From Urbifossiella limnaea (GTDB lineage: Bacteria; Planctomycetota; Planctomycetia; Gemmatales; Gemmataceae): a DNA stretch of 64,000 nt. The translations under genes and the position numbers were made by a program. The stretch spans positions 2,092,322 to 2,156,321 of the forward strand of contig NZ_CP036273.1 of NCBI RefSeq assembly GCF_007747215.1, written 5' to 3'. Within the stretch, counting starts at the first letter, position 1; every line of letters begins with the position of its first letter. Shown here piece after piece: positions 1 through 64,000 of this stretch. The notes under the pieces are model-generated. The model was not told the DNA's origin. It was given only the letters and a program-made list of their open reading frames with translations, and ran no database searches.

Positions 1-137
1 CCCGACCGCGACCGCGACCCGGGTGCGGCGACCGACAGCGAGACGGTGATCGGCGAGTTGTTCGGATGTCTGATTGCGGCCCGCCGCGGGGTTCACTTGT
101 TGGGTGCCACAACCGACCGTACGGGGATATCCGTCCC
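1..137. other. Window edge without a supportable gene
   Basis: The frame starting at base 1 is open to about base 230, but it has no recognisable motif and runs into the next gene. It may be the tail of a gene starting outside the window, but no stop codon lies where such a tail should end. I make no functional call. Confidence 0.3.
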
Positions 138-1544
138 ATGCACGAAGCGTACCTGCTCGAGGCGGTCCGCGACCGAGTTCGCGGCTCGCGGCGGGACTGG
201 CTGCGGCTGACCGCGGCCGGGTTCGGGTCGTACATCCTCGCCGGCGGGCGGCGGGGGAGCCCGGTCCGCGGCGGGCCGCCCGCCGGCCGCGGACCGCGCG
301 CGAAGAGCAGCATCCTGCTGTTCATGACCGGCGGCCCCGCCCAGCACGAGACCTTCGACCCGAAGCCCGACGCGCCGTCGAACGTGCGCGGCGAGTTCGG
401 GGCCATCGACACCTCGGTGCCGGGGGTCCGGGTCTCGGAACTGATGCCGCACATGGCCCGGCAGGCGCACCGGTACGCGATCCTGCGGGGGACGTACCAC
501 CGGGAGAACGGCCACGGGCCGGCGACCCACTGGAGCCTGACGGGCCGGGTCGCGGTGCCGCGGCCCCGCACCGGCAGCGAGCCGTCGCCGGCGCGGATCG
601 ACCCGCCCTGCGTCGGCGGGGTGGTGCGGCAACTGAAGGGGGACCGGAACGGGCTGCCGGGGGCCGTCCAACTCCCCGCCCGGATCGGCGACCAGAACAC
701 CTTCCAGTGGGCCGGTCAGCACGCCGGGTACCTCGGCGAGCGGTACGACCCGCTGATGCTCATCGACGAGACGTGGGTCCCCGGCGAACTCCCCCCTACC
801 TTCCGCCCCAACCCGGCGGTGGGCGAGGACCGGCTGCGGACGCGGTCGCACCTGCTGCAGGAGTTGGAGGGGGCCCAGAAGGCGGTCACCGGGCCGCCGG
901 TCGACTCCCTCCATCTCCACCGCGAGCGGGCCCTCAGCGTGCTCGACTCGACCACCGCCTGGGAGGCGTTCCTCCTCAAGAACGAGCGGCCCGAGTCGAT
1001 CGCCCGCTACGGCGACACTCGGTTCGGGCGGAGTTGCCTGATCGCGCGGCGGCTGGTGGAGGCCGGCGTCGGGCACGTGACCGTGACGTGGTACCCCGAC
1101 CCGCCCACGAAGTTCAACTCGGAGGCCAACTTCGACACCCACAGCAAGCACTTCACCAAGATGAAGAACTTGCTCATGCCGCCGGTGGACCGCGCGTTCG
1201 CGGCGCTGCTCGACGACCTGGCCGAGCGCGGGCTGCTGGACGAGACGCTGGTCGCCTGGACCGGCGAGTTCGGCCGCACCCCGAAGATCAACGGCGGGGC
1301 CGGGCGGGATCACTGGGGGAACGTGTTCAGCACCGTCCTCGCCGGCGGCGGGGTCCGCGGCGGGCAGGTCCTGGGCTCGTCGGACGGGCTGGGGGCGGAG
1401 CCGAAGAACAACCCCGTCCACGTGTCCCGGTTCGTGGCCACAATGCTCCGCGCCCACGGCTGGGACGACGGGACGCCGGTCTACTCGGCCGACCGCCGCC
1501 CGCAGTTCTTCATGCCGGGCAAGCCGCTCGACGAGCTGTTCTAG
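138..1544 (+). CDS. DUF1501 family exported protein (alkaline phosphatase/sulfatase-like fold)
   Basis: A 468-residue DUF1501 protein of unknown substrate. The N-terminus carries SRRDWL followed by a hydrophobic stretch (about residues 17-36), which looks like a twin-arginine export signal. The family's first core block is seen as GGPAQHETFD near residue 65, and the C-terminal block GEFGRTP then GRDHW near 376-392. Most paralogues in this window have GGxSQ in the first block; here the serine is alanine. An in-frame start exists at 66, but the ATG at 138 puts the twin arginines at a normal distance from the N-terminus. A DUF1552 gene follows 98 bases downstream with its own ribosome site, so this is probably the head of the local plus-strand cluster. 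Confidence 0.88.
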   Translation: MHEAYLLEAVRDRVRGSRRDWLRLTAAGFGSYILAGGRRGSPVRGGPPAGRGPRAKSSILLFMTGGPAQHETFDPKPDAPSNVRGEFGAIDTSVPGVRVSELMPHMARQAHRYAILRGTYHRENGHGPATHWSLTGRVAVPRPRTGSEPSPARIDPPCVGGVVRQLKGDRNGLPGAVQLPARIGDQNTFQWAGQHAGYLGERYDPLMLIDETWVPGELPPTFRPNPAVGEDRLRTRSHLLQELEGAQKAVTGPPVDSLHLHRERALSVLDSTTAWEAFLLKNERPESIARYGDTRFGRSCLIARRLVEAGVGHVTVTWYPDPPTKFNSEANFDTHSKHFTKMKNLLMPPVDRAFAALLDDLAERGLLDETLVAWTGEFGRTPKINGGAGRDHWGNVFSTVLAGGGVRGGQVLGSSDGLGAEPKNNPVHVSRFVATMLRAHGWDDGTPVYSADRRPQFFMPGKPLDELF

Positions 1545-1642
1545 ACCGCCCGCCGGCGGGGGTCGGGGCCCTCCCCGCAGTGAGACGATACGCCACGACG
1601 CGGGTCGTTCCGCCACCGGACCACCCCAGCGGAGGAGACGAA

Positions 1643-3037
1643 ATGAGCACCCGCCCGCACCCGCTTCGCGTGGTCACGCCCGACCGACTGGACCGGCGGA
1701 CGGCGCTCGCGGGCGTGGCCCTCGGGGCCGGGGCGGTCGTGCTCCAGCCGTTCTTGCAGCGGCTCGCGGCCGAGGAGGCCGGACAGCCGCCGCCGAAGCG
1801 GTTCATCTTCGTCATGGAAAGCAACGGCCTTTACCCGTACCATGTGCAACCGAAAGGCGTCGAGAGGGGCAAGGGCGACCGGGTGATCGACCTGCCGCTG
1901 GCGGACCTGGAACTCCCCGAGGCCATCGCCCCGCTCGAACCGTTCAAGAGCCGGCTCGGGATCATTCAGAACCTGTCGCACAAGATCTCCGGCGGCGGCG
2001 ACCACGGGAAGGGGTACGGCGGCCTCGGCTGCTTCAACTGGCGGCGCGGGGCGGCCGGTCAGACCATCGACCACGCTCTCGGGTCCGCCCAACCGAGCAT
2101 CATCCCGGTGGTCGGGCTTTGCGTTCCGCCCTCGGCGGACGCCGCGTTCGCCAACTCCGTCTCGGCCAGCGGCCCGCGCCGGCCGACCCCGATGGTCTGT
2201 CAGCCCGACCTCGCGTTCCAGATGCTGTTCGGGAGCGTGGCGGAAGGGAGCGCGGGCAAGGTGCACCAGGCCCGGAACAGGCTGCTGGACTGGTGCCGCG
2301 CCGACATCAAGCGGGTGCGGGACGAACTGCCGGCCGCCGGCCGCGAGAAGCTCGACGTGTACCTCGACACGTTCGAGCAGATGCGGACCCGCCAGGATCG
2401 GTTGGCCGAGAACCGGGAACGGCTGCGGGCCAACCTGCCCGCCCTCGACAGGTTCGACTCCCGGCGGACCACGCAGCGGTTCGAGGCGCAGTGCGCGATC
2501 GCCGCCGCCTCGCTCGCGTCAGGGCTCACGAACGTGGTGACGCTCGACGCGGCCGGCGGCATCGGCCTGTACCACACCTGGACCGACCTGGGCGTCACCA
2601 AGGACGGCCACGCCATCGGCCACTCGGTCGAGGCACCCGACAGCGCGAAGTTCGCCGTCGCGATCCGCCGCTTCCACGCGGAGCGGGTCGCCGACCTGGC
2701 CCGCCGCCTCGATGCCGTGCGCGAGGGGAACGGCACGATGCTCGACAACACGCTCATCATCTGGATGAGCGACTCGGGCGAGGGGCACCACGGGTTCTGC
2801 GCCGAGTGGCCGCTGGTCGTTCTCGGCGGTCTGGGCGGTCGGCTGAAGACGGCCGGCCGGTACCTCCAATTCCCGCGATACCAGGAGGGGGCGCGGGAGA
2901 CCGCCAACCGGACCGTCCGCAACTTCTACCTGGCCCTGCTCCACGCCGCCGGCGACCGGCGAGAGGCCTTCGGCGAGCTCGACCCGCAGATGCCGGCCGC
3001 CGCCCAGAACGGCCCGTTGGCCGAGGTTCTGGCCTGA
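1643..3037 (+). CDS. DUF1552 family exported protein
   Basis: A 464-residue DUF1552 protein, of unknown biochemical role, normally found beside DUF1501 and DUF1592-type genes in planctomycetes. The ATG follows a strong purine-rich ribosome site (GGAGGAG at 1631). The N-terminus has LDRRTALAG and a hydrophobic stretch, consistent with Tat export. Family blocks include FIFVMESNG near residue 55 and MLDNTLIIWMSDSGEGHH near residue 366. It is exactly the same length as the second DUF1552 at 19023, which supports both starts. A long open frame that enters this gene from base 74 is a shadow upstream of 1643. Confidence 0.9.
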   Translation: MSTRPHPLRVVTPDRLDRRTALAGVALGAGAVVLQPFLQRLAAEEAGQPPPKRFIFVMESNGLYPYHVQPKGVERGKGDRVIDLPLADLELPEAIAPLEPFKSRLGIIQNLSHKISGGGDHGKGYGGLGCFNWRRGAAGQTIDHALGSAQPSIIPVVGLCVPPSADAAFANSVSASGPRRPTPMVCQPDLAFQMLFGSVAEGSAGKVHQARNRLLDWCRADIKRVRDELPAAGREKLDVYLDTFEQMRTRQDRLAENRERLRANLPALDRFDSRRTTQRFEAQCAIAAASLASGLTNVVTLDAAGGIGLYHTWTDLGVTKDGHAIGHSVEAPDSAKFAVAIRRFHAERVADLARRLDAVREGNGTMLDNTLIIWMSDSGEGHHGFCAEWPLVVLGGLGGRLKTAGRYLQFPRYQEGARETANRTVRNFYLALLHAAGDRREAFGELDPQMPAAAQNGPLAEVLA

Positions 3038-3276
3038 CCGCCCCCCGAAGTTGAACGAGCCAGGGGGGTGGGGCGGGGCGTCCGGGTTGGTTTTCGCGAC
3101 TACCGACGCGGGATTCGGAGCGGTTGAGCTAAAGTGTGGCGGACCCCTCCCCCGGCGGTGTACCGCCGCCGAGCGAGCCTTCCGACCCACACCCTGCCGA
3201 TGAGACCGTGGCTCCGCCGCGGGTGGTCGTGGTTCGGGGTTCCGATTCGACCAGTGGCCGTAGGTAGGGAAAGCCG

Positions 3277-4566
3277 ATGAAGCCGATCTTCGAATCCGGC
3301 GCCTGCACCTCGGGTCACCACCTGAGTCGGCGCTCGCTGATGACGGGGCTGCTGACCACGGCGGGCGGCGCGGCCGTCGCGAACTGGGGCGCGCTGGTTC
3401 ACTCGGCGACGATCGCCGCGGAGGCGAAGCGGTCGGGGAAGCGGTGCATCATGCTCTACATGGAGGGGGGAGCGAGCCAGACCGACACGTTCGACATGAA
3501 GCCCGGCCGGCGGACGGCCGGCCCGTTCCGGCCGATTCCGACGAACGTCACCGGCATCCAGGTGTGCGAGTTCCTGCCGTGCGTCGCCCGGCACGCCGAC
3601 AAGCTGGCGATCATTCGCAGCATGCGGACGCAGTCGGTGGACCACGGGATCGGCGGGTACCACATGCACACCTGCTACCCCTCCTCGCAGCGGTTCCCGC
3701 ACCCGGAAATCGGGGCCATGATCGCGAAGTACTGCCAGGACCCGGAGGCCGACCTGCCGAGCTTCGTCAAGATCGGGCCCACGAGCGGGGTGTACGGGTC
3801 GGGGTACCTCGGCCCCCAGTACGAGCCGTTCGTGGTGGCCGAGGACGGCAAGCTGCCGGGGTTCGCCAGCCCGTCGGCCCCGCCGGAGGTTCAGGCCCGG
3901 CGCGGCGAGTTGCTGAACTTCATGGAGCAGCGGTTCGCCGAACACCGCCCGGGTGAGCCGTTCGCGTCGCACCGCACGGCCGAACTGCGGACGGTTCGCC
4001 TGATGCGGGCCCGGCAGGCGTTCGACGTGAGCCGTGAGTGGGACCAGGCGAAGGACCGGTACGGCGACACCAAGTTCGGCCGCGGCTGCTTCACGGCACT
4101 GAAGCTGGTCGAGGCTGGGGTGTCGTTCGTCGAGGTCGGGCAGTACGGCCACGACACACACGTCGATAACTTCCCGATCTCCAAGGCGCTGTACTCGGTG
4201 CTCGACCCCGCCTGGGGTGGGCTGATGGACGACCTGGCGCGGCGCGGCCTGCTGAGCGACACGCTGGTCGTGTGGACCAGCGAGTTTGGCCGCACGCCGG
4301 CGATTAACAACCGGGCCGGCCGCGACCACTTCGGCCGGGCGTGGACGGTGGTGCTGGCCGGCGGCGGCATCAACGGCGGCCGGCACCACGGCGCGAGCGA
4401 CCCGGACGGCTTCGAGGTGCAGGACGACCCCGTCACCGAGGGGGACTACTTCGCCACCATCTACACCGCGCTCGGCATCAACCCCCGGGCTCGTCACTTC
4501 CTCGGGAGCCGGCCGATCTGGGCCACCCCCGAGGGCTCCCGGCCGATCCGGCAGCTGTTGGGGTAG
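3277..4566 (+). CDS. DUF1501 family exported protein
   Basis: A 429-residue DUF1501 protein. The N-terminus SRRSLMTGLL followed by an alanine-rich hydrophobic run is a likely Tat signal. The first core block is GGASQTDTFD near residue 64, with the serine present, and the C-terminal block is SEFGRTP near residue 335, then GRDHF. The final tryptophan of the common GRDHW is phenylalanine here. The 239 bases upstream hold no gene and are the likely place for a promoter of this and the following genes. The next DUF1501 gene begins 84 bases downstream. The substrate is unknown. Confidence 0.9.
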   Translation: MKPIFESGACTSGHHLSRRSLMTGLLTTAGGAAVANWGALVHSATIAAEAKRSGKRCIMLYMEGGASQTDTFDMKPGRRTAGPFRPIPTNVTGIQVCEFLPCVARHADKLAIIRSMRTQSVDHGIGGYHMHTCYPSSQRFPHPEIGAMIAKYCQDPEADLPSFVKIGPTSGVYGSGYLGPQYEPFVVAEDGKLPGFASPSAPPEVQARRGELLNFMEQRFAEHRPGEPFASHRTAELRTVRLMRARQAFDVSREWDQAKDRYGDTKFGRGCFTALKLVEAGVSFVEVGQYGHDTHVDNFPISKALYSVLDPAWGGLMDDLARRGLLSDTLVVWTSEFGRTPAINNRAGRDHFGRAWTVVLAGGGINGGRHHGASDPDGFEVQDDPVTEGDYFATIYTALGINPRARHFLGSRPIWATPEGSRPIRQLLG

Positions 4567-4650
4567 TCGCGCCCGCCGGAAGGCCGTCGGCGTGTTCGTC
4601 CGGAACGTGCAAGGCGTCGTCCTCGCCCGCTGAACCCCAAAGACCAGGTC

Positions 4651-5964
4651 ATGAGCATGCACCTTCCTTCAACCTGCGGCTCCCCGGAGCACTCGCTCAA
4701 CCGGCGGGCGTTTCTCGGCGGCGTCGGCGGTTTCGCCGGCGGGGTCGCGGGGCTGGACGCGCTCGGGAACCCGCTGCTGGCCGGCCAGCTCGAGAAGCGG
4801 CACAAGCGCGTCATCCTCCTCTGGATGGCCGGGGGGCTGAGCCAGTTCGAAAGCTGGGACCCGAAGCCCGGCCGGCGGACCGGCGGACCGTTCCGGGCGA
4901 TCCAAACCTCGGTTCCCGGCTACCGGATGAGCGAGCTGATGCCGATGATGGCGTCACGGGTTCACAAGTCGGCCGTCATTCGCTCCTTCAGCAGCCCGAA
5001 CACCGGCCACACCGGGGGGAGCGTGTTCGCGCTGATGAGCGGCGACCGGCAAGACACGGGGAACCTGCGGACCCCGTCATTGGGGTGTTTGTTGGGCCGC
5101 GAGCTGTCGCAACCCGGGATGCCCGAGCACGTGTCGTTCTGGAACGCCACCTGGCCGTTCAGCGGCGGCGACAAGCAGCTCGATTTCGCCCTCGACCTGG
5201 GGGCGCGGTACGAGGCGATCAACATCGCTGGCAAGCTGGCCCCCGACGGCATCCAGCTCCCCGCCTCGCTGACCGACGACGACCACCGCGCCCGCGAGGC
5301 GCTCCGCGAGCAGCTGGCGGCCCGGTTTCAGGAGCGGCGCGGCAGCAACCCCACGGTCGCCAGCCACGGCGGGTCGTACCAGCGGGTCCGCGGCATCATG
5401 GACATCGCCGGCCTGTTCGACATCTCCCGCGAGCCGCCCAGGACGCGCGAGCGGTACGGCCACTCGCTGTTCGGCCAGCAGGCCCTGGTGGCGCGGCGGC
5501 TGATTGAGGCCGGCGTGCCGTTCGTCCGCCTCACCGACGGGTGGTGGGATTCCCACGGCGAGAACTTCGAGATCCACGCGTCGAAGGTCCCCACCCTCGA
5601 CCGGGTGATGTCGGCCCTGCTCGAGGATCTGGAGCAGCGCGGCCTGCTCCAGGACACCCTGGTGGTGACCTTCGCCGAGATGGGCCGGACGCCGCAGATC
5701 AACGGCCAGCGCGGCCGCGACCACTGGGGGGCTTGCTGGAGCGTGACGCTGACCGGTTGCGGCATCAAGCCCGGGGTCGTCCACGGCAGCACCAACGCCG
5801 ACGGCACCGCCGTCGCCACCGACCGCGTCACGGCCGCCCAGTTCTTCGCGACCATCTTCCAGGCCGTGGGGATCGACCACCAGAAGGAATACACCTCGGC
5901 CGACGGCCGGCCGGTCCGACTGACCCCCTACAACACGGAACCGGTCCGCGCGGTGTTGGCCTGA
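4651..5964 (+). CDS. DUF1501 family exported protein
   Basis: A 437-residue DUF1501 protein following another family member by 84 bases. Near the N-terminus LNRRAFLGGVGGFAGG has the twin-arginine and hydrophobic pattern. Core blocks are GGLSQFESWDPKPGRRTGGP near residue 61 and AEMGRTPQINGQRGRDHWG near residue 342; the usual EFGRTP reads EMGRTP. The C-terminus (PVRAVLA) is typical of the family. A WD40 gene starts 33 bases downstream, and DUF1501-WD40 pairing recurs at 12932/11916 and 20437/21930, so the two are probably co-expressed. Confidence 0.9.
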   Translation: MSMHLPSTCGSPEHSLNRRAFLGGVGGFAGGVAGLDALGNPLLAGQLEKRHKRVILLWMAGGLSQFESWDPKPGRRTGGPFRAIQTSVPGYRMSELMPMMASRVHKSAVIRSFSSPNTGHTGGSVFALMSGDRQDTGNLRTPSLGCLLGRELSQPGMPEHVSFWNATWPFSGGDKQLDFALDLGARYEAINIAGKLAPDGIQLPASLTDDDHRAREALREQLAARFQERRGSNPTVASHGGSYQRVRGIMDIAGLFDISREPPRTRERYGHSLFGQQALVARRLIEAGVPFVRLTDGWWDSHGENFEIHASKVPTLDRVMSALLEDLEQRGLLQDTLVVTFAEMGRTPQINGQRGRDHWGACWSVTLTGCGIKPGVVHGSTNADGTAVATDRVTAAQFFATIFQAVGIDHQKEYTSADGRPVRLTPYNTEPVRAVLA

Positions 5965-5997
5965 TCCACCCCCCAGACAAACCAGTCGGAGCCCACC

Positions 5998-6993
5998 ATG
6001 CCGCCCCCCAACCCCGACCGGGTGAAGATCAGCAAAGCGGTGACGCACCCCGGCGATTTTCTGTCCGTCGTCCGCGAGCCGAACAGCGAGCGGCTGTGGC
6101 TCGGCCACGCCGACGCGAAGATCTATTCCATCGACTTCGCCCGGGAAAAGCCTGCAGCGACTGCCGTGTTCGAGGGGCACGAGAGTTACGTCAGCGGGCT
6201 GGGTCTGGTCGAGAACACGCTCGTGTCGGCGGGCTGGGACCGCAAGCTGGTGTGGTGGGACCTCCGCGACCGCCGGGTGGTGCGCACCGTCGAGGCGCAC
6301 GACCGGTGGGTCCGCCGGCTCGCGGTGAGCCGCACCGGGACGATGATCGCGACCGTCTCCGACGACATGACCTGCAAGGTGTGGGACGCGAAGTCGGGGA
6401 GGTTGATCCGGACGCTGACCGGGTTCGACGACCGGGTGCCGCGGTACGACAACCCCAACAAGATCTTTTCCTGCGCGATCTCCCCGGACGGCCGGCACGT
6501 CGCCGCCGCCGACGACGCGGCCCGGGTGCTCGTGTGGGAGGCGGAGTCCGGGCGGGAGGCCGCACGGTTCGAAGCCCCCAGCTACCTGGGGATTTCGCAG
6601 GGGGGCTACCTGTCCGCGTCGCGGATTTGCCGGATGGCGTTTTCGCCCGACGGCAAGTCACTGGCCCTTGCGGGGAAGGAGCGCGCCGGCGAGTTGTTCG
6701 TCATCTCCGGGCCCGGGCTGGTGCAAATCTTCGACTGGCAGACGGGACAGAAGGCTTACGAGCAGAAGGCGAGCGGCCAGTTCGAGTCGATCTACTGGCA
6801 CCCGCAGTCGGCCTGGATTCTGGTCGCCCCGTTCGCGAACGGCCCGCTGTGCTTCCTGGACCCGGCCAGGCCGCGCGTGATCAAGGAGACGCCTGCCACC
6901 ATCCCGACGTACGACCTGGCCGTCAACGAGGCGGCGGACGCGTTCTACACGGTCGGTAGCGGCAAGGCGCTCAAGTGGGAATTCTCCGCCTGA
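5998..6993 (+). CDS. WD40 repeat protein
   Basis: A 331-residue protein built of WD40 repeats. Repeats end in WDRKLVWWDL, DDMTCKVWDA and DDAARVLVWEAESG, preceded by GH-type strands such as EGHESYVSGLG. No signal peptide or membrane segment is visible, so this propeller may be cytoplasmic or may be part of a complex formed before export. It sits between a DUF1501 gene (33-base gap) and a DUF1549/1553 gene (33-base gap), consistent with one transcript. WD40 proteins usually act as binding scaffolds; no partner can be named from sequence. Confidence 0.88.
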   Translation: MPPPNPDRVKISKAVTHPGDFLSVVREPNSERLWLGHADAKIYSIDFAREKPAATAVFEGHESYVSGLGLVENTLVSAGWDRKLVWWDLRDRRVVRTVEAHDRWVRRLAVSRTGTMIATVSDDMTCKVWDAKSGRLIRTLTGFDDRVPRYDNPNKIFSCAISPDGRHVAAADDAARVLVWEAESGREAARFEAPSYLGISQGGYLSASRICRMAFSPDGKSLALAGKERAGELFVISGPGLVQIFDWQTGQKAYEQKASGQFESIYWHPQSAWILVAPFANGPLCFLDPARPRVIKETPATIPTYDLAVNEAADAFYTVGSGKALKWEFSA

Positions 6994-7026
6994 CGACCCC
7001 GTCCCACCCGCACGAGAGCCTCCACC

Positions 7027-8655
7027 ATGAAGGCGTGCCTCGGCTGGCTCACCGCCGGCGTTCTCCTGGGGTTGCCGTCCCACGCGACGGGGCAAGACCT
7101 TTTACCTCCCGGCCGACCGATCAGCGAGGTTATCGACCACTACGTCGATGCCCGGCTGAAGCAGGCCGGGGTCAACCCCGCGCCGCCCGCCGCCGACGCC
7201 ACCCTGGTTCGCCGACTGTACCTCGACCTCGTCGGGCGGATCCCCGCTGCGGTCGAAGCCCGCGACCTCGCCGGTCGGACACCCGACCGGCGCGGGTTGA
7301 TCGAGTCCCTCGCCTCGTCTCCGGCGTTCGCCCGCCACAACGCCAACGAGTTCGACGTCCTGCTCCGCAATCGAAACACGGACGTGCCGAGCCTCCAGCC
7401 GTACCTGCTCGACGCGTTCCAGGAGAACCGCCCGTGGGACGCCATGTTCCGCGACCTGCTCGGCACCTCGGAGCAGGCTCCCCCCGGGACACCGGTCAAG
7501 GCCAGGGCCGACGACTTCGTGCTCAAGCGGCTCAAGGACGCCGACGCCCTCACCCGCGACGTGAGCAGCGTCTTCTTCGGCCTGAACATCACCTGCGCGC
7601 AGTGCCACCGCCATCCGGAAATCAAGGGGCTGACGCAGGACTACTTCTTCGGCATGAAGGCGTTCTTCGCCTACAGCTACGAGTTCCAGGGCAAGCTCCT
7701 CGAACGCCAGTACGTCAAGGTGGCCGACTTCAAGGCCAAATCGGGCGAGGCGCGGCAGGTCTCGATGATGTTCCTGTCGGGAGTCAAGGTCGAGCTGTAC
7801 AACCTGCCCGAGCGGGAGCTCGTTGCGGCGGTCGCCGAGGAGACCAAGCTCATTCAGGAGAAATCCAAGGAGTACGCGAAAACCAAAGCCCTCCCGCCGC
7901 CGCCGAGTCAGAGCGCCCGCAAGCGACTGGCGGAGGTCGCGCTCGACGACACCAACCGCGAGAGGTTCGCCCGCTCGATCGTCAACCGCCTCTGGCTTCG
8001 GTTCTACGGCCACGGGCTGGTGATGCGGGTGGACCAGATGCACGCGGAGAATCAGCCGAGCCACCCGGAACTGTTGAGTTGGCTGGCCCGCGACTTCGTC
8101 GCCCACAAGTACGACCTGAAGCGCCTGATCACCGGCCTGGTCGGCAGCCGGGCGTACGCGCGGTCGAGTGAGTGGAAGGGAACCCCACCGCCCAAGGACC
8201 TGTTCGCCGTCGCCCCGACCCGCCCGCTCACCCCGGCACAGTGGGGCATGTCCTACCACATTGCCAACCAACCCGAGGTGTTCAAGCCGGACGACCCCGT
8301 CGAGGTGCGACGGAAGAAGCTCGCCGAGGTCGAGAAGGGGGGCGGCGTGTTCCCCTTCATCGAGCAGCCGTTCGACGACTTCCAGGTCGGCATCGACGAG
8401 CCGCTCCGGCTGAGCAACGACGAGAACATGCTCAAGGCGATGGGCGGCAAGCTGATCCCGGTGTTGCGCAAGCTGCCGGACACCCGCCGGCAAATCGACG
8501 AGGCCAGCTGGGCGGTGCTCTCCCGCCCGGCGACGGACGCGGAGCAGGAGCTGTTCGGCGGGTACCTCGAGCGGCGCAAGGACAGGCCCGACGAGGGTCT
8601 CCGGCAAGTGATCTGGGCGCTGTTCAACAGTCCGGAGTTCCGGTTCAACCACTGA
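7027..8655 (+). CDS. DUF1549/DUF1553 protein with CxxCH motif
   Basis: A 542-residue exported protein with a Sec-type signal peptide (residues 1-22, cleavage after HATG or close to it). DUF1549 fills roughly residues 30-215 and DUF1553 roughly 315-535. A CAQCH motif at residues 190-194 could bind haem c, but in DUF1549 proteins this single motif has not been shown by experiment to carry haem. Residues 275-305 are charged and may form a short helix linking the two domains. There is no N-terminal PSCyt1 cytochrome domain, unlike the paralogue at 49864. It follows the WD40 gene by 33 bases. Confidence 0.88.
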   Translation: MKACLGWLTAGVLLGLPSHATGQDLLPPGRPISEVIDHYVDARLKQAGVNPAPPAADATLVRRLYLDLVGRIPAAVEARDLAGRTPDRRGLIESLASSPAFARHNANEFDVLLRNRNTDVPSLQPYLLDAFQENRPWDAMFRDLLGTSEQAPPGTPVKARADDFVLKRLKDADALTRDVSSVFFGLNITCAQCHRHPEIKGLTQDYFFGMKAFFAYSYEFQGKLLERQYVKVADFKAKSGEARQVSMMFLSGVKVELYNLPERELVAAVAEETKLIQEKSKEYAKTKALPPPPSQSARKRLAEVALDDTNRERFARSIVNRLWLRFYGHGLVMRVDQMHAENQPSHPELLSWLARDFVAHKYDLKRLITGLVGSRAYARSSEWKGTPPPKDLFAVAPTRPLTPAQWGMSYHIANQPEVFKPDDPVEVRRKKLAEVEKGGGVFPFIEQPFDDFQVGIDEPLRLSNDENMLKAMGGKLIPVLRKLPDTRRQIDEASWAVLSRPATDAEQELFGGYLERRKDRPDEGLRQVIWALFNSPEFRFNH

Positions 8656-8687
8656 CCCCCGCCCGAGGGTCCCGGCTGACCGGTACC

Positions 8688-8709
8688 CCCGGGCGGGCTC
8701 GCGCCCGGG
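8688..8709 (+). terminator. GC-rich hairpin between DUF1549 and WD40 genes
   Basis: CCCGGGC pairs with GCCCGGG across an 8-base loop, directly after the DUF1549/1553 gene. There is no following T-run, so this is either an mRNA-stabilising or attenuating hairpin or a chance product of high G+C. Confidence 0.3.
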
Positions 8710-8757
8710 CCGGGAACGGCCGGTATGCCGCCCCCTCCACCGAACGGAAGCACGCCG

Positions 8758-9867
8758 ATGCCCACAGACTTCGCCGGTGCCAGCCTGTTGTTCACGCTCC
8801 TCTGGTCGAGCGACGTCGTCTCCGCAGTCGCCTTCATCGACAACGACAGGATCGCCGCGGCCAACAAGCGCGGCGACATCCTCGTCTGGAACCTCCCCGC
8901 GGCGGCGGGCGGGAAGGCTCCCGAACCGGCGCGGCGGTTGGTCGGGCACACAAACGAGATCAACCGCATGCTCGCCAGCCCGGACGGCCGGCTGCTGATC
9001 TCCGCGGGCAGCGACCGCACCGTGAAGTTCTGGGACGCCACCCTCACTACGGGCGACCCTGGCACGATCGTTCTGAACGACGGCATCGCCCGCGTCGGTG
9101 TGTCCGAGAAGGTCGCCAGGCTGCCCGCCCCGCCGGCCCCGATCACCGCCAACGTCTTTGTGCAGAAGCCGCTCCGCGTGCTAACCGCACACAAAGACTG
9201 GATCTGGGGCCTGGCCCTTTCCCGCGACGGCAAGACCCTGGTCACCGGCGACGAGTCGAAGGTGGTGATCGTGTGGGACGTCCAGACCGGCAAGGAACTC
9301 GCCCGGTGGAGTACGAAGCTGTGGGTGCGCGGGTTGGACATCTCTCCGGACGGCAAGACGGTGGTGACCGCGGAGAACTTTCCTCAACTCAGGGTCGTCG
9401 AGGGCGAGACGGGGTTGCGCGGGTGGGACGCGCGCACCGGAGGGCTCAAGTTCGACGCCAGCAAGGAGGTGAAGGCCGGAATCGCATCCGTCCGATTCTC
9501 CCACGACGGAAAGTACTTCGCGGCCGCCCGAGGCAACATCGAGAACGAAAACATCGGCGGGCCCGTCTACCTATTCGACCCCGTCACGGGGAAGAAACTC
9601 AACGAGCTCAAGCCGCCCCACCTCCGCGGCGCGACCGACCTCGCCTTTCACCCGGACGGCAAACACCTTTTCACCTGCGGCCGCGACCGGCTCGTGAAGA
9701 TCTGGCGGCCGGGCGACGGCGAACTCGTTCGCGAACTGGGCCAAACCAGCAAGGGCCCATTCGGAGAAGCCTACCACGCAATTTCGATCAGCCCCGACGG
9801 CAAGCGGGTTGCCGTTGCCGACGGAGCGGGTCAGGTGCTGATCTACTCGTTCCCGGGGCGCGAATAG
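8758..9867 (+). CDS. WD40 repeat protein
   Basis: A 369-residue propeller protein. Repeats are recognisable by their ends: KRGDILVWNL, SDRTVKFWDA, DESKVVIVWDVQTG, GLRGWDARTG and RDRLVKIWRPGDG. An in-frame ATG at 8725 exists, but GGAAG lies at a proper distance before the ATG at 8758 and the extra residues would be proline-rich, so 8758 was chosen. No export signal is evident. It is the last gene of the first plus-strand cluster and is followed within 70 bases by an IS630-type fragment, so any former downstream genes may have been lost. Confidence 0.86.
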   Translation: MPTDFAGASLLFTLLWSSDVVSAVAFIDNDRIAAANKRGDILVWNLPAAAGGKAPEPARRLVGHTNEINRMLASPDGRLLISAGSDRTVKFWDATLTTGDPGTIVLNDGIARVGVSEKVARLPAPPAPITANVFVQKPLRVLTAHKDWIWGLALSRDGKTLVTGDESKVVIVWDVQTGKELARWSTKLWVRGLDISPDGKTVVTAENFPQLRVVEGETGLRGWDARTGGLKFDASKEVKAGIASVRFSHDGKYFAAARGNIENENIGGPVYLFDPVTGKKLNELKPPHLRGATDLAFHPDGKHLFTCGRDRLVKIWRPGDGELVRELGQTSKGPFGEAYHAISISPDGKRVAVADGAGQVLIYSFPGRE

Positions 9868-9937
9868 TCGGCTGACGCTTTTGAGTTGCGGATTGCCCTA
9901 CGATCAGCTCCAGTGGGGCGATCGGGAGGAATCCGCC

Positions 9938-10225
9938 ATGAAGAAGTACGTCGTGACGCTGACCGCCGCAGAGCGGGACAAGTTGTCCGGGTTGCTCGCG
10001 GCCGGGAAGACGGCCGCCCAGAAGGTGGCCCACGCCCGCATCCTGCTCAAGGCCGACACCGCCGACTGCGGGCCGGGGTAGACAGACGACCGGATCGCCG
10101 AGGCCGTGGAGGTCAGCACCGACACCGTCGGGCGGGTCCGACGGCGGTTCGTCGAGTTGGGGGTGGCCGCCGCGCTGACCGGCAAGGCCCAGGACAAACC
10201 AAGCCGGGAGCGGCTGCTGGACGGC
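9938..10225 (+). pseudogene. IS630-type transposase N-terminal fragment
   Basis: The start MKKYVVTLTAAERDKLSGLL and the downstream helix-turn-helix segment (DDRIAEAVEVSTDTVGRVR) match the DNA-binding N-terminus of IS630-family transposases as known from planctomycetes. A TAG codon at 10079-10081 interrupts the frame where relatives have tryptophan (GPGW). Homology stops near 10225, before any DDE catalytic domain, and no terminal inverted repeats are visible. The fragment is inactive and marks an old insertion between two convergent clusters. Confidence 0.8.
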
Positions 10226-10338
10226 GCTGATTTCGGACTCCAGTTCCCTCCCGCGTCTCCATCAGCTCTCCCGCACGCTGCGGCGCGGGCTGGTGACGGA
10301 ACCCCGGTGGCGTTAGATGTTCGGGGCCGCGCCACGGG

Positions 10339-11916
10339 TCACGGGGCGAACCGGAACTCGGTCCCGGCCACGACAGCGGCCACGAGGTCGCGGGCGAGTT
10401 CGTCCCGCGACACGTTGGGGGTGGCGAGGTAGGCCGCGACCCGCGCCTCCTCGTTGGCGGTGGGCCGGCGAGCGAGAGCCGCGAGGTACACCCGCCGCGC
10501 GGGGGCCGCGGCGTCCCGCTCGGCGGCGACCCGGGCCGCCGTGCCGCTCGGCGTGCGGACCAGTGCCTGCACGGCCGGGTTGTAAGTCAGGAACAGGGCG
10601 TGCGAGGCGTTCGCCTGGAACCCCTCCCCCGGCGGCGGGAAGCGGCCCGCCAGCGCCGCGTGCTCCCGCTCCCGCTCGAACTGCCGCCGCACCACCGTGG
10701 GCGTGACCGCGTCGAGCTTCAGCCGCGCCTTCTCGCGCTCGTACTTCGCCGTCAGCGTGTCGATGTAGCCCGTCGCCAGAGCTAGTGACACCGCCAGCTG
10801 CGGCCCCGTCAGCGGCTTCGGCACTGCGGAGGCGTAGTGGTTGTCGGCGGGGCGCGACCCGGCCGCCCAGCGGCTCGACCGGAGGTACGTATCGGAGTGG
10901 AGGATGCCGCCCATCAGCGCCCGCAGGTCGAACCGGCCGGCGGCGAAGGCGTCGCCCAGCTCGGCGAGCAGTTCCGGGTGCGACGCCGGGTTGCCGTCGT
11001 GGATCTGGTCCACCGGCTCGACCAGGCCGACGCCCAGGAACTGCTTCCAGACGCGGTTCGCCAGCGCCCGCCTGAAGTACGGCCGCTCGGCCCCCACGCC
11101 GAGGGCGACGAGCGACTTGCGGCGGCCGGCCGTCGCGTCGGGCACGGTACCGTCGAGGAACAGGAGCCGCGCGGTGTAGTCCTTGCCGCGGGCGGCGTAC
11201 TTCACCTCGCCGTCGGGCCGCTCGGTCAGGCCGGGGCCGTTGCCGGTCTTCGCCTTCGCGGAATACGTGCGGCCGAGGAATGCGGCCACGCCGTAGTAGT
11301 TCTCCTGCTTCCAGTCCTCCACGTCCGGGTGGTCGTGACACTTGGCGCACTGGAGCTGCACGCCGAAGAACACGCTCGACACCGCCGTCGTCATCGCGTC
11401 CACCTGGGCGGCGCGGTCGTTGCCGGCGAGGCGGCTGGCGAGGAAGTACGCGGCCGGGGCAGAAGCCGGGTCGTCGCCGTTCGGGTCGAGCAGCTCGCGG
11501 GCGATTTGGTCCCAGCCGGCGTTCTCGGCGAGGCGGCGTTCGAGGTACGCCTTGAACTCGTCCGACCCGCCGGCCGGCCGCTCCAACAGGCTGCCGTTGA
11601 GCCAGTGGTCGAACACGCCGCGCCAGTAAAGGGGGAACTCGGGGTGCGCGAGCAGCGTGTCGATGAGGGCGTGGTGCTTCGCGGGGTTCGGATCGTCGAG
11701 GTACGCGGTCGCCTCGGCCGCGGTCGGGATGCGGCCGATCACGTCGAGGTAGAGGCGGCGGACGAGTTCGTGCGACTCGGCTTGCGGGGCGGGGGCGAGC
11801 TTCGCGGCGGCGAGCCCGGCGGCGACGCGGGCGTCGATCCGCCGGCTGAGGGGCGGCGGTTCGGCGGCGGTCGCGGTCGAGGCGAGCAGCAACGCGGCGA
11901 GGGCGGCGGGGCGCAT
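10339..11916 (-). CDS. DUF1549/DUF1553 protein with CxxCH motif
   Basis: A 525-residue protein with a Sec-type signal (RPAALAALLLASTATAA). DUF1549 spans about residues 25-215 and DUF1553 about 300-520. A CAKCHDHPDV motif lies at residues 190-199, the same position as in the paralogue at 7027. The ATG at 11916 shares one base with the TGA of the WD40 gene upstream (TGATG), which suggests translational coupling; a GTG three bases earlier is an alternative start. It is the last gene of the minus-strand DUF1501-WD40-DUF1549 operon and runs toward the IS630 fragment. Confidence 0.9.
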   Translation of the reverse strand: MRPAALAALLLASTATAAEPPPLSRRIDARVAAGLAAAKLAPAPQAESHELVRRLYLDVIGRIPTAAEATAYLDDPNPAKHHALIDTLLAHPEFPLYWRGVFDHWLNGSLLERPAGGSDEFKAYLERRLAENAGWDQIARELLDPNGDDPASAPAAYFLASRLAGNDRAAQVDAMTTAVSSVFFGVQLQCAKCHDHPDVEDWKQENYYGVAAFLGRTYSAKAKTGNGPGLTERPDGEVKYAARGKDYTARLLFLDGTVPDATAGRRKSLVALGVGAERPYFRRALANRVWKQFLGVGLVEPVDQIHDGNPASHPELLAELGDAFAAGRFDLRALMGGILHSDTYLRSSRWAAGSRPADNHYASAVPKPLTGPQLAVSLALATGYIDTLTAKYEREKARLKLDAVTPTVVRRQFEREREHAALAGRFPPPGEGFQANASHALFLTYNPAVQALVRTPSGTAARVAAERDAAAPARRVYLAALARRPTANEEARVAAYLATPNVSRDELARDLVAAVVAGTEFRFAP

Positions 11917-12935
11917 CACGACACCTCCCAGACTTCAACCGTGCCGTTCGCCTTGCCGCACGCGAGCGCCCGGCCGTCGGCCGCGAACGCCAACCCGAGC
12001 GAGAAGTCGCCGATCTTCAATGCCGCGAGTTCGCGGCCCGGCAGCGCCGCGGGCGGGCCGACACGGCCGTTGCGGTCCGGCCGCGCGGGCTGGAAGCGGG
12101 CCGCGTCGTAGGCCACGACGCGGGTCGTGTTCGCCCCGGCGGCGAGCACGTCGGCGGCCGGCGCGAAGGCGGCCTGCGTGTCGCTCTTGTCGGTGGCGAC
12201 GGCGGCGCCGGTGGCGAGGTCGAACACGTCGAGCTTCTTCCCGCCGGCGGCCGCGACCCAGCGCGAATCGCGGCTCACCGCGAGCCGGTGGACGCCGCTC
12301 AGCGCCGGGTTCTGACCGAACTGCTCGTTGGCGTCGCCGAAGGCGATCTCGCGCAGCCGCTCGAACGTCCCCCCGTCCCAGACGAGGAGCCGGCCGTCCT
12401 CGGAGCCGGTGACGAAGACGCGGCCGTCCGGCGCCCACGCGGCGTCGCGGACGAAGTCGGTGTGCCCCGTCAGCGTCCGCAGCGGCTTGAGGTCGGCGTC
12501 CCACACCTTGACGAGCCCGTCGGCGCCGGCGGTGACGACGTGCCGCCCGTCCGGCGCCACGGCGACCGCCTCGACCCAGCCGGCGTGCGCCTCCGCGTCA
12601 CGGTCGGCGGCGTCGGCGGGCTGGCCGCCGGCCCACGGCCAGCGCTTCAGCCGCCGGTCGGACCCGCCGGTATAGAGCCAGCGTCCGTCCGGGCTGACGG
12701 CGAACCCGCGCACCCAGCCGGCGTCGTGCGGGCACACCAGCCGCCCGGGCACGGCCGACACGTTCCGCTCCTTCCGCGGCGGCGCGTCGAGATCCCAGAC
12801 TGCGAGCCGGCGGTCGGCGGTGGAGGCGAGGAGCCGGCGGTCGGTCGGGTGGAAGGCGACGCGGCTCATGGTGAGCGGGCCGCGCTTCTCCCCGTCGTCG
12901 GCCGAGTACGTCTGGCGGAGGGTGGCGGGCATCAT
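11916..12935 (-). CDS. WD40 repeat protein
   Basis: A 339-residue propeller. Clear repeats end in ADRRLAVWDL, SDRRLKRWPW, ADGLVKVWDADLK, EDGRLLVWDG and NGTVEVWEVS. No signal peptide is evident. The start ATG at 12935 overlaps the TGA of the upstream DUF1501 gene by the classic ATGA arrangement, and the stop overlaps the next gene's start, so the three genes form one coupled operon. A longer open frame reaching 14207 in the same frame is only the shadow of the DUF1501 gene. Confidence 0.92.
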   Translation of the reverse strand: MMPATLRQTYSADDGEKRGPLTMSRVAFHPTDRRLLASTADRRLAVWDLDAPPRKERNVSAVPGRLVCPHDAGWVRGFAVSPDGRWLYTGGSDRRLKRWPWAGGQPADAADRDAEAHAGWVEAVAVAPDGRHVVTAGADGLVKVWDADLKPLRTLTGHTDFVRDAAWAPDGRVFVTGSEDGRLLVWDGGTFERLREIAFGDANEQFGQNPALSGVHRLAVSRDSRWVAAAGGKKLDVFDLATGAAVATDKSDTQAAFAPAADVLAAGANTTRVVAYDAARFQPARPDRNGRVGPPAALPGRELAALKIGDFSLGLAFAADGRALACGKANGTVEVWEVS

Positions 12936-14233
12936 AGCACCTCCCGGACCGGGGTTCCCTTGCCGTTCTCGGTCAGCGGCACCGGCCGGCCCTCGAACTC
13001 CAGCTCGTGCTTGTAGTCGATCCCGAGGAGCGTGTAGAAGGTGGCGAACAAGTCGGGAATCGTCACCGGCCGGTCCTTCACCGCAGTACCGTCGGCGTTC
13101 GTGCTCCCGACCACGACGCCCGGCTTCACCCCGCACCCGCCCAGCGACAGGGACCAGCTCTTCGTCCAGTGGTTCCGCCCCGGTGAACCCTGGCCCATGA
13201 TCTCCGGCGTGCGCCCGAACTCGCCCATCAGCACGACCAGCGTCCGGTCCCACATGCCGCGGTCGGTGAGGTCGTCGATCAGGGCACCGACGGCGGTGTC
13301 GAACTCGCGGGTGAGGTGGCGCTGGCTGTCGAACGCCCGGCGGTGCTTGTCCCAGGCGAGGCCGGACTGGTGCTGCACGCGGACAAACGGCACGCCGCGC
13401 TCGACCAGCCGGCGGGCCAGGAGGCAGTCGCGGCCCAGGGCCGTCGGGCCGTAGCGATCGCCCACCCGGGCCGGCTCCTTCGCCAGGTCGAACAGGTCGC
13501 GGTTCCGCAGCAGCCGCTCGACGGCGGCGAAGGTGGCGTCGTGCCCCTCGACGCCGGGCGTGGCGCGGCCGTCGGTGAAGGACCGCGACAGGCCGCGGCG
13601 CAGGTCCTCGCGGCGGCGGAAGGCGGCGAGCGCCTGCGGGCCGTCGGCGGGGAGGTCTTCCGGACCCCGGCCGCGGCCGGGGCAGAACAAGCCCTGGAAC
13701 CCGGCCCCGAGGAACCCGGCCCCGGGTACGGCCATGTTCCCGCCCTGCTCGGAGCCGAGGACGACGTACCCGGGCACGTCGCCGGCCGGCGGCAGCTCGT
13801 GGGCGGCCACCGACAGCCAGTGCGGTGCGGCGGCGACCACGCTCGTCGGCTTGTGGCCGGTCTGGGCGAGGTAGTGCCCTTCCATGTGGTCGCCGAGGTC
13901 GCTCGTCATGCTGCGGATCGTCGCCATCCGGCCGGCGAGCCGCGACAGGTTCGGCATGTACTCGTCGAACCGCACGCCGGGGACGCGGGTCTGTTGGCTC
14001 AGGTGGGGGCCGCCGGTGGGCCGCCCGGTCTTCGGGTCCCACGTCTCGAACTGGCTCGGGCCGCCGGACATGAACACGAGGATGACGTGCCTCTGTTGCG
14101 CCGCCGCCCGGGCGGCGTGGTCGGCGGCGAACAGCCGGCCGAAGCCGCCGAGCGCGGCGCTCCCGAGGAACAGGCGGCGGGTGAGAGAGTGGTCGGCCGG
14201 GTTGCACACGTCCGGCGGCGGGGGGTGGGGCAT
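12932..14233 (-). CDS. DUF1501 family exported protein
   Basis: A 433-residue DUF1501 protein. LTRRLFLGSAALGGFG near residues 18-33 is a likely Tat signal. Core blocks are GGPSQFETWD at residues 57-66, with the serine present, and GEFGRTPEIMGQ, then GRNHW, where asparagine replaces the usual aspartate. An open frame extends to 14449, but the ATG at 14233 gives the normal spacing to the twin arginines. It is the first gene of the minus-strand operon and is divergent from the ECF sigma gene across 148 bases, so both may be read from one control region. Confidence 0.9.
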   Translation of the reverse strand: MPHPPPPDVCNPADHSLTRRLFLGSAALGGFGRLFAADHAARAAAQQRHVILVFMSGGPSQFETWDPKTGRPTGGPHLSQQTRVPGVRFDEYMPNLSRLAGRMATIRSMTSDLGDHMEGHYLAQTGHKPTSVVAAAPHWLSVAAHELPPAGDVPGYVVLGSEQGGNMAVPGAGFLGAGFQGLFCPGRGRGPEDLPADGPQALAAFRRREDLRRGLSRSFTDGRATPGVEGHDATFAAVERLLRNRDLFDLAKEPARVGDRYGPTALGRDCLLARRLVERGVPFVRVQHQSGLAWDKHRRAFDSQRHLTREFDTAVGALIDDLTDRGMWDRTLVVLMGEFGRTPEIMGQGSPGRNHWTKSWSLSLGGCGVKPGVVVGSTNADGTAVKDRPVTIPDLFATFYTLLGIDYKHELEFEGRPVPLTENGKGTPVREVL

Positions 14234-14282
14234 CGGCGGACCTCGCGGGCGGGACCGGAATAGAATCCCGCCGCCGGCCTTG

Positions 14283-14297
14283 GCAGACGGTGTCTGC
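14283..14297. promoter_or_regulatory. Perfect dyad in the divergent promoter region
   Basis: GCAGAC and GTCTGC are perfect inverted arms around GGT, inside the 148 bases between the minus-strand DUF1501 gene and the plus-strand sigma gene. The size and place fit an operator, but no regulator can be assigned. Confidence 0.35.
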
Positions 14298-14381
14298 GCC
14301 GGCCCGCGGCGGGATTTATGAGAGGCGTGTGAAGCTGCCGCCGCCCGCCGTCTGTCGCGCTTCGTGCCGGGATTCTTCTTC

Positions 14382-14951
14382 ATGACCGAGCCGACGCCGA
14401 CCACCCCCGACGCCGACCGGCTGGTGGCCGCGGTCCTCGCTGGCGACACGGCGGCCTACGCCGGGCTGGTGCGGATGTACGAGGCAGAGGTGTGGCGCAT
14501 CGCCGCGGCGCTGCTGCGCGACCGCGACGCCACCGAGAACCTGGTGCAGCAGGCGTTCCTCGACGCCTACGCCCACCTCGGCCAGTACCGCCCCGGGACC
14601 GACTTCGGCGCCTGGATGCGGACGGTCGCTCGAAACCGGCTGCGGAAGGAACTCCGCACGGCCGCCCGCGAGGACCGCCGGCTGGCGACCTACCGCGAGC
14701 GGCTCGGCGAGCGGCTGCGGGCCGACGACGGGCCGCGGGACGACGCCGACGAGTACCTCACTGCCCTTCGGGGCTGCCGCGAGGAACTCCCCGGCCCGGA
14801 CGCCGAGCTGATCCGGCTGCGATACGAGCGGGGATTGTCGTTCGAGGCGATCGGCGCCCGCCGCGGGCAGACGCCCGAGGCCGTGCAGCGGATGGTGTCC
14901 CGCGTCCGGTTCCGCCTCCGGGCGTGCATCGAGGGGAAACTCGGCTCGTGA
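14382..14951 (+). CDS. ECF-type RNA polymerase sigma factor
   Basis: A 189-residue sigma-70 family factor of extracytoplasmic-function size. Region 2 occupies about residues 15-85 (core contacts and -10 recognition; LVQQAFLDAYAHLGQYRPG is typical). Region 4 occupies about 125-180 (helix-turn-helix; IRLRYERGLSFEAIGARRG). A GTG at 14364 would add six residues, but the ATG at 14382 was chosen as the more ordinary start. The stop overlaps the next gene's GTG by four bases (GTGA), tying it to a FecR-WD40 membrane protein that is the likely sensor or anti-sigma partner. It probably controls the downstream operon and perhaps the divergent one. Confidence 0.9.
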   Translation: MTEPTPTTPDADRLVAAVLAGDTAAYAGLVRMYEAEVWRIAAALLRDRDATENLVQQAFLDAYAHLGQYRPGTDFGAWMRTVARNRLRKELRTAAREDRRLATYRERLGERLRADDGPRDDADEYLTALRGCREELPGPDAELIRLRYERGLSFEAIGARRGQTPEAVQRMVSRVRFRLRACIEGKLGS

Positions 14952-16744
14952 CGACGCGCATCGACGACCTGACTGACGCACTCATCGACGGCACCCTCGC
15001 CGACGCCGGGGCCGCCGAGCTGGCGGCGCTCGTAGCCGCCAGCTCGGCCGCGCGGGAACGCCACCTGGCGCTGCTCGACGTGGAGGCGGCGCTCCGCGGA
15101 CTGAGGACCGACCTCGACCTCGGCGCCGCCACGGTCGCCCGGATCGAGGCCGAGCGCGCGGACCGGACTGTCGCCGCGGTGATGGCCGGGATCGCCGCGC
15201 CGGCCCGCCGGCGCCGCCTCGCCACGGCCGCGGGGGCGCTCGCCGCCCTGGCCGCGTCCGTGCTCCTCGTCCTGGCCCTCCGCCCGGCCCCGCCGAGGGA
15301 CGGACCGCCCCCCGCGAACTTCGCCCGACTCACGGGGGAGGCCGGCGCCGTCGAGGTCGTCGGCCCGGACGGGCTGGTCGCTCTCGGCCCGGACCGGCTC
15401 GTCCCCCCCGGTTCCACCATCCGCACCGGCGACGACAGTACCGTCGCCGTCCTGTTCCCCGACGCCACCCGCCTGGAACTCTCCCCCAACACGTCGGTCC
15501 GCCTCGACGCCGACGGCGGCGCGGCCGAGCCGCGCCGGCTCACCTTCGTGCGCGGCCAGCTCTCCGCCGTGGTCGCCGGCTGGCCGACGGTCGTCGCCGC
15601 GGGGTCGACGGACGTGGTCGCCACCCGCGGCCGGTTCGACCTGTGGTCGGCCGGGGCCGGGTCGGTGCGGGTCGAGCTCCGCGAGGGTGACGTGCGCGTC
15701 GTGCGCGGCGAGCCGGCCCGGCCGCTGGCGCTCGTCCCCGGCGGGGCCGCGTTCGTACGCGACGCGACGAGCCCGGTCCGCGTTGAGGAGCACCGCGTCG
15801 AGTCCGTCCCGAGGAACCGGCTCGACTTCCCCGGCGCACTGGCGCTCGCGTTCGCCGCCGACGGGGCTGAGGTGTGGGCCGCCTCCGGGAAGCAGTGGGT
15901 GCGCTGGGGCGTCGGCCGCGACGGCTTCGGCGCGGCCGCGGCGCGCGAGGTCTTCCAGCCGCCGATCTTCAACGACGGCCCGGTCGCCACCCTCACCCCG
16001 GACGGCCGCGTGCTGGTGGCGTCCCGGGTCGACGACAAGGAGGACCGCACGCTCATCCGCGACCTGCCGGGCGGGGCACTTCGCCGAGTGTTCCCGGTGC
16101 GGGTGAGCGAGCCGCGGTTCCTGTGCGTCGCGCCGGACGGCGCGTGGGTGGCGACGGTCAGCCCGCGGCCGGACCCGCGGGTCCGGGTGTGGGACGCGGC
16201 GACGGGGGCCGAGCGGTTCAGCCGCGGGCTCGACGCGCCGGCGTTCTGCGCCGCCGCGACCCCGGACGGCCGGCACGTCGCCGTCGAGCAGTCCGACCTC
16301 GGCCGCGGCACGAACAACAAGCTCCTGATCCTCGACGCTGCCACCGGCGAGCCGGCGTTCGATCTGCCGACCCGCCGCCGGCAAGTGACGGCGCTGGCGT
16401 TCACCCCGGACGGGCGCACCGTGGCCGCGGGGTTCAACGGCGCCGTGCACCTGTGGGACGTGAGGGGCCGGGCGCTGGTGCGGACGGTCGAGGGGTTCGA
16501 GCGGGTCGTCACGCGGGTGGCGTTCTCGGCCGACGGCCGGCTCGTCGCCGCCGGCACGCAGGACGGGCAGGTGTGGGTGTGGGCCGCGGCCACCGGCCGG
16601 CGCGTGCAGGTGCTCCAGACCGGCGCCCACGGCGTCCGGGCGCTGGCGTTTTCCCCGGACGGCCGCTTCCTCGCCACCGCCACGAACAAGGGTCCGGTCG
16701 CGCTGTGGGAAGTCGCCGCGGAGCCGGCCGACCCGGACGCCTGA
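14948..16744 (+). CDS. Membrane-anchored FecR-domain protein fused to a WD40 propeller
   Basis: A 598-residue protein. Residues 1-85 are an acidic, helical N-terminal segment like those seen in planctomycete FecR-type proteins next to ECF sigma genes. One transmembrane helix lies at about 91-111 after RRRR, which predicts the N-terminus inside and the rest outside. A FecR-like beta domain follows (about 125-270; VVATRGRFDLWS and VELREGDVRVV are typical). A WD40 propeller fills about 275-598, with repeats ending in RVRVWDAATG, GAVHLWDVRG, DGQVWVWAAATG and GPVALWEVA. The GTG start overlaps the sigma stop. The architecture suggests an outside propeller that senses a ligand and signals to the sigma factor; that role is inference. 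Confidence 0.88.
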   Translation: MTTRIDDLTDALIDGTLADAGAAELAALVAASSAARERHLALLDVEAALRGLRTDLDLGAATVARIEAERADRTVAAVMAGIAAPARRRRLATAAGALAALAASVLLVLALRPAPPRDGPPPANFARLTGEAGAVEVVGPDGLVALGPDRLVPPGSTIRTGDDSTVAVLFPDATRLELSPNTSVRLDADGGAAEPRRLTFVRGQLSAVVAGWPTVVAAGSTDVVATRGRFDLWSAGAGSVRVELREGDVRVVRGEPARPLALVPGGAAFVRDATSPVRVEEHRVESVPRNRLDFPGALALAFAADGAEVWAASGKQWVRWGVGRDGFGAAAAREVFQPPIFNDGPVATLTPDGRVLVASRVDDKEDRTLIRDLPGGALRRVFPVRVSEPRFLCVAPDGAWVATVSPRPDPRVRVWDAATGAERFSRGLDAPAFCAAATPDGRHVAVEQSDLGRGTNNKLLILDAATGEPAFDLPTRRRQVTALAFTPDGRTVAAGFNGAVHLWDVRGRALVRTVEGFERVVTRVAFSADGRLVAAGTQDGQVWVWAAATGRRVQVLQTGAHGVRALAFSPDGRFLATATNKGPVALWEVAAEPADPDA

Positions 16745-16755
16745 CGTGTCTGCCG

Positions 16756-16770
16756 CCCCGCCCGGCGGGG
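16756..16770 (+). terminator. GC hairpin after the FecR-WD40 gene
   Basis: CCCCG pairs with CGGGG around CCCGG, 11 bases after the FecR-WD40 stop and before the cytochrome-like gene. There is no T-tract. It could attenuate transcription so that the sigma/FecR pair is made in a different amount from the rest, or be chance. Confidence 0.3.
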
Positions 16771-16807
16771 TTCAGTTGCCTGCCTGCCCGCCGCGGAGCC
16801 CGCCCGG

Positions 16808-19000
16808 ATGCCTCGCCTCGCGCCCCCCGCCCTCCTGACGTTCGCCGCGCTGGTCGCCCTCCGGGCGGCCGCGCAACCGGCCGACGTGCCGGCCGCCGAG
16901 GCGAAGTTCGCGACCCCCGCCGAGAGCCGCGTCGAGTTCGACCGCGCCGCCGCGCCGGTCCTCGCCAGGCACTGCACCGGCTGCCACAACGCGAAGACGG
17001 CCGAGGGCGACCTCGACCTGACGGCCCTCGACCCCGACATGAAGACGAGCACCAGCGGCGCCCGCTGGGCGATGGTGGTCGAGAAGCTCGCCACCGGCGA
17101 GATGCCGCCGAAGGGCCGGCCGCGCCCGGCTGCCGCCGATACCGCCGCGCTCGTCCGCTGGGCGGTCGGCGAGAGCAAACGGGCCGGCAAGCACTTCGCC
17201 CGCCGGACCGCCTACGCCAACGGCAACCGGGTGCCGCACCACGTCCTGTTCGACCCGAAGACCGTCCCGCCCTACGACGGCGGCCCGCGCGTCCGCCGGC
17301 TCAGCCCCGAGATCTACGCCGCGCTGACCGGCGACCTGGCCCGCGGCAAGGCCGGCATCGCCCAGCCGTTCTCGCCCGACGGCCGCTCCACGTTCAAGGA
17401 CATGGGCGCGCCGAAGATCGACGAGCCGGTCACGGCCCAGCTCCTCCAGAACGCCCTCGCCGTGGCCGAGCACCAGACCCAGCACAAGGTCGAGGACGGC
17501 AAGGTGAAGGGGAACGCCCCAAGCGAGTTCCTGGCTCTCCTCGACCCGGCCGCCGCGCCTACCGACGCGCAGTTGGAAGCGGCCGTCGCGTACCAGTTCC
17601 AGACGGTCCTGCGGCGCGCCCCGACGGCCGCCGAGCGGGCGCGCTTCGTCCCCTTCTTCCGCCGCAACATCGCCGACGCCGGGCCGGTCGTCGGCACCCG
17701 CTACGGGCTCGCGGCGGTGCTGATGCTCCCCGAGGCGGTGTTCCGCCTTGAGGTCGGCGGCGGCCCGCCCGACGCGAAGGGGCGGGTGCGGCTCGCGCCG
17801 CGGGAGGTCGCCTTCGCTCTGGCCTACGCCCTCACCGACAAGCGGCCCGACGCCGCCCTCATCGCGGCCGCGGCCACCGGCGGGCTCGACACCGACGCCG
17901 GCGTGGCGCGGGAGGCCCGCCGCCTCCTCGACGACGCCAAGCTCGACCGCCCGCGCGTCCTCCGCTTCTTCCGCGAGTACTTCGGCTACGAGGCGGCGCT
18001 CGAGGTGTTCAAGGAGCCGAAGGACAACCCCGACCACGACGCCCGCGCCCTCGTCGAGGACACCGACCGGCTCGTGCTGTACGTCCTGGAGCGCGACACG
18101 GAGGTGCTCAAGGAACTGCTGACGACGAACACGAGCTTCGTGGCGCACAAGACGGCCGCGGCGACGAAGAAGCAGCGGGCCGAGGCGAAGGCCAAGTTCG
18201 ACGCCGAGAAGGCGGCCAACCCCGAGCGGTTCAAGACGAAGACGTACAAGGCGCCCGGCCGCAGCATCTACGAGGCCTACGGGCTGACGGACTTCCCGGA
18301 CGTGCAGCCGGTCGAACTCCCCGGCGACCAGCGGGCCGGCGTCCTCACGCAGCCGGCGTGGCTCGTCGCCCACTCGACGAGCTTCGACAACCACGCCATC
18401 CACCGCGGCAAGTGGGTCCGCGAGCGCCTCCTCGGCGGCGTCGTACCCGACATCCCGATCACCGTGGACGCGCAGCTCCCGGTCGCCCCCGAGAAGACGC
18501 TCCGCGAGCGGATGGGCGTGACGCGGCAGGAGTACTGCTGGAAGTGCCATCGGCTGATGAACGACGTGGGGCTGCCGTTCGAGCAGTACGACCACTTCGG
18601 CCGGTTCCGCACCGCCGAGGTCGTCCTCGACCCAGAGGCGACCGCGAAGAACGTGGACAAGAAGGGGAAGTCGCTCGGCCCGGTGACCCGCGCGGCGCCG
18701 CTGGAAACCGCCGGGGTACTCGCCCTCGTCGGCGACGGTACGCTCGACGGGAAGGCGGTCCGCACGCCGGTCGAGCTGGTGCGGGTGCTGGCCGCGTCGG
18801 AGCGGGTGGAACAGGTGTTCGTCCGCCACGCCTTCCGCTACTTCCTCGGCCGCAACGAGTCCCCCGGCGACGCCGCCACCCTCCAGGCCGCCCACCGGGC
18901 GTACCGCGCGAGCGGCGGGAGCATGAAGGTGCTCGTCGCCGCGCTCCTGAGCAGCGAGTCGTTCCTGTACCGCGTCCCGAACACGGAAACCGGGGGCTGA
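16808..19000 (+). CDS. DUF1592/DUF1588/DUF1585 cytochrome-like exported protein
   Basis: A 730-residue protein with a Sec signal (residues 1-20). A haem c-type motif CTGCH lies at residues 56-60 in an N-terminal cytochrome-like domain, followed by the family block EKLATGEMPPKGRPRP. DUF1592, DUF1588 and DUF1585 regions follow in the usual order. A second CWKCH motif at 577-581 lies in the DUF1588 block (HRLMNDVGLPFEQYDHFGR). Such proteins are typical of planctomycetes beside DUF1552 and DUF1501 genes and are thought to act in the periplasm; no reaction is proven. It lies 63 bases after the FecR-WD40 gene and 22 bases before DUF1552. Confidence 0.9.
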   Translation: MPRLAPPALLTFAALVALRAAAQPADVPAAEAKFATPAESRVEFDRAAAPVLARHCTGCHNAKTAEGDLDLTALDPDMKTSTSGARWAMVVEKLATGEMPPKGRPRPAAADTAALVRWAVGESKRAGKHFARRTAYANGNRVPHHVLFDPKTVPPYDGGPRVRRLSPEIYAALTGDLARGKAGIAQPFSPDGRSTFKDMGAPKIDEPVTAQLLQNALAVAEHQTQHKVEDGKVKGNAPSEFLALLDPAAAPTDAQLEAAVAYQFQTVLRRAPTAAERARFVPFFRRNIADAGPVVGTRYGLAAVLMLPEAVFRLEVGGGPPDAKGRVRLAPREVAFALAYALTDKRPDAALIAAAATGGLDTDAGVAREARRLLDDAKLDRPRVLRFFREYFGYEAALEVFKEPKDNPDHDARALVEDTDRLVLYVLERDTEVLKELLTTNTSFVAHKTAAATKKQRAEAKAKFDAEKAANPERFKTKTYKAPGRSIYEAYGLTDFPDVQPVELPGDQRAGVLTQPAWLVAHSTSFDNHAIHRGKWVRERLLGGVVPDIPITVDAQLPVAPEKTLRERMGVTRQEYCWKCHRLMNDVGLPFEQYDHFGRFRTAEVVLDPEATAKNVDKKGKSLGPVTRAAPLETAGVLALVGDGTLDGKAVRTPVELVRVLAASERVEQVFVRHAFRYFLGRNESPGDAATLQAAHRAYRASGGSMKVLVAALLSSESFLYRVPNTETGG

Positions 19001-19022
19001 CGCCCCCATCCCGGAGATCGCC

Positions 19023-20417
19023 ATGTTCGTCGACCGCCGCGACGCCCTGAAGGGGCTCGGCCTTTCCGCCGGGGCCACGCTCCTCACGCCGATCCTGACG
19101 CGCCTGAAGGCCCAGGCGTCCGGGGCAGCGACCGTCGCCCCGAAGCGGTTCGTGTTCGTCGTAGAGAGCAACGGCGTCCGCCCCGAGCAGTTGGCCCCGG
19201 AGGGCGTCCGGCGGCAGCCGCGGCCGCAGCAGCCGCTCAACGGGCCGCGCGAGTTCGTGGACGTGCCGCTCCGCGACAAGAAGCTCCCGTTCTCGCTCGA
19301 ACCGATCGCCGCCTGGAAGGACAAGGTGACGATCGTGAACGGCCTGTCGGGCCGGGTGTGCGGCGGCGGGCACTCGAACAACTTCCACGCCCTCGGGGCG
19401 TTCGGCGGCGGGTCCGGCGGCGAGAGCATGACCATCGCCGGCGAGACGGTGGACGGCGCGCTCGCCAAGCACCTCGGCGGCATCTTCCCGCACATCGGCC
19501 TCGGCATCTCGAAGCGGCCCGAAAACAACGTCATCTACAACGTGTCGGCGTGGGCCGCGAACCAGGCGCTGCCGACGATGTGCCGGCCGGACACCGCCTA
19601 CAACACGCTGTTCGGCATCGCCGCCGACGGGGCCGCCCGGCAGGAGTTCGCCGCCCGCAACAACCTCCTCGACTTCCTGAAGGACGACGTCCGCGCCGCC
19701 GAGCGGTCGCTCGCCGGGCCGGAGCGCGAGCAGTTCGCCGCGTACCTCGAAACCTTTGAGACGCTCCGCAACCGGCAGAGCCGCCTGAACGAGATCCGCC
19801 ACACCCTCCGCGAGAAGGGGCCGGTCGTCTCGAACAAGTACACCAGCCCGGTGGAAACCGACCGCCTCGACGCCCAGTTCGACGTCGGCGCCGCGGCGCT
19901 GATCTGCGGGCTCACGAACGTGCTGACGCTGTCGTCGGCCGCCGGCGTCCGCGACTTCGACATCACGTTTCGGGGGCTCGGCCTCCAGATCGACAAGCAC
20001 ACGATCGGCCACGGCGGGAGCTACCAGGGGAAGACCTGGGCCGAGCTCTACGACATCATCCGCCGCTACCACTTCGACCTGATCGCCGGCCTCCTCCGCA
20101 AACTCCAGGCGGTGCCGGAGGGGAACGGCACCATGCTCGACAACACGGTGCTGGTGTACCTGAGCGACGGCGCGGAGAGCCACCACAGCCGCTGCTGGGA
20201 GTGGCCGATGGTGGTGATCGGCGACCTGGGCGGGAAGCTCAAGACGGGCCGCTACGTGGACTACCCCGGCTACGGCCTCCCCGGCCACCGCACGACGGCG
20301 AACCTGTACCTGACGCTCCTTCACCTGGCCGGGGCGCGGCGCGACACGTTCGGCTCGGCCGACCCGGCGCTGAAAGACCTCGACCAGACCGGCCCGCTCG
20401 CCGAGCTGCTGGCGTAA
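19023..20417 (+). CDS. DUF1552 family exported protein
   Basis: A 464-residue DUF1552 protein. The N-terminus MFVDRRDALKGLGLSAGA is a twin-arginine-type signal. Blocks RFVFVVESNGVRPEQL near residue 42 and MLDNTVLVYLSDGAESHHS near 370 match those of the paralogue at 1643. It sits 22 bases after the DUF1592-type gene and 19 bases before DUF1501, the common planctomycete order. Its role is unknown; the constant pairing with the cytochrome-like gene suggests a joint complex or pathway. Confidence 0.92.
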   Translation: MFVDRRDALKGLGLSAGATLLTPILTRLKAQASGAATVAPKRFVFVVESNGVRPEQLAPEGVRRQPRPQQPLNGPREFVDVPLRDKKLPFSLEPIAAWKDKVTIVNGLSGRVCGGGHSNNFHALGAFGGGSGGESMTIAGETVDGALAKHLGGIFPHIGLGISKRPENNVIYNVSAWAANQALPTMCRPDTAYNTLFGIAADGAARQEFAARNNLLDFLKDDVRAAERSLAGPEREQFAAYLETFETLRNRQSRLNEIRHTLREKGPVVSNKYTSPVETDRLDAQFDVGAAALICGLTNVLTLSSAAGVRDFDITFRGLGLQIDKHTIGHGGSYQGKTWAELYDIIRRYHFDLIAGLLRKLQAVPEGNGTMLDNTVLVYLSDGAESHHSRCWEWPMVVIGDLGGKLKTGRYVDYPGYGLPGHRTTANLYLTLLHLAGARRDTFGSADPALKDLDQTGPLAELLA

Positions 20418-20436
20418 CCCCGGCGAGGACCGATCC

Positions 20437-21933
20437 GTGTTTGACCTCTTCACCGGCGCCCGGTCGCACCTCTGCGACGGCTCACCCCGCCGCGACTTCC
20501 TCCGCGCCGGCCTGTTCGGCCTCGGCGGGCTCGCCGCCGGCCGCGCGCCCGCGTCGCCGGGCGCCGGCGGGCCGCTCGTGCGCGACAAGTCCGTGGTCTT
20601 CCTCTTTCTTGCCGGCGGGCCGAGCCAGTACGAGACGTTCGACCCGAAGCCGGACGGCCCCGAGGGTTCGACCAGCATCGCCGGCCACGTCGCCACGGCG
20701 ATCCCCGGCGTGCGCTTCGCGTCGTACCTGCCGAAGCTGGCGCGGCTGGCCGACCGGCTCACCGTGGTCCGCTCGTTCCGCACGAACCACAGCGAGCACA
20801 ACGGCGCCCACAAGCAACTGATGACCGCCGACCTGACGGTGCAGGACGGCAAGCCGATCACGCAGCCCGGCCTCGGCGCCGTGTACGCCCGCGCGGCCGG
20901 CGCCTCCCACCCGGCGACCGGCCTGCCGCGGCACGTCCTCGTCCCGCCGACGACGCGGAACAGCCGCGGGCGGGCCGGCTTCAACGGGTCGTTCGAGTCG
21001 GTCGTCGAGGGGTGCCAGCCGGCCACCCTCGGGCCGGCGTTCGCGCCGTTCGAGGTGCTGGCGCCGCTGTCGGACGGGCTGGTGACGGAGCGCCGCGGGA
21101 ACCGCCGCGAGCCGGAGCCGCCGAACCCGCTCGACGTGTTCCAGTCCCGCCTCCCGCCGCCGCAGCTCGATGCCCGCCTCGACCTCCTCGCCCAGCTCGA
21201 CCGCCTCGACCGCGCGGCCGACGCCTCCGGGGCGATGGGCCGGCTCGACGCCGGCACCCGCCACGCCGCCGAGGTGCTCCGCACCGGCGCCGTCCGCCGC
21301 GCCCTCGACCTCACGCTCGAAGCCCCGGCCGTGCTGCGGGCGTACGACACCGAGCACTTCCCGAACTGGAACTGCGACGACAACTCGCGGTTCATCCGCA
21401 GCGGCCCGTCGGTCGGCTTCTCGCTCGGCCGGCAGCTGCTCCTCGCGCGCCGGCTCTGCGAGGCCGGCGCCGGGTTCGTGACGGTGGTGAACGCCAACTG
21501 GGACTTTCACGCCCGGCGGAACATCCCGAACATGCCCGAGGGGATGGGCGTGTTCGGCCCGCCGCTCGACCACGCCGTGAGCGCGTTCCTCGAAGACCTC
21601 CGCGCCCGCGGCCTCGAAGACAAGATTCTGCTGGTCGTCACCGGCGAGTTCGGCCGCACGCCGGGCCTCGACAAGAACCTCGGCCGGCACCACTGGCCGC
21701 GCATCTGCCCGCTGGTGTTCGCCGGCGGCGGGCTGCGGCACGGGCAGGTGGTGGGGCAATCCGACCGCCGCGGCGGCGAGCCGGCGACCGACCCGGTGAC
21801 GATCGCCGACTTGCACGCGACGATCCTGCACACGATGTTCGACGTCGGCCGGATGCGCGGCGACGCGGCCGCGCCGGCGGCCGTCCTGGAGCGCGCGACC
21901 CGCGGCACGCCGATCCGGGAGCTGTTCTCGTGA
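20437..21933 (+). CDS. DUF1501 family exported protein
   Basis: A 498-residue DUF1501 protein, the longest in the window. The GTG start 19 bases after the DUF1552 stop is the only one giving the twin-arginine segment SPRRDFLRAGLFGLGGLAAG (residues 16-35) a normal N-terminal place. Core blocks are GGPSQYETFD at residues 60-69 and GEFGRTPGLDKNLGRHHW, where the aspartate of GRDHW is histidine. The stop overlaps the following WD40 gene's GTG (GTGA), indicating translational coupling. Confidence 0.9.
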   Translation: MFDLFTGARSHLCDGSPRRDFLRAGLFGLGGLAAGRAPASPGAGGPLVRDKSVVFLFLAGGPSQYETFDPKPDGPEGSTSIAGHVATAIPGVRFASYLPKLARLADRLTVVRSFRTNHSEHNGAHKQLMTADLTVQDGKPITQPGLGAVYARAAGASHPATGLPRHVLVPPTTRNSRGRAGFNGSFESVVEGCQPATLGPAFAPFEVLAPLSDGLVTERRGNRREPEPPNPLDVFQSRLPPPQLDARLDLLAQLDRLDRAADASGAMGRLDAGTRHAAEVLRTGAVRRALDLTLEAPAVLRAYDTEHFPNWNCDDNSRFIRSGPSVGFSLGRQLLLARRLCEAGAGFVTVVNANWDFHARRNIPNMPEGMGVFGPPLDHAVSAFLEDLRARGLEDKILLVVTGEFGRTPGLDKNLGRHHWPRICPLVFAGGGLRHGQVVGQSDRRGGEPATDPVTIADLHATILHTMFDVGRMRGDAAAPAAVLERATRGTPIRELFS

Positions 21934-22868
21934 GCGGCCCGCTGCGACTCGCCGCGCTCGGCATCGCCGCCCTGGTCGGCTCCGCGGCGGCGCGGCCCGA
22001 CCCCGCGGCGCTGACGCTCCGCGGCCACACCCGCGGCGTCACCGCCGTCGCCTTTACGCCGGACGGAAAGCGCCTCATCACCGGCGGCGGCGACGACACG
22101 GTGCGCGTCTGGGACGCGGCCACGGGGAAGGAACTGGTGCGCGTCGCCGCCGGCGGGAAGGGCGTGACGGCGCTCGCCGTCAGCCCCGACGGGAATACGA
22201 TCGCCGTCGGCACCTTGGCCGGCGAGCTGTCGGTCCGCGACGCGGCCACCGGGCGCGAGCGCGCCGCCCTCCGCGGGCACAAGGAGAACGTCACGTCGGT
22301 TGCGTTCTCACCCGACGGCCGTCGCGTCGCGACGGGAAGCGGCGACGACACGCTCCGCGTCTGGGACGCGGCCACGGGGAAGGCGCTGAACTCCCTCGAC
22401 GCCGGCAACGAGTACGACGTGACCGCCGTCGCCTTCACCCCGGACGGGAAGCGCCTCGTCGCCGGTGACGGCGAGGGAGGGCTGACCGTGTGGGACGTCG
22501 CGGCCGGCGAGACGGACGCGGCGATCGAGGGGCACCGCACGACCGTGACGGCCGTGGCGGTGAGCGGCGACGGGAAGCGGATCGTGTCCGCCGGGCGGGA
22601 CGGCGCGGTGCGGGTGTGGGCCGGCGGCCGTGAGGTGCTGACGCTCCGCGGCCACGGCGACGACGTGACCGCCGTGGCGCTCGTCGGCGGCACGATCGCC
22701 TCCGGCGGCGACGACGGCACGGTGCGGCTGTGGGACGCGACGACCGGCGCGGCGCGCCGAACGATCCGCGCCGGGGGCAGCGTGGCGGCGGTCGTGCTCA
22801 GCCCGGACGGACGGCGGGTCGCCGCGGCGGCTGGCGACGTGGTTCAAGTATGGGAGATCGGCCGATGA
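21930..22868 (+). CDS. Exported WD40 repeat protein
   Basis: A 312-residue seven-bladed propeller, one of the cleanest in the window. Each blade has the full pattern, for example LRGHTRGVTAVAFTPDGKRL, then DDTVRVWDAATGKEL. The N-terminus (LRLAALGIAALVGSAAA) looks like a Sec signal, so this propeller is probably periplasmic, unlike the ones at 5998 and 11916. The GTG start overlaps the DUF1501 stop, and its own stop overlaps the next ATG (ATGA). It likely serves as a scaffold for the exported DUF1501, DUF1552 and cytochrome-like proteins of this operon. Confidence 0.92.
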   Translation: MSGPLRLAALGIAALVGSAAARPDPAALTLRGHTRGVTAVAFTPDGKRLITGGGDDTVRVWDAATGKELVRVAAGGKGVTALAVSPDGNTIAVGTLAGELSVRDAATGRERAALRGHKENVTSVAFSPDGRRVATGSGDDTLRVWDAATGKALNSLDAGNEYDVTAVAFTPDGKRLVAGDGEGGLTVWDVAAGETDAAIEGHRTTVTAVAVSGDGKRIVSAGRDGAVRVWAGGREVLTLRGHGDDVTAVALVGGTIASGGDDGTVRLWDATTGAARRTIRAGGSVAAVVLSPDGRRVAAAAGDVVQVWEIGR

Positions 22869-25363
22869 CCGCTCGCCGGGCGTGCGCCCTCACCGTGCTT
22901 CTGTTCGCCGCCGCCCCGGCCGCGGCCGACGACGGCTTCGCGCGCGATGCCGCGCCGCTCCTCCAGAAGTACTGCCAAGAGTGCCACGGCCCGCAGAAAC
23001 AGACCGCCCGACTCCGCTTCGACCAGTTCACCGAGTTCCGCCCCGCCGACCGCCACCTGTGGACCCCAGGTCCACGAGCAGCTCGCGACCGGCGAAATGC
23101 CGCCGAAGGACAAGCCGCAGCCGACCGCGGCGGAGAAGGAGCGACTGCTGGCGTGGATCGTCGCTCAGCAGAAGGCGGCCGGCCCCGGCGGCACGCGGCG
23201 GCTTAACAAGCGCGAGGCCGGCGCCGCGTTCCGCGACGTGACCGGGCTGCCGGTCGATTTCGGCCACGGCCTCCCGGGCGACGGCACCGTCGCCGGCTTC
23301 GACACCGGCGCCGACGGCCTCCAGGACGCGGCCGACTCGGTGGCGACGTGGGTGCGGGTGACGAAGCGCGTGGTGGACGGCGTCCGCTTCACCGAGCCGT
23401 CGCCGGGGGTGGTGTTCGCGGCCGACCTGCGCGGCCAGAAGGACGCCCGCAAGGTGTTCGACCCGTGGAAGGTGCGGGACGGCGCCGCGAAGGAACTCGG
23501 CCGACTCCTGCCGCAGCTCGGCGGGCTGCTACTGGAGCCGCGCTCGCCCGGCGACCGCGAGGTGGTGCGGTTCACCGTCCCGCCGCCGCCCGAGCGGCAG
23601 GGCGTGGTGCGCGTGAGGCTCACGGTGTCGGTAAAGAAGCCGGTGCCAGACCTGCCGCACCCGCGGCTGTGGGTCGAGGTCGGCGGCCGGCCGGTCGACT
23701 ACCGCGAGCTCGCCGGCCCGGCCGACGCGCCGGTGACGATCGAGTACCTCGTCCACACCGGCGACCTGGCGATCCAGAAGGGCGTGAACGTCTCGCTCAG
23801 CAACAAGGTCGAGCGGCCCTACGCCGTCCCCGGGTTCGAGAACGAGGACCGCAGCCGGCCCGAGGACAAGCTCCCGCCCGGCGGCTGGGGGCTGTTCCGC
23901 CCGGCGTTCGACCGCCGCACGTTGCAACCGGAGCAGTGGCCGGCGCCGCTCGTGATCCTCCATGAAGTCGAGATCGAGAGCAACCACATCGCCCCGTGGC
24001 CGCCGGCCGAATGGAAGGCGGACGTGGCGCGGTCGCCGACTCGCCGGAGAGCGCGGCGAAGCTCCTGGCGCTCTGGACCGACCGTGCCTGGCGCCGGCCG
24101 AGCGGCGCGGCCGAGCGCGAGCCGTTCCTGAAGCTGTACGCCAGGCTCCGCGGCGAGGGGCAGGCGTTCGACCCCGCCCTGCGCTCGGCGTTCCAGGCCG
24201 TGCTCCTGAGCGCCCCGTTCCGCTACCAGCTCTCGCCGGCGCACCCGGACCCGACCCTCGCTCAGTACGCCGTCGCGTCGCGGCTGAGCTTCATGCTGAC
24301 GGGCGCGCCGCCGGACGCCGAGTTGCTCCGGCTCGCGGCCGAGGGGAAGCTCCGCGACCCGGCCGTCCGCGCCGCCCAGGCCGACCGGCTCCTCACCGGC
24401 CCGCTCGCGGACGGGTTCGTCCGCCCGTTCACGACGCAGTGGCTGGAGCTCGACCAGCCCGTCACCATCGCGCAGACCCACATCGCCAAACAGGACTTCC
24501 GCTGGGCCCGCGACCTGAAGGCGTCGATGCGCGAGGAGACGATTCAGTACGTCCGCCGCATGGTCGCCGAGAACCGGCCGGCGAAGGAACTCGTCCAGAG
24601 TGACTGGACGATGATGAACGACGCGCTCGCCCGCCACTACGGCTACCCCGCACTGCCGGACGGTACGCTGCGGCCAGTGACCCTCCGCCCCGACGACCCG
24701 CGCGGCGGCGGGATTCTGGGCCACGCGGGGATTCAGTCGATGCTCTGCTGGATGGGGGACAACTGGGTCATCTACCGCGGGGCGTGGGTGCTGCGGCACG
24801 TCCTCGACCACCCGCCGCCCCCGCCGCCGCTCGAAGTGCCCGAGCTGAACCCGAACGACGGCAAGAACCGCGGCAAGCCGTTCCGCGAGCTGCTGAAGAT
24901 CCACCAGGAGGACGGCCGCTGCTCGGTCTGCCACCGGACGACCGACCCGGCCGGGTTCGCGTTCCAGAACTTCGACATCAGCGGCCGGTGGCGCGACGTG
25001 GAGCACGGACACTACGCCCGCGGCGAGCTCGACGGCCGCATCTCGTGGCTCGGCGTCGGCGCCACCCGCCCCGTGGACGCGGCCGGCCGCCTGCCGCGCG
25101 GCGAGGAGTTCAAGACGTTCGCGGAGTTCAAGGCACAGGTGGTGGCCCTCTACCAGCCGGACCTGGTCCGGGGTGTCCTCAAGAACCTGACGGTGTACGC
25201 CACCGGCCGCCCGCCGGACGCCGCCGGCCTGCGCGCGATCGCCCGGACCGTGGAGCAGTTGAAGCCGACCGAATACCGGACGCGCGACCTGATCAAGGCC
25301 GTGGTCGCGTCGCCCGCGTTCCTGGACGAAACCCCCGCCGACCCCCGCCGGAGTACGCCATGA
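22865..25363 (+). pseudogene. DUF1592/DUF1588/DUF1585 cytochrome-like gene with two frameshifts
   Basis: This reads as one family member spread over three segments. Segment 1 (22865 to about 23067) has a signal peptide and haem motif CQECH. Segment 2 (about 23068-24030) begins QVHEQLATGEMPPK and covers the DUF1587/1595-like part. Segment 3 (about 24031-25363) carries the DUF1592, DUF1588 (SVCHRTTDPAGFAFQNFD) and DUF1585 parts. The first break is one extra base in the C-run at 23064-23067; the second, near 24021-24040, restores the first frame. The ATG overlaps the WD40 stop and the TGA overlaps the next ATG, so coupling survives. Either the gene is broken or both breaks are sequencing errors; the two opposite 1-base changes make errors plausible. 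Confidence 0.85.
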
Positions 25364-26259
25364 ACCCGAAGACGCACTGGATCACCCGGCGGACCGTCCT
25401 CCGCGGGTTCGGGGCCGCGGTCGGCCTGCCGTACCTCGACGCGATGGCCGGCGCCACGACGGCCGCCCCGGCGCCCGGCGGCGGCCCCGAACCGCGCCGG
25501 CTGGCGTGCTTCTACATCCCGGGGGCGATCGGTCGGCACGGCTGGTTCCCGGAGGCCACCGGCCGCGGCTACGCCCTCGCCCCGTCGCACGCCCCGCTCG
25601 CCCGCCACCGCGACGACTTCACCGTCCTCACGAACCTCCTCCACATCACCGGCCGGATCAGCGGCCACGTCCACCCGTACAACTGGCTGACCGGGCACAA
25701 CATCAACCTCACCCCCGGCACCATCACCAACACCGTGTCGATGGACCAGGTGGCCGCCCGCCACCTCGGCCCGACCTGGCTCCCGTCGCTGGCGCTGTCG
25801 TTCGCCGACGGGGTCGGCACCGCCACCCTCTCGCGCAACTCGCTCGGCGTGGACGTGCCGGCCACGGCCAGCTACCGCGACGTGTTCGAGCGGCTCTTCC
25901 CGCCGGCCGACGCCGCCCAGTTGCGCGAGGCGAAGGCCCGACTCGCCACCACCCGCAGCGTCCTCGACGCCGCCGGCGGCTCCGTCCGCGACCTGAACCG
26001 CCAGCTCGGCGACGCCGACCGCCAGCGGCTCGACCAGTACCTCGAGTCCGTCCGCGAGGTCGAGCGCCGCATTGGCGACGCCGACCGCATCCTCGACCGC
26101 GGCCGGCCGGCGTTCGACGAGGCCGCACGGACTCGATCCCGTTCCGTTCACCGCCACATCGTTCGCAGAGTCGAGGATCATGAACTGAGGTCGTTCGTCG
26201 TTCGAGCGTCCGCGACTGCTTCGAGCGCCGCGGACGCCCCACGCGCCCGTGTCCGTTGA
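25360..26259 (+). pseudogene. DUF1552 gene truncated at its 3' end
   Basis: The reading frame encodes 299 residues. Up to about residue 257 it is a good DUF1552 protein: twin-arginine-like ITRRTVLRGFGAAVGLPYL, then FYIPGAIGRHGWFPE and VREVERRIGDADRILD. After RPAFDEAARTRS (near 26130) the sequence turns arginine- and serine-rich and unrelated, and the DNNTL-type C-terminal block seen in the 464-residue paralogues is missing. The start overlaps the frameshifted cytochrome-like gene (ATGA). A rearrangement therefore probably removed the last third, making the product non-functional or at best partial. Confidence 0.82.
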
Positions 26260-26281
26260 CTCTTTCCTCCCGGAGACCGAC

Positions 26282-26329
26282 ATGACGTACCTGATCGCCG
26301 CCCTCGTGATCGCGCTGCTGGTGTGGTGA
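26282..26329 (+). CDS. Possible 15-residue hydrophobic peptide
   Basis: MTYLIAALVIALLVW is a single short membrane-type helix, preceded by CGGAG about 8 bases before the ATG. It sits in the scar after the truncated DUF1552 gene and 43 bases before another small gene. Such peptides exist in bacteria, but it could equally be the start of a lost larger membrane protein or a chance frame. Confidence 0.3.
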   Translation: MTYLIAALVIALLVW

Positions 26330-26372
26330 GTCGCTCGCCGGACGTTCGTCGGCACACATTCCAGGAGCCGCG

Positions 26373-26567
26373 ATGGCGAGAACGGTCGTCATCGACGAAC
26401 GGCACGTAACGTTACGAATCCCCAACGACCTCCCCGACAACGAAGGTGAAGTGATCCGTCAGACGCTCGACGGCGACGAGTTCACGAACCGCCTGCGCCG
26501 GGTAGTCCGCGCGGTGAGTCGGTCGTTCCCAGAGTTGGCCGCCGTTCGCGTGTCACTGACCCGCTGA
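26373..26567 (+). CDS. Small hypothetical protein
   Basis: A 64-residue protein not assigned to a family. The ATG follows AGGAG at a good distance. The sequence is a mix of beta-type and amphipathic helical segments (VIDERHVTLRIPNDLPDNEG, then RRVVRAVSRSF), without cysteines or membrane helices. The codon use is that of a real gene (high third-position G+C), and it lies alone in a stretch otherwise without genes. Function unknown. Confidence 0.55.
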   Translation: MARTVVIDERHVTLRIPNDLPDNEGEVIRQTLDGDEFTNRLRRVVRAVSRSFPELAAVRVSLTR

Positions 26568-26814
26568 CGGATCACCGCACCGCACCGCGCCCCGCGTCTG
26601 CGTCGCGGTCAGGTCGAACGGTCGCCCCTGTGGTGCCGGCTCACCCGCCTTGCCGCCCCCTCGGGAGCCAAGGCAAGGTCGCGACCCTGAACGCGATCGG
26701 GAGGTGCGGCCCGCCACTGGCGGGCCGCACAGGGATCGATTGTTTTACCTATCAGCCGGCGTACCTGGGCGGTCAACGGACCACCGACGAAGATGAAGAA
26801 CGGTCGCACTCGAA

Positions 26815-26908
26815 TTGACAGGTTCGAGGTATCATTCAGCCGTCGTGCTCGGCAGACAACACGACGGCCTCAGAAGGTAAAAATGGTCGTCGCGAGTTGA
26901 CAGGTTCG
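26815..26908. repeat. Direct repeat of TTGACAGGTTCG
   Basis: TTGACAGGTTCG occurs at 26815-26826 and 26897-26908, each preceded by CGA and followed by AGGTA after zero or one base. The spacing start to start is 82 bases. TTGACA resembles a -35 box, but no -10 box is placed correctly. It may be a small local duplication or paired binding sites. Confidence 0.5.
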
Positions 26909-27118
26909 GAGGTACCGTCGACGCGGAGCCGCTGAGGGAAATGGTGTATCGCCCGCCGAGGCGCGGTGATCAATCCCGGTCGCTCCTGCGCGTTAATGTT
27001 AAGAGGCCGAGGAAGTCGTTGTGGTACGCCCGTGCGACGGGGGTGGGCATCCTGCACGCGGAAGGCGTGTGGCTGGGGTAGTTGCCCTAATACTATACAT
27101 TTGTATAAAAGAATAGCG

Positions 27119-27140
27119 GCCGTCCTCGGAGGAGGACGGC
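27119..27140 (+). terminator. Strong hairpin
   Basis: GCCGTCCT pairs perfectly with AGGACGGC around a 6-base loop (CGGAGG). The following bases are TCTCATTA, not a T-run, so rho-independent termination is uncertain. An AT-rich stretch with a small inverted repeat precedes it. Confidence 0.45.
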
Positions 27141-27228
27141 TCTCATTACTTGATCGCAACCACGATCTCCTTCCCGAGAGCCTTCGCGCTGATTACTCAT
27201 GAAATCGTAGGCGATTATAGCGAAGCAA

Positions 27229-27278
27229 TCCTCGGGTGTTAACCCGCGGGTCGTAGGTTCGAATCCTTCCGGAGGACG
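27229..27278 (+). other. tRNA-like 3' half (possible attachment-site scar)
   Basis: The bases from CTCGGGTGTTAACC through GGTTCGAATCC to GGAGGA look like the anticodon arm, T-arm (with one mismatch in the stem) and 3' acceptor strand of a tRNA, possibly with anticodon GTT. No matching 5' half or D-arm pairs with it upstream, so it is not a functional gene. Partial tRNA ends are typical left-overs of integrases that insert at tRNA 3' ends. A coding sequence missing its 5' end starts directly after it. Confidence 0.4.
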
Positions 27279-27893
27279 TTCCCGAACCTGCCGGAAGCGC
27301 GCGAGCACTGGATGTTCGAGAAGTTCCTCGCGGCCGGGATCGCCATCGCCGGCGTGGACGTGGGCGAGTCGTCCGGCAGCCCGAAGGGGCGCGAGGTCTA
27401 TTCGGCGCTCTACAAGGAACTCGTCTCCAACCGGAACTTCGCGGAGAAGCCCGTGCTGCTGGCGCGGAGCCGCGGCGGGCTGATGCTCTACAACTGGGCG
27501 GCGGAGAACGCCGACTAGGTCGCCGGGATCGCGGGCATCTACCCGGTGTGCGACCTGCGGAGCTACCCGGGGCTGGAGAAGGCGTGCGGGGCCTACGGGC
27601 TGACCCGCGCCGAACTGGAGCAGCAACTCGACCGGCACAACCCGGTCTCGCGGCTCGCGCCGCTGGCCAAGGCGGGCGTGCCGATCTTCCACATCCACGG
27701 CGACGCGGACACCGTCGTGCCGCTGAAGGACAATTCGGAGGAAGTGGCGAAGCGGTACGAGAAGCTCGGCGGCAAAATGGAGCTGAAGGTCGCCCGGGGG
27801 CAGGGCCACAACCTCTGGGAGGGCTTCTTCCGGTGCCAGGAGTTGGTGGACTTCGTCCTCGCCCGCTCCGCACCCGCGAAGGCACCGAAGTAA
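27279..27893 (+). pseudogene. Alpha/beta hydrolase, 5'-truncated and with an in-frame stop
   Basis: The frame begins mid-domain (FPNLPEAREHWMFEKFL) directly after the tRNA-like end and continues with GVDVGESSGSPKG, SRGGLMLYNWAAEN, GIYPVCDLRSYPG, and FHIHGDADTVVPL with GQGHNLWEGFF. These supply the nucleophile-elbow region, the catalytic aspartate (GDAD) and the histidine (GHN) of an alpha/beta hydrolase or esterase. The elbow reads ARSRGG. The first strands with the oxyanion hole are missing. A TAG at 27516-27518 then splits the frame. Both defects point to a dead gene. Confidence 0.8.
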
Positions 27894-27976
27894 TCGCTAT
27901 CGCCGGCCCGCACCGACCGGGCGCGGGCGAGCGATCGCGGGATGAGCCTCCCGCCGGGTTCCAACCTGTTTCCGCC

Positions 27977-28636
27977 CTACGCGGGCGATTGCCACGCCTG
28001 CCACGCGGCGGCCTGGAGCGCGGCCCGGTCCCCGGCCGACAGGCCGGGCACCTCAACGTCGACCCCGACGGGACTCCCCCGAAAAAGTGCGGCCAGGAAG
28101 ACGCACGCGGCGAGGTACGACCCCGCCACGGTGGGGTGGCTCTGGTCCCGGTCGTGGAGGACGGGCTCGTCGTAGTCCCGGAGGAACCGCTCCCACGCGA
28201 CGCCGACCGGGGCGACTGTGGCACCGAGCTCCTCGCCGACGGCGGTGTACGCGTCGGTGATCGCCTGCTGCGAGCCCGGCGCGTTCAGCCGCGCCCACGT
28301 CATGTAGAGCACCGTCCTCGCGCCGGCGGCCCTGATCACCCCGTCGAAGAGTCGGACGTTCTCGTGCATCCGGGCGGCGTTCTTGACGGGCAGCGTGCTC
28401 TGCTCCTGGAGCACGACGGCGTCGTACCGGCCGTCCCGGATCGCCTCCGCCGCCCGGCCGGCATTCCAGTGCGCCCGGAGTGAGGCCCCGCCAGCCTGGA
28501 TCAGGCGGTGTTCGAGCGCCTGACCCCGCGCCTCGGCCAGCCGTGCAATCAGGCCGGGGAGGTCGTTTCGGGCGGTGAAGCTGTTCCCGACGAACAGCAG
28601 CTTCAGCGGTCCGCGGCCGCGACCATTCTTCGCCAT
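27977..28636 (-). CDS. SGNH/GDSL-type hydrolase
   Basis: A 219-residue esterase of the SGNH superfamily. Block I reads LLFVGNSFTARNDLP near residue 11, with the nucleophile serine in GNSFT. VVLQEQST supplies the third block, and the C-terminal DRDQSHPTVAGSYLAACVF carries the Asp/His catalytic pair. The layout resembles the DUF4886-type branch. No signal peptide is visible at the chosen start; the ATG at 28636 follows GAGGGG in the mRNA sense, whereas a longer frame to 28741 lacks such a site. It is divergent from the DUF1501 gene at 28925. The natural ester substrate is unknown. Confidence 0.85.
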   Translation of the reverse strand: MAKNGRGRGPLKLLFVGNSFTARNDLPGLIARLAEARGQALEHRLIQAGGASLRAHWNAGRAAEAIRDGRYDAVVLQEQSTLPVKNAARMHENVRLFDGVIRAAGARTVLYMTWARLNAPGSQQAITDAYTAVGEELGATVAPVGVAWERFLRDYDEPVLHDRDQSHPTVAGSYLAACVFLAALFRGSPVGVDVEVPGLSAGDRAALQAAAWQAWQSPA

Positions 28637-28804
28637 GTGCCCCTCACGTTCCCCGCTCGGTGGGTGGTAACCGAACGATCTCGAGCCGTCGCTGAGTTTA
28701 GAGCCGTCTCGGGCACACCGTGAAGTCCGGGACGATTTCACCCGAGGGTACTGCCGTCCGCGAGCGCGCGGCCCGCGTCACAGTAAATCGGGTAACTCTC
28801 GCTA

Positions 28805-28845
28805 CTCTCGGGTGAGAGAAGCGGGTACTGTTTTGCTTTACCCGC
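28805..28845. promoter_or_regulatory. Two hairpins in a divergent intergenic region
   Basis: CTCTC-GGGT-GAGAG (28805-28818) and GCGGGTA-11 bases-TACCCGC (28821-28845) lie back to back between the divergent SGNH gene and the DUF1501 gene. This is promoter territory for both, so they may be operators or leader hairpins. Confidence 0.35.
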
Positions 28846-28924
28846 CTGCCGATTTGCTGCCGGCTGACCCGTTCGCGTCACGATTCCACCCCGCCATACG
28901 TTCCCGTCGTTGAAGGATGCCGCC

Positions 28925-30265
28925 ATGCTATCCGTGTTCGGAACTCGCACGTCCTCCGGTGGTTACGCCTCGCGCCGGGACTTCTTGAAGGTCGGCGCGC
29001 TGGGCCTGGGCGGGCTTTCACTACCGGGACTGCTGAGGGCCGAACGGGCGGCCGGGATCGGGCGGTCCCACAAGGCCGTCATCATGATCTACCTGGTGGG
29101 CGCGCCGCCGCACCAGGACATGTACGACCTCAAAATGGACGCCCCGGCGGAGATCCGCGGCCCGTTCAAGCCCGTCAACACGAACGTGTCCGGCATCCGG
29201 ATCTGCGAGCACCTGCCGAAGCTGGCATCGATCATGGACAAACTCGTCCCGCTCCGGTCGGTGTACGGGTCGCCGAGCGGGGACCACGACTCGTTCATCT
29301 GCTACACCGGCCGCACGGTGCAGAAGCAACCGCCGGGCGGGTGGCCGTCCCTCGGTTCGACCGTCTCGAAGGTGCTCGGCCCGTCGGAAGGGTCGGTGCC
29401 GCCGTTCTTCGGCCTCGCCCCCGACGCGGGGCACCCGCCCTACGGGTCGCCCGGCCACCCCGGGTTCCTCGGCGTCGCCCACGGCGCGTTCCGCCCGTCG
29501 GGTCCGATCCGCCAGGACATGGTCCCGAACCCGAGCAACGCGGTTCACCTCTCGGACCGGACAAGCCTCCTGAAGGAGTTCGACCGCCTCCGGAGTGATC
29601 TCGGCACGAAGGGAACGTTCGACGGGGTGGACGCGCTGCGGCGCCAGTCGCTCGAGATCATGACCTCGAGCAAGATGGTGGACGCGCTCGACTTGTCGAA
29701 GGAGCCGCTGGCGGTCCGCGAGTGGTACGGCAAGGGCGACCCCAAGAACTACGGGGACGGCGCCCCGCGGAACCTCGAACACTTCCTCATGGCGCGCCGG
29801 CTGGTCGAGGCCGGGGCCCGTGTGGTGACGCTGAACTTCGGCCGGTGGGACTTCCACAGCGACAACTTCGGCGAGTGCAAGAACACGCACTTCCCGTGGT
29901 TCGATCACGGGATGCACGCGCTGATTACGGACCTCCACGACCGGGGCCTCGACAAGGATGTCGCGGTCGTGGCCTGGGGCGAGTTCGGCCGCACGCCGCA
30001 GATCAACAAGGACGCCGGGCGCGACCACTGGCCGCAGGTGGGCGGCGGGATCCTCGCGGGCGGCGGGTTCCGTACCGGGCATGTGATCGGCGCCACCGAC
30101 CGTACGGGCGGGACCATCACCCGTCGGCCCGTTCACTTCGGCGAGGTGCACGCCACGCTCTACCGTCACTTCGGGATTGACCCTCATGCCGTGACACTCC
30201 CGGACTTCAGCGGCCGGCCACACTACCTGGTGGACGAGTGGCAGGCGCTGCCCGAAGTCCTCTGA
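28925..30265 (+). CDS. DUF1501 family exported protein with altered first core block
   Basis: A 446-residue DUF1501 protein. ASRRDFLKVGALGLGGLSL at residues 15-33 is a clear Tat signal. The C-terminal block GEFGRTPQINKDAGRDHW is fully conserved. The first block, however, reads GAPPHQDMYD (residues 59-68) where relatives have GGxSQ, so the usual serine is proline. If that serine is catalytic or metal-binding, this paralogue has changed or lost that function. The ATG at 28925 follows GAAGGA; a TTG at 28910 is less likely. A second DUF1501 gene follows 101 bases later. Confidence 0.9.
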   Translation: MLSVFGTRTSSGGYASRRDFLKVGALGLGGLSLPGLLRAERAAGIGRSHKAVIMIYLVGAPPHQDMYDLKMDAPAEIRGPFKPVNTNVSGIRICEHLPKLASIMDKLVPLRSVYGSPSGDHDSFICYTGRTVQKQPPGGWPSLGSTVSKVLGPSEGSVPPFFGLAPDAGHPPYGSPGHPGFLGVAHGAFRPSGPIRQDMVPNPSNAVHLSDRTSLLKEFDRLRSDLGTKGTFDGVDALRRQSLEIMTSSKMVDALDLSKEPLAVREWYGKGDPKNYGDGAPRNLEHFLMARRLVEAGARVVTLNFGRWDFHSDNFGECKNTHFPWFDHGMHALITDLHDRGLDKDVAVVAWGEFGRTPQINKDAGRDHWPQVGGGILAGGGFRTGHVIGATDRTGGTITRRPVHFGEVHATLYRHFGIDPHAVTLPDFSGRPHYLVDEWQALPEVL

Positions 30266-30366
30266 GGTATGAGGCCCGCCCCCCGCCTTCCGGCTCGAGA
30301 TGGCTTCCGTCCGAAGGGTCCGGCATCCCGAAACCGAGCGATCGGTCGAAACTTGGAGGTGTTCCC

Positions 30367-31833
30367 GTGCTGAACGTGCTCGGTTCGAGCAAGCGACTCC
30401 GTGACGGCTTCACCCGGCGCGAGTTGATCCAGGCCGGCGCCGGTGCCGTGGTGGGATTGGGGCTCACGGGTCTGACGCGGACCCCTGCCACGGCCGGCGG
30501 GGGCACCCGGCCCCGGCACTTCGGCAAGGCGAAGAGCGTCATGGTTCTGTACCTCTACGGGGCCATGAGCCAGATCGACACGCTCGACCCCAAGCCCGAC
30601 GCCCCGGCGGAAATCCGTGGGCCGTTTCGCTCGATGGCGACGAAACTGCCGGGCGTGCGACTGGGCGAACACCTGCCCCTTCTTGCGGACCGACTCGACC
30701 GGGTCACGATGGTCCGGTCGATGAACCACCCCGAGCCGATTCACAACGTCGCCAACACGGTCACCGGCATCAGCAGGACCGACGTGCCGATGGAACTGAA
30801 CCAGCGCCACCCCCGGCACTGGCCGTTTTTCGGGTCGGTCATCGACTACCTCGAAACCACACAGGCCGGCCGGGCCGGCGACCCGCTCATTCCCCGCAAC
30901 GTCATTCTGCCCTGGCGGCAGAGCGCCACCGCCCCCGACAAGCGGGCCGGGTTCTTCGGCGGGTTCCTCGGCTCGCGGTACGACCCGACGCCCCTCGAGT
31001 TTCGCGGCAAGGGAACGGTGCAGGACTGTGTCGAGAAGTTCAACCCGTACTGCGGCGTCGACCCCCGCGACGCGTACAACTTCCCGGCAACGGATTTCGG
31101 CCCCCAGATGACCGTCGACCGCTTCCGCGCCCGCCGCGGCCTGCTCGACGAACTCGACGACCGGCAGCGGTACCCCGCGGGCACGGCCCCGCTCCAGTCG
31201 TTCGGTGAGTTACAACAGATCGGGCTGAGGCTGTGCGATTCCGCCACGCTCCCGGCCGCGCTCAACCTCGCCCGCGAACCGGCCAAGCTGCGGGAGCGGT
31301 ACGGCCACCACCTGTTCGGTCAGTCGACGCTGCTCGGCCGCCGGATGATCGAGGCCGGCTCACGGGTCGTCACGGTCCTCTGGGACGAGTTCGCCGCCAA
31401 CAACTCGGCGTGGGACACCCACAACAACCAGACGCGCCGACTCGGCCGCGAGTTGTGTCCAGGCTTCGACCGGTCCGTCTCCGCCTTGCTCGACGACCTT
31501 GAGCAGCGGGGCCTTCTCGACGAAACGCTCGTGGTGTGCCTCACCGAACACGGCCGAACTCCGCAAGCCGAGGGAAACGGCGATGGCCGGAACCACTGGT
31601 CCGGCGCGTACAGCATCATGCTGGCCGGCGCCGGCGTCGCCCGCGGTAACGTCGTCGGCTCGAGCGACCGCCAGGGCGCCTTCGTGAAGACCCGCCCGGT
31701 CAATCCCAAGGACATCCTTCACAGCATCTATCACCTTCTTGGCATCGACGTCGAACGCTCCATCCCCGACCGTCAGGGCCGACCGATGCCGCTCGTCGAC
31801 GGAGGCCATCTCGTACCCGAGATCCTCGCGTAG
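30367..31833 (+). CDS. DUF1501 family exported protein
   Basis: A 488-residue DUF1501 protein. The GTG start follows GGAGG and gives the N-terminal FTRRELIQAGAGAVVGLGLT (residues 15-34) its normal Tat position. Core blocks are GAMSQIDTLD at residues 65-74, with the serine present, and TEHGRTP followed by DGRNHW, so both the phenylalanine of EFGRTP and the aspartate of GRDHW are changed. An open frame extends 43 codons upstream but has no ribosome site. It is followed by a hypothetical membrane protein after 55 bases. Confidence 0.88.
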   Translation: MLNVLGSSKRLRDGFTRRELIQAGAGAVVGLGLTGLTRTPATAGGGTRPRHFGKAKSVMVLYLYGAMSQIDTLDPKPDAPAEIRGPFRSMATKLPGVRLGEHLPLLADRLDRVTMVRSMNHPEPIHNVANTVTGISRTDVPMELNQRHPRHWPFFGSVIDYLETTQAGRAGDPLIPRNVILPWRQSATAPDKRAGFFGGFLGSRYDPTPLEFRGKGTVQDCVEKFNPYCGVDPRDAYNFPATDFGPQMTVDRFRARRGLLDELDDRQRYPAGTAPLQSFGELQQIGLRLCDSATLPAALNLAREPAKLRERYGHHLFGQSTLLGRRMIEAGSRVVTVLWDEFAANNSAWDTHNNQTRRLGRELCPGFDRSVSALLDDLEQRGLLDETLVVCLTEHGRTPQAEGNGDGRNHWSGAYSIMLAGAGVARGNVVGSSDRQGAFVKTRPVNPKDILHSIYHLLGIDVERSIPDRQGRPMPLVDGGHLVPEILA

Positions 31834-31888
31834 CGCCTCCCCCCTCCCGAACGGAGTGCAATCATGCCCGGACCAGGGTTGATCCTGG

Positions 31889-32518
31889 TTGACGGTTTCT
31901 TCTTGGTCGGGGCGGTTGCTGCCCGGGCCGCTGCTGACCGGGTACACACGCAAATTCCTGAACCTCCAATCGAGCCCGCCGGACCGACCGCGGCGACCGC
32001 CTCGCCCGTCCTCGCCCCGCCCGGCGCGACTGCTGGTTGCGGCCTCACTCCTTTTCGGGATTTCGATCGGCGGCGGGGCGGTTGCGCTGTTCGCGGCACG
32101 GTCGGCTCCGCGATCGGCCCCGGGACCACGCAAACTGGCGTACGACTTCCGCGCCCCCTTACCCGGGTCGGTGGCCGACGTGTCCGGCACCGGGACCGGG
32201 TTCACCCACCGGCTACCGGGAACCGGAGCAGGCCTCCCGGCGAGCGACCCGAATCTGCGACTCGTCCTACCCTCGGGGCGACTCGAGGTCACGGCCACGG
32301 GCAGTGACCTGAACACCCTGCTCCGGCTCGAACAGGCCGAGTTCCCCGGCGTCCGGTTGGCCGACCTCGGGTTCACAGGGGGTGAGGATTTCGAGGTCGC
32401 GGCCGAGATCCGCGGCGACGGCCTGATCGTGCGCGAGTACCAGACGACCGATGCCTGGGAAACCGCTTCGTGGACCCCGCAGACGTGGACCGCACCCGTC
32501 ACCGCGACGCAGAAGTGA
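31889..32518 (+). CDS. Hypothetical membrane-anchored protein, possibly truncated
   Basis: An open frame of 209 codons with one likely transmembrane helix (LLVAASLLFGISIGGGAVAL, about residues 48-67) after a proline- and arginine-rich N-terminus. The outer part contains YDFRAPLPGS, then GTGFTHRLPGTGAG and GVRLADLGFTGGEDFEV, which looks like the opening of a lectin-like beta domain. It ends soon after, in a tryptophan- and threonine-rich tail, so it may be a shortened gene. The TTG start is uncertain. It lies 24 bases before the metallophosphoesterase gene. No family is assigned. Confidence 0.45.
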   Translation: MTVSSWSGRLLPGPLLTGYTRKFLNLQSSPPDRPRRPPRPSSPRPARLLVAASLLFGISIGGGAVALFAARSAPRSAPGPRKLAYDFRAPLPGSVADVSGTGTGFTHRLPGTGAGLPASDPNLRLVLPSGRLEVTATGSDLNTLLRLEQAEFPGVRLADLGFTGGEDFEVAAEIRGDGLIVREYQTTDAWETASWTPQTWTAPVTATQK

Positions 32519-32542
32519 CACACCCCGCACCAGGAGTCCCGA

Positions 32543-33562
32543 ATGAAACGGCTCGGATTCGCACTGTTCGTGATCCCGCTCGGTGTGGTGGCGGCCCTAC
32601 TCACCACCCCGCCGCTCGCGATCGCGGCACCCGATGGCCCGGAACCGCTCACCTTCATCGCGACCTCCGACTCGCACTACGTCTCGTCCAAGAACCTGGA
32701 ACGCATCGATCGGAACAAGGCGACCATCGAGCGAATGAACAACATCCCCGGTACGCCGTGGCCGGCGAAACTGGGCGGTGGGAAGGTCGGCACGCCCCGC
32801 GGCGTCCTGGCGCTGGGCGACCTGATCGACGACGGGGACAAGCGGGACGAGACTCCCCTGCAATGGCGCCACTTCGAAAAGCAGTTCGGGCTCGACGGCA
32901 CCGACGGACTCCTGAAGTACCCGGTGTTCGAAGGGTGGGGGAACCACGACGGCCCGCCGGTCGGGAAGGAGAAGTTCGGGTTCAGTGTCCAGTCGAAAAT
33001 CAAGGAGCGGAACGCGCTCCGGAAGAAGGCCGGCCGCATCGGCACCGTGTCCGAGAACGGCCTGCACTACTCCTGGGATTGGGACACGGTGCACTTTGTT
33101 CAAGCCAACCTGTACCCGGCCGACAGGCAGCACGCGAAGGTGCGCTACTCGCTCCCGTGGCACGACCCCCAAGGGGCGCTCGCGTTCGTGAAGGAAGACT
33201 TGAAGCGCAACGTCGGCGACAGCGGCCGACCGGTCGTCGTGATGTCGCACTGCGGGGTGGACACCGACTGGTGGCACCCCGAGGATTGGGCCGCGTTCTA
33301 CAAGGCGGTGAAGCCGTACAACGTGATCGCCTACTTCTACGGGCACAGCGGGACCGGGTTGCGGAAGTACAAACCCGAGGGCGAGGAGAAGGCCCTGGAC
33401 TGTGTCAACACCGGGCAGACGGAGAAAGGGTTCTTCGTGGCCGAGGTCACTGCGAAGCGACTCCGCGTGGGGTTCCAGGCCAAGAAAGACCCGAAGGCGA
33501 CGGAGAACATCGTGTGGGAGTGGAAGTACCTGCTCGAGAAGCCGCTGACCGCCGGCAAATAG
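32543..33562 (+). CDS. Exported calcineurin-like metallophosphoesterase
   Basis: A 339-residue phosphoesterase with an N-terminal signal peptide (residues 1-28). Metal-site motifs are seen in order: DSHY near residue 43, GDLIDDGD near 93, GNHDG near 133, SHCG near 235 and GHSG near 264. The last motif normally reads GHxH; here the second histidine is absent, so one metal ligand may be missing or replaced. A well-placed ribosome site (AGGAG) precedes the ATG. It heads a short-spaced run with the sialate esterase and the glycosidase. Confidence 0.85.
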   Translation: MKRLGFALFVIPLGVVAALLTTPPLAIAAPDGPEPLTFIATSDSHYVSSKNLERIDRNKATIERMNNIPGTPWPAKLGGGKVGTPRGVLALGDLIDDGDKRDETPLQWRHFEKQFGLDGTDGLLKYPVFEGWGNHDGPPVGKEKFGFSVQSKIKERNALRKKAGRIGTVSENGLHYSWDWDTVHFVQANLYPADRQHAKVRYSLPWHDPQGALAFVKEDLKRNVGDSGRPVVVMSHCGVDTDWWHPEDWAAFYKAVKPYNVIAYFYGHSGTGLRKYKPEGEEKALDCVNTGQTEKGFFVAEVTAKRLRVGFQAKKDPKATENIVWEWKYLLEKPLTAGK

Positions 33563-33618
33563 TCGAGCCCCGCGACGTGCTGGTTCGAACCGTTCCTGTG
33601 ATCCGGAGGACCTGACAC

Positions 33619-35214
33619 GTGTGTCCGCTCCGTCCCACGCGTTGCGTCACAATACTGGCCTGTCTCGTGCTCAACTGTCTGGCGAGCGAACGGGCGCGTG
33701 CCGACGTGCGGCTGCCGGCGCTGTTCGCGGACCACGCCGTCCTCCAGCGGGACAAGCCGCTCCCCGTATGGGGCTGGGCCGAACCCGGCGAGAAGGTGAC
33801 GGTGAAACTCGGCACGGAGGGCGGCGACGTCGCCGCCGGGAAGGACGGGCGGTGGCAGGTCACGCTCAAGCCGCAGCCCGTCTCGAAGGAGCCACTCACA
33901 CTGACCGTCGCGGGGAAGAACACGATCACGGTCAAGGACGTGCTCCTCGGCGACGTGTGGCTCTGCGGCGGCCAGTCGAACATGGAGTGGGGACTGGGCG
34001 GGTGCGACGCGCCGGAGGACATCAAGGCCGCCGACCTGCCGCTGGTCCGCCAGTTCGGGGTCGAACTCCACTTCGCCACGACCCCGCAGGCCGACGTAAG
34101 GGGCCGGTGGGCGGTGTGCACGCCGCAGACCGCCCCGGGGTTCACCGCGGTCGGGTTCTACTTCGCCCGCCGCGTCCACAAGGAGACCGGCGTCCCGATT
34201 GGTCTGCTGAGGTCGTGCGTCGGCGGCACCAACATCGAGCTGTGGATGTCGCAGGACACCCTGATGAACACGCCCGCGCTGGCCGGGTACGGGAAACTCA
34301 TGCGCGAGTCGCTCGCCACCCACCAGAAGGATCTCGCGGCCGCCCTGCCCGGGGTCGAGGAGTGGGCCGCGAAGTCGCGCGACGCTCTGAAGGCCGGGCG
34401 GCCGGTGCCGCTGCCACCCGCGATCCCGGAGTTCCCGTTCGGGGAGAAGATGTTCCGCCCGCGGTGCGTCACGCTCCACAACGGCATGATCGCCCCGCTG
34501 GTGCCGTTCGCCCTGCGCGGGGTGCTGTGGTATCAGGGTGAGAACAACGCCGGCGGCGCGGCCGACGGCTTGCAATACGTCGAGAAAAAGCGGGCGATGC
34601 TGGCCGATTGGCGGAAGTGGTTCGGCGACCCCAACCTGCCCTTCTACTTCGTGCAACTTGCCGGATGGCAAAAACCCTCCGACCAGCCAGCCGGCGGCGA
34701 CGGGTGGGCGCACGTCCGCGACGCGCAGCGGAAATGCCTGACGATCCCGCACACCGGGATGGCGGTCGCCACCGACGTCGGGGACGCGGACGACATCCAC
34801 CCGAAGAACAAGGCCGATGTGGGCGACCGGCTGGCGAGGTGGGCGCTCGTGAGCGAGTACGGCAAGACGGTCGTCCCGTCCGGGCCGCTGTTCCGGGCGC
34901 TGAAGATCGAGGGTAACAAGGCGGTCGTCGAGTTCGACCACGTCGGGGCCGGGTTGATGGTCGGCCGGAAGGACGGCCGCAAGCCGGCGGACGAACTGAC
35001 GGACGGCAAGCTCGCCCGGTTCGCAATCGCCGGCAAGGACAAGAAGTGGGTTTGGGCGAACGCCGTGATCGTGGGCGACACGGTCGTCTGCACCCACCCC
35101 GACGTCCCCAACCCGGTGGCCGTGCGGTACGCCTTCACCATGAATCCGGTCGGGGCAAACCTGTACAACCGCGACGGCCTCCCCGCGTCGCCGTTCCGCA
35201 CCGACGACTGGTAA
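33619..35214 (+). CDS. Sialate O-acetylesterase-type SGNH esterase
   Basis: A 531-residue exported esterase. The GTG start gives a signal peptide ending near ERARA. After an N-terminal beta domain (RLPALFADHAVLQRDKPLPV), the SGNH blocks appear: GDVWLCGGQSNMEW near residue 113, WYQGENNAGG near 305, and DDIHPKNKADVGDRLA near 392, which carries the catalytic Asp and His. This is the standard sialate O-acetylesterase/acetylxylan-type layout and normal length. It lies 56 bases after the phosphoesterase and 13 bases before the glycosidase gene, suggesting removal of acetyl groups from a glycan that the next enzyme degrades. Confidence 0.9.
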   Translation: MCPLRPTRCVTILACLVLNCLASERARADVRLPALFADHAVLQRDKPLPVWGWAEPGEKVTVKLGTEGGDVAAGKDGRWQVTLKPQPVSKEPLTLTVAGKNTITVKDVLLGDVWLCGGQSNMEWGLGGCDAPEDIKAADLPLVRQFGVELHFATTPQADVRGRWAVCTPQTAPGFTAVGFYFARRVHKETGVPIGLLRSCVGGTNIELWMSQDTLMNTPALAGYGKLMRESLATHQKDLAAALPGVEEWAAKSRDALKAGRPVPLPPAIPEFPFGEKMFRPRCVTLHNGMIAPLVPFALRGVLWYQGENNAGGAADGLQYVEKKRAMLADWRKWFGDPNLPFYFVQLAGWQKPSDQPAGGDGWAHVRDAQRKCLTIPHTGMAVATDVGDADDIHPKNKADVGDRLARWALVSEYGKTVVPSGPLFRALKIEGNKAVVEFDHVGAGLMVGRKDGRKPADELTDGKLARFAIAGKDKKWVWANAVIVGDTVVCTHPDVPNPVAVRYAFTMNPVGANLYNRDGLPASPFRTDDW

Positions 35215-35227
35215 CCCCGGAGCCGAA

Positions 35228-37777
35228 ATGCGAACCGTCCCCCTCTCCAGTGCCGCGCTCGCCGTGTGCCTTCTCGCCGTCCCGACGGGAGCGGCGGAGC
35301 CGTTGCTCGCTCCGCAGCAGCTGCTCGACCGCGAGACGTTCTGGGACAACCGCGACTGGGACTGGTACCAGGCGAACGTGCCGTTCTTCGAGTGCCCCGA
35401 TCCCGACATCCAGACGACGTACTACTACCGCTGGGAGCTGCTGACCAAGCACCTCACCTACGGCTCCCCGAACTCCGGGTACTCGTTCACCGAGTTCATC
35501 GACCGGCCGTTCTGGTCCGGGGCGTACGGCGCGATCTCGTGCCCGGCCGGGCATCAACTTTACGAGGCTCGCTGGCTCCGCGATCCGAAGATCGCCCGCG
35601 ACTACGGTCGCTACTGGCTCCGCACGCCCGGCGCGCAGCCGCGGAACTACAGCACGTGGCTCGCCGACGCCGTCTGGGCCGTTCACCGCGTCCACCCGGA
35701 CGACGCACTCGTCACGGACCTGCTCCCCGACCTGAAGAAGAACCACGAGGGCTGGGAGAAGCGGCACTTCGTCGCGGACGTGGGGCTGTTCTGGCAGACC
35801 GGCCACGACGACGGGATGGAGTTCAACATCAACAGCCGGCAGACCAAGGACATCCTCCGCGGCGCGCCCGGCTACCGGCCCACCATGAACGCGTACCTCT
35901 GGGCCGACGCACTCGCCATCGCCCGGGTCGCGGACCTCGCCGGGGACAAGGCTACGGCCGGTACCTACCGCGCGAAGGCCGCGGGGTTGAAGGAGAACCT
36001 CCAGAAGAAGCTCTGGGACCCGAAGCGGCAGTTCTTCTTCCCCATGTCCCAGCGCGACGAGGAGGTCGACGGCTTCAAGGTGAAGGCGCTCACCCTCACG
36101 CACCAGACCGGGCGGCACGCGGGTAGCGCGTTCGGCCGCGAGCTGATCGGCTACGTGCCGTGGCAGTTCTCGATGCCGGACGCCAAGAAGGGGTACGAGG
36201 TCGCGTGGAAGAAGTTGACGGACAAGGACGGGTTCGCGGCCCCGTTCGGCCCGACCACGGTCGAGCGGAACGACCCGATGTTCCTGCTCAAGAAGACGTG
36301 CTGCTGGTGGAGCGGGCAGTCGTGGCCGTACGCCACCAGCCAGACGCTCAAGGCCCTCGCGAACGTCCTTCAGGAGTACGAACAGGACGCGGTCACGAAG
36401 GCGGACTACCTGAAGCTGCTCACGACGTTCGCGAAGACGCACCGGAAGAACGGCAAGCCGTACCTCGCGGAGGCGTGCCACCCGGACACCGGCTCGTTCG
36501 AGGGGCACGACGGGTACAACCACAGCGAGCACTACTTCCACTCGTCGTTCAACGACCTGGTCGTCACCGGCCTGGTCGGGCTGACCCCGCGGGACGACGA
36601 CACGCTCGAACTGAAGCCGCTCGCGCCGGCGGACTGGGCGTACTTCGCACTCGACGAGGTGCCGTACCGCGGGCACCTCGTCAGCATCCAGTGGGACCGC
36701 GACGGCACCCGGTACAGGCGCGGGAAGGGGCTGCGCGTCTTCGCCAACGGAAACGAGATCGCCGCGTCCGAAACGCTCGCCCCGCTGGCGGTGAAGCTGC
36801 CGGCCGCGCCGAAGCCCGCGGGGCGCGGGGCCGCGGGGCCGGTCAACTTCGCGGTGAACAACGACGGGACGTACTACCCGCGGGTGCTCGCGTCGTTCTC
36901 GCACCCGAAGACGCCGCCGTCGAGGTTGACCGACGGCAACTACTGGTACCTCCGCGACCCGCCGAACCGCTGGACGTGTGAGGGGTCTCCCAACGCGAGC
37001 GACTCCGTGGTAATCGAGTTCGGCGCGAAACGCGTCATCCACACCGCGAAGCTCTACTTCCTCGACGACGAAAAGGGCGTCGTTCCGCCCGCGAAGTTCG
37101 ATATCGAATCCTGGGACGGGAAGGCGTGGCAGCCGGTCTCGACGCAGACCCGCGCCCCGGAGAAGCCGACCGGTCGCCGGGCGAACGTGATCCGGTTCCC
37201 CGCACTCGCGACCGAGAAAGTGCGGGCGGTGCTGCTCCACGCCAACGGCGGCAGGTCGGGCCTGACCGAGTTCGAGGTCTGGGGTGACGCCAAACTCCCA
37301 CTCGCCGACCCGCCGCACCCGGCGGGGAACCTCGCGTACAACCCCGGCGACAAGGCGTTCCCGAAGGCCTCCGCCTCCTATGCGGACCGCTTCGGGGGGA
37401 GGCCGATGAGCGCCATCGACGGGAAGACCAACTTCCTCCCCAGCCCGACCAACCGCTGGACCAGTTACGAGTCGCCCAACGCGACCGACTGGCTCGATGT
37501 GGACTTCGGTTCCGAGAAAGAGTTCGCCCGCGTCGAACTGGCGATCTACGACGACCGCGGCGGGGTGCAGCCGCCCTCGAAGTACGAGGTCGAGTTCTGG
37601 GACGGGAAGGCGTGGCGGCCGGTGGCGAACGCCAAGAAGATGCCCGAGAAGCCGACCGGCAGCCAGTTCAACCAGGTCCTGTTCGACCGCGTGAATGCGA
37701 GCAAGGTACGGGTCGTGTTCACCCACGCGGGCATGGCCCGCAGCGGGGTGTCCGAGATGTTCGTCTGGAACGAGTGA
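35228..37777 (+). CDS. Exported glycoside hydrolase with two C-terminal discoidin-like domains
   Basis: An 849-residue protein with a Sec signal (residues 1-22). Residues about 35-530 form an (alpha/alpha)6-type glycosidase domain like the mannosylglycerate-hydrolase/GH63-related group: GAYGAISCPAGHQLYEARWL, WQTGHDDGMEFNINSRQ, CCWWSGQSWPYATSQT and DGYNHSEHYFHSSFNDLVVT are typical sugar-cleft patterns. Two F5/8-type (discoidin-like) domains follow, about 560-685 and 710-845; each ends with the same style of segment (WDGKAWQPV and WDGKAWRPV). The exact substrate cannot be read from sequence. It overlaps in context with the sialate esterase 13 bases upstream. Confidence 0.85.
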   Translation: MRTVPLSSAALAVCLLAVPTGAAEPLLAPQQLLDRETFWDNRDWDWYQANVPFFECPDPDIQTTYYYRWELLTKHLTYGSPNSGYSFTEFIDRPFWSGAYGAISCPAGHQLYEARWLRDPKIARDYGRYWLRTPGAQPRNYSTWLADAVWAVHRVHPDDALVTDLLPDLKKNHEGWEKRHFVADVGLFWQTGHDDGMEFNINSRQTKDILRGAPGYRPTMNAYLWADALAIARVADLAGDKATAGTYRAKAAGLKENLQKKLWDPKRQFFFPMSQRDEEVDGFKVKALTLTHQTGRHAGSAFGRELIGYVPWQFSMPDAKKGYEVAWKKLTDKDGFAAPFGPTTVERNDPMFLLKKTCCWWSGQSWPYATSQTLKALANVLQEYEQDAVTKADYLKLLTTFAKTHRKNGKPYLAEACHPDTGSFEGHDGYNHSEHYFHSSFNDLVVTGLVGLTPRDDDTLELKPLAPADWAYFALDEVPYRGHLVSIQWDRDGTRYRRGKGLRVFANGNEIAASETLAPLAVKLPAAPKPAGRGAAGPVNFAVNNDGTYYPRVLASFSHPKTPPSRLTDGNYWYLRDPPNRWTCEGSPNASDSVVIEFGAKRVIHTAKLYFLDDEKGVVPPAKFDIESWDGKAWQPVSTQTRAPEKPTGRRANVIRFPALATEKVRAVLLHANGGRSGLTEFEVWGDAKLPLADPPHPAGNLAYNPGDKAFPKASASYADRFGGRPMSAIDGKTNFLPSPTNRWTSYESPNATDWLDVDFGSEKEFARVELAIYDDRGGVQPPSKYEVEFWDGKAWRPVANAKKMPEKPTGSQFNQVLFDRVNASKVRVVFTHAGMARSGVSEMFVWNE

Positions 37778-37884
37778 ACGCTTCACCTTTGCGCCGTGCC
37801 GCCCATCCGACGGGGCCGTTGCCGCAACAGCGAGCCCCACTACACCGGTGGAGTGGTTGCCGCGGTCGACGAGAGGAATGGACA

Positions 37885-40098
37885 ATGAGGCGGCTCTCGA
37901 CGTGCATGGCTTTCTGGCTTGCGCTCGCCGGCACGGCTCCCGCTGCCGACCACCGAACAGGCCGCGACAAGGTGTTGGCCGATGCCGAGTCCCGGTTGAA
38001 ATCCATCTACGAGAAACGGGACTTCGCACCGACCACCTTTCCGGGCAAATGGCTCGCGGACAGTTCCGGCTACTGGGTGCTGGAGCCATCCAAACCGGGC
38101 GCCGAACCTGAAGTCGTCAAGTACGACGCGACGAACGGGAAGCGATCCGTACTCATCGGTGCGGATCAACTTGTCGTGCCCGGCTCGAAGCAGAGGCTGT
38201 TCGTTCAGCGGTGCTTCCAGACGCCCGTCGAACACACGTTCTGCCTGGAAGCGCGAACCGGCAACTGGCTGTTCGACTCGAAGTCGGGCGATCTCCAAAA
38301 ACTGCCCGCCGAGGTGCCGGCCGGCCTGTCCGCGGGGGCGTTTTCTCCTCGAGTCGATCGCATCGTCGTCCGGCGGGGCCGGAATCTCGCCGTGGTCGAT
38401 GCCGCGACGGGGCGCGTCACGCCGCTGACCTCAGACGACGACCGGGGCCAACTAGACAACTACGCCCCGACTTGGAGCCCCGACGGCCGTCGGGTTGCGT
38501 ACGTCCAGTCGGACTCCACGAAGGTTCGTACCCGACCGGTGCTCCGGCCGACGGACCCGACGTATCCCGAAGTGGCGCACGTCCCGTTCGCCCGTGTCGG
38601 CACACCCATTCCGACGCTTCGCGTGGGCGTCGTGGATCACCAGGGCGGGACCACGCGGTGGGTGAAACTGCCTGCCGATCCGGGCACGTGTTACATCAAC
38701 GACATCAGTTGGGCCGGGAACTCGACGGAACTCCTAATCGAGTTACTCAGCCGATCCCGCGACAACCGCAAGTTCCTGCTCGCCAACGTCGAGTCCGGAG
38801 AGGTCGCGACGGCGTACGAGGAAACCGACCCCGCCTGGGTCGACGCGAGCTATTCCGCCAACGCGGGGCTCGAGTGGATTCGCGACGGCAAGGAGTTTGT
38901 CCTGCTCAGCGAGCGCGACGGCTGGCGGCAGGCCTACGTGCTTTCGCGAGACGGCAAACAACGGACGCTTCTGACGAAAGACAAGTCCGACATCATCGCC
39001 CGCGGCCCGGTCGACGAGCAAGGCGGCTGGTTCTACTACCTCGCATCGCCGAAGAACGCGACCCAACGCTACCTGTACCGCATCCGGCTCGACGGGAAGA
39101 GCGATCCCGAGCGGGTGACGCCCGCGGATCAGCCCGGAACCCACAGCTACGACTTCTCGCCGGATCGGAAGTGGGCGTTTCACACCTATTCCACGTTCGA
39201 CAAGCCGCCGGTCGTCGACCTGGTGCGGCTCTCCGGCCATCACTCGGAACGGGTCCTGGAGGCGAACGAAGAGGTTCGCAGTCGAGCGACCCCGCTGATC
39301 ACTCGGCCGACCGAGTTCTTGAAACTCGACATCGGGAACGGTGCGGTGATGGACGCCTGGATGATCAAGCCGCGCGACTTCGACGAGACGAGGAAGTACC
39401 CGGTCTTCGTGTTCGTGTACGGCGAGCCGCACGGCCAGACGGTCCTCGACGACTGGGCCGGCGGCCAGAACCATTCGATGTTCCACCGCATGATCGCGGA
39501 CCTCGGGTACCTGGTCGTCTCAATGGACGGTCGCGGCACGCCGGCGCCGAAGGGGGCCGCCTGGCGTCGTGCCGTGTACGGCAGCCTCGGCCCGCTCTCC
39601 ACCGAGGAGCAGGCGGCGGGGGTGAAGGCGTTGGGCCGCACGCGGTCGTACGTCGATCTGTCGCGGGTGGGCATCTGGGGGTGGAGCGGCGGCGGCTCGA
39701 ACACCTTGAACGCGATGTTCCGCAAGCCGGACGTCTACCACGTCGGCATCGCGGTGGCACCCAAGCCGCGCCCGGAACTGTACAACGCGTGGTTCCAGGA
39801 GATCTTCATGCGGACCCCCGACGTGAACCCGGACGGCTACCGCAAGGCCGCGGCCATCAACTTCGCCGAAGGTTTGAAGGGGGACCTGCTGATCGTGCAC
39901 GGCACCGGCGAAACCAACACCCACCTTCAGATCACCGAAAGTCTCGTGGACCGACTGATCGAGTTGGGCAAGCGCTTCGACTACATGGCCTACCCCAACC
40001 GCGACCACGGCTTGCGCGAGGGGAAGGGCACCGCGGTCCACCTCCGGATGCTGATGACGCGATACTTGATCGACCATCTTCCCCCGGGTCCGCGGTGA
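37885..40098 (+). CDS. Exported S9 family prolyl oligopeptidase-type peptidase
   Basis: A 737-residue peptidase of the dipeptidyl peptidase IV type, with signal peptide (residues 1-21), an eight-bladed N-terminal propeller (WSPDGRRVAYVQSDS is one blade) and a C-terminal alpha/beta hydrolase domain. The nucleophile lies in GWSGGGS near residue 599 and the histidine in NRDHGL near 708. The acid motif reads HGTGETNTH where the family has HGTxDDNxH, so glutamate stands in for the catalytic aspartate. The ATG at 37885 follows GAGAGGA. It is 107 bases after the glycosidase gene, so it may be separately expressed. Confidence 0.88.
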   Translation: MRRLSTCMAFWLALAGTAPAADHRTGRDKVLADAESRLKSIYEKRDFAPTTFPGKWLADSSGYWVLEPSKPGAEPEVVKYDATNGKRSVLIGADQLVVPGSKQRLFVQRCFQTPVEHTFCLEARTGNWLFDSKSGDLQKLPAEVPAGLSAGAFSPRVDRIVVRRGRNLAVVDAATGRVTPLTSDDDRGQLDNYAPTWSPDGRRVAYVQSDSTKVRTRPVLRPTDPTYPEVAHVPFARVGTPIPTLRVGVVDHQGGTTRWVKLPADPGTCYINDISWAGNSTELLIELLSRSRDNRKFLLANVESGEVATAYEETDPAWVDASYSANAGLEWIRDGKEFVLLSERDGWRQAYVLSRDGKQRTLLTKDKSDIIARGPVDEQGGWFYYLASPKNATQRYLYRIRLDGKSDPERVTPADQPGTHSYDFSPDRKWAFHTYSTFDKPPVVDLVRLSGHHSERVLEANEEVRSRATPLITRPTEFLKLDIGNGAVMDAWMIKPRDFDETRKYPVFVFVYGEPHGQTVLDDWAGGQNHSMFHRMIADLGYLVVSMDGRGTPAPKGAAWRRAVYGSLGPLSTEEQAAGVKALGRTRSYVDLSRVGIWGWSGGGSNTLNAMFRKPDVYHVGIAVAPKPRPELYNAWFQEIFMRTPDVNPDGYRKAAAINFAEGLKGDLLIVHGTGETNTHLQITESLVDRLIELGKRFDYMAYPNRDHGLREGKGTAVHLRMLMTRYLIDHLPPGPR

Positions 40099-40444
40099 CG
40101 GCGAAGCCGCCGGACGTGGCGAAAGCGGGCGGCTGGCGCCGTTTCCTCCAAGACGTGACACCTCCCTCCCCGGAGTCGCCACAGGAATCGCCGCTGCGCA
40201 GTGCCCGCGCTGGTGTTCGGGCTCGCGCCCCTCGCAGCCGCCGCGTTTGTGTCTCGGCAGCGCACCGCGCCGCACAACAGATCGAGAGGAAAGTGTGACC
40301 GAGTACGGGGGCGCTCGACCGAAGGATTCCCTGAACGCGAAGATCGTGGTTGACGGAGCGAACGTGCAGGTAGAGACTGTTTTCACGCTGACCCAACTTC
40401 CCCATTTCCGACCGCCGGGGAACGATTCGCGCCCGGAGACCATC
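40099..40444. other. Intergenic stretch without a gene
   Basis: No family motif or convincing start is seen in any frame. The downstream esterase's frame is open back to 40247, but this part has no homology signs and precedes the signal peptide. The stretch probably holds the promoter of the esterase gene. Confidence 0.5.
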
Positions 40445-41668
40445 ATGCTGCCCCGAGCGATGCTGTTCGTAGCCAGCGCCGTGATGCTGTCCGTGCTCGG
40501 TTCGAGACCGGTCGAAGCGGCCGAGCCACCCAAGCAAAAGCTCCAGATCTACATCATGGCCGGCCAGTCGAACATGGTCGGGCACGCCAATTACATCACC
40601 CTTCCGGCCCTGCTCACTGCGGAGGAACCCGGGGTCAAGCAACTGGCGAAGTTGATCTTCAAAGACGGTGCGATCGCGCCCGCGGATGCCCGGGACATGC
40701 TCGAAATCCGCGTCAAACGCGACGCACTGGACGGCGACTTGCGTGCCAAGAAGATCACGGGTGACGACAAGGTCGCGGGGGCACAAGTCGAGTTGAAGGA
40801 CCTCCAGGCGAAGGTCGATGCCCGGGCCAAGAAGATCAAGGACGCGTTCGTCGTCTCTAAACGGGTTTACATCACGTCCATTGCCGACGGGCACAAACGG
40901 TCGGGGCCGCTGACCATGGGGTACGGTGCCAACCCCGAGAAAATCGGCCCGGAACTCGGGTTCGGGCTCTCGCTCGAGCAGAAGACCGACGCCCCGATCC
41001 TGCTGATCAAAGCCTCGTGGGGCGGCAAATCTCTTCACTACGACTTCCGTCCCCCGTCCGCCGGCCCGTATGAGCTGAGCAAGGCGCAAGCCAACGGCAA
41101 AGACGCACAGAAGATCAAGGACAACGCCGGCCTCAACTACCGGATGATGAACGAGGCCGTGCGGGACGTGCTCAAGGACCTGAAGACGCACCACCCCGAG
41201 TACGACGCCGCGGCCGGTTACGAGATCGCCGGGTTCGTCTGGTTCCAGGGCTTCAACGACCAGTTCGATCCGGCGTTCCACGGCAACTACAAGACCAACA
41301 TGATCGCTTTCGTGAAGGACGTGCGGAGCGAGTACCAGGTTCCGACCTTGCCGTTCGTCATCGGCGTGCTGGGGACCAGCGCGACCAAAGAAGCCGTGGA
41401 CAAGAACCCGGTGTCCCTCGGCCAGCGGGCCGCCGCCGCGGCACCCGAGTTCAAGGATAACGTCGCGAGCGTCGAGAGCTACCCGTTCTTCGCCCTGGAC
41501 GCGCTCAAAATGTGGACCGACGGGACGTGGAGTAAGCAGCCGGTCGAGTTCTCCCAGATCGGCAGCGACCGCCCCTACCACTACATGGGCAGCGGCAAGT
41601 TCTTCGTACGCCTGGGTGACGCGCTGGCGACCGCCATGGTCGATTTGCGAAACAAACAGAAGCGGTAG
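40445..41668 (+). CDS. Exported SGNH-type carbohydrate esterase
   Basis: A 407-residue esterase of the sialate O-acetylesterase/acetylxylan esterase SGNH group. The ATG at 40445 gives a proper signal peptide (LFVASAVMLSVLGSRPVEAA). Blocks are IYIMAGQSNMVG near residue 40, WGGKS (oxyanion region), WFQGFNDQFD near 269, and YHYMGSGKFFVRLGDA near 379, which holds the histidine. A lysine-rich helical insert (about residues 85-145) lies between the first two blocks and is larger than usual. It precedes a DUF1501 gene by 60 bases. Confidence 0.87.
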   Translation: MLPRAMLFVASAVMLSVLGSRPVEAAEPPKQKLQIYIMAGQSNMVGHANYITLPALLTAEEPGVKQLAKLIFKDGAIAPADARDMLEIRVKRDALDGDLRAKKITGDDKVAGAQVELKDLQAKVDARAKKIKDAFVVSKRVYITSIADGHKRSGPLTMGYGANPEKIGPELGFGLSLEQKTDAPILLIKASWGGKSLHYDFRPPSAGPYELSKAQANGKDAQKIKDNAGLNYRMMNEAVRDVLKDLKTHHPEYDAAAGYEIAGFVWFQGFNDQFDPAFHGNYKTNMIAFVKDVRSEYQVPTLPFVIGVLGTSATKEAVDKNPVSLGQRAAAAAPEFKDNVASVESYPFFALDALKMWTDGTWSKQPVEFSQIGSDRPYHYMGSGKFFVRLGDALATAMVDLRNKQKR

Positions 41669-41728
41669 CCGGCCGACCCACCGACAGCCGTGTTGCCGAG
41701 AATCATACCCCTTCAGCGGCGGACTTCG

Positions 41729-43066
41729 ATGAACATGGCCTCGCGTCCCGTCGCCCGTCGCGACTTTTTCACACTCGGGGGCCTATCCCTCGGGGTTCTG
41801 TGCCCGCTGGGGCTGTCGTTGCCACGAGTCCTGGCGAACGAGTCGAGGAGTCGCGGCAAGAAGCAGATCAACGTCATCTTCCTGTTCCTGCAAGGCGGGG
41901 CCAGTCACGTCGACATGTTCGACATGAAGCCGGACGCGCCAGACGACATCCGCGGGAAGTACTCCCCCGCGGCGACCAACCTGACCGGGTTGCAACTGAG
42001 CGATCAGTTGCCGGGGCTCCGCGCCTGCGCCGACAAGTTCTCCCTGATCCGCTCGATGTACACCACCAAGCCCGTCGACCACGGCGAAGGCGACGTCCAC
42101 CTCATGTGCGGCAGCCCGGTCGACAAAAACCTTCAGGCCCCCGGCATCGGCGCGGTTCTCAGCCTGCAGCAGAAGCTGGACTCCCGCTTCCTCCCGTTCG
42201 TGCACATGGGGAACATGAAGCACCCCTCCCACACCGCCCCCGGGTTCGGCGGGTTCCTCGGCCACCAATACGACCCGTACGTGCTCACCCAGGATCCGAA
42301 TTCGCCGACCTTCGCGGTGCGGGAATTCGAGCCGGTCCCGGAGGTCGATCCGAGCCGACTCGCCGGCCGCCGGACGCTGCTCCGCACACTGGACCGCTAC
42401 CAGGCCGAGCGAGACAGTGCGCCCGAGTCCGCTCGCGCGCGGGACACGTTTACCGAACACGCCTTTCAACTGGCGACCTCGCAGAAGGCCAAGGAGGCGT
42501 TCGACCTGTCGCGCGAGTCGGCGCGGGTCCGCGACACGTACGGGCGCAACCGAGTCGGGCAGGGCATGCTCCTGGCCCGCCGGTTGGTCGAGGCGGGGGT
42601 GCGGTTCGTGACCATTCAGGGGTACGTGGACACCGGGATCTACGCCTGGGACCACCACTGGGGGATCTTCGGACACCTCGACAAGCAGCTACCGATTTAC
42701 GACCGGTGCTATTCCGCCCTGCTGAACGACCTTTCCGACCGCGGGCTGCTCGACACCACGCTCGTCATCACGGCGGGTGAGTTCGGGCGCACCCCGAAGC
42801 TGAACAAGGACAACAAGGGGCCCGGGCGCGACCACTGGTCGAATTGCTTCAGCCTCACGATGGGCGGGGGCGGAGTGAAGACGGGCGTCGTGGTCGGTGC
42901 CAGCGATCGCTTCGGCGCCGTGCCCACAGAACGGCCCGTGTCCGTCGCCGACTTCGTCGCCACGGTCTACCACGCCTTGGGGCTCGACCCGCACGCGGAA
43001 TTCGTGGCGCAAGGGCGGCCGATGAAAATGCTGCCGCACGGCTCCCCGGTTCAAGAACTGTTCTAA
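41729..43066 (+). CDS. DUF1501 family exported protein
   Basis: A 445-residue DUF1501 protein. ARRDFFTLGGLSLGVLCPLG at residues 9-28 is a Tat signal. Core blocks are GGASHVDMFD at residues 56-65 (glutamine of GGxSQ is histidine) and GEFGRTPKLNKDNKGPGRDHW. A GTG at 41690 would add 13 residues; the ATG at 41729 is more ordinary. It is alone: the next gene is the broken propeller-cytochrome gene after 196 bases. Confidence 0.9.
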   Translation: MNMASRPVARRDFFTLGGLSLGVLCPLGLSLPRVLANESRSRGKKQINVIFLFLQGGASHVDMFDMKPDAPDDIRGKYSPAATNLTGLQLSDQLPGLRACADKFSLIRSMYTTKPVDHGEGDVHLMCGSPVDKNLQAPGIGAVLSLQQKLDSRFLPFVHMGNMKHPSHTAPGFGGFLGHQYDPYVLTQDPNSPTFAVREFEPVPEVDPSRLAGRRTLLRTLDRYQAERDSAPESARARDTFTEHAFQLATSQKAKEAFDLSRESARVRDTYGRNRVGQGMLLARRLVEAGVRFVTIQGYVDTGIYAWDHHWGIFGHLDKQLPIYDRCYSALLNDLSDRGLLDTTLVITAGEFGRTPKLNKDNKGPGRDHWSNCFSLTMGGGGVKTGVVVGASDRFGAVPTERPVSVADFVATVYHALGLDPHAEFVAQGRPMKMLPHGSPVQELF

Positions 43067-43262
43067 ATCGCTCCCGCCAAGGGCGGAGTTCGCTGCGTTT
43101 TCCGGGTGCTTTTTGGCGGACACCTGGGACTGGACTCGGAAGTTGGTGCGGGTTTCGAACCAGTCGAACATCAGGTCGAGGAGCTCGCCCATGGTCTGGC
43201 ATCGGTGGTTCCGGGTGACGGCCTCGTGCACCCTCCCCCGATCCAACCGGAGGCGAATCGAG

Positions 43263-45229
43263 ATGACCTTGAGCCGACCCATGTCCCGTGTCGCGGTCGT
43301 GATTTTCGGCGTCACCCTCGTCGCCGCCGCGGGCACTCACGGGTTCGGAGGGGATGCCCGACCGGCCGTCCGACAAGCGGACACCCCACGTCCGCCGACT
43401 CCCGTCGGGCGGCCGTCGCTCGAAAGCCCGCACGCGGCGCCCGTCGCACTTCGTGGCGAACTCGTGTTCGTGGCCAACACGCCGAGTGGCACCCTCGACG
43501 TGATCGACCGCACGGCACGCAAGATCGTGGCGCGTGTGAATGTCGGCGTCGATCCCGTCGGCGTCGCCGTGCGGCCGGACGGCAAGGAAGTGTGGGTGGC
43601 GAACCACGTCTCGGATTCGGTGAGTGTGATCGACATCGACCCTGGCAGCCCGACGTACCTCCAGATCGTAGCCACGGTCCAGGAGTTCGACCCGAAGACC
43701 CGGGGGACCCGGTTCGACGAGCCGGTGGGAATCGCGTTCGCCAGCAACGACAAGGCGTACGTCGCCCTGTCCGCCGAGAACCAGATTGCCGTGATCGACG
43801 TGGCGGCGCGCACGGTCACGAAGCGGTTGACGATCCCGGCGCAGGACCCGCGGGCGATCGCGGTCCGCGGCGACCGGCTCTACGTGATTCCGTTCGAGTC
43901 CAACAACCAGACGCAGCTGTCCGGCGGCGCCGGCGACAAGATCGACGGCAACCTGGTCACGTTCGACGCGTACAAGCACTCCATCCAGAACAACAACGTC
44001 CTGTCGCTCGGCCACGTCGTGGACATCGTCTAGCACCCCCGGGTGCCCGACCGCGACCTGTTCGTGTTCGACACCCGGACCGACGCGCCCGTCGCCACCA
44101 TCGACACGCTCGGCACCTTGCTCCATGGCCTCGCCGTGGATTCGAAGGGGCGCGTCTACATCGCCCAGACCGACGCCCGTAACGACGTGAACGGCCGAGC
44201 CGGGACGAAGAAGCACGGGCTCAAGGAGATGGAGAACCGGGCATTTCTGAACCGGATCTCGAGTGTCGGGTTCGAGGACGATCGCGCGACCGCGCCGCGG
44301 TTCCTCGACCTCGAACCGCTCCCACCGAACCACCCCGCGGCGGGCATGGCGCTGGCGACCCCGTTCGCGGTCCAGGTGAGCGACGACGATTCGACGCTGG
44401 TCGCCACCGCGGCCGCCTCGGACAAGGTCTTCACGGTTGACACCGCCACGGGGGCGGTCCTCGGCCGCGTCGGTGTCGGCGCCGGGCCGCGCGGGATCGC
44501 GCTCGAATCGCGGTCCGGGAAGGCGGCCGAGGCGTGGGTGCTGAACGCCCTCGCCAACACGGTCTCGGTGGTCGATGTGGCCGACGCGAAGAACCCGAAG
44601 GTGGTGGCCACGATCGCCCTGGAAGACCCCACGCACCCGGTTTTTAAGCGTGGGCGAATCGCCTTCAACACGGCGGCCGCGTCCACCACCGGCACGTTCT
44701 CGTGCGCGAGCTGCCACCCGGACGGCCACACCGACCAGTTGCTCTGGGTCCTGGTCACGCCGGTCGTGACCGGCGGCAACCAGATCATGCCCCGCTCGAC
44801 GATGCCGGTCCGCGGCCTGCCTGACACGGCCCCGTTCCACTGGGACGGCATCCCGGGCGACCCGTACTGAGGGATCAACAGCGCGAGCGTTCACAAGGTG
44901 GTCCCGCCCAACAGCCGCGCCGAGACGCCCTCGAGCAGCCCCCGCCACCTGATCGACGGCGGCCTCGCCTCGACCATGCGCCGGGTCGGTGACACGGCGG
45001 TCAACGACGAGAACAAACCCGGCGCGCTGTCCGCGACGGAGCGGGACGACATGGCCCAGTACCTGCTCGGCGTACCGTACCCCCCGGCGCAGCGGCGGGC
45101 GTACACCAACGTCGTCTCGGACCGGGCGAAGACGGTCTTCAAGCAGTTCCACGTCGACGGCGACCTGGAACCGAAACAGCCAACGCCGAACGTTTGCGGG
45201 AACTGTCACCGGATGCCGTTCCTGTGTAC
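43263..45229 (+). pseudogene. Propeller-cytochrome-ankyrin gene, 5' part (disrupted)
   Basis: First part of a gene of about 1106 codons. A signal peptide (VAVVIFGVTLVAAAGTHG) is followed by a YVTN-type beta-propeller (VFVANTPSGTLDVIDRTARK, GVAVRPDGKEVWVANHVSDS) to about residue 460. A haem c motif CASCHPDGH follows at about 481 and a second, CGNCHRMPF, at about 645. Two in-frame stops, TAG at 44031-44033 and TGA at 44868-44870, break the frame without loss of homology on either side. The frame then runs into the IS3-family element at 45230 and resumes at 48366. ATG at 43281 is an alternative start. Such proteins are probably periplasmic; this copy is dead. Confidence 0.85.
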
Positions 45230-45243
45230 GGTGGACCCCATTG

Positions 45244-45249
45244 TCTAGA
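45244..45249. repeat. Target-site repeat TCTAGA flanking the IS1380 element
   Basis: TCTAGA is present at 45244-45249 and again at 47107-47112, directly outside both ends of the element. All or four to five bases of it are the likely target duplication; because it is a palindrome the exact cut cannot be fixed. Confidence 0.75.
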
Positions 45250-47106
45250 CCTTAAACAAGCGAGACCTGGGCCGTCTGTTGCGGAGTCGATCGCGCTTCG
45301 ATGAAGCGACACCCTCACCGTGCGGAGCCCTCTTGGTTCCGCCTCGCCACGCGATTCTCACGTCATCCGCCCGCTTCTCCTTCCTGCGTGTCGCTCTCGG
45401 CGTGCGCACGGATCGGGACATCCGGATCCCGACTTCGATGACGAACCTTCACTGACGCAGCCGTGTCACCAGGCGGAAGAACGTCATCAGGTACGGGTTC
45501 CAGCCCAGCAGTCGCAACACCACGCGACGGCTGGTCTGGAGCACCTGACACGGGATCGTCACGAAGGCGTTCACGAACGTCCTGAACTCCATCCGCAGCA
45601 CGCGCATCTTCTCCGCCCGGTGGTGCTCCTGCCACCGGCCCGGCGACTCCGGCAGCAGCAACGCCCACCACGCCTTCAACGTCCACGCCAGGGCCGTCAT
45701 CACCATCCACGCCCCGTTGCTGACCAGGGCGTCCACCGGCGCGGCGAGGGCGTGCGTGCCGCCGTGCAACTGGGCCAGCAGGTTCTCCTGGTCGCACCGG
45801 GCGTTGGCCTCGAACACCACCTCCGCGGCGGTGAGGTCCCGGTCGTTGGTGAGGTAGAAGAAGTACCGCACCTCGGGGAACAGCACCTGCTCCCCCTTCT
45901 CACGCGAGATGTGCTTGCGGACCACGACCATGCGGAAGGTGTTGGCACACGCGGTCGGCTGGTAGTCGAACTCGGCGACCTCCTCGGACTTGAGCCGTAA
46001 GACCTCGAAGCCACGCTCGCGGACGATGCGATCCTTCACGGCCTCGGGCCGTGTGCGGGGCCGCGTCTTCACGTCGTAGCACGGCGGGCGACGCAACGGC
46101 TTCCACTGGGAAGCCGGCACGTCCTCGGCTTCCGCACGGAGGTTGGGCCGGGCGTCGTAGCCGAAGACGAAGCGGACCCACGGGAGGGCGTGCCAGCGGT
46201 CGAGGTGCTCGGTCTGCGAGAAGTCGGTGTCGCCGCGGAGGACGATGCGGCGGAAGCCGGCCCGCAGGCAGAGCAGAATGGCTCGATCGACCTGGCCGGC
46301 GGCCCCCTCGTGCGAGGGCCGGTTGCCGGGCCGGTTCACCAGCCGCAGCACCTCGCCGGTCTCGGCCAGGGTCACGACGAGGGGGTGGTAGCCCCACGTG
46401 CCGTCGTAGGCGATGTCCATGCCGGCCTTGCAGGCCCCGGTGGTCGCGACGAGCGTGCCGTCCATGTCGAGCGTGGCCCGGTCGAAGAACGACGCGGGCT
46501 GCTCGGCCCAGACGTTCCGTCGGGCTACGTCGATGGCGTCCTGGAGCGTGTCGAGGTCCGCGGCCGTGAAGCGTCGGCAGAAGTCGCCGGCGGTGGTCGG
46601 GTCCGGGATGCGTCGCGCCCCGAGGGCGTCGAGGAAGGCGTCGTCGTTGCGCCGCAGGTCGATGTCCTGGAGGCAGGTCCCGTGGCACAGCGCGTTGTAG
46701 GCGATGTTGAGGACGTGGTCGGACTCGTGGTAGGGGAGGTGCACCTTGAGCAGGTGCAGGCGGTCGTCGATGGCCCGGGGTAGCCCGACCTCCCGGGCGA
46801 GGGTGTGGATGAGCCCGATGCCGCCGTGGGCGATGGCCCGGTCGCGGCGCGACACGTCGTAGTCGAGGGGGCGAGCCGAGAGCACGGGGCGGTGGGTGGC
46901 GGTGTCGCGTGTCGTGTCGAGTCGGCGCTCGATCCGGGACTTGCGGGAGCGGAACCACGAGCGGAAGATGGGCTTCACTTGAACTCCTCGGTGGATTCCG
47001 GGCGAAGGGGAAGCAGCTACTCCCACAAACCCTGGAAACGGCCGAGGATTTCAAGCATTTTGAGAAGCAGACCAATCAACGCGGCTGAGATCACGCTTCG
47101 TTAAGG
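45250..47106 (-). mobile_element. IS1380-family insertion sequence, nested
   Basis: An 1857-base element carrying one transposase gene. The ends CCTTAAACAAGCG (left) and, inverted, CCTTAACGAAGCG (right) match at 18 of the first 24 positions. It lies 11 bases inside the left inverted repeat of the IS3-family element. All essential parts look intact, so it may be active and is the younger insertion. Confidence 0.85.
45449..46978 (-). CDS. IS1380 family transposase
   Basis: A 509-residue DDE transposase with the size and pattern of the IS1380 family. The catalytic core shows LDMDGTLVATTG (first Asp), LRGDTDFSQTEHLD (second Asp) and a C-terminal SNGAWMVMTALAWTLKAW region that carries the final glutamate zone. 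The GTG start at 46978 follows GAGGAG in the mRNA sense. An open frame extends 16 codons upstream but overlaps the end of the element. No stops or frameshifts are seen, so the protein is probably functional. Confidence 0.92.
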   Translation of the reverse strand: MKPIFRSWFRSRKSRIERRLDTTRDTATHRPVLSARPLDYDVSRRDRAIAHGGIGLIHTLAREVGLPRAIDDRLHLLKVHLPYHESDHVLNIAYNALCHGTCLQDIDLRRNDDAFLDALGARRIPDPTTAGDFCRRFTAADLDTLQDAIDVARRNVWAEQPASFFDRATLDMDGTLVATTGACKAGMDIAYDGTWGYHPLVVTLAETGEVLRLVNRPGNRPSHEGAAGQVDRAILLCLRAGFRRIVLRGDTDFSQTEHLDRWHALPWVRFVFGYDARPNLRAEAEDVPASQWKPLRRPPCYDVKTRPRTRPEAVKDRIVRERGFEVLRLKSEEVAEFDYQPTACANTFRMVVVRKHISREKGEQVLFPEVRYFFYLTNDRDLTAAEVVFEANARCDQENLLAQLHGGTHALAAPVDALVSNGAWMVMTALAWTLKAWWALLLPESPGRWQEHHRAEKMRVLRMEFRTFVNAFVTIPCQVLQTSRRVVLRLLGWNPYLMTFFRLVTRLRQ

Positions 47107-47167
47107 TCTAGACCAAAATCGGACGCATCGAGAAGTGGATGCGCCCCTGGGCTGTCGCCCGCGTTTC

Positions 47168-48298
47168 TTACCTCTCCTGGGGTCTTCGGCTCTCCTGCTG
47201 ATGCACGTCAGCGGGGGTTCGGTATGCGAGCGACTGATGAATCCGCCGCTCGTTGTAGAACCCGAAGTACTCCCTCAGACCGCGTTCCAACTCCCGCACC
47301 GTCTCGGGGCGGCATGGATAAGCGTACTCGTACTTCACACTTCGCCACAACCATTCGACGAAGATGTTGTCCAGGCACCGGCCCTTCCCATCCATGCTCA
47401 CCGACACGCCCGCATCCTCCAACCGGCTCGTCCAGGCGGTTGCCGTGAACTGCACCCCCTGGTCCGTGTTGAACACCGACGGCGTCCCTCGGGCCAACGC
47501 CTCCTCCAACATCTCCTGGCAGAACGACCCGTCCAGCGTGTTCGACAACTTCCACGACACCACGAACCGGCTGAACCAGTCGATCGTCGCCGCCAGGTAC
47601 ATGAAACCCGACGGCATCGGCACGTACGTGATGTCCGCGCTCCACACCTGATTCGGACGCTCGACCGCCAGGTTCCTCAGCAGGTACGGGTACACCTTGT
47701 GACACCGCGATGTCACCGTCGTCCGGGGCCGGCAATACAAGGCTTCCAGTCCCATCAGACGCATCAGCCGCTGCACCCGCTTGCGGTTCACCGGCGACTC
47801 CGGCGTGCTCAGCTCCACCGCCAACTTCCGCGACCCGTAGAACGGGCTCTCGGTATGCAGCCGGTCGATCTGCGTCATCAGCCGCACGTCCTCGGGGTCC
47901 GCCTGGGCCGGCTCGTAGTAAATGCTCGACCGGTTCAACTCCAGGAGTTCGCACTGCTGACGCACACTCAACTGCGGGTGGGCCGGCTCGACCTGAAGCC
48001 GCTTCCACTCAACCGAGGCCGGGAGATTTTTTTTCACGAAGGCCAGCTCCACCTGGAGCCGCCCGATCTGCTCGTACAGTTCGGCCACCTTGGGGTCGTC
48101 GGGCGGCGGTGTGTTCTTGCCCCGGGAGTCGAACACGGCCGCCGCTCCTTCGAGCAGTTGCTTCTTCCAGTGGGCCACGAGGTTGACGTGGATCTCGTAA
48201 TGCGCCGCGACTTCGCTGATGGTGCGGTCGCCCTTGATGGCCGCCAGTGCGACCTGTGCTTTGAAGGCCGGGGTGTGCGTTCGGTTCGTCTTGCCCAT
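47168..48298 (-). CDS. IS3 family transposase, OrfA and OrfB in one frame
   Basis: A 376-residue protein that joins an OrfA-like helix-turn-helix/leucine-rich part (residues 1-90; FKAQVALAAIKGDRTISEVA) with an OrfB-like rve integrase core. The core shows VWSADITYVP (first Asp), VFNTDQGVQFTA (second Asp) and DNIFVEWLWRSVKYEY (glutamate). In most IS3 elements the two parts lie in different frames joined by slippage; here they are continuous across an A8 run in the mRNA sense (48030-48037). The element's 3' end carries the IS1380 insertion, outside this gene, so the protein is intact. Confidence 0.9.
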   Translation of the reverse strand: MGKTNRTHTPAFKAQVALAAIKGDRTISEVAAHYEIHVNLVAHWKKQLLEGAAAVFDSRGKNTPPPDDPKVAELYEQIGRLQVELAFVKKNLPASVEWKRLQVEPAHPQLSVRQQCELLELNRSSIYYEPAQADPEDVRLMTQIDRLHTESPFYGSRKLAVELSTPESPVNRKRVQRLMRLMGLEALYCRPRTTVTSRCHKVYPYLLRNLAVERPNQVWSADITYVPMPSGFMYLAATIDWFSRFVVSWKLSNTLDGSFCQEMLEEALARGTPSVFNTDQGVQFTATAWTSRLEDAGVSVSMDGKGRCLDNIFVEWLWRSVKYEYAYPCRPETVRELERGLREYFGFYNERRIHQSLAYRTPADVHQQESRRPQER

Positions 48299-48365
48299 CG
48301 CTCGGACCCTCCGATGGGACCACCTGATAGAAGCCTATCCGGTGGTCCAGTTTTCGGGGTCCACC

Positions 48366-49718
48366 ATAGTGAGCACCAACACCCCCGGGACCGGGATGGA
48401 CGCACCCACCTGGCGGGGGGCGTACGACCGGTGGCTGATCCTCCCGCAGGGGCGGTTGAACGTCATCGACTTCGACTTCTACCGGCGGGTCGCCGAACAA
48501 GGCACGCCCGAGCGGAGCGTGTGGCAGTTCTCCTGGCGCGGCCGCACACGGTTCGACCCGGTGTGGGACATGGTGCTGGAAGGGAGCACCGGGTTCTCCG
48601 GGGCATTCGCCCGCCAGGTGACCCTTAACATGCAGACGGCCGACGCCGACCTGACGACCGACCTGCTGGGTGCCCTCGAAGCGGCTTCGGCCGACGGCGC
48701 CGTCGTACTGGAAGGCGAAAGCGTGTTCCTCAAGAACCGGGCCGCAACTCCGGTGGCGATGCAGTTCGATGCCGGACACAAGGGGGGCAGCTACGTCACG
48801 AAAGGCGCCGCCCGCGGTGCCGTCAGCCGGAAGGGGTTGATCACACTCGCGGCGGCGGGCGAGTTCGTAGGTACGTTCACCGCCCGTCACGGGGTGAAGG
48901 CGACCGTCGATCACCCCCCGCCGGCGATCTGGACCGAGGGGCCGATCGAGCGGCAGCGCGGGCGGCAGGTGTTCCCGATCCTGCACGCCGGGCAGAAGGG
49001 CATGACCGTCAGCGGCCAGCACTTCGGCGACGACGCGCACCTGTTCGTCGATGGCCGGCGCGCGTCCGGCTCCGTGCGGCGGGGGGCAGGCGAAACGGTC
49101 GTCATCACCCTCTCGTCGCTACCGCCCGTGGGGATGCACCTCCTGCAGGTGCAGGTGCCGGACGGGATGTGCAGTAACGATTTCATCTTCCACGTCACGA
49201 CGGACGCGACCTCCGCGGCGGGGTTGAAACGCGAGTTGGATCAGGCCCACGTTCCCCCGTCACAGGATCCTCTGGCCGCGTTGGTCCGTAAGGGCGATCT
49301 GGCCGGGGTGAAGTCGCTCCTCCCCACCAAGGCCGCAGTCACCGCGCGGCGTGCCGATGGGTCTACGCCGCTGATCACTGCCGCGCTACACGGCAAACTG
49401 GAGATCGCCCGATACCTGATCGACGCCGGGGCGGACGTGTCCGGCACGAACGGTGACGGCAACACGCCGCTCCACGTCGCGGCGTTCCTGTGTCGCGCCG
49501 AGGTGGTCCGCCTCCTCCTGGACAAGGGCGCGAGCGTCGCGGCCATGAACGGCCGAGGGGAAACAGCGCTCGACGTGGTTTCATCGGCCTGGAACCAAGA
49601 CCTGTCGAACTTCTACACCGGTATCGATGCCGCTGTCGGTCTCAACCTGGACCTCAAACTGATCGAACCGCAGCGGCCACAGATGGCCCGGTTGATCCGC
49701 GAGCACGCCAGGAAGTAG
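48366..49718 (+). pseudogene. Propeller-cytochrome-ankyrin gene, 3' part (disrupted)
   Basis: The frame resumes at VSTNTPGTGMDAPTWRGAYD, the direct continuation expected after CHRMPFL. It continues with a long beta-rich stretch, an IPT/TIG-like segment near VTISG-type KGMTVSGQHFGDDAHLFVDG, then three ankyrin repeats (GSTPLITAALHGKLEIARYL, GNTPLHVAAFLCRAEVVRLL, GETALDVVSSAW) and a C-terminal tail. Open frames entering from within the IS3 element are shadows. On its own this part has no start or export signal and is not expected to be expressed as a functional protein. Confidence 0.85.
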
Positions 49719-49863
49719 AGAATCGGCGGTCGGGTTCGACTCGGCCGTCGCGTGCGACGGCGTTGCCGGAAAAGTACCACGGGCAAGGGTTCTGGAATCG
49801 GGTATCATGTACCATCGATCCGAATCCAGCCCCGGAAGACGGTCGTCGGGGACCAAGCCGCTC

Positions 49864-52119
49864 ATGCGCACGCCGCTCGCCCTCGCGACCGTGTTCCTGT
49901 TTTTCACACCCCCGACCACCCGCGCCGACGGGCCGGAGGAGGATCAGGCCGCGTTCTTCGAGTCGAAAGTCCGCCCAGTCCTGTCCGACCGGTGCTACTC
50001 GTGTCACAGCCAGGCCGCCAAGAAGGCGAAGGGCGGCCTGACACTCGACTCACGCGAATCGATCCTCAAGGGGGGGGACAGCGGGCCGGCACTGGTCCCC
50101 GGAAAGACGGCGACGAGCCTGCTGTTAAAGGCCGTCCGCTACGACGGCCTGGAGATGCCCCCGACCGGGAAACTGCCCGCGGACGAGATCGCCATCCTGA
50201 CGAGGTGGGTCGAGGCCGGCGCGTACTGGCCGGCGACCGCCGCCCGCCCGGTCGTGCCCCCCGAGGTCGGAGTTCTCACGCCGGAACGGCTCAGGCACTG
50301 GGCGTGGCAACCGGTCAAGGCGACCGACCCGCCCGCACCGGCGGGCGCCGGGGCCGGTCACCCGATCGACCGGTTCGTCCTCACCACGCTCGCCGCGAAG
50401 GGGCTGAAGCCGGCCCCGCCCGCCGACCGCCGGACCCTCGTCCGCCGCGCCACCCTCGACCTCCTCGGCCTGCCGCCGACGCCGGAGGAGGTCGAGGCCT
50501 TCGTAGCGGACGATTCCCCGGACGCCTACCCGAGGCTGATCGACCGCCTGCTGACGTCGCCGCACTACGGCGAGCGGTGGGGCCGGCACTGGCTCGACGT
50601 GGCCCGGTTCAGCGACGGCCACGGCAGCTTCCTCGACCCCGCCCCGCTCCCCGAGGCGTGGCGCTACCGCGACTGGGTCGTGAAGGCGCTCAACGACGAC
50701 CTGCCGTACGACGCGTTCGTGAAACAGCAGATCGCCGGCGACCTGCTGCGCGACGCACCCGAGGCCGCCGCGGCCACCGGGTTCCTCGCCGTCGGTCCCA
50801 CGTACCAGTCCGACGGCGGCGACCCGGAGAGCGTGGCGAAAGCGCGGGCCGAAACGCTGGACGACCGCGTGGATACGGTCACCCGCGGCTTCCTCGCCCT
50901 GACGGTCAGTTGCGCCCGGTGCCACGACCACATGTTCGACCCGGTCCCGCAGGCCGAGTACTACGCCCTCGCGGCGGTGTTCAACAACACAAGGTCGGCG
51001 GACCGCGTCCTCGCCCCGCGGGCCGAACAGAAGCGGGCGGCCGACCACAAAAAGTCGCTCGACGCGGCGACCGCGGCGCTCAAGACCGCCAAGGACTCCG
51101 ACCCGGCCCGGCGCAAGGAACTGGAGGCGGACGTGGCCCGGCTGAAGGCCGCCACCCCGCCCGCGCTCCCGCGCGTCCACGCGGTCGAGGACGCGGGTGC
51201 GGCGGACATGCACCTGGCCATCCGCGGCGACCCGCGGAAGCCCGGGCCGCTCGTCCCGCGGCGGTTCCTGACAGCCCTCGCCGGGCCGAACCCGGCCGCG
51301 TGGACGACCGGGAGCGGGCGGCAGCAACTCGCCGAGGCGATCGCCAGCCCGACCAATCCGCTGACGGCGCGCGTCATGGTCAACCGCGTCTGGCAGCACC
51401 ACTTCGGCCGGCCGCTCGTCGCCACCCCGAGCAACTTCGGGCTGCTCGGGGAGAAGCCGAGTCACCCCGAGTTGCTCGACTGGCTCGCCGCCCGGTTCGT
51501 TGCGGACGGGTGGTCGCTGAAGAAACTGCACCGCCTCGTCATGCTTTCCGACGCGTACCGGCGCAGCAGCCAGTTCGACGCGGCCGGTTTCCGAGTGGAC
51601 GGCGACAACCGCTACCTCTGGCGGATGTCGCCGCGGCGGCTGGAGGTGGAGGCGTGGCGAGATAGCCTCCTGGCTGTCACGGGCGAACTGGATCGCACCG
51701 TCGGCGGTCCGGCCGTCCACGACATCCTGAGCAGCCCGCGCCGCACCCTGTACGCCGCCGTCAGCCGCAACGGAGACAAGCTGCCGGCGGACGAATTCCT
51801 CAGACTGTTCGATTTCCCGTCCGCCCGAGCCACCGTGTCGGAGCGGTCGTCGAGCACGGTGCCCCAGCAGGCTCTGTTCCTGCTGAACAGCCCGTTCATG
51901 GCCGCCCGTGGAAAGGCGCTCGCCGCCCGGCTGACGGGCGAGGCGCGGACGACCGACGCCCGCATCGACCGGGCTTACGCCCTCCTGTACGGGCGGCCGG
52001 TGACCGACGACGAGCGGGCGGCGGCGAAGGCCTTCCTCGCCGCCGGCAACGAGGCCGAGGCGTGGCCCCGATACGCCCAGGCGTTGCTGGGGTCGTACGA
52101 GTTCATGCAGTCCCGCTGA
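49864..52119 (+). CDS. PSCyt1-DUF1549-DUF1553 cytochrome-like exported protein
   Basis: A 751-residue protein with a Sec signal (residues 1-21). An N-terminal PSCyt1-type cytochrome domain has haem motif CYSCH at residues 44-48 and the following block LLLKAVRYDGLEMPPTGKLP. DUF1549 spans about 165-375, with a second CARCH motif at 350-354 (CHDHMFDPVPQAEYY). A charged helix follows at about 390-430, then DUF1553 at about 470-735. This is the complete form, unlike the two paralogues lacking PSCyt1. An earlier ATG at 49807 has no ribosome site and would precede the signal peptide with a basic stretch. A DUF1501 gene follows 14 bases later, the commonest pairing for this family. Confidence 0.92.
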   Translation: MRTPLALATVFLFFTPPTTRADGPEEDQAAFFESKVRPVLSDRCYSCHSQAAKKAKGGLTLDSRESILKGGDSGPALVPGKTATSLLLKAVRYDGLEMPPTGKLPADEIAILTRWVEAGAYWPATAARPVVPPEVGVLTPERLRHWAWQPVKATDPPAPAGAGAGHPIDRFVLTTLAAKGLKPAPPADRRTLVRRATLDLLGLPPTPEEVEAFVADDSPDAYPRLIDRLLTSPHYGERWGRHWLDVARFSDGHGSFLDPAPLPEAWRYRDWVVKALNDDLPYDAFVKQQIAGDLLRDAPEAAAATGFLAVGPTYQSDGGDPESVAKARAETLDDRVDTVTRGFLALTVSCARCHDHMFDPVPQAEYYALAAVFNNTRSADRVLAPRAEQKRAADHKKSLDAATAALKTAKDSDPARRKELEADVARLKAATPPALPRVHAVEDAGAADMHLAIRGDPRKPGPLVPRRFLTALAGPNPAAWTTGSGRQQLAEAIASPTNPLTARVMVNRVWQHHFGRPLVATPSNFGLLGEKPSHPELLDWLAARFVADGWSLKKLHRLVMLSDAYRRSSQFDAAGFRVDGDNRYLWRMSPRRLEVEAWRDSLLAVTGELDRTVGGPAVHDILSSPRRTLYAAVSRNGDKLPADEFLRLFDFPSARATVSERSSSTVPQQALFLLNSPFMAARGKALAARLTGEARTTDARIDRAYALLYGRPVTDDERAAAKAFLAAGNEAEAWPRYAQALLGSYEFMQSR

Positions 52120-52133
52120 CGAGGAGACCGGGA

Positions 52134-53594
52134 ATGACGTTCCTCGCCCACGAGGCGGCCGTCCGCGCGGCCTTCGCCACCCCCTCGCGCCGCCAGTTCC
52201 TGAACCAACTCGGCGCGGGCTTCGGCACCCTCGGGCTGACGGCGGTCCTGGCCGACGCGGGTCGGCTCGCGGCGGCCGAGGCGCCCGCGCCGCTCTCGCC
52301 ACTCTCCCCACTGGCACCTCGGCTGCCCCACTTCGCGCCGAGGGCGAAGCGGGTCATCCAGCTGTTCATGCCCGGCGGCCCGTCCCAGGTGGACACGTTC
52401 GACCACAAGCCGGCCCTGGCGGCGAACGCCGGCCAGCGGCCGACGCTGGTGGACCGCCGCTCGCTCCGCAACACCAAGGGCGGGCTCATGCCGTCCCCGT
52501 TCGGGTTCAAGCAGTACGGCGCGGCCGGGAAGTGGGTGAGCGACATCTTCCCGCGGGTGGCCGGGTGCGTGGACGACATCTGCTTCGTCCACTCGATGCA
52601 CACGGACCTCCCGGAGCACGCCAGCGCGATCCTGATGATGAACCTCGGCCACCTCCAGCCGACCCGCCCGAGCCTGGGGGCGTGGCTGGTGTACGGGTTG
52701 GGGTCGGAGAACCGGAACCTCCCCGGGTTCGTGGCCATGTCGCCCCGCGCGCAGCCGCGGGGGACGCTGGCCAACTGGGGCAGCGCGTTCCTCCCCGGCG
52801 CGTACGCCGGCACCTACGTGAACGTCGCCCAGATGAAGCCGGACGCGGTGGTGGCCCACCTGCGCAACGCCTCGCTCCTGCCGGCCGCCCAGCTCCAACA
52901 GGCCGACCTGCTGGCCCGCCTGAACCGGCTCCACCTCGAGCGGTCGGAGCAGGACGCGCAGCTGGAAGCGAGTATCGAGTCGATGGAACTGGCGTTCCGC
53001 ATGCAGACGGCGGTGCCCGAGGTGTTCGACACCGCCGGCGAGACGAAGGAGACCCTGGACCTGTACGGCCCGGGTGAGTTCGCAAAGAGCTGTCTGTTGG
53101 CCCGGCGGCTCGTCGAGCAGGGCGTCCGGGTGGTGCAGTTGTCCCACTCGATCGACGGGTACGACATCGCCTGGGACACCGGCCACGACGACATCGCCCG
53201 GGGCCACGCCGCACTGGCCCGGGCCTGCGACCAGGGGATCGCGGGACTGCTCGCCGACCTCAAGCGACGCGGCCTACTCGACGAGACGCTGGTCGTGTGG
53301 GGTGGCGAGTTCGGCCGGGCCCCGACGTCGGAGGGAGCAAAGGGCCGGGACCACGACCACTACGGATTCACCGTGTGGATGGCCGGCGGCGGGGTGAAGC
53401 CGGGGACGAGTTACGGTGCGACCGACGAGTTCGGCCTCTCCGCGGTCGAGAACCGGGTTCACGTCCACGACCTGCACGCCACGATCTTGCACCTCATGGG
53501 CCTCGACCACGAGCGGCTCACGTTCCGGTACAGCGGCCGGGACTACCGTCTTACCGACGTGGCCGGCAGCGTCATACGGGGTGTGTTGAAGTAG
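52134..53594 (+). CDS. DUF1501 family exported protein
   Basis: A 486-residue DUF1501 protein, 14 bases after the PSCyt1-DUF1549-DUF1553 gene. The ATG follows GAGGAG. PSRRQFLNQLGAGFGTLGLT at residues 18-37 is a Tat signal. Core blocks are GGPSQVDTFD at residues 81-90 and GGEFGRAPTSEGAKGRDHDH. This copy has EFGRAP and GRDHDHYGF instead of EFGRTP and GRDHW, the variant commonly paired with PSCyt1-DUF1549 genes. The two genes are probably co-translated and their products likely act together outside the cytoplasm. Confidence 0.92.
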   Translation: MTFLAHEAAVRAAFATPSRRQFLNQLGAGFGTLGLTAVLADAGRLAAAEAPAPLSPLSPLAPRLPHFAPRAKRVIQLFMPGGPSQVDTFDHKPALAANAGQRPTLVDRRSLRNTKGGLMPSPFGFKQYGAAGKWVSDIFPRVAGCVDDICFVHSMHTDLPEHASAILMMNLGHLQPTRPSLGAWLVYGLGSENRNLPGFVAMSPRAQPRGTLANWGSAFLPGAYAGTYVNVAQMKPDAVVAHLRNASLLPAAQLQQADLLARLNRLHLERSEQDAQLEASIESMELAFRMQTAVPEVFDTAGETKETLDLYGPGEFAKSCLLARRLVEQGVRVVQLSHSIDGYDIAWDTGHDDIARGHAALARACDQGIAGLLADLKRRGLLDETLVVWGGEFGRAPTSEGAKGRDHDHYGFTVWMAGGGVKPGTSYGATDEFGLSAVENRVHVHDLHATILHLMGLDHERLTFRYSGRDYRLTDVAGSVIRGVLK

Positions 53595-53773
53595 CCGGCC
53601 CCGTCCTCGATCCTGACCACGGCAGCCGCAAAGTCTGATTCACGATTCGGGTGATGGTGTCTATTCTGTCCTTGGCAGGATTCCCGACCCCGCCGAGTAC
53701 TTGGTGAGTCGCACGGAATTCGGGCTCTCCCGGAATGCCGTTAAGATTCGCCGCAACGCCACGCCTATCCTGA

Positions 53774-53995
53774 CTTTCGGTTCTTGCCCAGCAGGTCGGG
53801 ACGATCTTCTCTCCGACAGCCGCGTTGCAGCAGATCCGCGCTGACATCGCCGCCGTCCTCTCCCCGGATGTCATCCGGCGGCTCTGCCAGGAGGTGGGCC
53901 ACTCGTGGCGAGAGCGGCTACTCGACACGGTCACCACCATCCACCTCTTCGTACTCCAGTTGCTCCACCGCAACACCGTCTGTGCCCACGCCTCC
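53774..53995 (+). pseudogene. IS4-like transposase N-terminal fragment
   Basis: LSPDVIRRLCQEVGHSWRER and TTIHLFVLQLLHRNT match the N-terminal part of IS4-family transposases common in Gemmata relatives. Homology ends after about VCAH (near 53995), and no DDE region follows. The start is unclear (TTG at 53825 is possible). The next 240 bases to 54234 hold nothing recognisable and lead into a 5'-truncated phosphoesterase. Confidence 0.65.
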
Positions 53996-54234
53996 TCGTC
54001 GCACTCGTCAACGCGACCGAATCGGTCCGGAATACCGCGGGAGTCTGTGGTTCTCGTGCCGCCCAGGACGGTCGCGCCGGTAGACGACCCGCCTACGGCA
54101 GCCGGAGCGTCTGCGGCGTCGCCACGCGACCCGGCGGGCGGACGCCCGGGCCGGGCCGGTTCGCTTCCCCGCCCAAATCAGCGGTCATGGCGGCCGCGTA
54201 CCCGCGGAGCCGCTGCACCACGTAGAACCGGGAC

Positions 54235-54762
54235 ATGTGGGGCATCACCATCGGCGACGAGCAGTACCGCTGGTTCAAGCGGACGCTCGAGACGAGCACC
54301 GCCCGGTACACGTTCGTGTACGCCCACCACGTCATGGGCACCGGCCGCGGCGGGGTGGAGGCGTCGGAGCTGTACGAGTGGGGCGGCGGCACCCGCGGGA
54401 AGGGCGCGGCCGACGAGTTCCGACGCCGCCGGCCCGGGTGGGAACTGCCGATCCACCAGCTGATGGCCCGGCACAAGGTGAGCGCGTTCTTCCAGGGGCA
54501 CGACCACCTGTTCTGCAAACAGGAGCGGGACGGGGTCGTGTACCAGGAAGCCCCGCTCCCGGCAGACCACGGGTATTCGACGTACAACGCCGACGCCTAC
54601 ACCTCCGGGGTGAAGCTGCCGAACGCCGGCTACCTGCGGGTTACGGTCGGGCCGGACGAGGCCGCCGTCGAGTACGTCCGCTGCTACCTGCCGAAGGACG
54701 AGACGGCGACCCGCAAGACTGGCGACGTGGCCCACGCCTACACGATCCGCCCCCGCCCCTGA
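54235..54762 (+). pseudogene. Metallophosphoesterase C-terminal fragment
   Basis: A 175-codon frame that starts at DMWGITIGDEQYRWFKRTLE, in the middle of a calcineurin-like phosphoesterase domain, and holds only the C-terminal metal motifs YAHHVMG and FFQGHDHLF. The N-terminal motifs (DxH, GDxx, GNHD) are missing, and a TAG lies a few codons upstream. It resembles the C-terminal half of the complete gene that follows 14 bases later (VFIHHLVGG, FHGHDHFYA), so it is a broken paralogue. Expression from the ATG at 54235 is possible, but activity is unlikely. Confidence 0.75.
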
Positions 54763-54776
54763 CCCCGAGGCCCGCC

Positions 54777-56249
54777 GTGCGCGTCCTGCCGTTGAGTGCC
54801 GCCGTCGCGGCCGCCGTCGCCGTTTCCGCCGCCGTAGGGCCGCCGGCCGCCGTCGCCCAGAAGGGGAAGGAGAAGGCCGGCGGCCCGGCCCACGTGTTCT
54901 CCGGGTCGCCGCCGAACGCCGGGCCGTTCGACGTGATCCTCGGCCGCCCGACCGACACGTCCGTCACCGCCAGCGTGATGGCGTACCAGCCGGCGGAGGC
55001 CTTCATCAGCTACGGCCCCGCGGCGGGGAACCACCCGCACAAGACGCCGCCCCGCCCGCTGGCGGCAGTCACGCCGGTCGAGTTCGTGTTGGCCGACCTG
55101 CCGCCGAACGCCCGCGTCTTCTACCGCCTCCACTCCCGCGCGCCCGGCGGCGAGTTCGCCCCCGGCGAGGAGCGGTCGTTCCACACGGCCCGCCCGCCGG
55201 GGTCGAGTTTCCACTTCACCCTCCAGGCCGACTCGCACCTCGACTCCGGCACCCGCCCGGCCGTGTACGAGCGCACGCTCGCCAACGCCCTCGCCGGCGG
55301 CACCGACTTCCACATCGACCTCGGCGACACGTTCATGACCGACAAGTACCCCACGCACACCGACTCGCTGCCGCAGTACGTCGCCCAGCGGTACTACTTC
55401 GGCCGCATCGCCCACTCGGCGCCCCTCTTCCTCGTCCTCGGCAACCACGACGGCGAGCGGCTCGACCGCGAGGACGGCACGCACGACAGCATGCCCGTGT
55501 GGTCGGCGATGGCCCGCAAGAGGCTGTTCCCGAACCCCCGGCCGGACGGGTTCTACACCGGCAACGCCACCGCCCGGAAGCACGTCGGGTCGCCGGACAA
55601 CTACTACGCCTGGGAGTGGGGCGACGCGCTGCTCGTCGCCCTCGACCCGTTCTCGACCACCGGCCGCACCCGGGGGAAGAACAAGACGGCCGAGGGGAAC
55701 TCGGCGCGGACGCTCGGGAAGGAGCAGTACGACTGGCTGGCGACGACGCTGGCCGGGTCGAAGGCGAAGTCGAAGTTCGTGTTCATCCACCACCTCGTCG
55801 GCGGGCTGGACGACTCGGCCCGTGGCGGGGCCGAAGCGGCGGTCCTGTACGAGTGGGGCGGCAAAGGGAAGGACGGCCGCGACGCCTTCAAGGAGCATCG
55901 GCCCGGCTGGCCGGCCCCCATCCACCAGCTGCTCGTGACGCACAAGGTTTCGGCCGTGTTCCACGGGCACGACCACTTCTACGCCCACCAGGAGCTCGAC
56001 GGCTTGGCGTACGTGATGGTCCCGCAACCCGGGCACGCGGGCGGTCCCGACCGCGTCCGAAGCGCCGACGAGTACGGCTACGTCCGCGGCACGTTCCTCT
56101 CGCCGGCCGGTCACGTCCGGGTGACGGTCGGCCCCGCCGGCGCGACCGGCGAGTACGTCCGCACCTACCTCCCCGCGGCGGAGACCGCGGAGCGGCGCAA
56201 CGGACAGGTCGCTCACCGCTTCACCGCCGGCGGGCCGCCGCCGGACTGA
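54777..56249 (+). CDS. Exported calcineurin-like metallophosphoesterase
   Basis: A 490-residue exported phosphoesterase. The GTG start gives a Sec signal (LPLSAAVAAAVAVSAAVG). A fibronectin-like N-terminal domain (about 40-140; DVILGRPTDTSVTASVMAYQ) precedes the catalytic domain. Metal motifs in order are ADSHLDSG near 151, GDTF near 183, GNHDGERLD near 223, HHLVGG near 341 and HGHDHFYA near 399, a complete set, unlike the copy at 32543. Domain layout recalls secreted purple-acid-phosphatase-like or phosphodiesterase enzymes. The substrate is not known. Confidence 0.87.
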   Translation: MRVLPLSAAVAAAVAVSAAVGPPAAVAQKGKEKAGGPAHVFSGSPPNAGPFDVILGRPTDTSVTASVMAYQPAEAFISYGPAAGNHPHKTPPRPLAAVTPVEFVLADLPPNARVFYRLHSRAPGGEFAPGEERSFHTARPPGSSFHFTLQADSHLDSGTRPAVYERTLANALAGGTDFHIDLGDTFMTDKYPTHTDSLPQYVAQRYYFGRIAHSAPLFLVLGNHDGERLDREDGTHDSMPVWSAMARKRLFPNPRPDGFYTGNATARKHVGSPDNYYAWEWGDALLVALDPFSTTGRTRGKNKTAEGNSARTLGKEQYDWLATTLAGSKAKSKFVFIHHLVGGLDDSARGGAEAAVLYEWGGKGKDGRDAFKEHRPGWPAPIHQLLVTHKVSAVFHGHDHFYAHQELDGLAYVMVPQPGHAGGPDRVRSADEYGYVRGTFLSPAGHVRVTVGPAGATGEYVRTYLPAAETAERRNGQVAHRFTAGGPPPD

Positions 56250-56345
56250 CGCCGGGGTGTCTCGGGCGCGGCCTCACTCCCGTTTTGGTGGTGGGCGACG
56301 GCCGGCGGAGAACCGCCCGCGCACCCCTATGTCCCGGAGTCGCTC

Positions 56346-57992
56346 GTGCGCATCAGTGGAATGCTCGCCGCTGTGGTGTTCTCGGCCGTGGTCGTCGGGC
56401 TGGCGTCGTCGCAGCCGCCACCGGGCGGCGGCAAGGTGCCGCCGGGAAAGTTCAAGGGGCCGAAGGAGGCGCGGGAGCGGCCGGACGCGCTCAAGGTCGA
56501 TCTCACGGAGCCACCTGCCGGGCTCATTCAGAACCCGCGGTTAATGGCCAAGAGCGTGGACCCGAAGATCCCGGCCGGGTACGCGCTCGAGGGCGACGCG
56601 GCGTGGGTGTGGTGCGGCGCCTCCGGCGAGGACTCGGCGGCCGGCGTGGCGTTGTACTCGGGGAAGGACGTGAACCCGGACGGCTCGCGCGCCGGGGCGG
56701 TCACGCAGCGGGTGACCGGGTTCGCGGGCGGCGTCGGGAAGTGGTTCCGCTTCACCGTCCGCGGGCTGGCGGAGCCGGGCTTCGCAGTCGCCAGGGACGG
56801 CCTGTTCCTCCGGGTCGAGTACTTCGGCAAGCAGGGAACGAACCCGCTCGACGGCGTGACGCAGCGGATCGACCACCTCGTCGAGCGCGACCGCGCCGAC
56901 CTCGCCGCGAACGGCCGGTACTTCAAGAACGGCGGCGCGGTGTGGCGGACGTACGCGATTGAGTTCCGCCTCCCGTTCGCCGAGATCGACACGCTCGCCG
57001 TCGGCGTCGGGTTCAAGGGCGGCTTGGCAAAGGCGGAGACAGGGTCCGAGTTCTACGTCACCGACTTCGCGCTGACCCCGATCCCGGCCCCCGCCGACGC
57101 CCCGACGGTCGTGAAGACCGCGGCCGGCCCGGCGCCGAGCCTAAAGTCGCTCGTCCCGCTCGGCGGCCGGTGGTACTACGACCCGGACCCGGGTATGACC
57201 GAGCGCCCGGCGACCCTGGTGGTGACGGCGAAGAACGCCGGCCGCCTCTACTACATGGACGGCCGCCTCTCGAACCCGTTCGCCGAGAACATGACCGCGT
57301 GGCTCCGCGAGGGGCACCTCGATCTGAGGGGGAACCGGGTCGACAAGGACCGGTTCCTGCCCGACAACGTGGTGCTGGAGTTCAAGGACGGGAAGGAGCT
57401 GATCGTCCACGCCCGCAACATCCCGAACCACCCGACGGCGCTCTTCCCGGGCCGCGGCGCCGGGCCGAACGCGATCCAGGAGCACGACCAGACTTACTAC
57501 CTGCCGCTCACCCCCGTCCGGAACCCGCGGGCAGCGGCGATGGACAAGACGAACGCGAACCGGGCGCTGCCGACGGGGCCGATCGGGTTCGCGGTCAACG
57601 GCGTCGCCTTCTTCAACCCGTTCGACATGGAGGGGTCGGAGGCCATCGACATCCTCGACCGCTGCTGCGGCCACCCGACGCCGACCAACATGTACCACTA
57701 CCACAAGTACCCGGTGTGCGTGAAGTCGCCGTTCGCCGACGACGGCGAGGGCCACTCCCCGCTCATCGGGTTCGCCCTCGACGGCTTCCCGCTGTACGGC
57801 CCGTACGTGGCCAAGGGGCTGATGGCCAAGGACGACACCGCGACCCCGCTCGACGCGTTCAACATGCGCTACGACGACGACCGCGGCTGGCACTACCACG
57901 TCACGCCGGGGAAGTACCCCTACCTGATCGGCGGGTTCGCCGGCACGCCCGACCCGCGGAGCGCCCGCCGGGGTCAGCCGAAGGGGCCGTGA
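56346..57992 (+). CDS. Exported YHYH-domain protein
   Basis: A 548-residue protein with a signal peptide (MLAAVVFSAVVVGLASS, within residues 6-22). The middle (about 45-240) is a beta-rich sugar-binding-like domain. The C-terminal part is a YHYH domain: NMYHYHKYPVC at about residue 449, then GHSPLIGFALDGFPLYGPYV and GWHYHVTPGKYPYLIGGF at the end. The repeated histidines may bind metal, but no activity is proven for this family. The GTG at 56346 and the ATG at 56361 are both possible starts. It ends 16 bases before the convergent gene. Confidence 0.85.
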   Translation: MRISGMLAAVVFSAVVVGLASSQPPPGGGKVPPGKFKGPKEARERPDALKVDLTEPPAGLIQNPRLMAKSVDPKIPAGYALEGDAAWVWCGASGEDSAAGVALYSGKDVNPDGSRAGAVTQRVTGFAGGVGKWFRFTVRGLAEPGFAVARDGLFLRVEYFGKQGTNPLDGVTQRIDHLVERDRADLAANGRYFKNGGAVWRTYAIEFRLPFAEIDTLAVGVGFKGGLAKAETGSEFYVTDFALTPIPAPADAPTVVKTAAGPAPSLKSLVPLGGRWYYDPDPGMTERPATLVVTAKNAGRLYYMDGRLSNPFAENMTAWLREGHLDLRGNRVDKDRFLPDNVVLEFKDGKELIVHARNIPNHPTALFPGRGAGPNAIQEHDQTYYLPLTPVRNPRAAAMDKTNANRALPTGPIGFAVNGVAFFNPFDMEGSEAIDILDRCCGHPTPTNMYHYHKYPVCVKSPFADDGEGHSPLIGFALDGFPLYGPYVAKGLMAKDDTATPLDAFNMRYDDDRGWHYHVTPGKYPYLIGGFAGTPDPRSARRGQPKGP

Positions 57993-58007
57993 CCGGGTCG
58001 GGACGGG

Positions 58008-60500
58008 TCAGTTCTTCGGGCCCCCGCCGGTGCGCCCTGGCGGGATGCTCCGCAGCTCGGGCTCGGTGGTCGTGGCCTCGATCGCCGTGATGGCCGCCTC
58101 CAGCGAGGCGATCTTTTGCTTCTTCGCCCAGTCGGGGAAGTCGCGCTCCTCCCGGAACTGCACGACCAGTTGCCGTAGTTCGGGGAGCACCGCCTTCGCG
58201 GCGGTGCCGTAGCGGAGGAGTTCGCGCATGATCTCGCCGGTGCGGCTCTCGCTGCCGTGCGCGCTCTGCGTGCGGGCGAGCGTCACGGCGGCCCGAATCC
58301 CTTCCCGGAACCGGTACTTGGCGAGCACCCGGACGCCGGCCATGCGGATCTCGTTGGCGAACATCGTGTCGGCCGGGCAGGGAACGGCGACAGCTTCCAG
58401 GATGTCCGGGGCCAGCGCCTCCACGTCCTTTAGCGTGAGCAGGTCGGTGAAGGTGTGCGTGAGGGTGGCCCGGGCCATGCCGTCGGCGTTCTTCGACACC
58501 GCCCGGATCGCGGGGTAAAGCAACTCCGGGTCGACGCCCTTGATCGACGTGCGCAGCAGCCCCTGGAACAGCGCCGCCGCCAGTTCGCCGTGGGTGAGCT
58601 GGATCGGGTCGTCCCACACGACCGGCGTCAGTGGCTCGGCGGTATCGACCACCGCCTTGAGCATCGCCGGGACCGCCGGCCGCGCCGCCTCGCCCATGTT
58701 CTTGAGGGCGTTCGCCGCCTTCACCCGTAGCCACCGGTCCTCGTGGGTGAGCGACCGGACCAGCACGGGGAGCGCCTCGGCCGGCTTGATGTAGCCGAGC
58801 GCCTCCACGGCGCCCTGCCGCGTGCGGGCGTCCGGACCTTCGGCCAGGGCGACGAGCCGGGGTACGAGCGCCTTCTTCTCCGGCCGCTTCGCCAGTTCCT
58901 CCGCCGCCCACCCTCGGGCCACCGGGGACCAGTCGCCGAGGGCGGTGATGAGTTCATCGGCCGTCTTCGTCTTGCGGTCCAGGTCGAACCGGCCCGACGC
59001 GACCGCCTCGGCCACGTCCCGGCGGGTCAGCCACGTCTTCGGGTCCGCGTCCCGGCCGGTGACGAGGAGCTTCTTCAGCGGCAGCGCGTAGGTGAGGACG
59101 TAGCTGGCGGTCGGGCTGAGGCCGTAGTACCCGCTCTTGCCGTAGTAGGTGTTGTCGTCCGTCTTGCCCGGCCCGTACTGCTCGCCGCCGTCGTACGTGA
59201 ACGACCCGTCGGACCGGCGGACGAGGTCGAAGTGCCAGGACGACTCGCGGAAGAACGCGGCCGCCGCGTCGGGTCCGCCAGCACCGGCCCCGAGCGCGCC
59301 CCACAGGTAACTGAACCCCTGCCCGGTGTGCCCGTACTCCCGGTTCCGGAACGACGCGGTCACCATCTTGGCGTAGTAGTGCGTCTCCCGCGTCCGGGTG
59401 CCCTGGAGCGCGAACAGCAGCGCGGCCATGGCGTTCTTGCCGTTGTTGTCGTGGTTCGGCCACGGCATGTGCTCGCCGTACGGGACCGCGCCCTTGTCCA
59501 CGAAGTAGCCGAAGAACCGTGACGCCCGCTCGACCGCCGGGTCGATCTCCGGGTGCTCGACCCCGCACCGCTTGCCCAGCACGATCGCCAGGTTGGCCAC
59601 CAACCCCGCCGCGTTCACCGGGCCGTACGGCGGGATCGAGCCGTGGAGTTTGCCGTCGGCGGTGAGGCGGGAGACGCCGTGGCCGTAGGTGCCGTACAGG
59701 CTCTGCCCCTTGGCGAGCGTGATCGTGTACTCCCGGATCGCCGGGAACACCTCGGGGTCGCGGGTGAGGAGGTAGTATTCGCACAGGAACACGGTGCGGT
59801 AGCCCCAGTCCCAGATCACCATCCCGTCGCGGAGTTGCAGCCGGAGCGTCGGCGGCGCCATCTTCCGGGCGAGTTCGCGGACGCGGGGGAGGTAGTCCGG
59901 GTCCCCCGTGGCGAGCAGCGCGAGGCCGTTCACCGCGCCCCAAATGTCGTCCTTCAGCGGCTCCCTCGCCAACACGGCGCAGGCCTCGTCGAAGATGCGG
60001 CGGGACTTCGCGCAGTCGTACGGAGCGGTCTCGCCGTACCGGCCGAAGACTCGCAGTTTCAACTGCACCTCCTCCGCCTTGCCACCGCGCCAAACCGTCA
60101 GCCCGAGCCGGCCGTCGCGGGCGCCTCCCTCGGCGTCCTGGATCGCGAGGGCCAGGCTCTTGCGGGCATCGTCGGCGAACGGCTTGCCGTTGGCGCCGAG
60201 GATCACGTCGTCGAGATTCACCACTCCGTCGGCCGGCGAATTCGCGCCGACGTGCGTGACGAGAATCTGCCGGCTGGCGGTCGTGGTGCGGCCTTGCTGG
60301 CTCTCGAAGAAGTTGGCCGGTTTGGTGTAGATCCACCCGCGGAGCCCGGTGGCGCCGAGGTTGTACGTCAGCTTACGATCGACTTTCGCGTCTTTCGTGA
60401 GGTCCGGCGGTCCCGCTTGCGGCTGGGCGAACACCACAGGTACGGCCACGACCGCGAAGGCCGCGACCACCGGGAGGCGGCGGAAAAGATCGGTGCGCAT
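58008..60500 (-). CDS. Exported DUF6288-type protein with PDZ-like domain and HEAT repeats
   Basis: An 830-residue protein. The ATG at 60500 gives a signal peptide (LPVVAAFAVVAVPVVFA). Residues about 30-140 hold GARGW-type segment GATGLRGWIYTKPANFFESQ, then QILVTHVGANSPADGVVNLD and DVILGANGKPF, which is a PDZ-like domain. Residues about 150-560 are a helical toroid with WDWGYRTVFLCEYYLLTRD and YGHTGQGFSYLWGALGAGA, the DUF6288 pattern. HEAT-like repeats follow (about 570-700; RQGAVEALGYIKPAEALPVL). It is 43 bases downstream of the multidomain esterase gene on the same strand. No reaction is known. Confidence 0.82.
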   Translation of the reverse strand: MRTDLFRRLPVVAAFAVVAVPVVFAQPQAGPPDLTKDAKVDRKLTYNLGATGLRGWIYTKPANFFESQQGRTTTASRQILVTHVGANSPADGVVNLDDVILGANGKPFADDARKSLALAIQDAEGGARDGRLGLTVWRGGKAEEVQLKLRVFGRYGETAPYDCAKSRRIFDEACAVLAREPLKDDIWGAVNGLALLATGDPDYLPRVRELARKMAPPTLRLQLRDGMVIWDWGYRTVFLCEYYLLTRDPEVFPAIREYTITLAKGQSLYGTYGHGVSRLTADGKLHGSIPPYGPVNAAGLVANLAIVLGKRCGVEHPEIDPAVERASRFFGYFVDKGAVPYGEHMPWPNHDNNGKNAMAALLFALQGTRTRETHYYAKMVTASFRNREYGHTGQGFSYLWGALGAGAGGPDAAAAFFRESSWHFDLVRRSDGSFTYDGGEQYGPGKTDDNTYYGKSGYYGLSPTASYVLTYALPLKKLLVTGRDADPKTWLTRRDVAEAVASGRFDLDRKTKTADELITALGDWSPVARGWAAEELAKRPEKKALVPRLVALAEGPDARTRQGAVEALGYIKPAEALPVLVRSLTHEDRWLRVKAANALKNMGEAARPAVPAMLKAVVDTAEPLTPVVWDDPIQLTHGELAAALFQGLLRTSIKGVDPELLYPAIRAVSKNADGMARATLTHTFTDLLTLKDVEALAPDILEAVAVPCPADTMFANEIRMAGVRVLAKYRFREGIRAAVTLARTQSAHGSESRTGEIMRELLRYGTAAKAVLPELRQLVVQFREERDFPDWAKKQKIASLEAAITAIEATTTEPELRSIPPGRTGGGPKN

Positions 60501-60543
60501 CGGGGCTCTCGCCTCCGGAGTGGGGTACGGGGGGAGCGACCGG

Positions 60544-63510
60544 CTACGGCCGCGGGGCTTCGATCGGCACCTCGCAGAAGGTGAGCGCCGCGAGACCGTT
60601 CGCACCCCGCAGCAGCCGGGCCTGGCTCCACGCCTTGCTGTCGAGGTAGGTGATGTGCCTTGCCTGCGACGGCGAGGCGAGCTTCAGCGTCAGCCGGTTA
60701 CCGGCAACCGCGCCGGACGCGACCTTCCCCTTCTCGCCGTCCATGGTGAACTCGCCGGCCAGCGCCGCGTCCCAGCGTACCGGCTGGTCGAACTCCAGCA
60801 CCACTTCGTCGGCGGCGACGTACCGCGCGCCGCGCAGGTTCGGCGGCGTGATCGGTACGGCCGACTTCTTACCGTAGAAGTCGCGCTCGACGAGCGGGGT
60901 GATGAGTCTGGCGAACTCGGCGTACCCGGCGGCGGGGAAGTGGCAGCCGCCGGGCGGGTTGATGCCGAGGGTGGACATCACGCTCAGGTTCGAGAACGCC
61001 GTGGGCAGCGTCCGCTGCACCTCGCGGAGGCGGTTGTCGGAGCCGTTGATCCCCATCGAACACGACTTCGGCCAGATCTGGAACACGTAGTAGTGCCGCA
61101 CGTTGGGGAAGTCCTGCTTCCACGCCGCGGCCAGGTCGATGAAGTACTGCCGGTACGTCTCGTAGCCATACCCGCCGGTCGGGCCGTCGGCCCCCTGGTC
61201 GTTCTCCCCCTGGTGCCACAGCACGGCGCGGATCCCGTGCGTGAGCTTCGCCTGCTTCACCCGCCACAGGAGGCGGCCGTAGAGGGTCGTGAGGTCTTCC
61301 GGGTCGGCGGCGCGGCGCTGGTGCTGGTCGATGCGCGTCCCGCCGACGGCGCCGTTCAGGATGCACACCGGCACCTTGTGTTCCTCGACCAGCCGCCGGC
61401 CGAGTTCCATTCCCCAGTATCCGATCTGAAACGTCTCGCCGTCGCGACCGCGGTGAACGGCCTTCCCCCAAGCGGCCGCCGCCTTCGGGTTCCCGGACAT
61501 GGTGCCGAAGGTACGAATCCAGTCGCTACGGAACGCCGGGTCGTCCTTGCCGAAGTCGGTGGCGACGGCGTTCGACTGGCCGGTGATGACGAATGCGTCC
61601 CCGCACACGAGGTTGCCCACGGCGTGGCGCACGGTCTCCCGGTTGCCGGTCTTCGTGCCGAACTCGACGCGATACTTCACCAGCCCCGCCCTTAGCCTGG
61701 TCGAGAGCGCGTACGACTTGTCGGCCGCGGGGGCGCCGGTCTCGGTCTTCACCAGGCGGTCGTCGGCGTAGAGTCGGAGGAACACCGCGTCGGCGGGCGC
61801 GTCGAGCGTGCCGTTGTAGTGCAACGTCCCCTCGCCGCCGTCGTCGCGGGCGTAGAACTGATTCTCCTCGGGCTTCTCCTCCTTCGCCGGCACGCGCCGC
61901 ACCCACGGGTCGGTCGCCGGCTCGCGGACGGCGATGGTGGCGGTGCGCGTCGTCGGCGCGCCGCCGTTGCTCACCGTCGCCGTGACCGTCAGCGGGCCGC
62001 TGTTCTGGGCGCGTGTCAGCATCAGTTTCCCGGGCGCGACCTCCTTGATGACGGCGATGTCGCCGGCGTTCCAGGTGGTGGTCAACTCGCCGGCGCCCGC
62101 CGCGCGCATCGCGTCGAGGTTGGCGACCTCGGCGACGACTTCGATGGTGGCGCGCCCGTCCCACGTCGCCGGCGCGCGGAGCGTGAAGACCGGCTCGGGG
62201 ATCGCTTCCGTGATCGTGACCGGGATATCCTTCGTCTTCACGCTGTCCGGGTAGACGGCTTTCAACTGGAGTGTCGCCGTCTGGTCGCCGACGACCCGGC
62301 CGGCGTCGAACGTGTACGCAAGCCGATCGACCGCCACCACCTGTTCGCGTCCGCCGCGTTTGAGCACCCAGTACAACTTCTCCGCGCCGCCGATCTCGGC
62401 GGTGACGGTCGCGCGGCCCCCCTCGGCGACGGCTATCTGCGTCGGCGTCACGGAGAACGCCCGCCCCGGCCGCACCACCGGGCCGACGAGCGTCTGGAAC
62501 GGCTTCTGGTTCTCGTACTGAAGCCGGATCCACTCGGCGGAGCGGGCCACCTTCGACACCCGCACCTCGTCGATGTCGCCGGTGAACGTGTAGTTGTCGT
62601 ACCAGCCGCCGAGCCACAGCCGGGCCGGGCTCTTGATCGCCAGCGGCGCCGACGGAGTCATCGTCACGCCGTCGAGGGCGCCGTTCACGTAGACTCGGGA
62701 GTTGCCCTTCTCGTACGTGTGGACGACGTGGACCCACTCCCCCCGGGGGATCGAACTCTTCCCGGCGACGTCCGCGCCCGAGAAGTAGCACTCCATCCGC
62801 ACGTGCGGCGGGCTGCGGTAGTGCATCACCACCTTCCCCTGCCCGTGCTCGTTCCCCCACGCGAGGACGAACGAGTTGGGCGTCTCGGGGCGGAACCACG
62901 CCTCGGTGGTGTGCGGGCTCGACCCCGTGGGGTAGTCGGCGATCTTGTCGCCCCCGAACACCCCCTTGCGGCCGGGGAAGTGGCGAGCCGGGCCGATCAC
63001 GCCGGCGGCCGGGGTCGTGCCGGTGTCCTTCGATGCGAGCGTGCCGACGTCGTCCGCGACCGGGCCGCTCATGTGCCAGACGCTGAGGAAGCCGTTCGAC
63101 TCGTTGAAGACGGCCTTGCCGCTCGCCTCGCTCCTGGCGTCGGCCTTGCCCCAGTGGAGCTTGATTTCCTGCCGGGCGTTGCCGCGGATCTCGGGCACCC
63201 GCACCCACACGCTGGCGACGCCCTTCGCCGCGTCCCACTCCTCGATCTGGTAGGCGAGGGGCGTCCCGTCGGCCGCCGAGAACCGAAGGTCTTCCCCCCC
63301 GGTCTTTGTTTGGGCAAAGTCGAAAAAGTCCTTGTGCAGGCGGATCAGGAGTGGGAACCCCCGGACCGTCGCGGTCGCGGGAAGGTCGGCCCCGTCGGGC
63401 GTGGTGAGCACGACCACCGACCCCGCGTGCGCCCAGCCCTGGTACGCAGCGGACGCCGGTCCGGCGAGGGTCAGCAGCAGCAGAGGGCCCAGGGCGAGGG
63501 GCGCTTTCAC
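60544..63510 (-). CDS. Multidomain exported esterase (DUF2341, LamG-like and SGNH domains)
   Basis: A 988-residue protein with signal peptide LALGPLLLLTLAGPASA. The GTG start follows GGAGG. An N-terminal DUF2341-like domain (FPLLIRLHKDFFDFAQ, about 25-135) is followed by a LamG/concanavalin-like domain (about 150-320; TTEAWFRPETPNSFVLAWGN, RVYVNGALDGV), immunoglobulin-like beta domains (about 345-520), and a sialate O-acetylesterase-type SGNH domain. The latter has VITGQSNAVA near 638, WHQGENDQGA near 767 and GGCHFPAAGYAEFARL near 867. A final beta domain closes the protein. The mix of binding and esterase domains suggests action on insoluble or cell-surface glycans. Confidence 0.87.
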   Translation of the reverse strand: MKAPLALGPLLLLTLAGPASAAYQGWAHAGSVVVLTTPDGADLPATATVRGFPLLIRLHKDFFDFAQTKTGGEDLRFSAADGTPLAYQIEEWDAAKGVASVWVRVPEIRGNARQEIKLHWGKADARSEASGKAVFNESNGFLSVWHMSGPVADDVGTLASKDTGTTPAAGVIGPARHFPGRKGVFGGDKIADYPTGSSPHTTEAWFRPETPNSFVLAWGNEHGQGKVVMHYRSPPHVRMECYFSGADVAGKSSIPRGEWVHVVHTYEKGNSRVYVNGALDGVTMTPSAPLAIKSPARLWLGGWYDNYTFTGDIDEVRVSKVARSAEWIRLQYENQKPFQTLVGPVVRPGRAFSVTPTQIAVAEGGRATVTAEIGGAEKLYWVLKRGGREQVVAVDRLAYTFDAGRVVGDQTATLQLKAVYPDSVKTKDIPVTITEAIPEPVFTLRAPATWDGRATIEVVAEVANLDAMRAAGAGELTTTWNAGDIAVIKEVAPGKLMLTRAQNSGPLTVTATVSNGGAPTTRTATIAVREPATDPWVRRVPAKEEKPEENQFYARDDGGEGTLHYNGTLDAPADAVFLRLYADDRLVKTETGAPAADKSYALSTRLRAGLVKYRVEFGTKTGNRETVRHAVGNLVCGDAFVITGQSNAVATDFGKDDPAFRSDWIRTFGTMSGNPKAAAAWGKAVHRGRDGETFQIGYWGMELGRRLVEEHKVPVCILNGAVGGTRIDQHQRRAADPEDLTTLYGRLLWRVKQAKLTHGIRAVLWHQGENDQGADGPTGGYGYETYRQYFIDLAAAWKQDFPNVRHYYVFQIWPKSCSMGINGSDNRLREVQRTLPTAFSNLSVMSTLGINPPGGCHFPAAGYAEFARLITPLVERDFYGKKSAVPITPPNLRGARYVAADEVVLEFDQPVRWDAALAGEFTMDGEKGKVASGAVAGNRLTLKLASPSQARHITYLDSKAWSQARLLRGANGLAALTFCEVPIEAPRP

Positions 63511-64000
63511 TGTGGTTCTTCCTCCGGTTGACTCGGCCGCGGTCGGAGCGGATGTTGTGCGAGGAATTGGTGGCCGTGACCAGCGGTCGAGGTTTGCCCC
63601 GCCGGCGAAGTGGTTCGCCGTCGGAAGATCGGTGGCTCGTCCCAGACCAACATCTCGGACCCGCCGCTGTGGGCGCGGCCGGCGGGGGTGAACACGACCA
63701 GGTGGCCCGAGAATAGATCGGCGTCGAGCCGGGTGCGGGCCGGGTTCGCGAGCCGCATCGAACCCGATGCGGAGGTCGGCGGCGGCCCCGAGCCAGTGCT
63801 CGGTGGTGGGCGGGACAGTCGCCCTGCCGAACCCGGTTGGGCGGAGTACAAGAGTTCCCGCGCGAGGGCGCCCGGTTCGGGAGCCTGCGGCTCCGCGACC
63901 GGCCGGAGAAGGGTGGAAGAACCCGCCGGAGTGGTTCCAGAAGCACGGCTTCGCTTGATGCCCGCGGGCCGACTGCGGCCGCCGTACCGCCCCGTCACGG
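63511..64000. other. Window edge without a supportable gene
   Basis: Several frames are open on both strands, but none has a recognised motif, a good ribosome site or a normal start. One minus-strand frame contains RLDADLFSGHLVVFTPAG-like sequence that could be a gene remnant. I make no call. Confidence 0.35.

Follow-up and report, generated by a model that had tools for sequence, protein, structure and literature searches.

In the 64,000-nucleotide window (the whole stretch of DNA that was analysed), the genes at and around positions 31889-41668 probably form a small, labile CAZyme cluster, the core of which would be a secreted GH142 β-L-arabinofuranosidase and an exported, purple-acid-phosphatase-like phosphoesterase, accompanied by two acetylesterases. 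Taken as a whole, the locus was regarded as an ordinary CAZyme cluster in partial decay, of which the pairing of GH142 with a phosphoesterase is modestly interesting. The features were assigned as follows:

28925..30265, + strand: DUF1501a, with RR-type signal, first of a tandem pair (PF07394, 6e-75)
30367..31833, + strand: DUF1501b (PF07394, 5e-79)
32404..32525, + strand: 3' remnant of a second phosphoesterase, MPP-A, inside ORF 31889-32518 (DNA identity to relatives)
32543..33562, + strand: MPP-B, putative exported metallophosphoesterase, purple-acid-phosphatase-like (PF00149, Metallophos, 7e-7)
33619..35214, + strand: SASA1, exported acetylesterase (PF03629, 1e-23)
35228..37777, + strand: GH142 glycosidase (GH), MGH1-like with two C-terminal discoidin (F5/8 type C) domains (PF22422, 3e-81; PF00754, 1e-19)
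about 37885..40098, + strand: S9 peptidase of the DPPIV type (PF00930/PF00326, 1.5e-50 and 5e-33)
about 40445..41668, + strand: SASA2, exported SGNH esterase (PF03629, 2e-19)
41729..43066, + strand: DUF1501c, predicted alkaline-phosphatase-superfamily fold (PF07394, 2e-98)
43113-45248: interrupted propeller gene
45449-47026 and 47168-48298: transposases
60544-63510, - strand: third SASA gene of the window

Pfam domain matches bore out the description of exported glycan-breakdown enzymes on one strand (+) that had been given in the initial annotation, and its esterases, discoidin glycosidase and S9 peptidase were all recovered; the phosphoesterase had been placed too far upstream, at 31889, its true start being 32543. 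Equally, a CAZyme gene cluster without SusC/SusD was an apt description, the pair typical of Bacteroidota-type PUL being absent from the 29 window proteins plus 54237-56246 that were scanned with Pfam. From the coordinates, intergenic gaps of 56 bp (MPP-B/SASA1) and 13 bp (SASA1/GH) were obtained; with SASA taken as carbohydrate esterase, SASA1 adjoins GH and SASA2 lies one gene further.

On sequence similarity, the glycosidase at 35228-37777 is assigned to family GH142. It matched 5mqr (BT_1020) with a phmmer E of 1.1e-104, the GH121 chain 6m5a being matched far more weakly (6.7e-12), and 188 of 446 aligned positions (42%) were identical to the catalytic (α/α)6 domain of BT_1020, a GH142 β-L-arabinofuranosidase according to the available part of PMC7263609. 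There, Glu694 is described as hydrogen-bonding the bound β-L-Araf, with Tyr702, Gly805, Trp943 and His1019 close by (the latter four being numbered one above the chain index). The aligned residues of the window protein are E89, W96, G196, W361 and H438, i.e. four of the five are identical and Tyr is replaced by Trp at W96; each position was kept in no fewer than 97% of the 75 homologues compared. Cleavage of the plant-type sugar β-L-arabinofuranose is therefore the probable activity. Drift towards another furanoside or glycoside, such as the β-galactofuranose of microbial or algal walls, is unlikely in view of the four identical pocket residues, even though the Tyr to Trp replacement, the lack of a GH127-type β-L-Araf enzyme in the genome and a GH-adjacent binding protein closest to galactofuranose-binding YtfQ in one relative (L086) would fit it. 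Neither GH43 nor GH127 genes were found in the genome, so arabinose use appears thin and not a full arabinan-use system. A comparison of GH with 72,556 plasmid records yielded 7 matches, all below 60% identity, which gave no evidence of mobility on plasmids.

Metallophosphoesterases carry the motif set DxH, GDxxD, GNHD, H and GHxH. MPP-B (model pLDDT 76, with purple acid phosphatases as the best PDB matches, 3e-9) has D43/H45, G92-D93, GNHD at 133-136, H236 and G267-H268; the final His of GHxH, one usual metal ligand, is missing (GHSG). The same His is missing from MPP-B of the relatives L017 (the nearest), L018 and L021, and present in MPP-A of L021 and L032. ORF 31889-32518 was rejected as a phosphoesterase, as it had no Pfam match and held only the MPP-A tail: positions 32404-32525 matched the 3' end of MPP-A from L018, L021 and L032 (112-122 bp aligned, 79-83% identical DNA). 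Complete MPP-A genes were located in L021 (1162-2232) and L032 (8843-9922), the L018 contig beginning inside MPP-A; judged from these alignments, MPP-A has been deleted in the window with its tail alone left. SASA1 found its best PDB sequence match in 9h4u (1.6e-112), followed by 9ega and 7kmm, and its copy in L017 contains three in-frame stops. Decay of the set is thus possible, given an MPP-B without one metal ligand, a deleted MPP-A and, in the nearest relative, an interrupted SASA1.

Conservation of the neighbourhood was assessed at the best 80 of 127 GH loci found. MPP-B, SASA1, GH, SASA2 and DUF1501c occurred all together in one of the 80, L017, where they are collinear; the S9 peptidase, DUF1501a and DUF1501b were absent beside GH there, no DUF1501a lay upstream of the phosphoesterase, and window 37840-40260 (the S9 region) corresponded to merely 341 bp. 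The S9 peptidase is outside the conserved set and, as far as seen, a neighbour in the source genome only. In L067 the gene order was rearranged, with window 58041-63458 inverted beside GH, and the majority of the 80 loci had other neighbours. Shuffling in close relatives, which the initial annotation itself had named as refuting its view, was thus largely what was found. SASA2-DUF1501c was retained as one DNA block (88%) in L067 and as two blocks (90%) in L017.

The phosphoesterase-GH and SASA-GH associations did recur in relatives. Of 58 callable rows (window counted), 11, from two phyla, had a phosphoesterase within 2.5 kb of GH, against an expectation of 0.009 (density of the MPP-B subfamily) or 1.1 (any PF00149), and none such was near GH in the other 47; 17 rows with flanks too short for calling absence were left out, L033 was scored absent (phosphoesterase some 4.5 kb off) and L094 was scored present by hand, the MPP-B query having missed it. 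On the GH tree, from which proteins of 780 aa or less were omitted (L021 included), the phosphoesterase label required 9 changes, at least 7 of them forced by starred branches; inheritance of the label as a block was unsupported, 84 of 500 tree shuffles being as low. The phosphoesterase subfamily was missing from three of six GH genomes of the relative set and lay on a different contig from GH in G024. Same-strand neighbours within 400 bp of GH were tallied for 76 of 81 genes, after dropping the GH fragments of L022 and L096, an esterase fragment (L017), a 2251-residue protein (L027) and the near-copy L036; the genes had been called with a simple caller based on the codon usage of the GH gene, by which some were missed or split. 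Among the 25 of 94 Pfam families listed, so that DUF1501 may be among the rest, Metallophos was counted 8 times, GH43 and SASA 4 times each, and aldose epimerase, periplasmic sugar-binding and DHDPS twice each. One neighbour, in L020, gave a weak metallopeptidase-type match (PF07737/PF06167). NCBIfam names, all below curated cut-offs, were a galactofuranose-type binding protein resembling YtfQ in L086, an AraG-like ATPase in L043 and an arabinanase-like GH43 in L034. The presence at some distant loci of GH43, of aldose epimerases or of import genes of the arabinose/galactofuranose type fits arabinose release. Within the partial texts retrieved by literature search, no paper describing a GH142-phosphoesterase pairing was found, and the recurrence of the pair in environmental bacteria offers a testable lead.

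This recurrence of phosphoesterase and SASA next to GH in other families and phyla is what argues against chance assembly in a rearranging region, where transposases, diverged DUF1501 paralogues and glycan genes left behind would share no joint function beyond GH. That explanation is improbable on balance, and it would account for the densest DUF1501 cluster of the genome, the transposases (45449-47026, 47168-48298), the MPP-A remnant, the interrupted propeller gene (43113-45248) and the inversion of 58041-63458 beside GH in L067.

DUF1501 genes do bound the locus, as had been stated, the upstream ones being a tandem pair and not a single gene, but this is not notable here: they lie on both sides mostly because DUF1501 genes are packed more densely in this stretch (12 in 67 kb) than anywhere else in the genome. 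The genome contains 126 DUF1501 genes, and in 2000 random placements the densest 70 kb held 5.4 of them on average and never more than 10. Recent tandem duplication was rejected as the origin of the cluster, the 9 window copies being about 27-39% identical to one another over BLAST-aligned parts. Circular-shift permutation served to evaluate, over the whole genome, how close DUF1501 genes lie to those for SASA, sulfatase, PSD1, PSD4 and S9. HMM rows were merged for DUF1501 (128 to 126, two pairs), PSD1 (73 to 71), SASA (16 to 12) and sulfatase (42 to 37, two discarded rows being below cut-off and located inside DUF1501 genes), and left unmerged for S9 (42, one below cut-off) and PSD4 (17). PSD1 genes lay within 3 kb of DUF1501 in 51 of 71 cases (6.3 expected), whereas SASA (1 of 12, about 1.07 expected) and sulfatases (3 of 37, 3.4 expected) were beside DUF1501 no more often than by chance. 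This resembles the placement of DUF1501 next to PSD1/PSCyt genes in Planctomycetes; the three DUF1501 genes of the locus differ in that none lies within 3 kb of PSD1. Around the 80 GH homologues, DUF1501 density was about one per 85 kb versus a genome average of one per 62-70 kb. Together with the permutation, this led us to reject DUF1501 as a general partner of glycan genes, and the suggestion that DUF1501 proteins act on the same glycans was not upheld.

Clustering of the SASA carbohydrate esterases themselves was somewhat above chance, three of the 12 genes lying inside 27 kb (equally many in 167 of 20,000 random sets). The DUF1501c model (pLDDT 74.7) gave its best match to the alkaline phosphatase PafA (VIA Z 21.6, rmsd 4.3, 284 aligned), then to NPP and sulfatases, which predicts an alkaline phosphatase superfamily fold. 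The formylglycine motif of sulfatases is C/S-x-P-x-R; in DUF1501c it was unseen by eye in the alignment, DUF1501 was the sole Pfam family at 1e-3, and PF00884 was not above threshold. Invariant residues of DUF1501c include H118, E351 and H369. Retention of SASA2-DUF1501c in L017 and L067 and the hydrolase fold of DUF1501c are points in favour of a role on glycans. The flanking DUF1501 genes are largely incidental, DUF1501c excepted, which stays with SASA2; a DUF1501-glycan link is possible for this pair alone. With 126 such genes in the genome, flanking by them tells little, which corrects an attractive over-reading, and the one conserved pair provides a way into the function of an abundant, uncharacterised family.

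It is quite unlikely that, as the initial annotation saw it, every gene here, DUF1501 included, acts on one glycan as part of a genuine polysaccharide-use locus of planctomycetes: the single direction with export signals, the conserved SASA2-DUF1501c pair, the phosphatase- and sulfatase-like fold and three of 12 SASA genes within 27 kb are outweighed by the genome-wide attachment of DUF1501 to PSD1 and not to SASA or sulfatases, the absence of S9 and DUF1501a/b in the nearest relative, the background DUF1501 density around GH homologues and a genome without GH43/GH127.

For the preferred small CAZyme cluster, domains, GH142 similarity with pocket residues, phosphoesterase recurrence and instability of the remainder were observed or computed, and from there we infer substrate, order of action and joint regulation. 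The discoidin domains would anchor GH on a glycan or glycoprotein of plant or algal origin, acetyl groups would be taken off by the esterases and phosphate esters by the phosphoesterase, terminal β-L-arabinofuranose would be cut in the GH142 pocket, and the released sugar would be imported. A bolder proposal, which we hold to be a long shot, is that the GH142 branch with two discoidin domains (Planctomycetota, Verrucomicrobiota, Armatimonadota, Gemmatimonadota) has its role outside rhamnogalacturonan II and, in concert with an exported phosphoesterase, acts on a phosphorylated and acetylated β-L-arabinofuranoside so far unrecognised as a substrate, with SASA2-DUF1501c serving as an esterase-phosphatase module for it; if true, DUF1501 would gain its first assignable substrate.

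The closest known systems include the C-terminal domain of BT_1020 (5mqr, Bacteroides thetaiotaomicron), with 42% catalytic-domain identity and E89, G196, W361 and H438 shared. In BT_1020 the GH142 part forms the C-terminal end (651-1102 of 1108), whereas here it is N-terminal and followed by two discoidin domains. According to the available part of PMC7922503, GH142 is found alongside other rhamnogalacturonan-II families, chiefly in Bacteroidetes; in the present genome, GH43 and GH127 were not found. HypBA2 from Bifidobacterium longum, a GH121 β-L-arabinobiosidase (6m5a) encoded with a GH43/GH127/transporter cluster, is an extracellular β-L-Araf enzyme that works with an importer, as far as the accessible sections of PMC7263609 describe it, and has a fold related to that of GH; its similarity is much weaker (6.7e-12), and the present genome lacks the GH43 and GH127 genes that are its partners. 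Planctomycetota CAZyme gene clusters are reported as frequent and functionally uncharacterised in the part of PMC11131199 at hand; compared with these, the locus has one GH alone, and it is alike in consisting of co-localised CAZymes outside a Bacteroidota-type PUL.

The initial annotation had described an exported glycan-processing set at 31889–41668 between DUF1501 genes, and in outline this gene set is real; the ORF starting at 31889 is a different one, without a match in a Pfam scan. The genes were located as follows (window 2,092,322–2,156,321 within the 7.8-Mb single-contig genome).

~28925–30265, + strand, DUF1501a
30367–31833, + strand, DUF1501b
32543–33562, + strand, metallophosphoesterase MPP-B
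33619–35214, + strand, SGNH-type esterase SASA1
35228–37777, + strand, glycosidase (GH)
~37885–40098, + strand, S9 peptidase
~40445–41668, + strand, SGNH-type esterase SASA2
41729–43066, + strand, DUF1501c

By eye, signal-peptide-like N-terminal stretches were seen on the GH, S9, SASA2, SASA1 and MPP-B proteins, and RR-type (Tat-like) stretches on all three DUF1501 proteins.

The best solved-structure match of the GH protein was 5mqr (chain residues 651–1102, E 1.1e-104; 188/446 aligned positions identical), i.e. BT_1020, a GH142 β-L-arabinofuranosidase according to the available excerpts of PMC7263609. There, Glu694 lies within hydrogen-bonding distance of bound β-L-Araf, and Tyr702, Gly805, Trp943 and His1019 are named near the ligand; by chain index (equal to the paper's numbering for Glu694, the other four being +1 in the paper) these correspond to E89, W96, G196, W361 and H438, with four of the five identical between the two proteins. 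Among 75 homologues, each of these five residues is kept in ≥97%, and so are three others that match BT_1020: D195, E198 and E415. By analogy with the general acid and base positions given in these excerpts for related (α/α)6 families, we infer that D195 and E415 probably occupy those positions. Mean conservation was 0.51 and 0.59 for the two C-terminal discoidin domains vs 0.71 for the catalytic part, and the closest named homologue was from a Gemmata MAG.

Directly beside GH142 homologues of other, distant lineages, a YtfQ-like binding protein (L044, L086), an AraG-like ATPase (L043) or an aldose epimerase (L088, L089) was encoded. In NCBIfam only a galactose-1-epimerase subfamily model, in L088, reached its curated cut-off; the other scores fell below theirs. 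These neighbours would suit an enzyme that frees arabinose or some similar furanose, but they are no more than suggestive. GH43 and GH127 were not found in the window's genome.

A phosphoesterase of the MPP-A/MPP-B kind (MPP-A being the second such enzyme) lay ≤2.5 kb from GH in 11 of 58 callable rows, the window counted, spanning Planctomycetota and Verrucomicrobiota; for one of the eleven (L094) the enzyme is a more distantly related phosphoesterase, added by hand. On the GH tree its presence required 9 changes, at least 7 of them forced by starred branches. With 9 subfamily copies in 59 genomes (362 Mb), ~0.009 chance neighbours are expected, or 1.1 from all PF00149 genes of the window's genome, both rates being drawn from the window's relatives, from which Verrucomicrobiota may differ. 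In the relative set, the subfamily occurred in 3/6 genomes with GH vs 5/53 others (Fisher 0.028). Metallophos was the commonest family among 76 adjacent same-strand genes (8), GH43 and SASA accounting for 4 each and DUF1559 and Laminin_G_3 equalling them.

L021 carries MPP-A and MPP-B side by side ahead of GH, and L018 begins, at its contig start, inside MPP-A, followed by MPP-B and GH. Since the window retains only ~120 bp of MPP-A, at the 3′ end of the ORF starting at 31889, MPP-A was most likely lost here, judging from sequence, and MPP-B is the one left. The final His of GHxH is missing (GHSG) in MPP-B of the window, L017, L018 and L021; MPP-A retains it. A further Metallophos gene (54237–56246, +), ~17 kb downstream of GH, was not retrieved by a genome search with the MPP-B protein.

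Full-length GH was present in 6 of the 59 genomes making up the relative set, one of the six being that of the window, and in 0/5 other genomes of the window's genus. Among the best 80 of 127 GH loci, neighbourhood conservation, proposed earlier as a check, held in part: the nearest locus, L017 (GH 92%), retains the order MPP-B, SASA1, GH, SASA2, DUF1501c at 90–92% DNA identity, but has 341 bp in place of 37840–40260, the segment with the S9 gene, and lacks DUF1501a/b upstream; in the other loci GH neighbours mostly differ. In L017 the SASA1 reading frame is broken by three stops, which may reflect decay or assembly error. In L067, SASA2–DUF1501c forms a single 88% block ~6 kb off GH, from which a sulfatase gene and another DUF1501 gene separate it, and window 58041–63458 (DUF6288 and third SASA genes) is inverted upstream of GH. 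In the window these two genes (58008–63510, −; the SASA gene with Laminin_G_3 and DUF2341) lie 20 kb from GH; a DUF6288 gene also precedes GH in L028.

A β-propeller/cytochrome-type gene with CxxCH-type motifs (43113–45248, +), in one frame with in-frame stops at 44031 and 44868, is probably a pseudogene. At 27276–27893 lies an α/β-hydrolase gene remnant, whose homologue in L018 (3990–5861) is a hydrolase–SASA fusion directly downstream of GH. Two transposase genes just downstream of the set (45449–47026, −, DDE_Tnp_1_4; 47168–48298, −, rve/HTH_21) are in line with rearrangements at the locus.

The DUF1501c model (pLDDT 74.7) was predicted to adopt an alkaline-phosphatase-superfamily fold, matching PafA best (Z 21.6), then nucleotide pyrophosphatases/phosphodiesterases and sulfatases, with sulfatases heading the Foldseek list; the fold by itself does not give an activity. 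H118, invariant in 16/16 sequences of alignment A3 and placed by eye near the Thr/Ser/Cys nucleophile site of alkaline-phosphatase-type enzymes, is a possible clue to DUF1501 chemistry. That DUF1501 proteins act on the same glycans, as hinted in the initial annotation, is only weakly suggested, the conserved SASA2–DUF1501c pair aside, because genome-wide it was PSD1 genes that lay ≤3 kb from DUF1501 far above expectation (51/71 vs 6.3 expected; 0/2000 shifts as many), with SASA (1/12 vs 1.07), sulfatase (3/37 vs 3.4) and PSD4 (1/17 vs 1.5) at chance level, and because the window is part of the genome's densest DUF1501 cluster (67 kb with 12 of the 126 DUF1501 genes; genome 2,078,263–2,145,909, window 66–53594 with 9 copies). 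Within 10 kb, SASA reached 6/12 vs 3.0 expected (163/2000 shifts), or 4/10 vs 2.5 with the present locus excluded. S9 peptidase genes were mildly enriched at ≤3 kb (9/42 vs 3.8; 15/2000 shifts as many). The window's copies are mutually only ~27–39% identical, which marks the cluster as an old assembly, not a recent duplication.

Overall, this planctomycete CAZyme cluster is ordinary and partly decaying; its one modestly new element is the recurrent GH142–phosphoesterase pairing.
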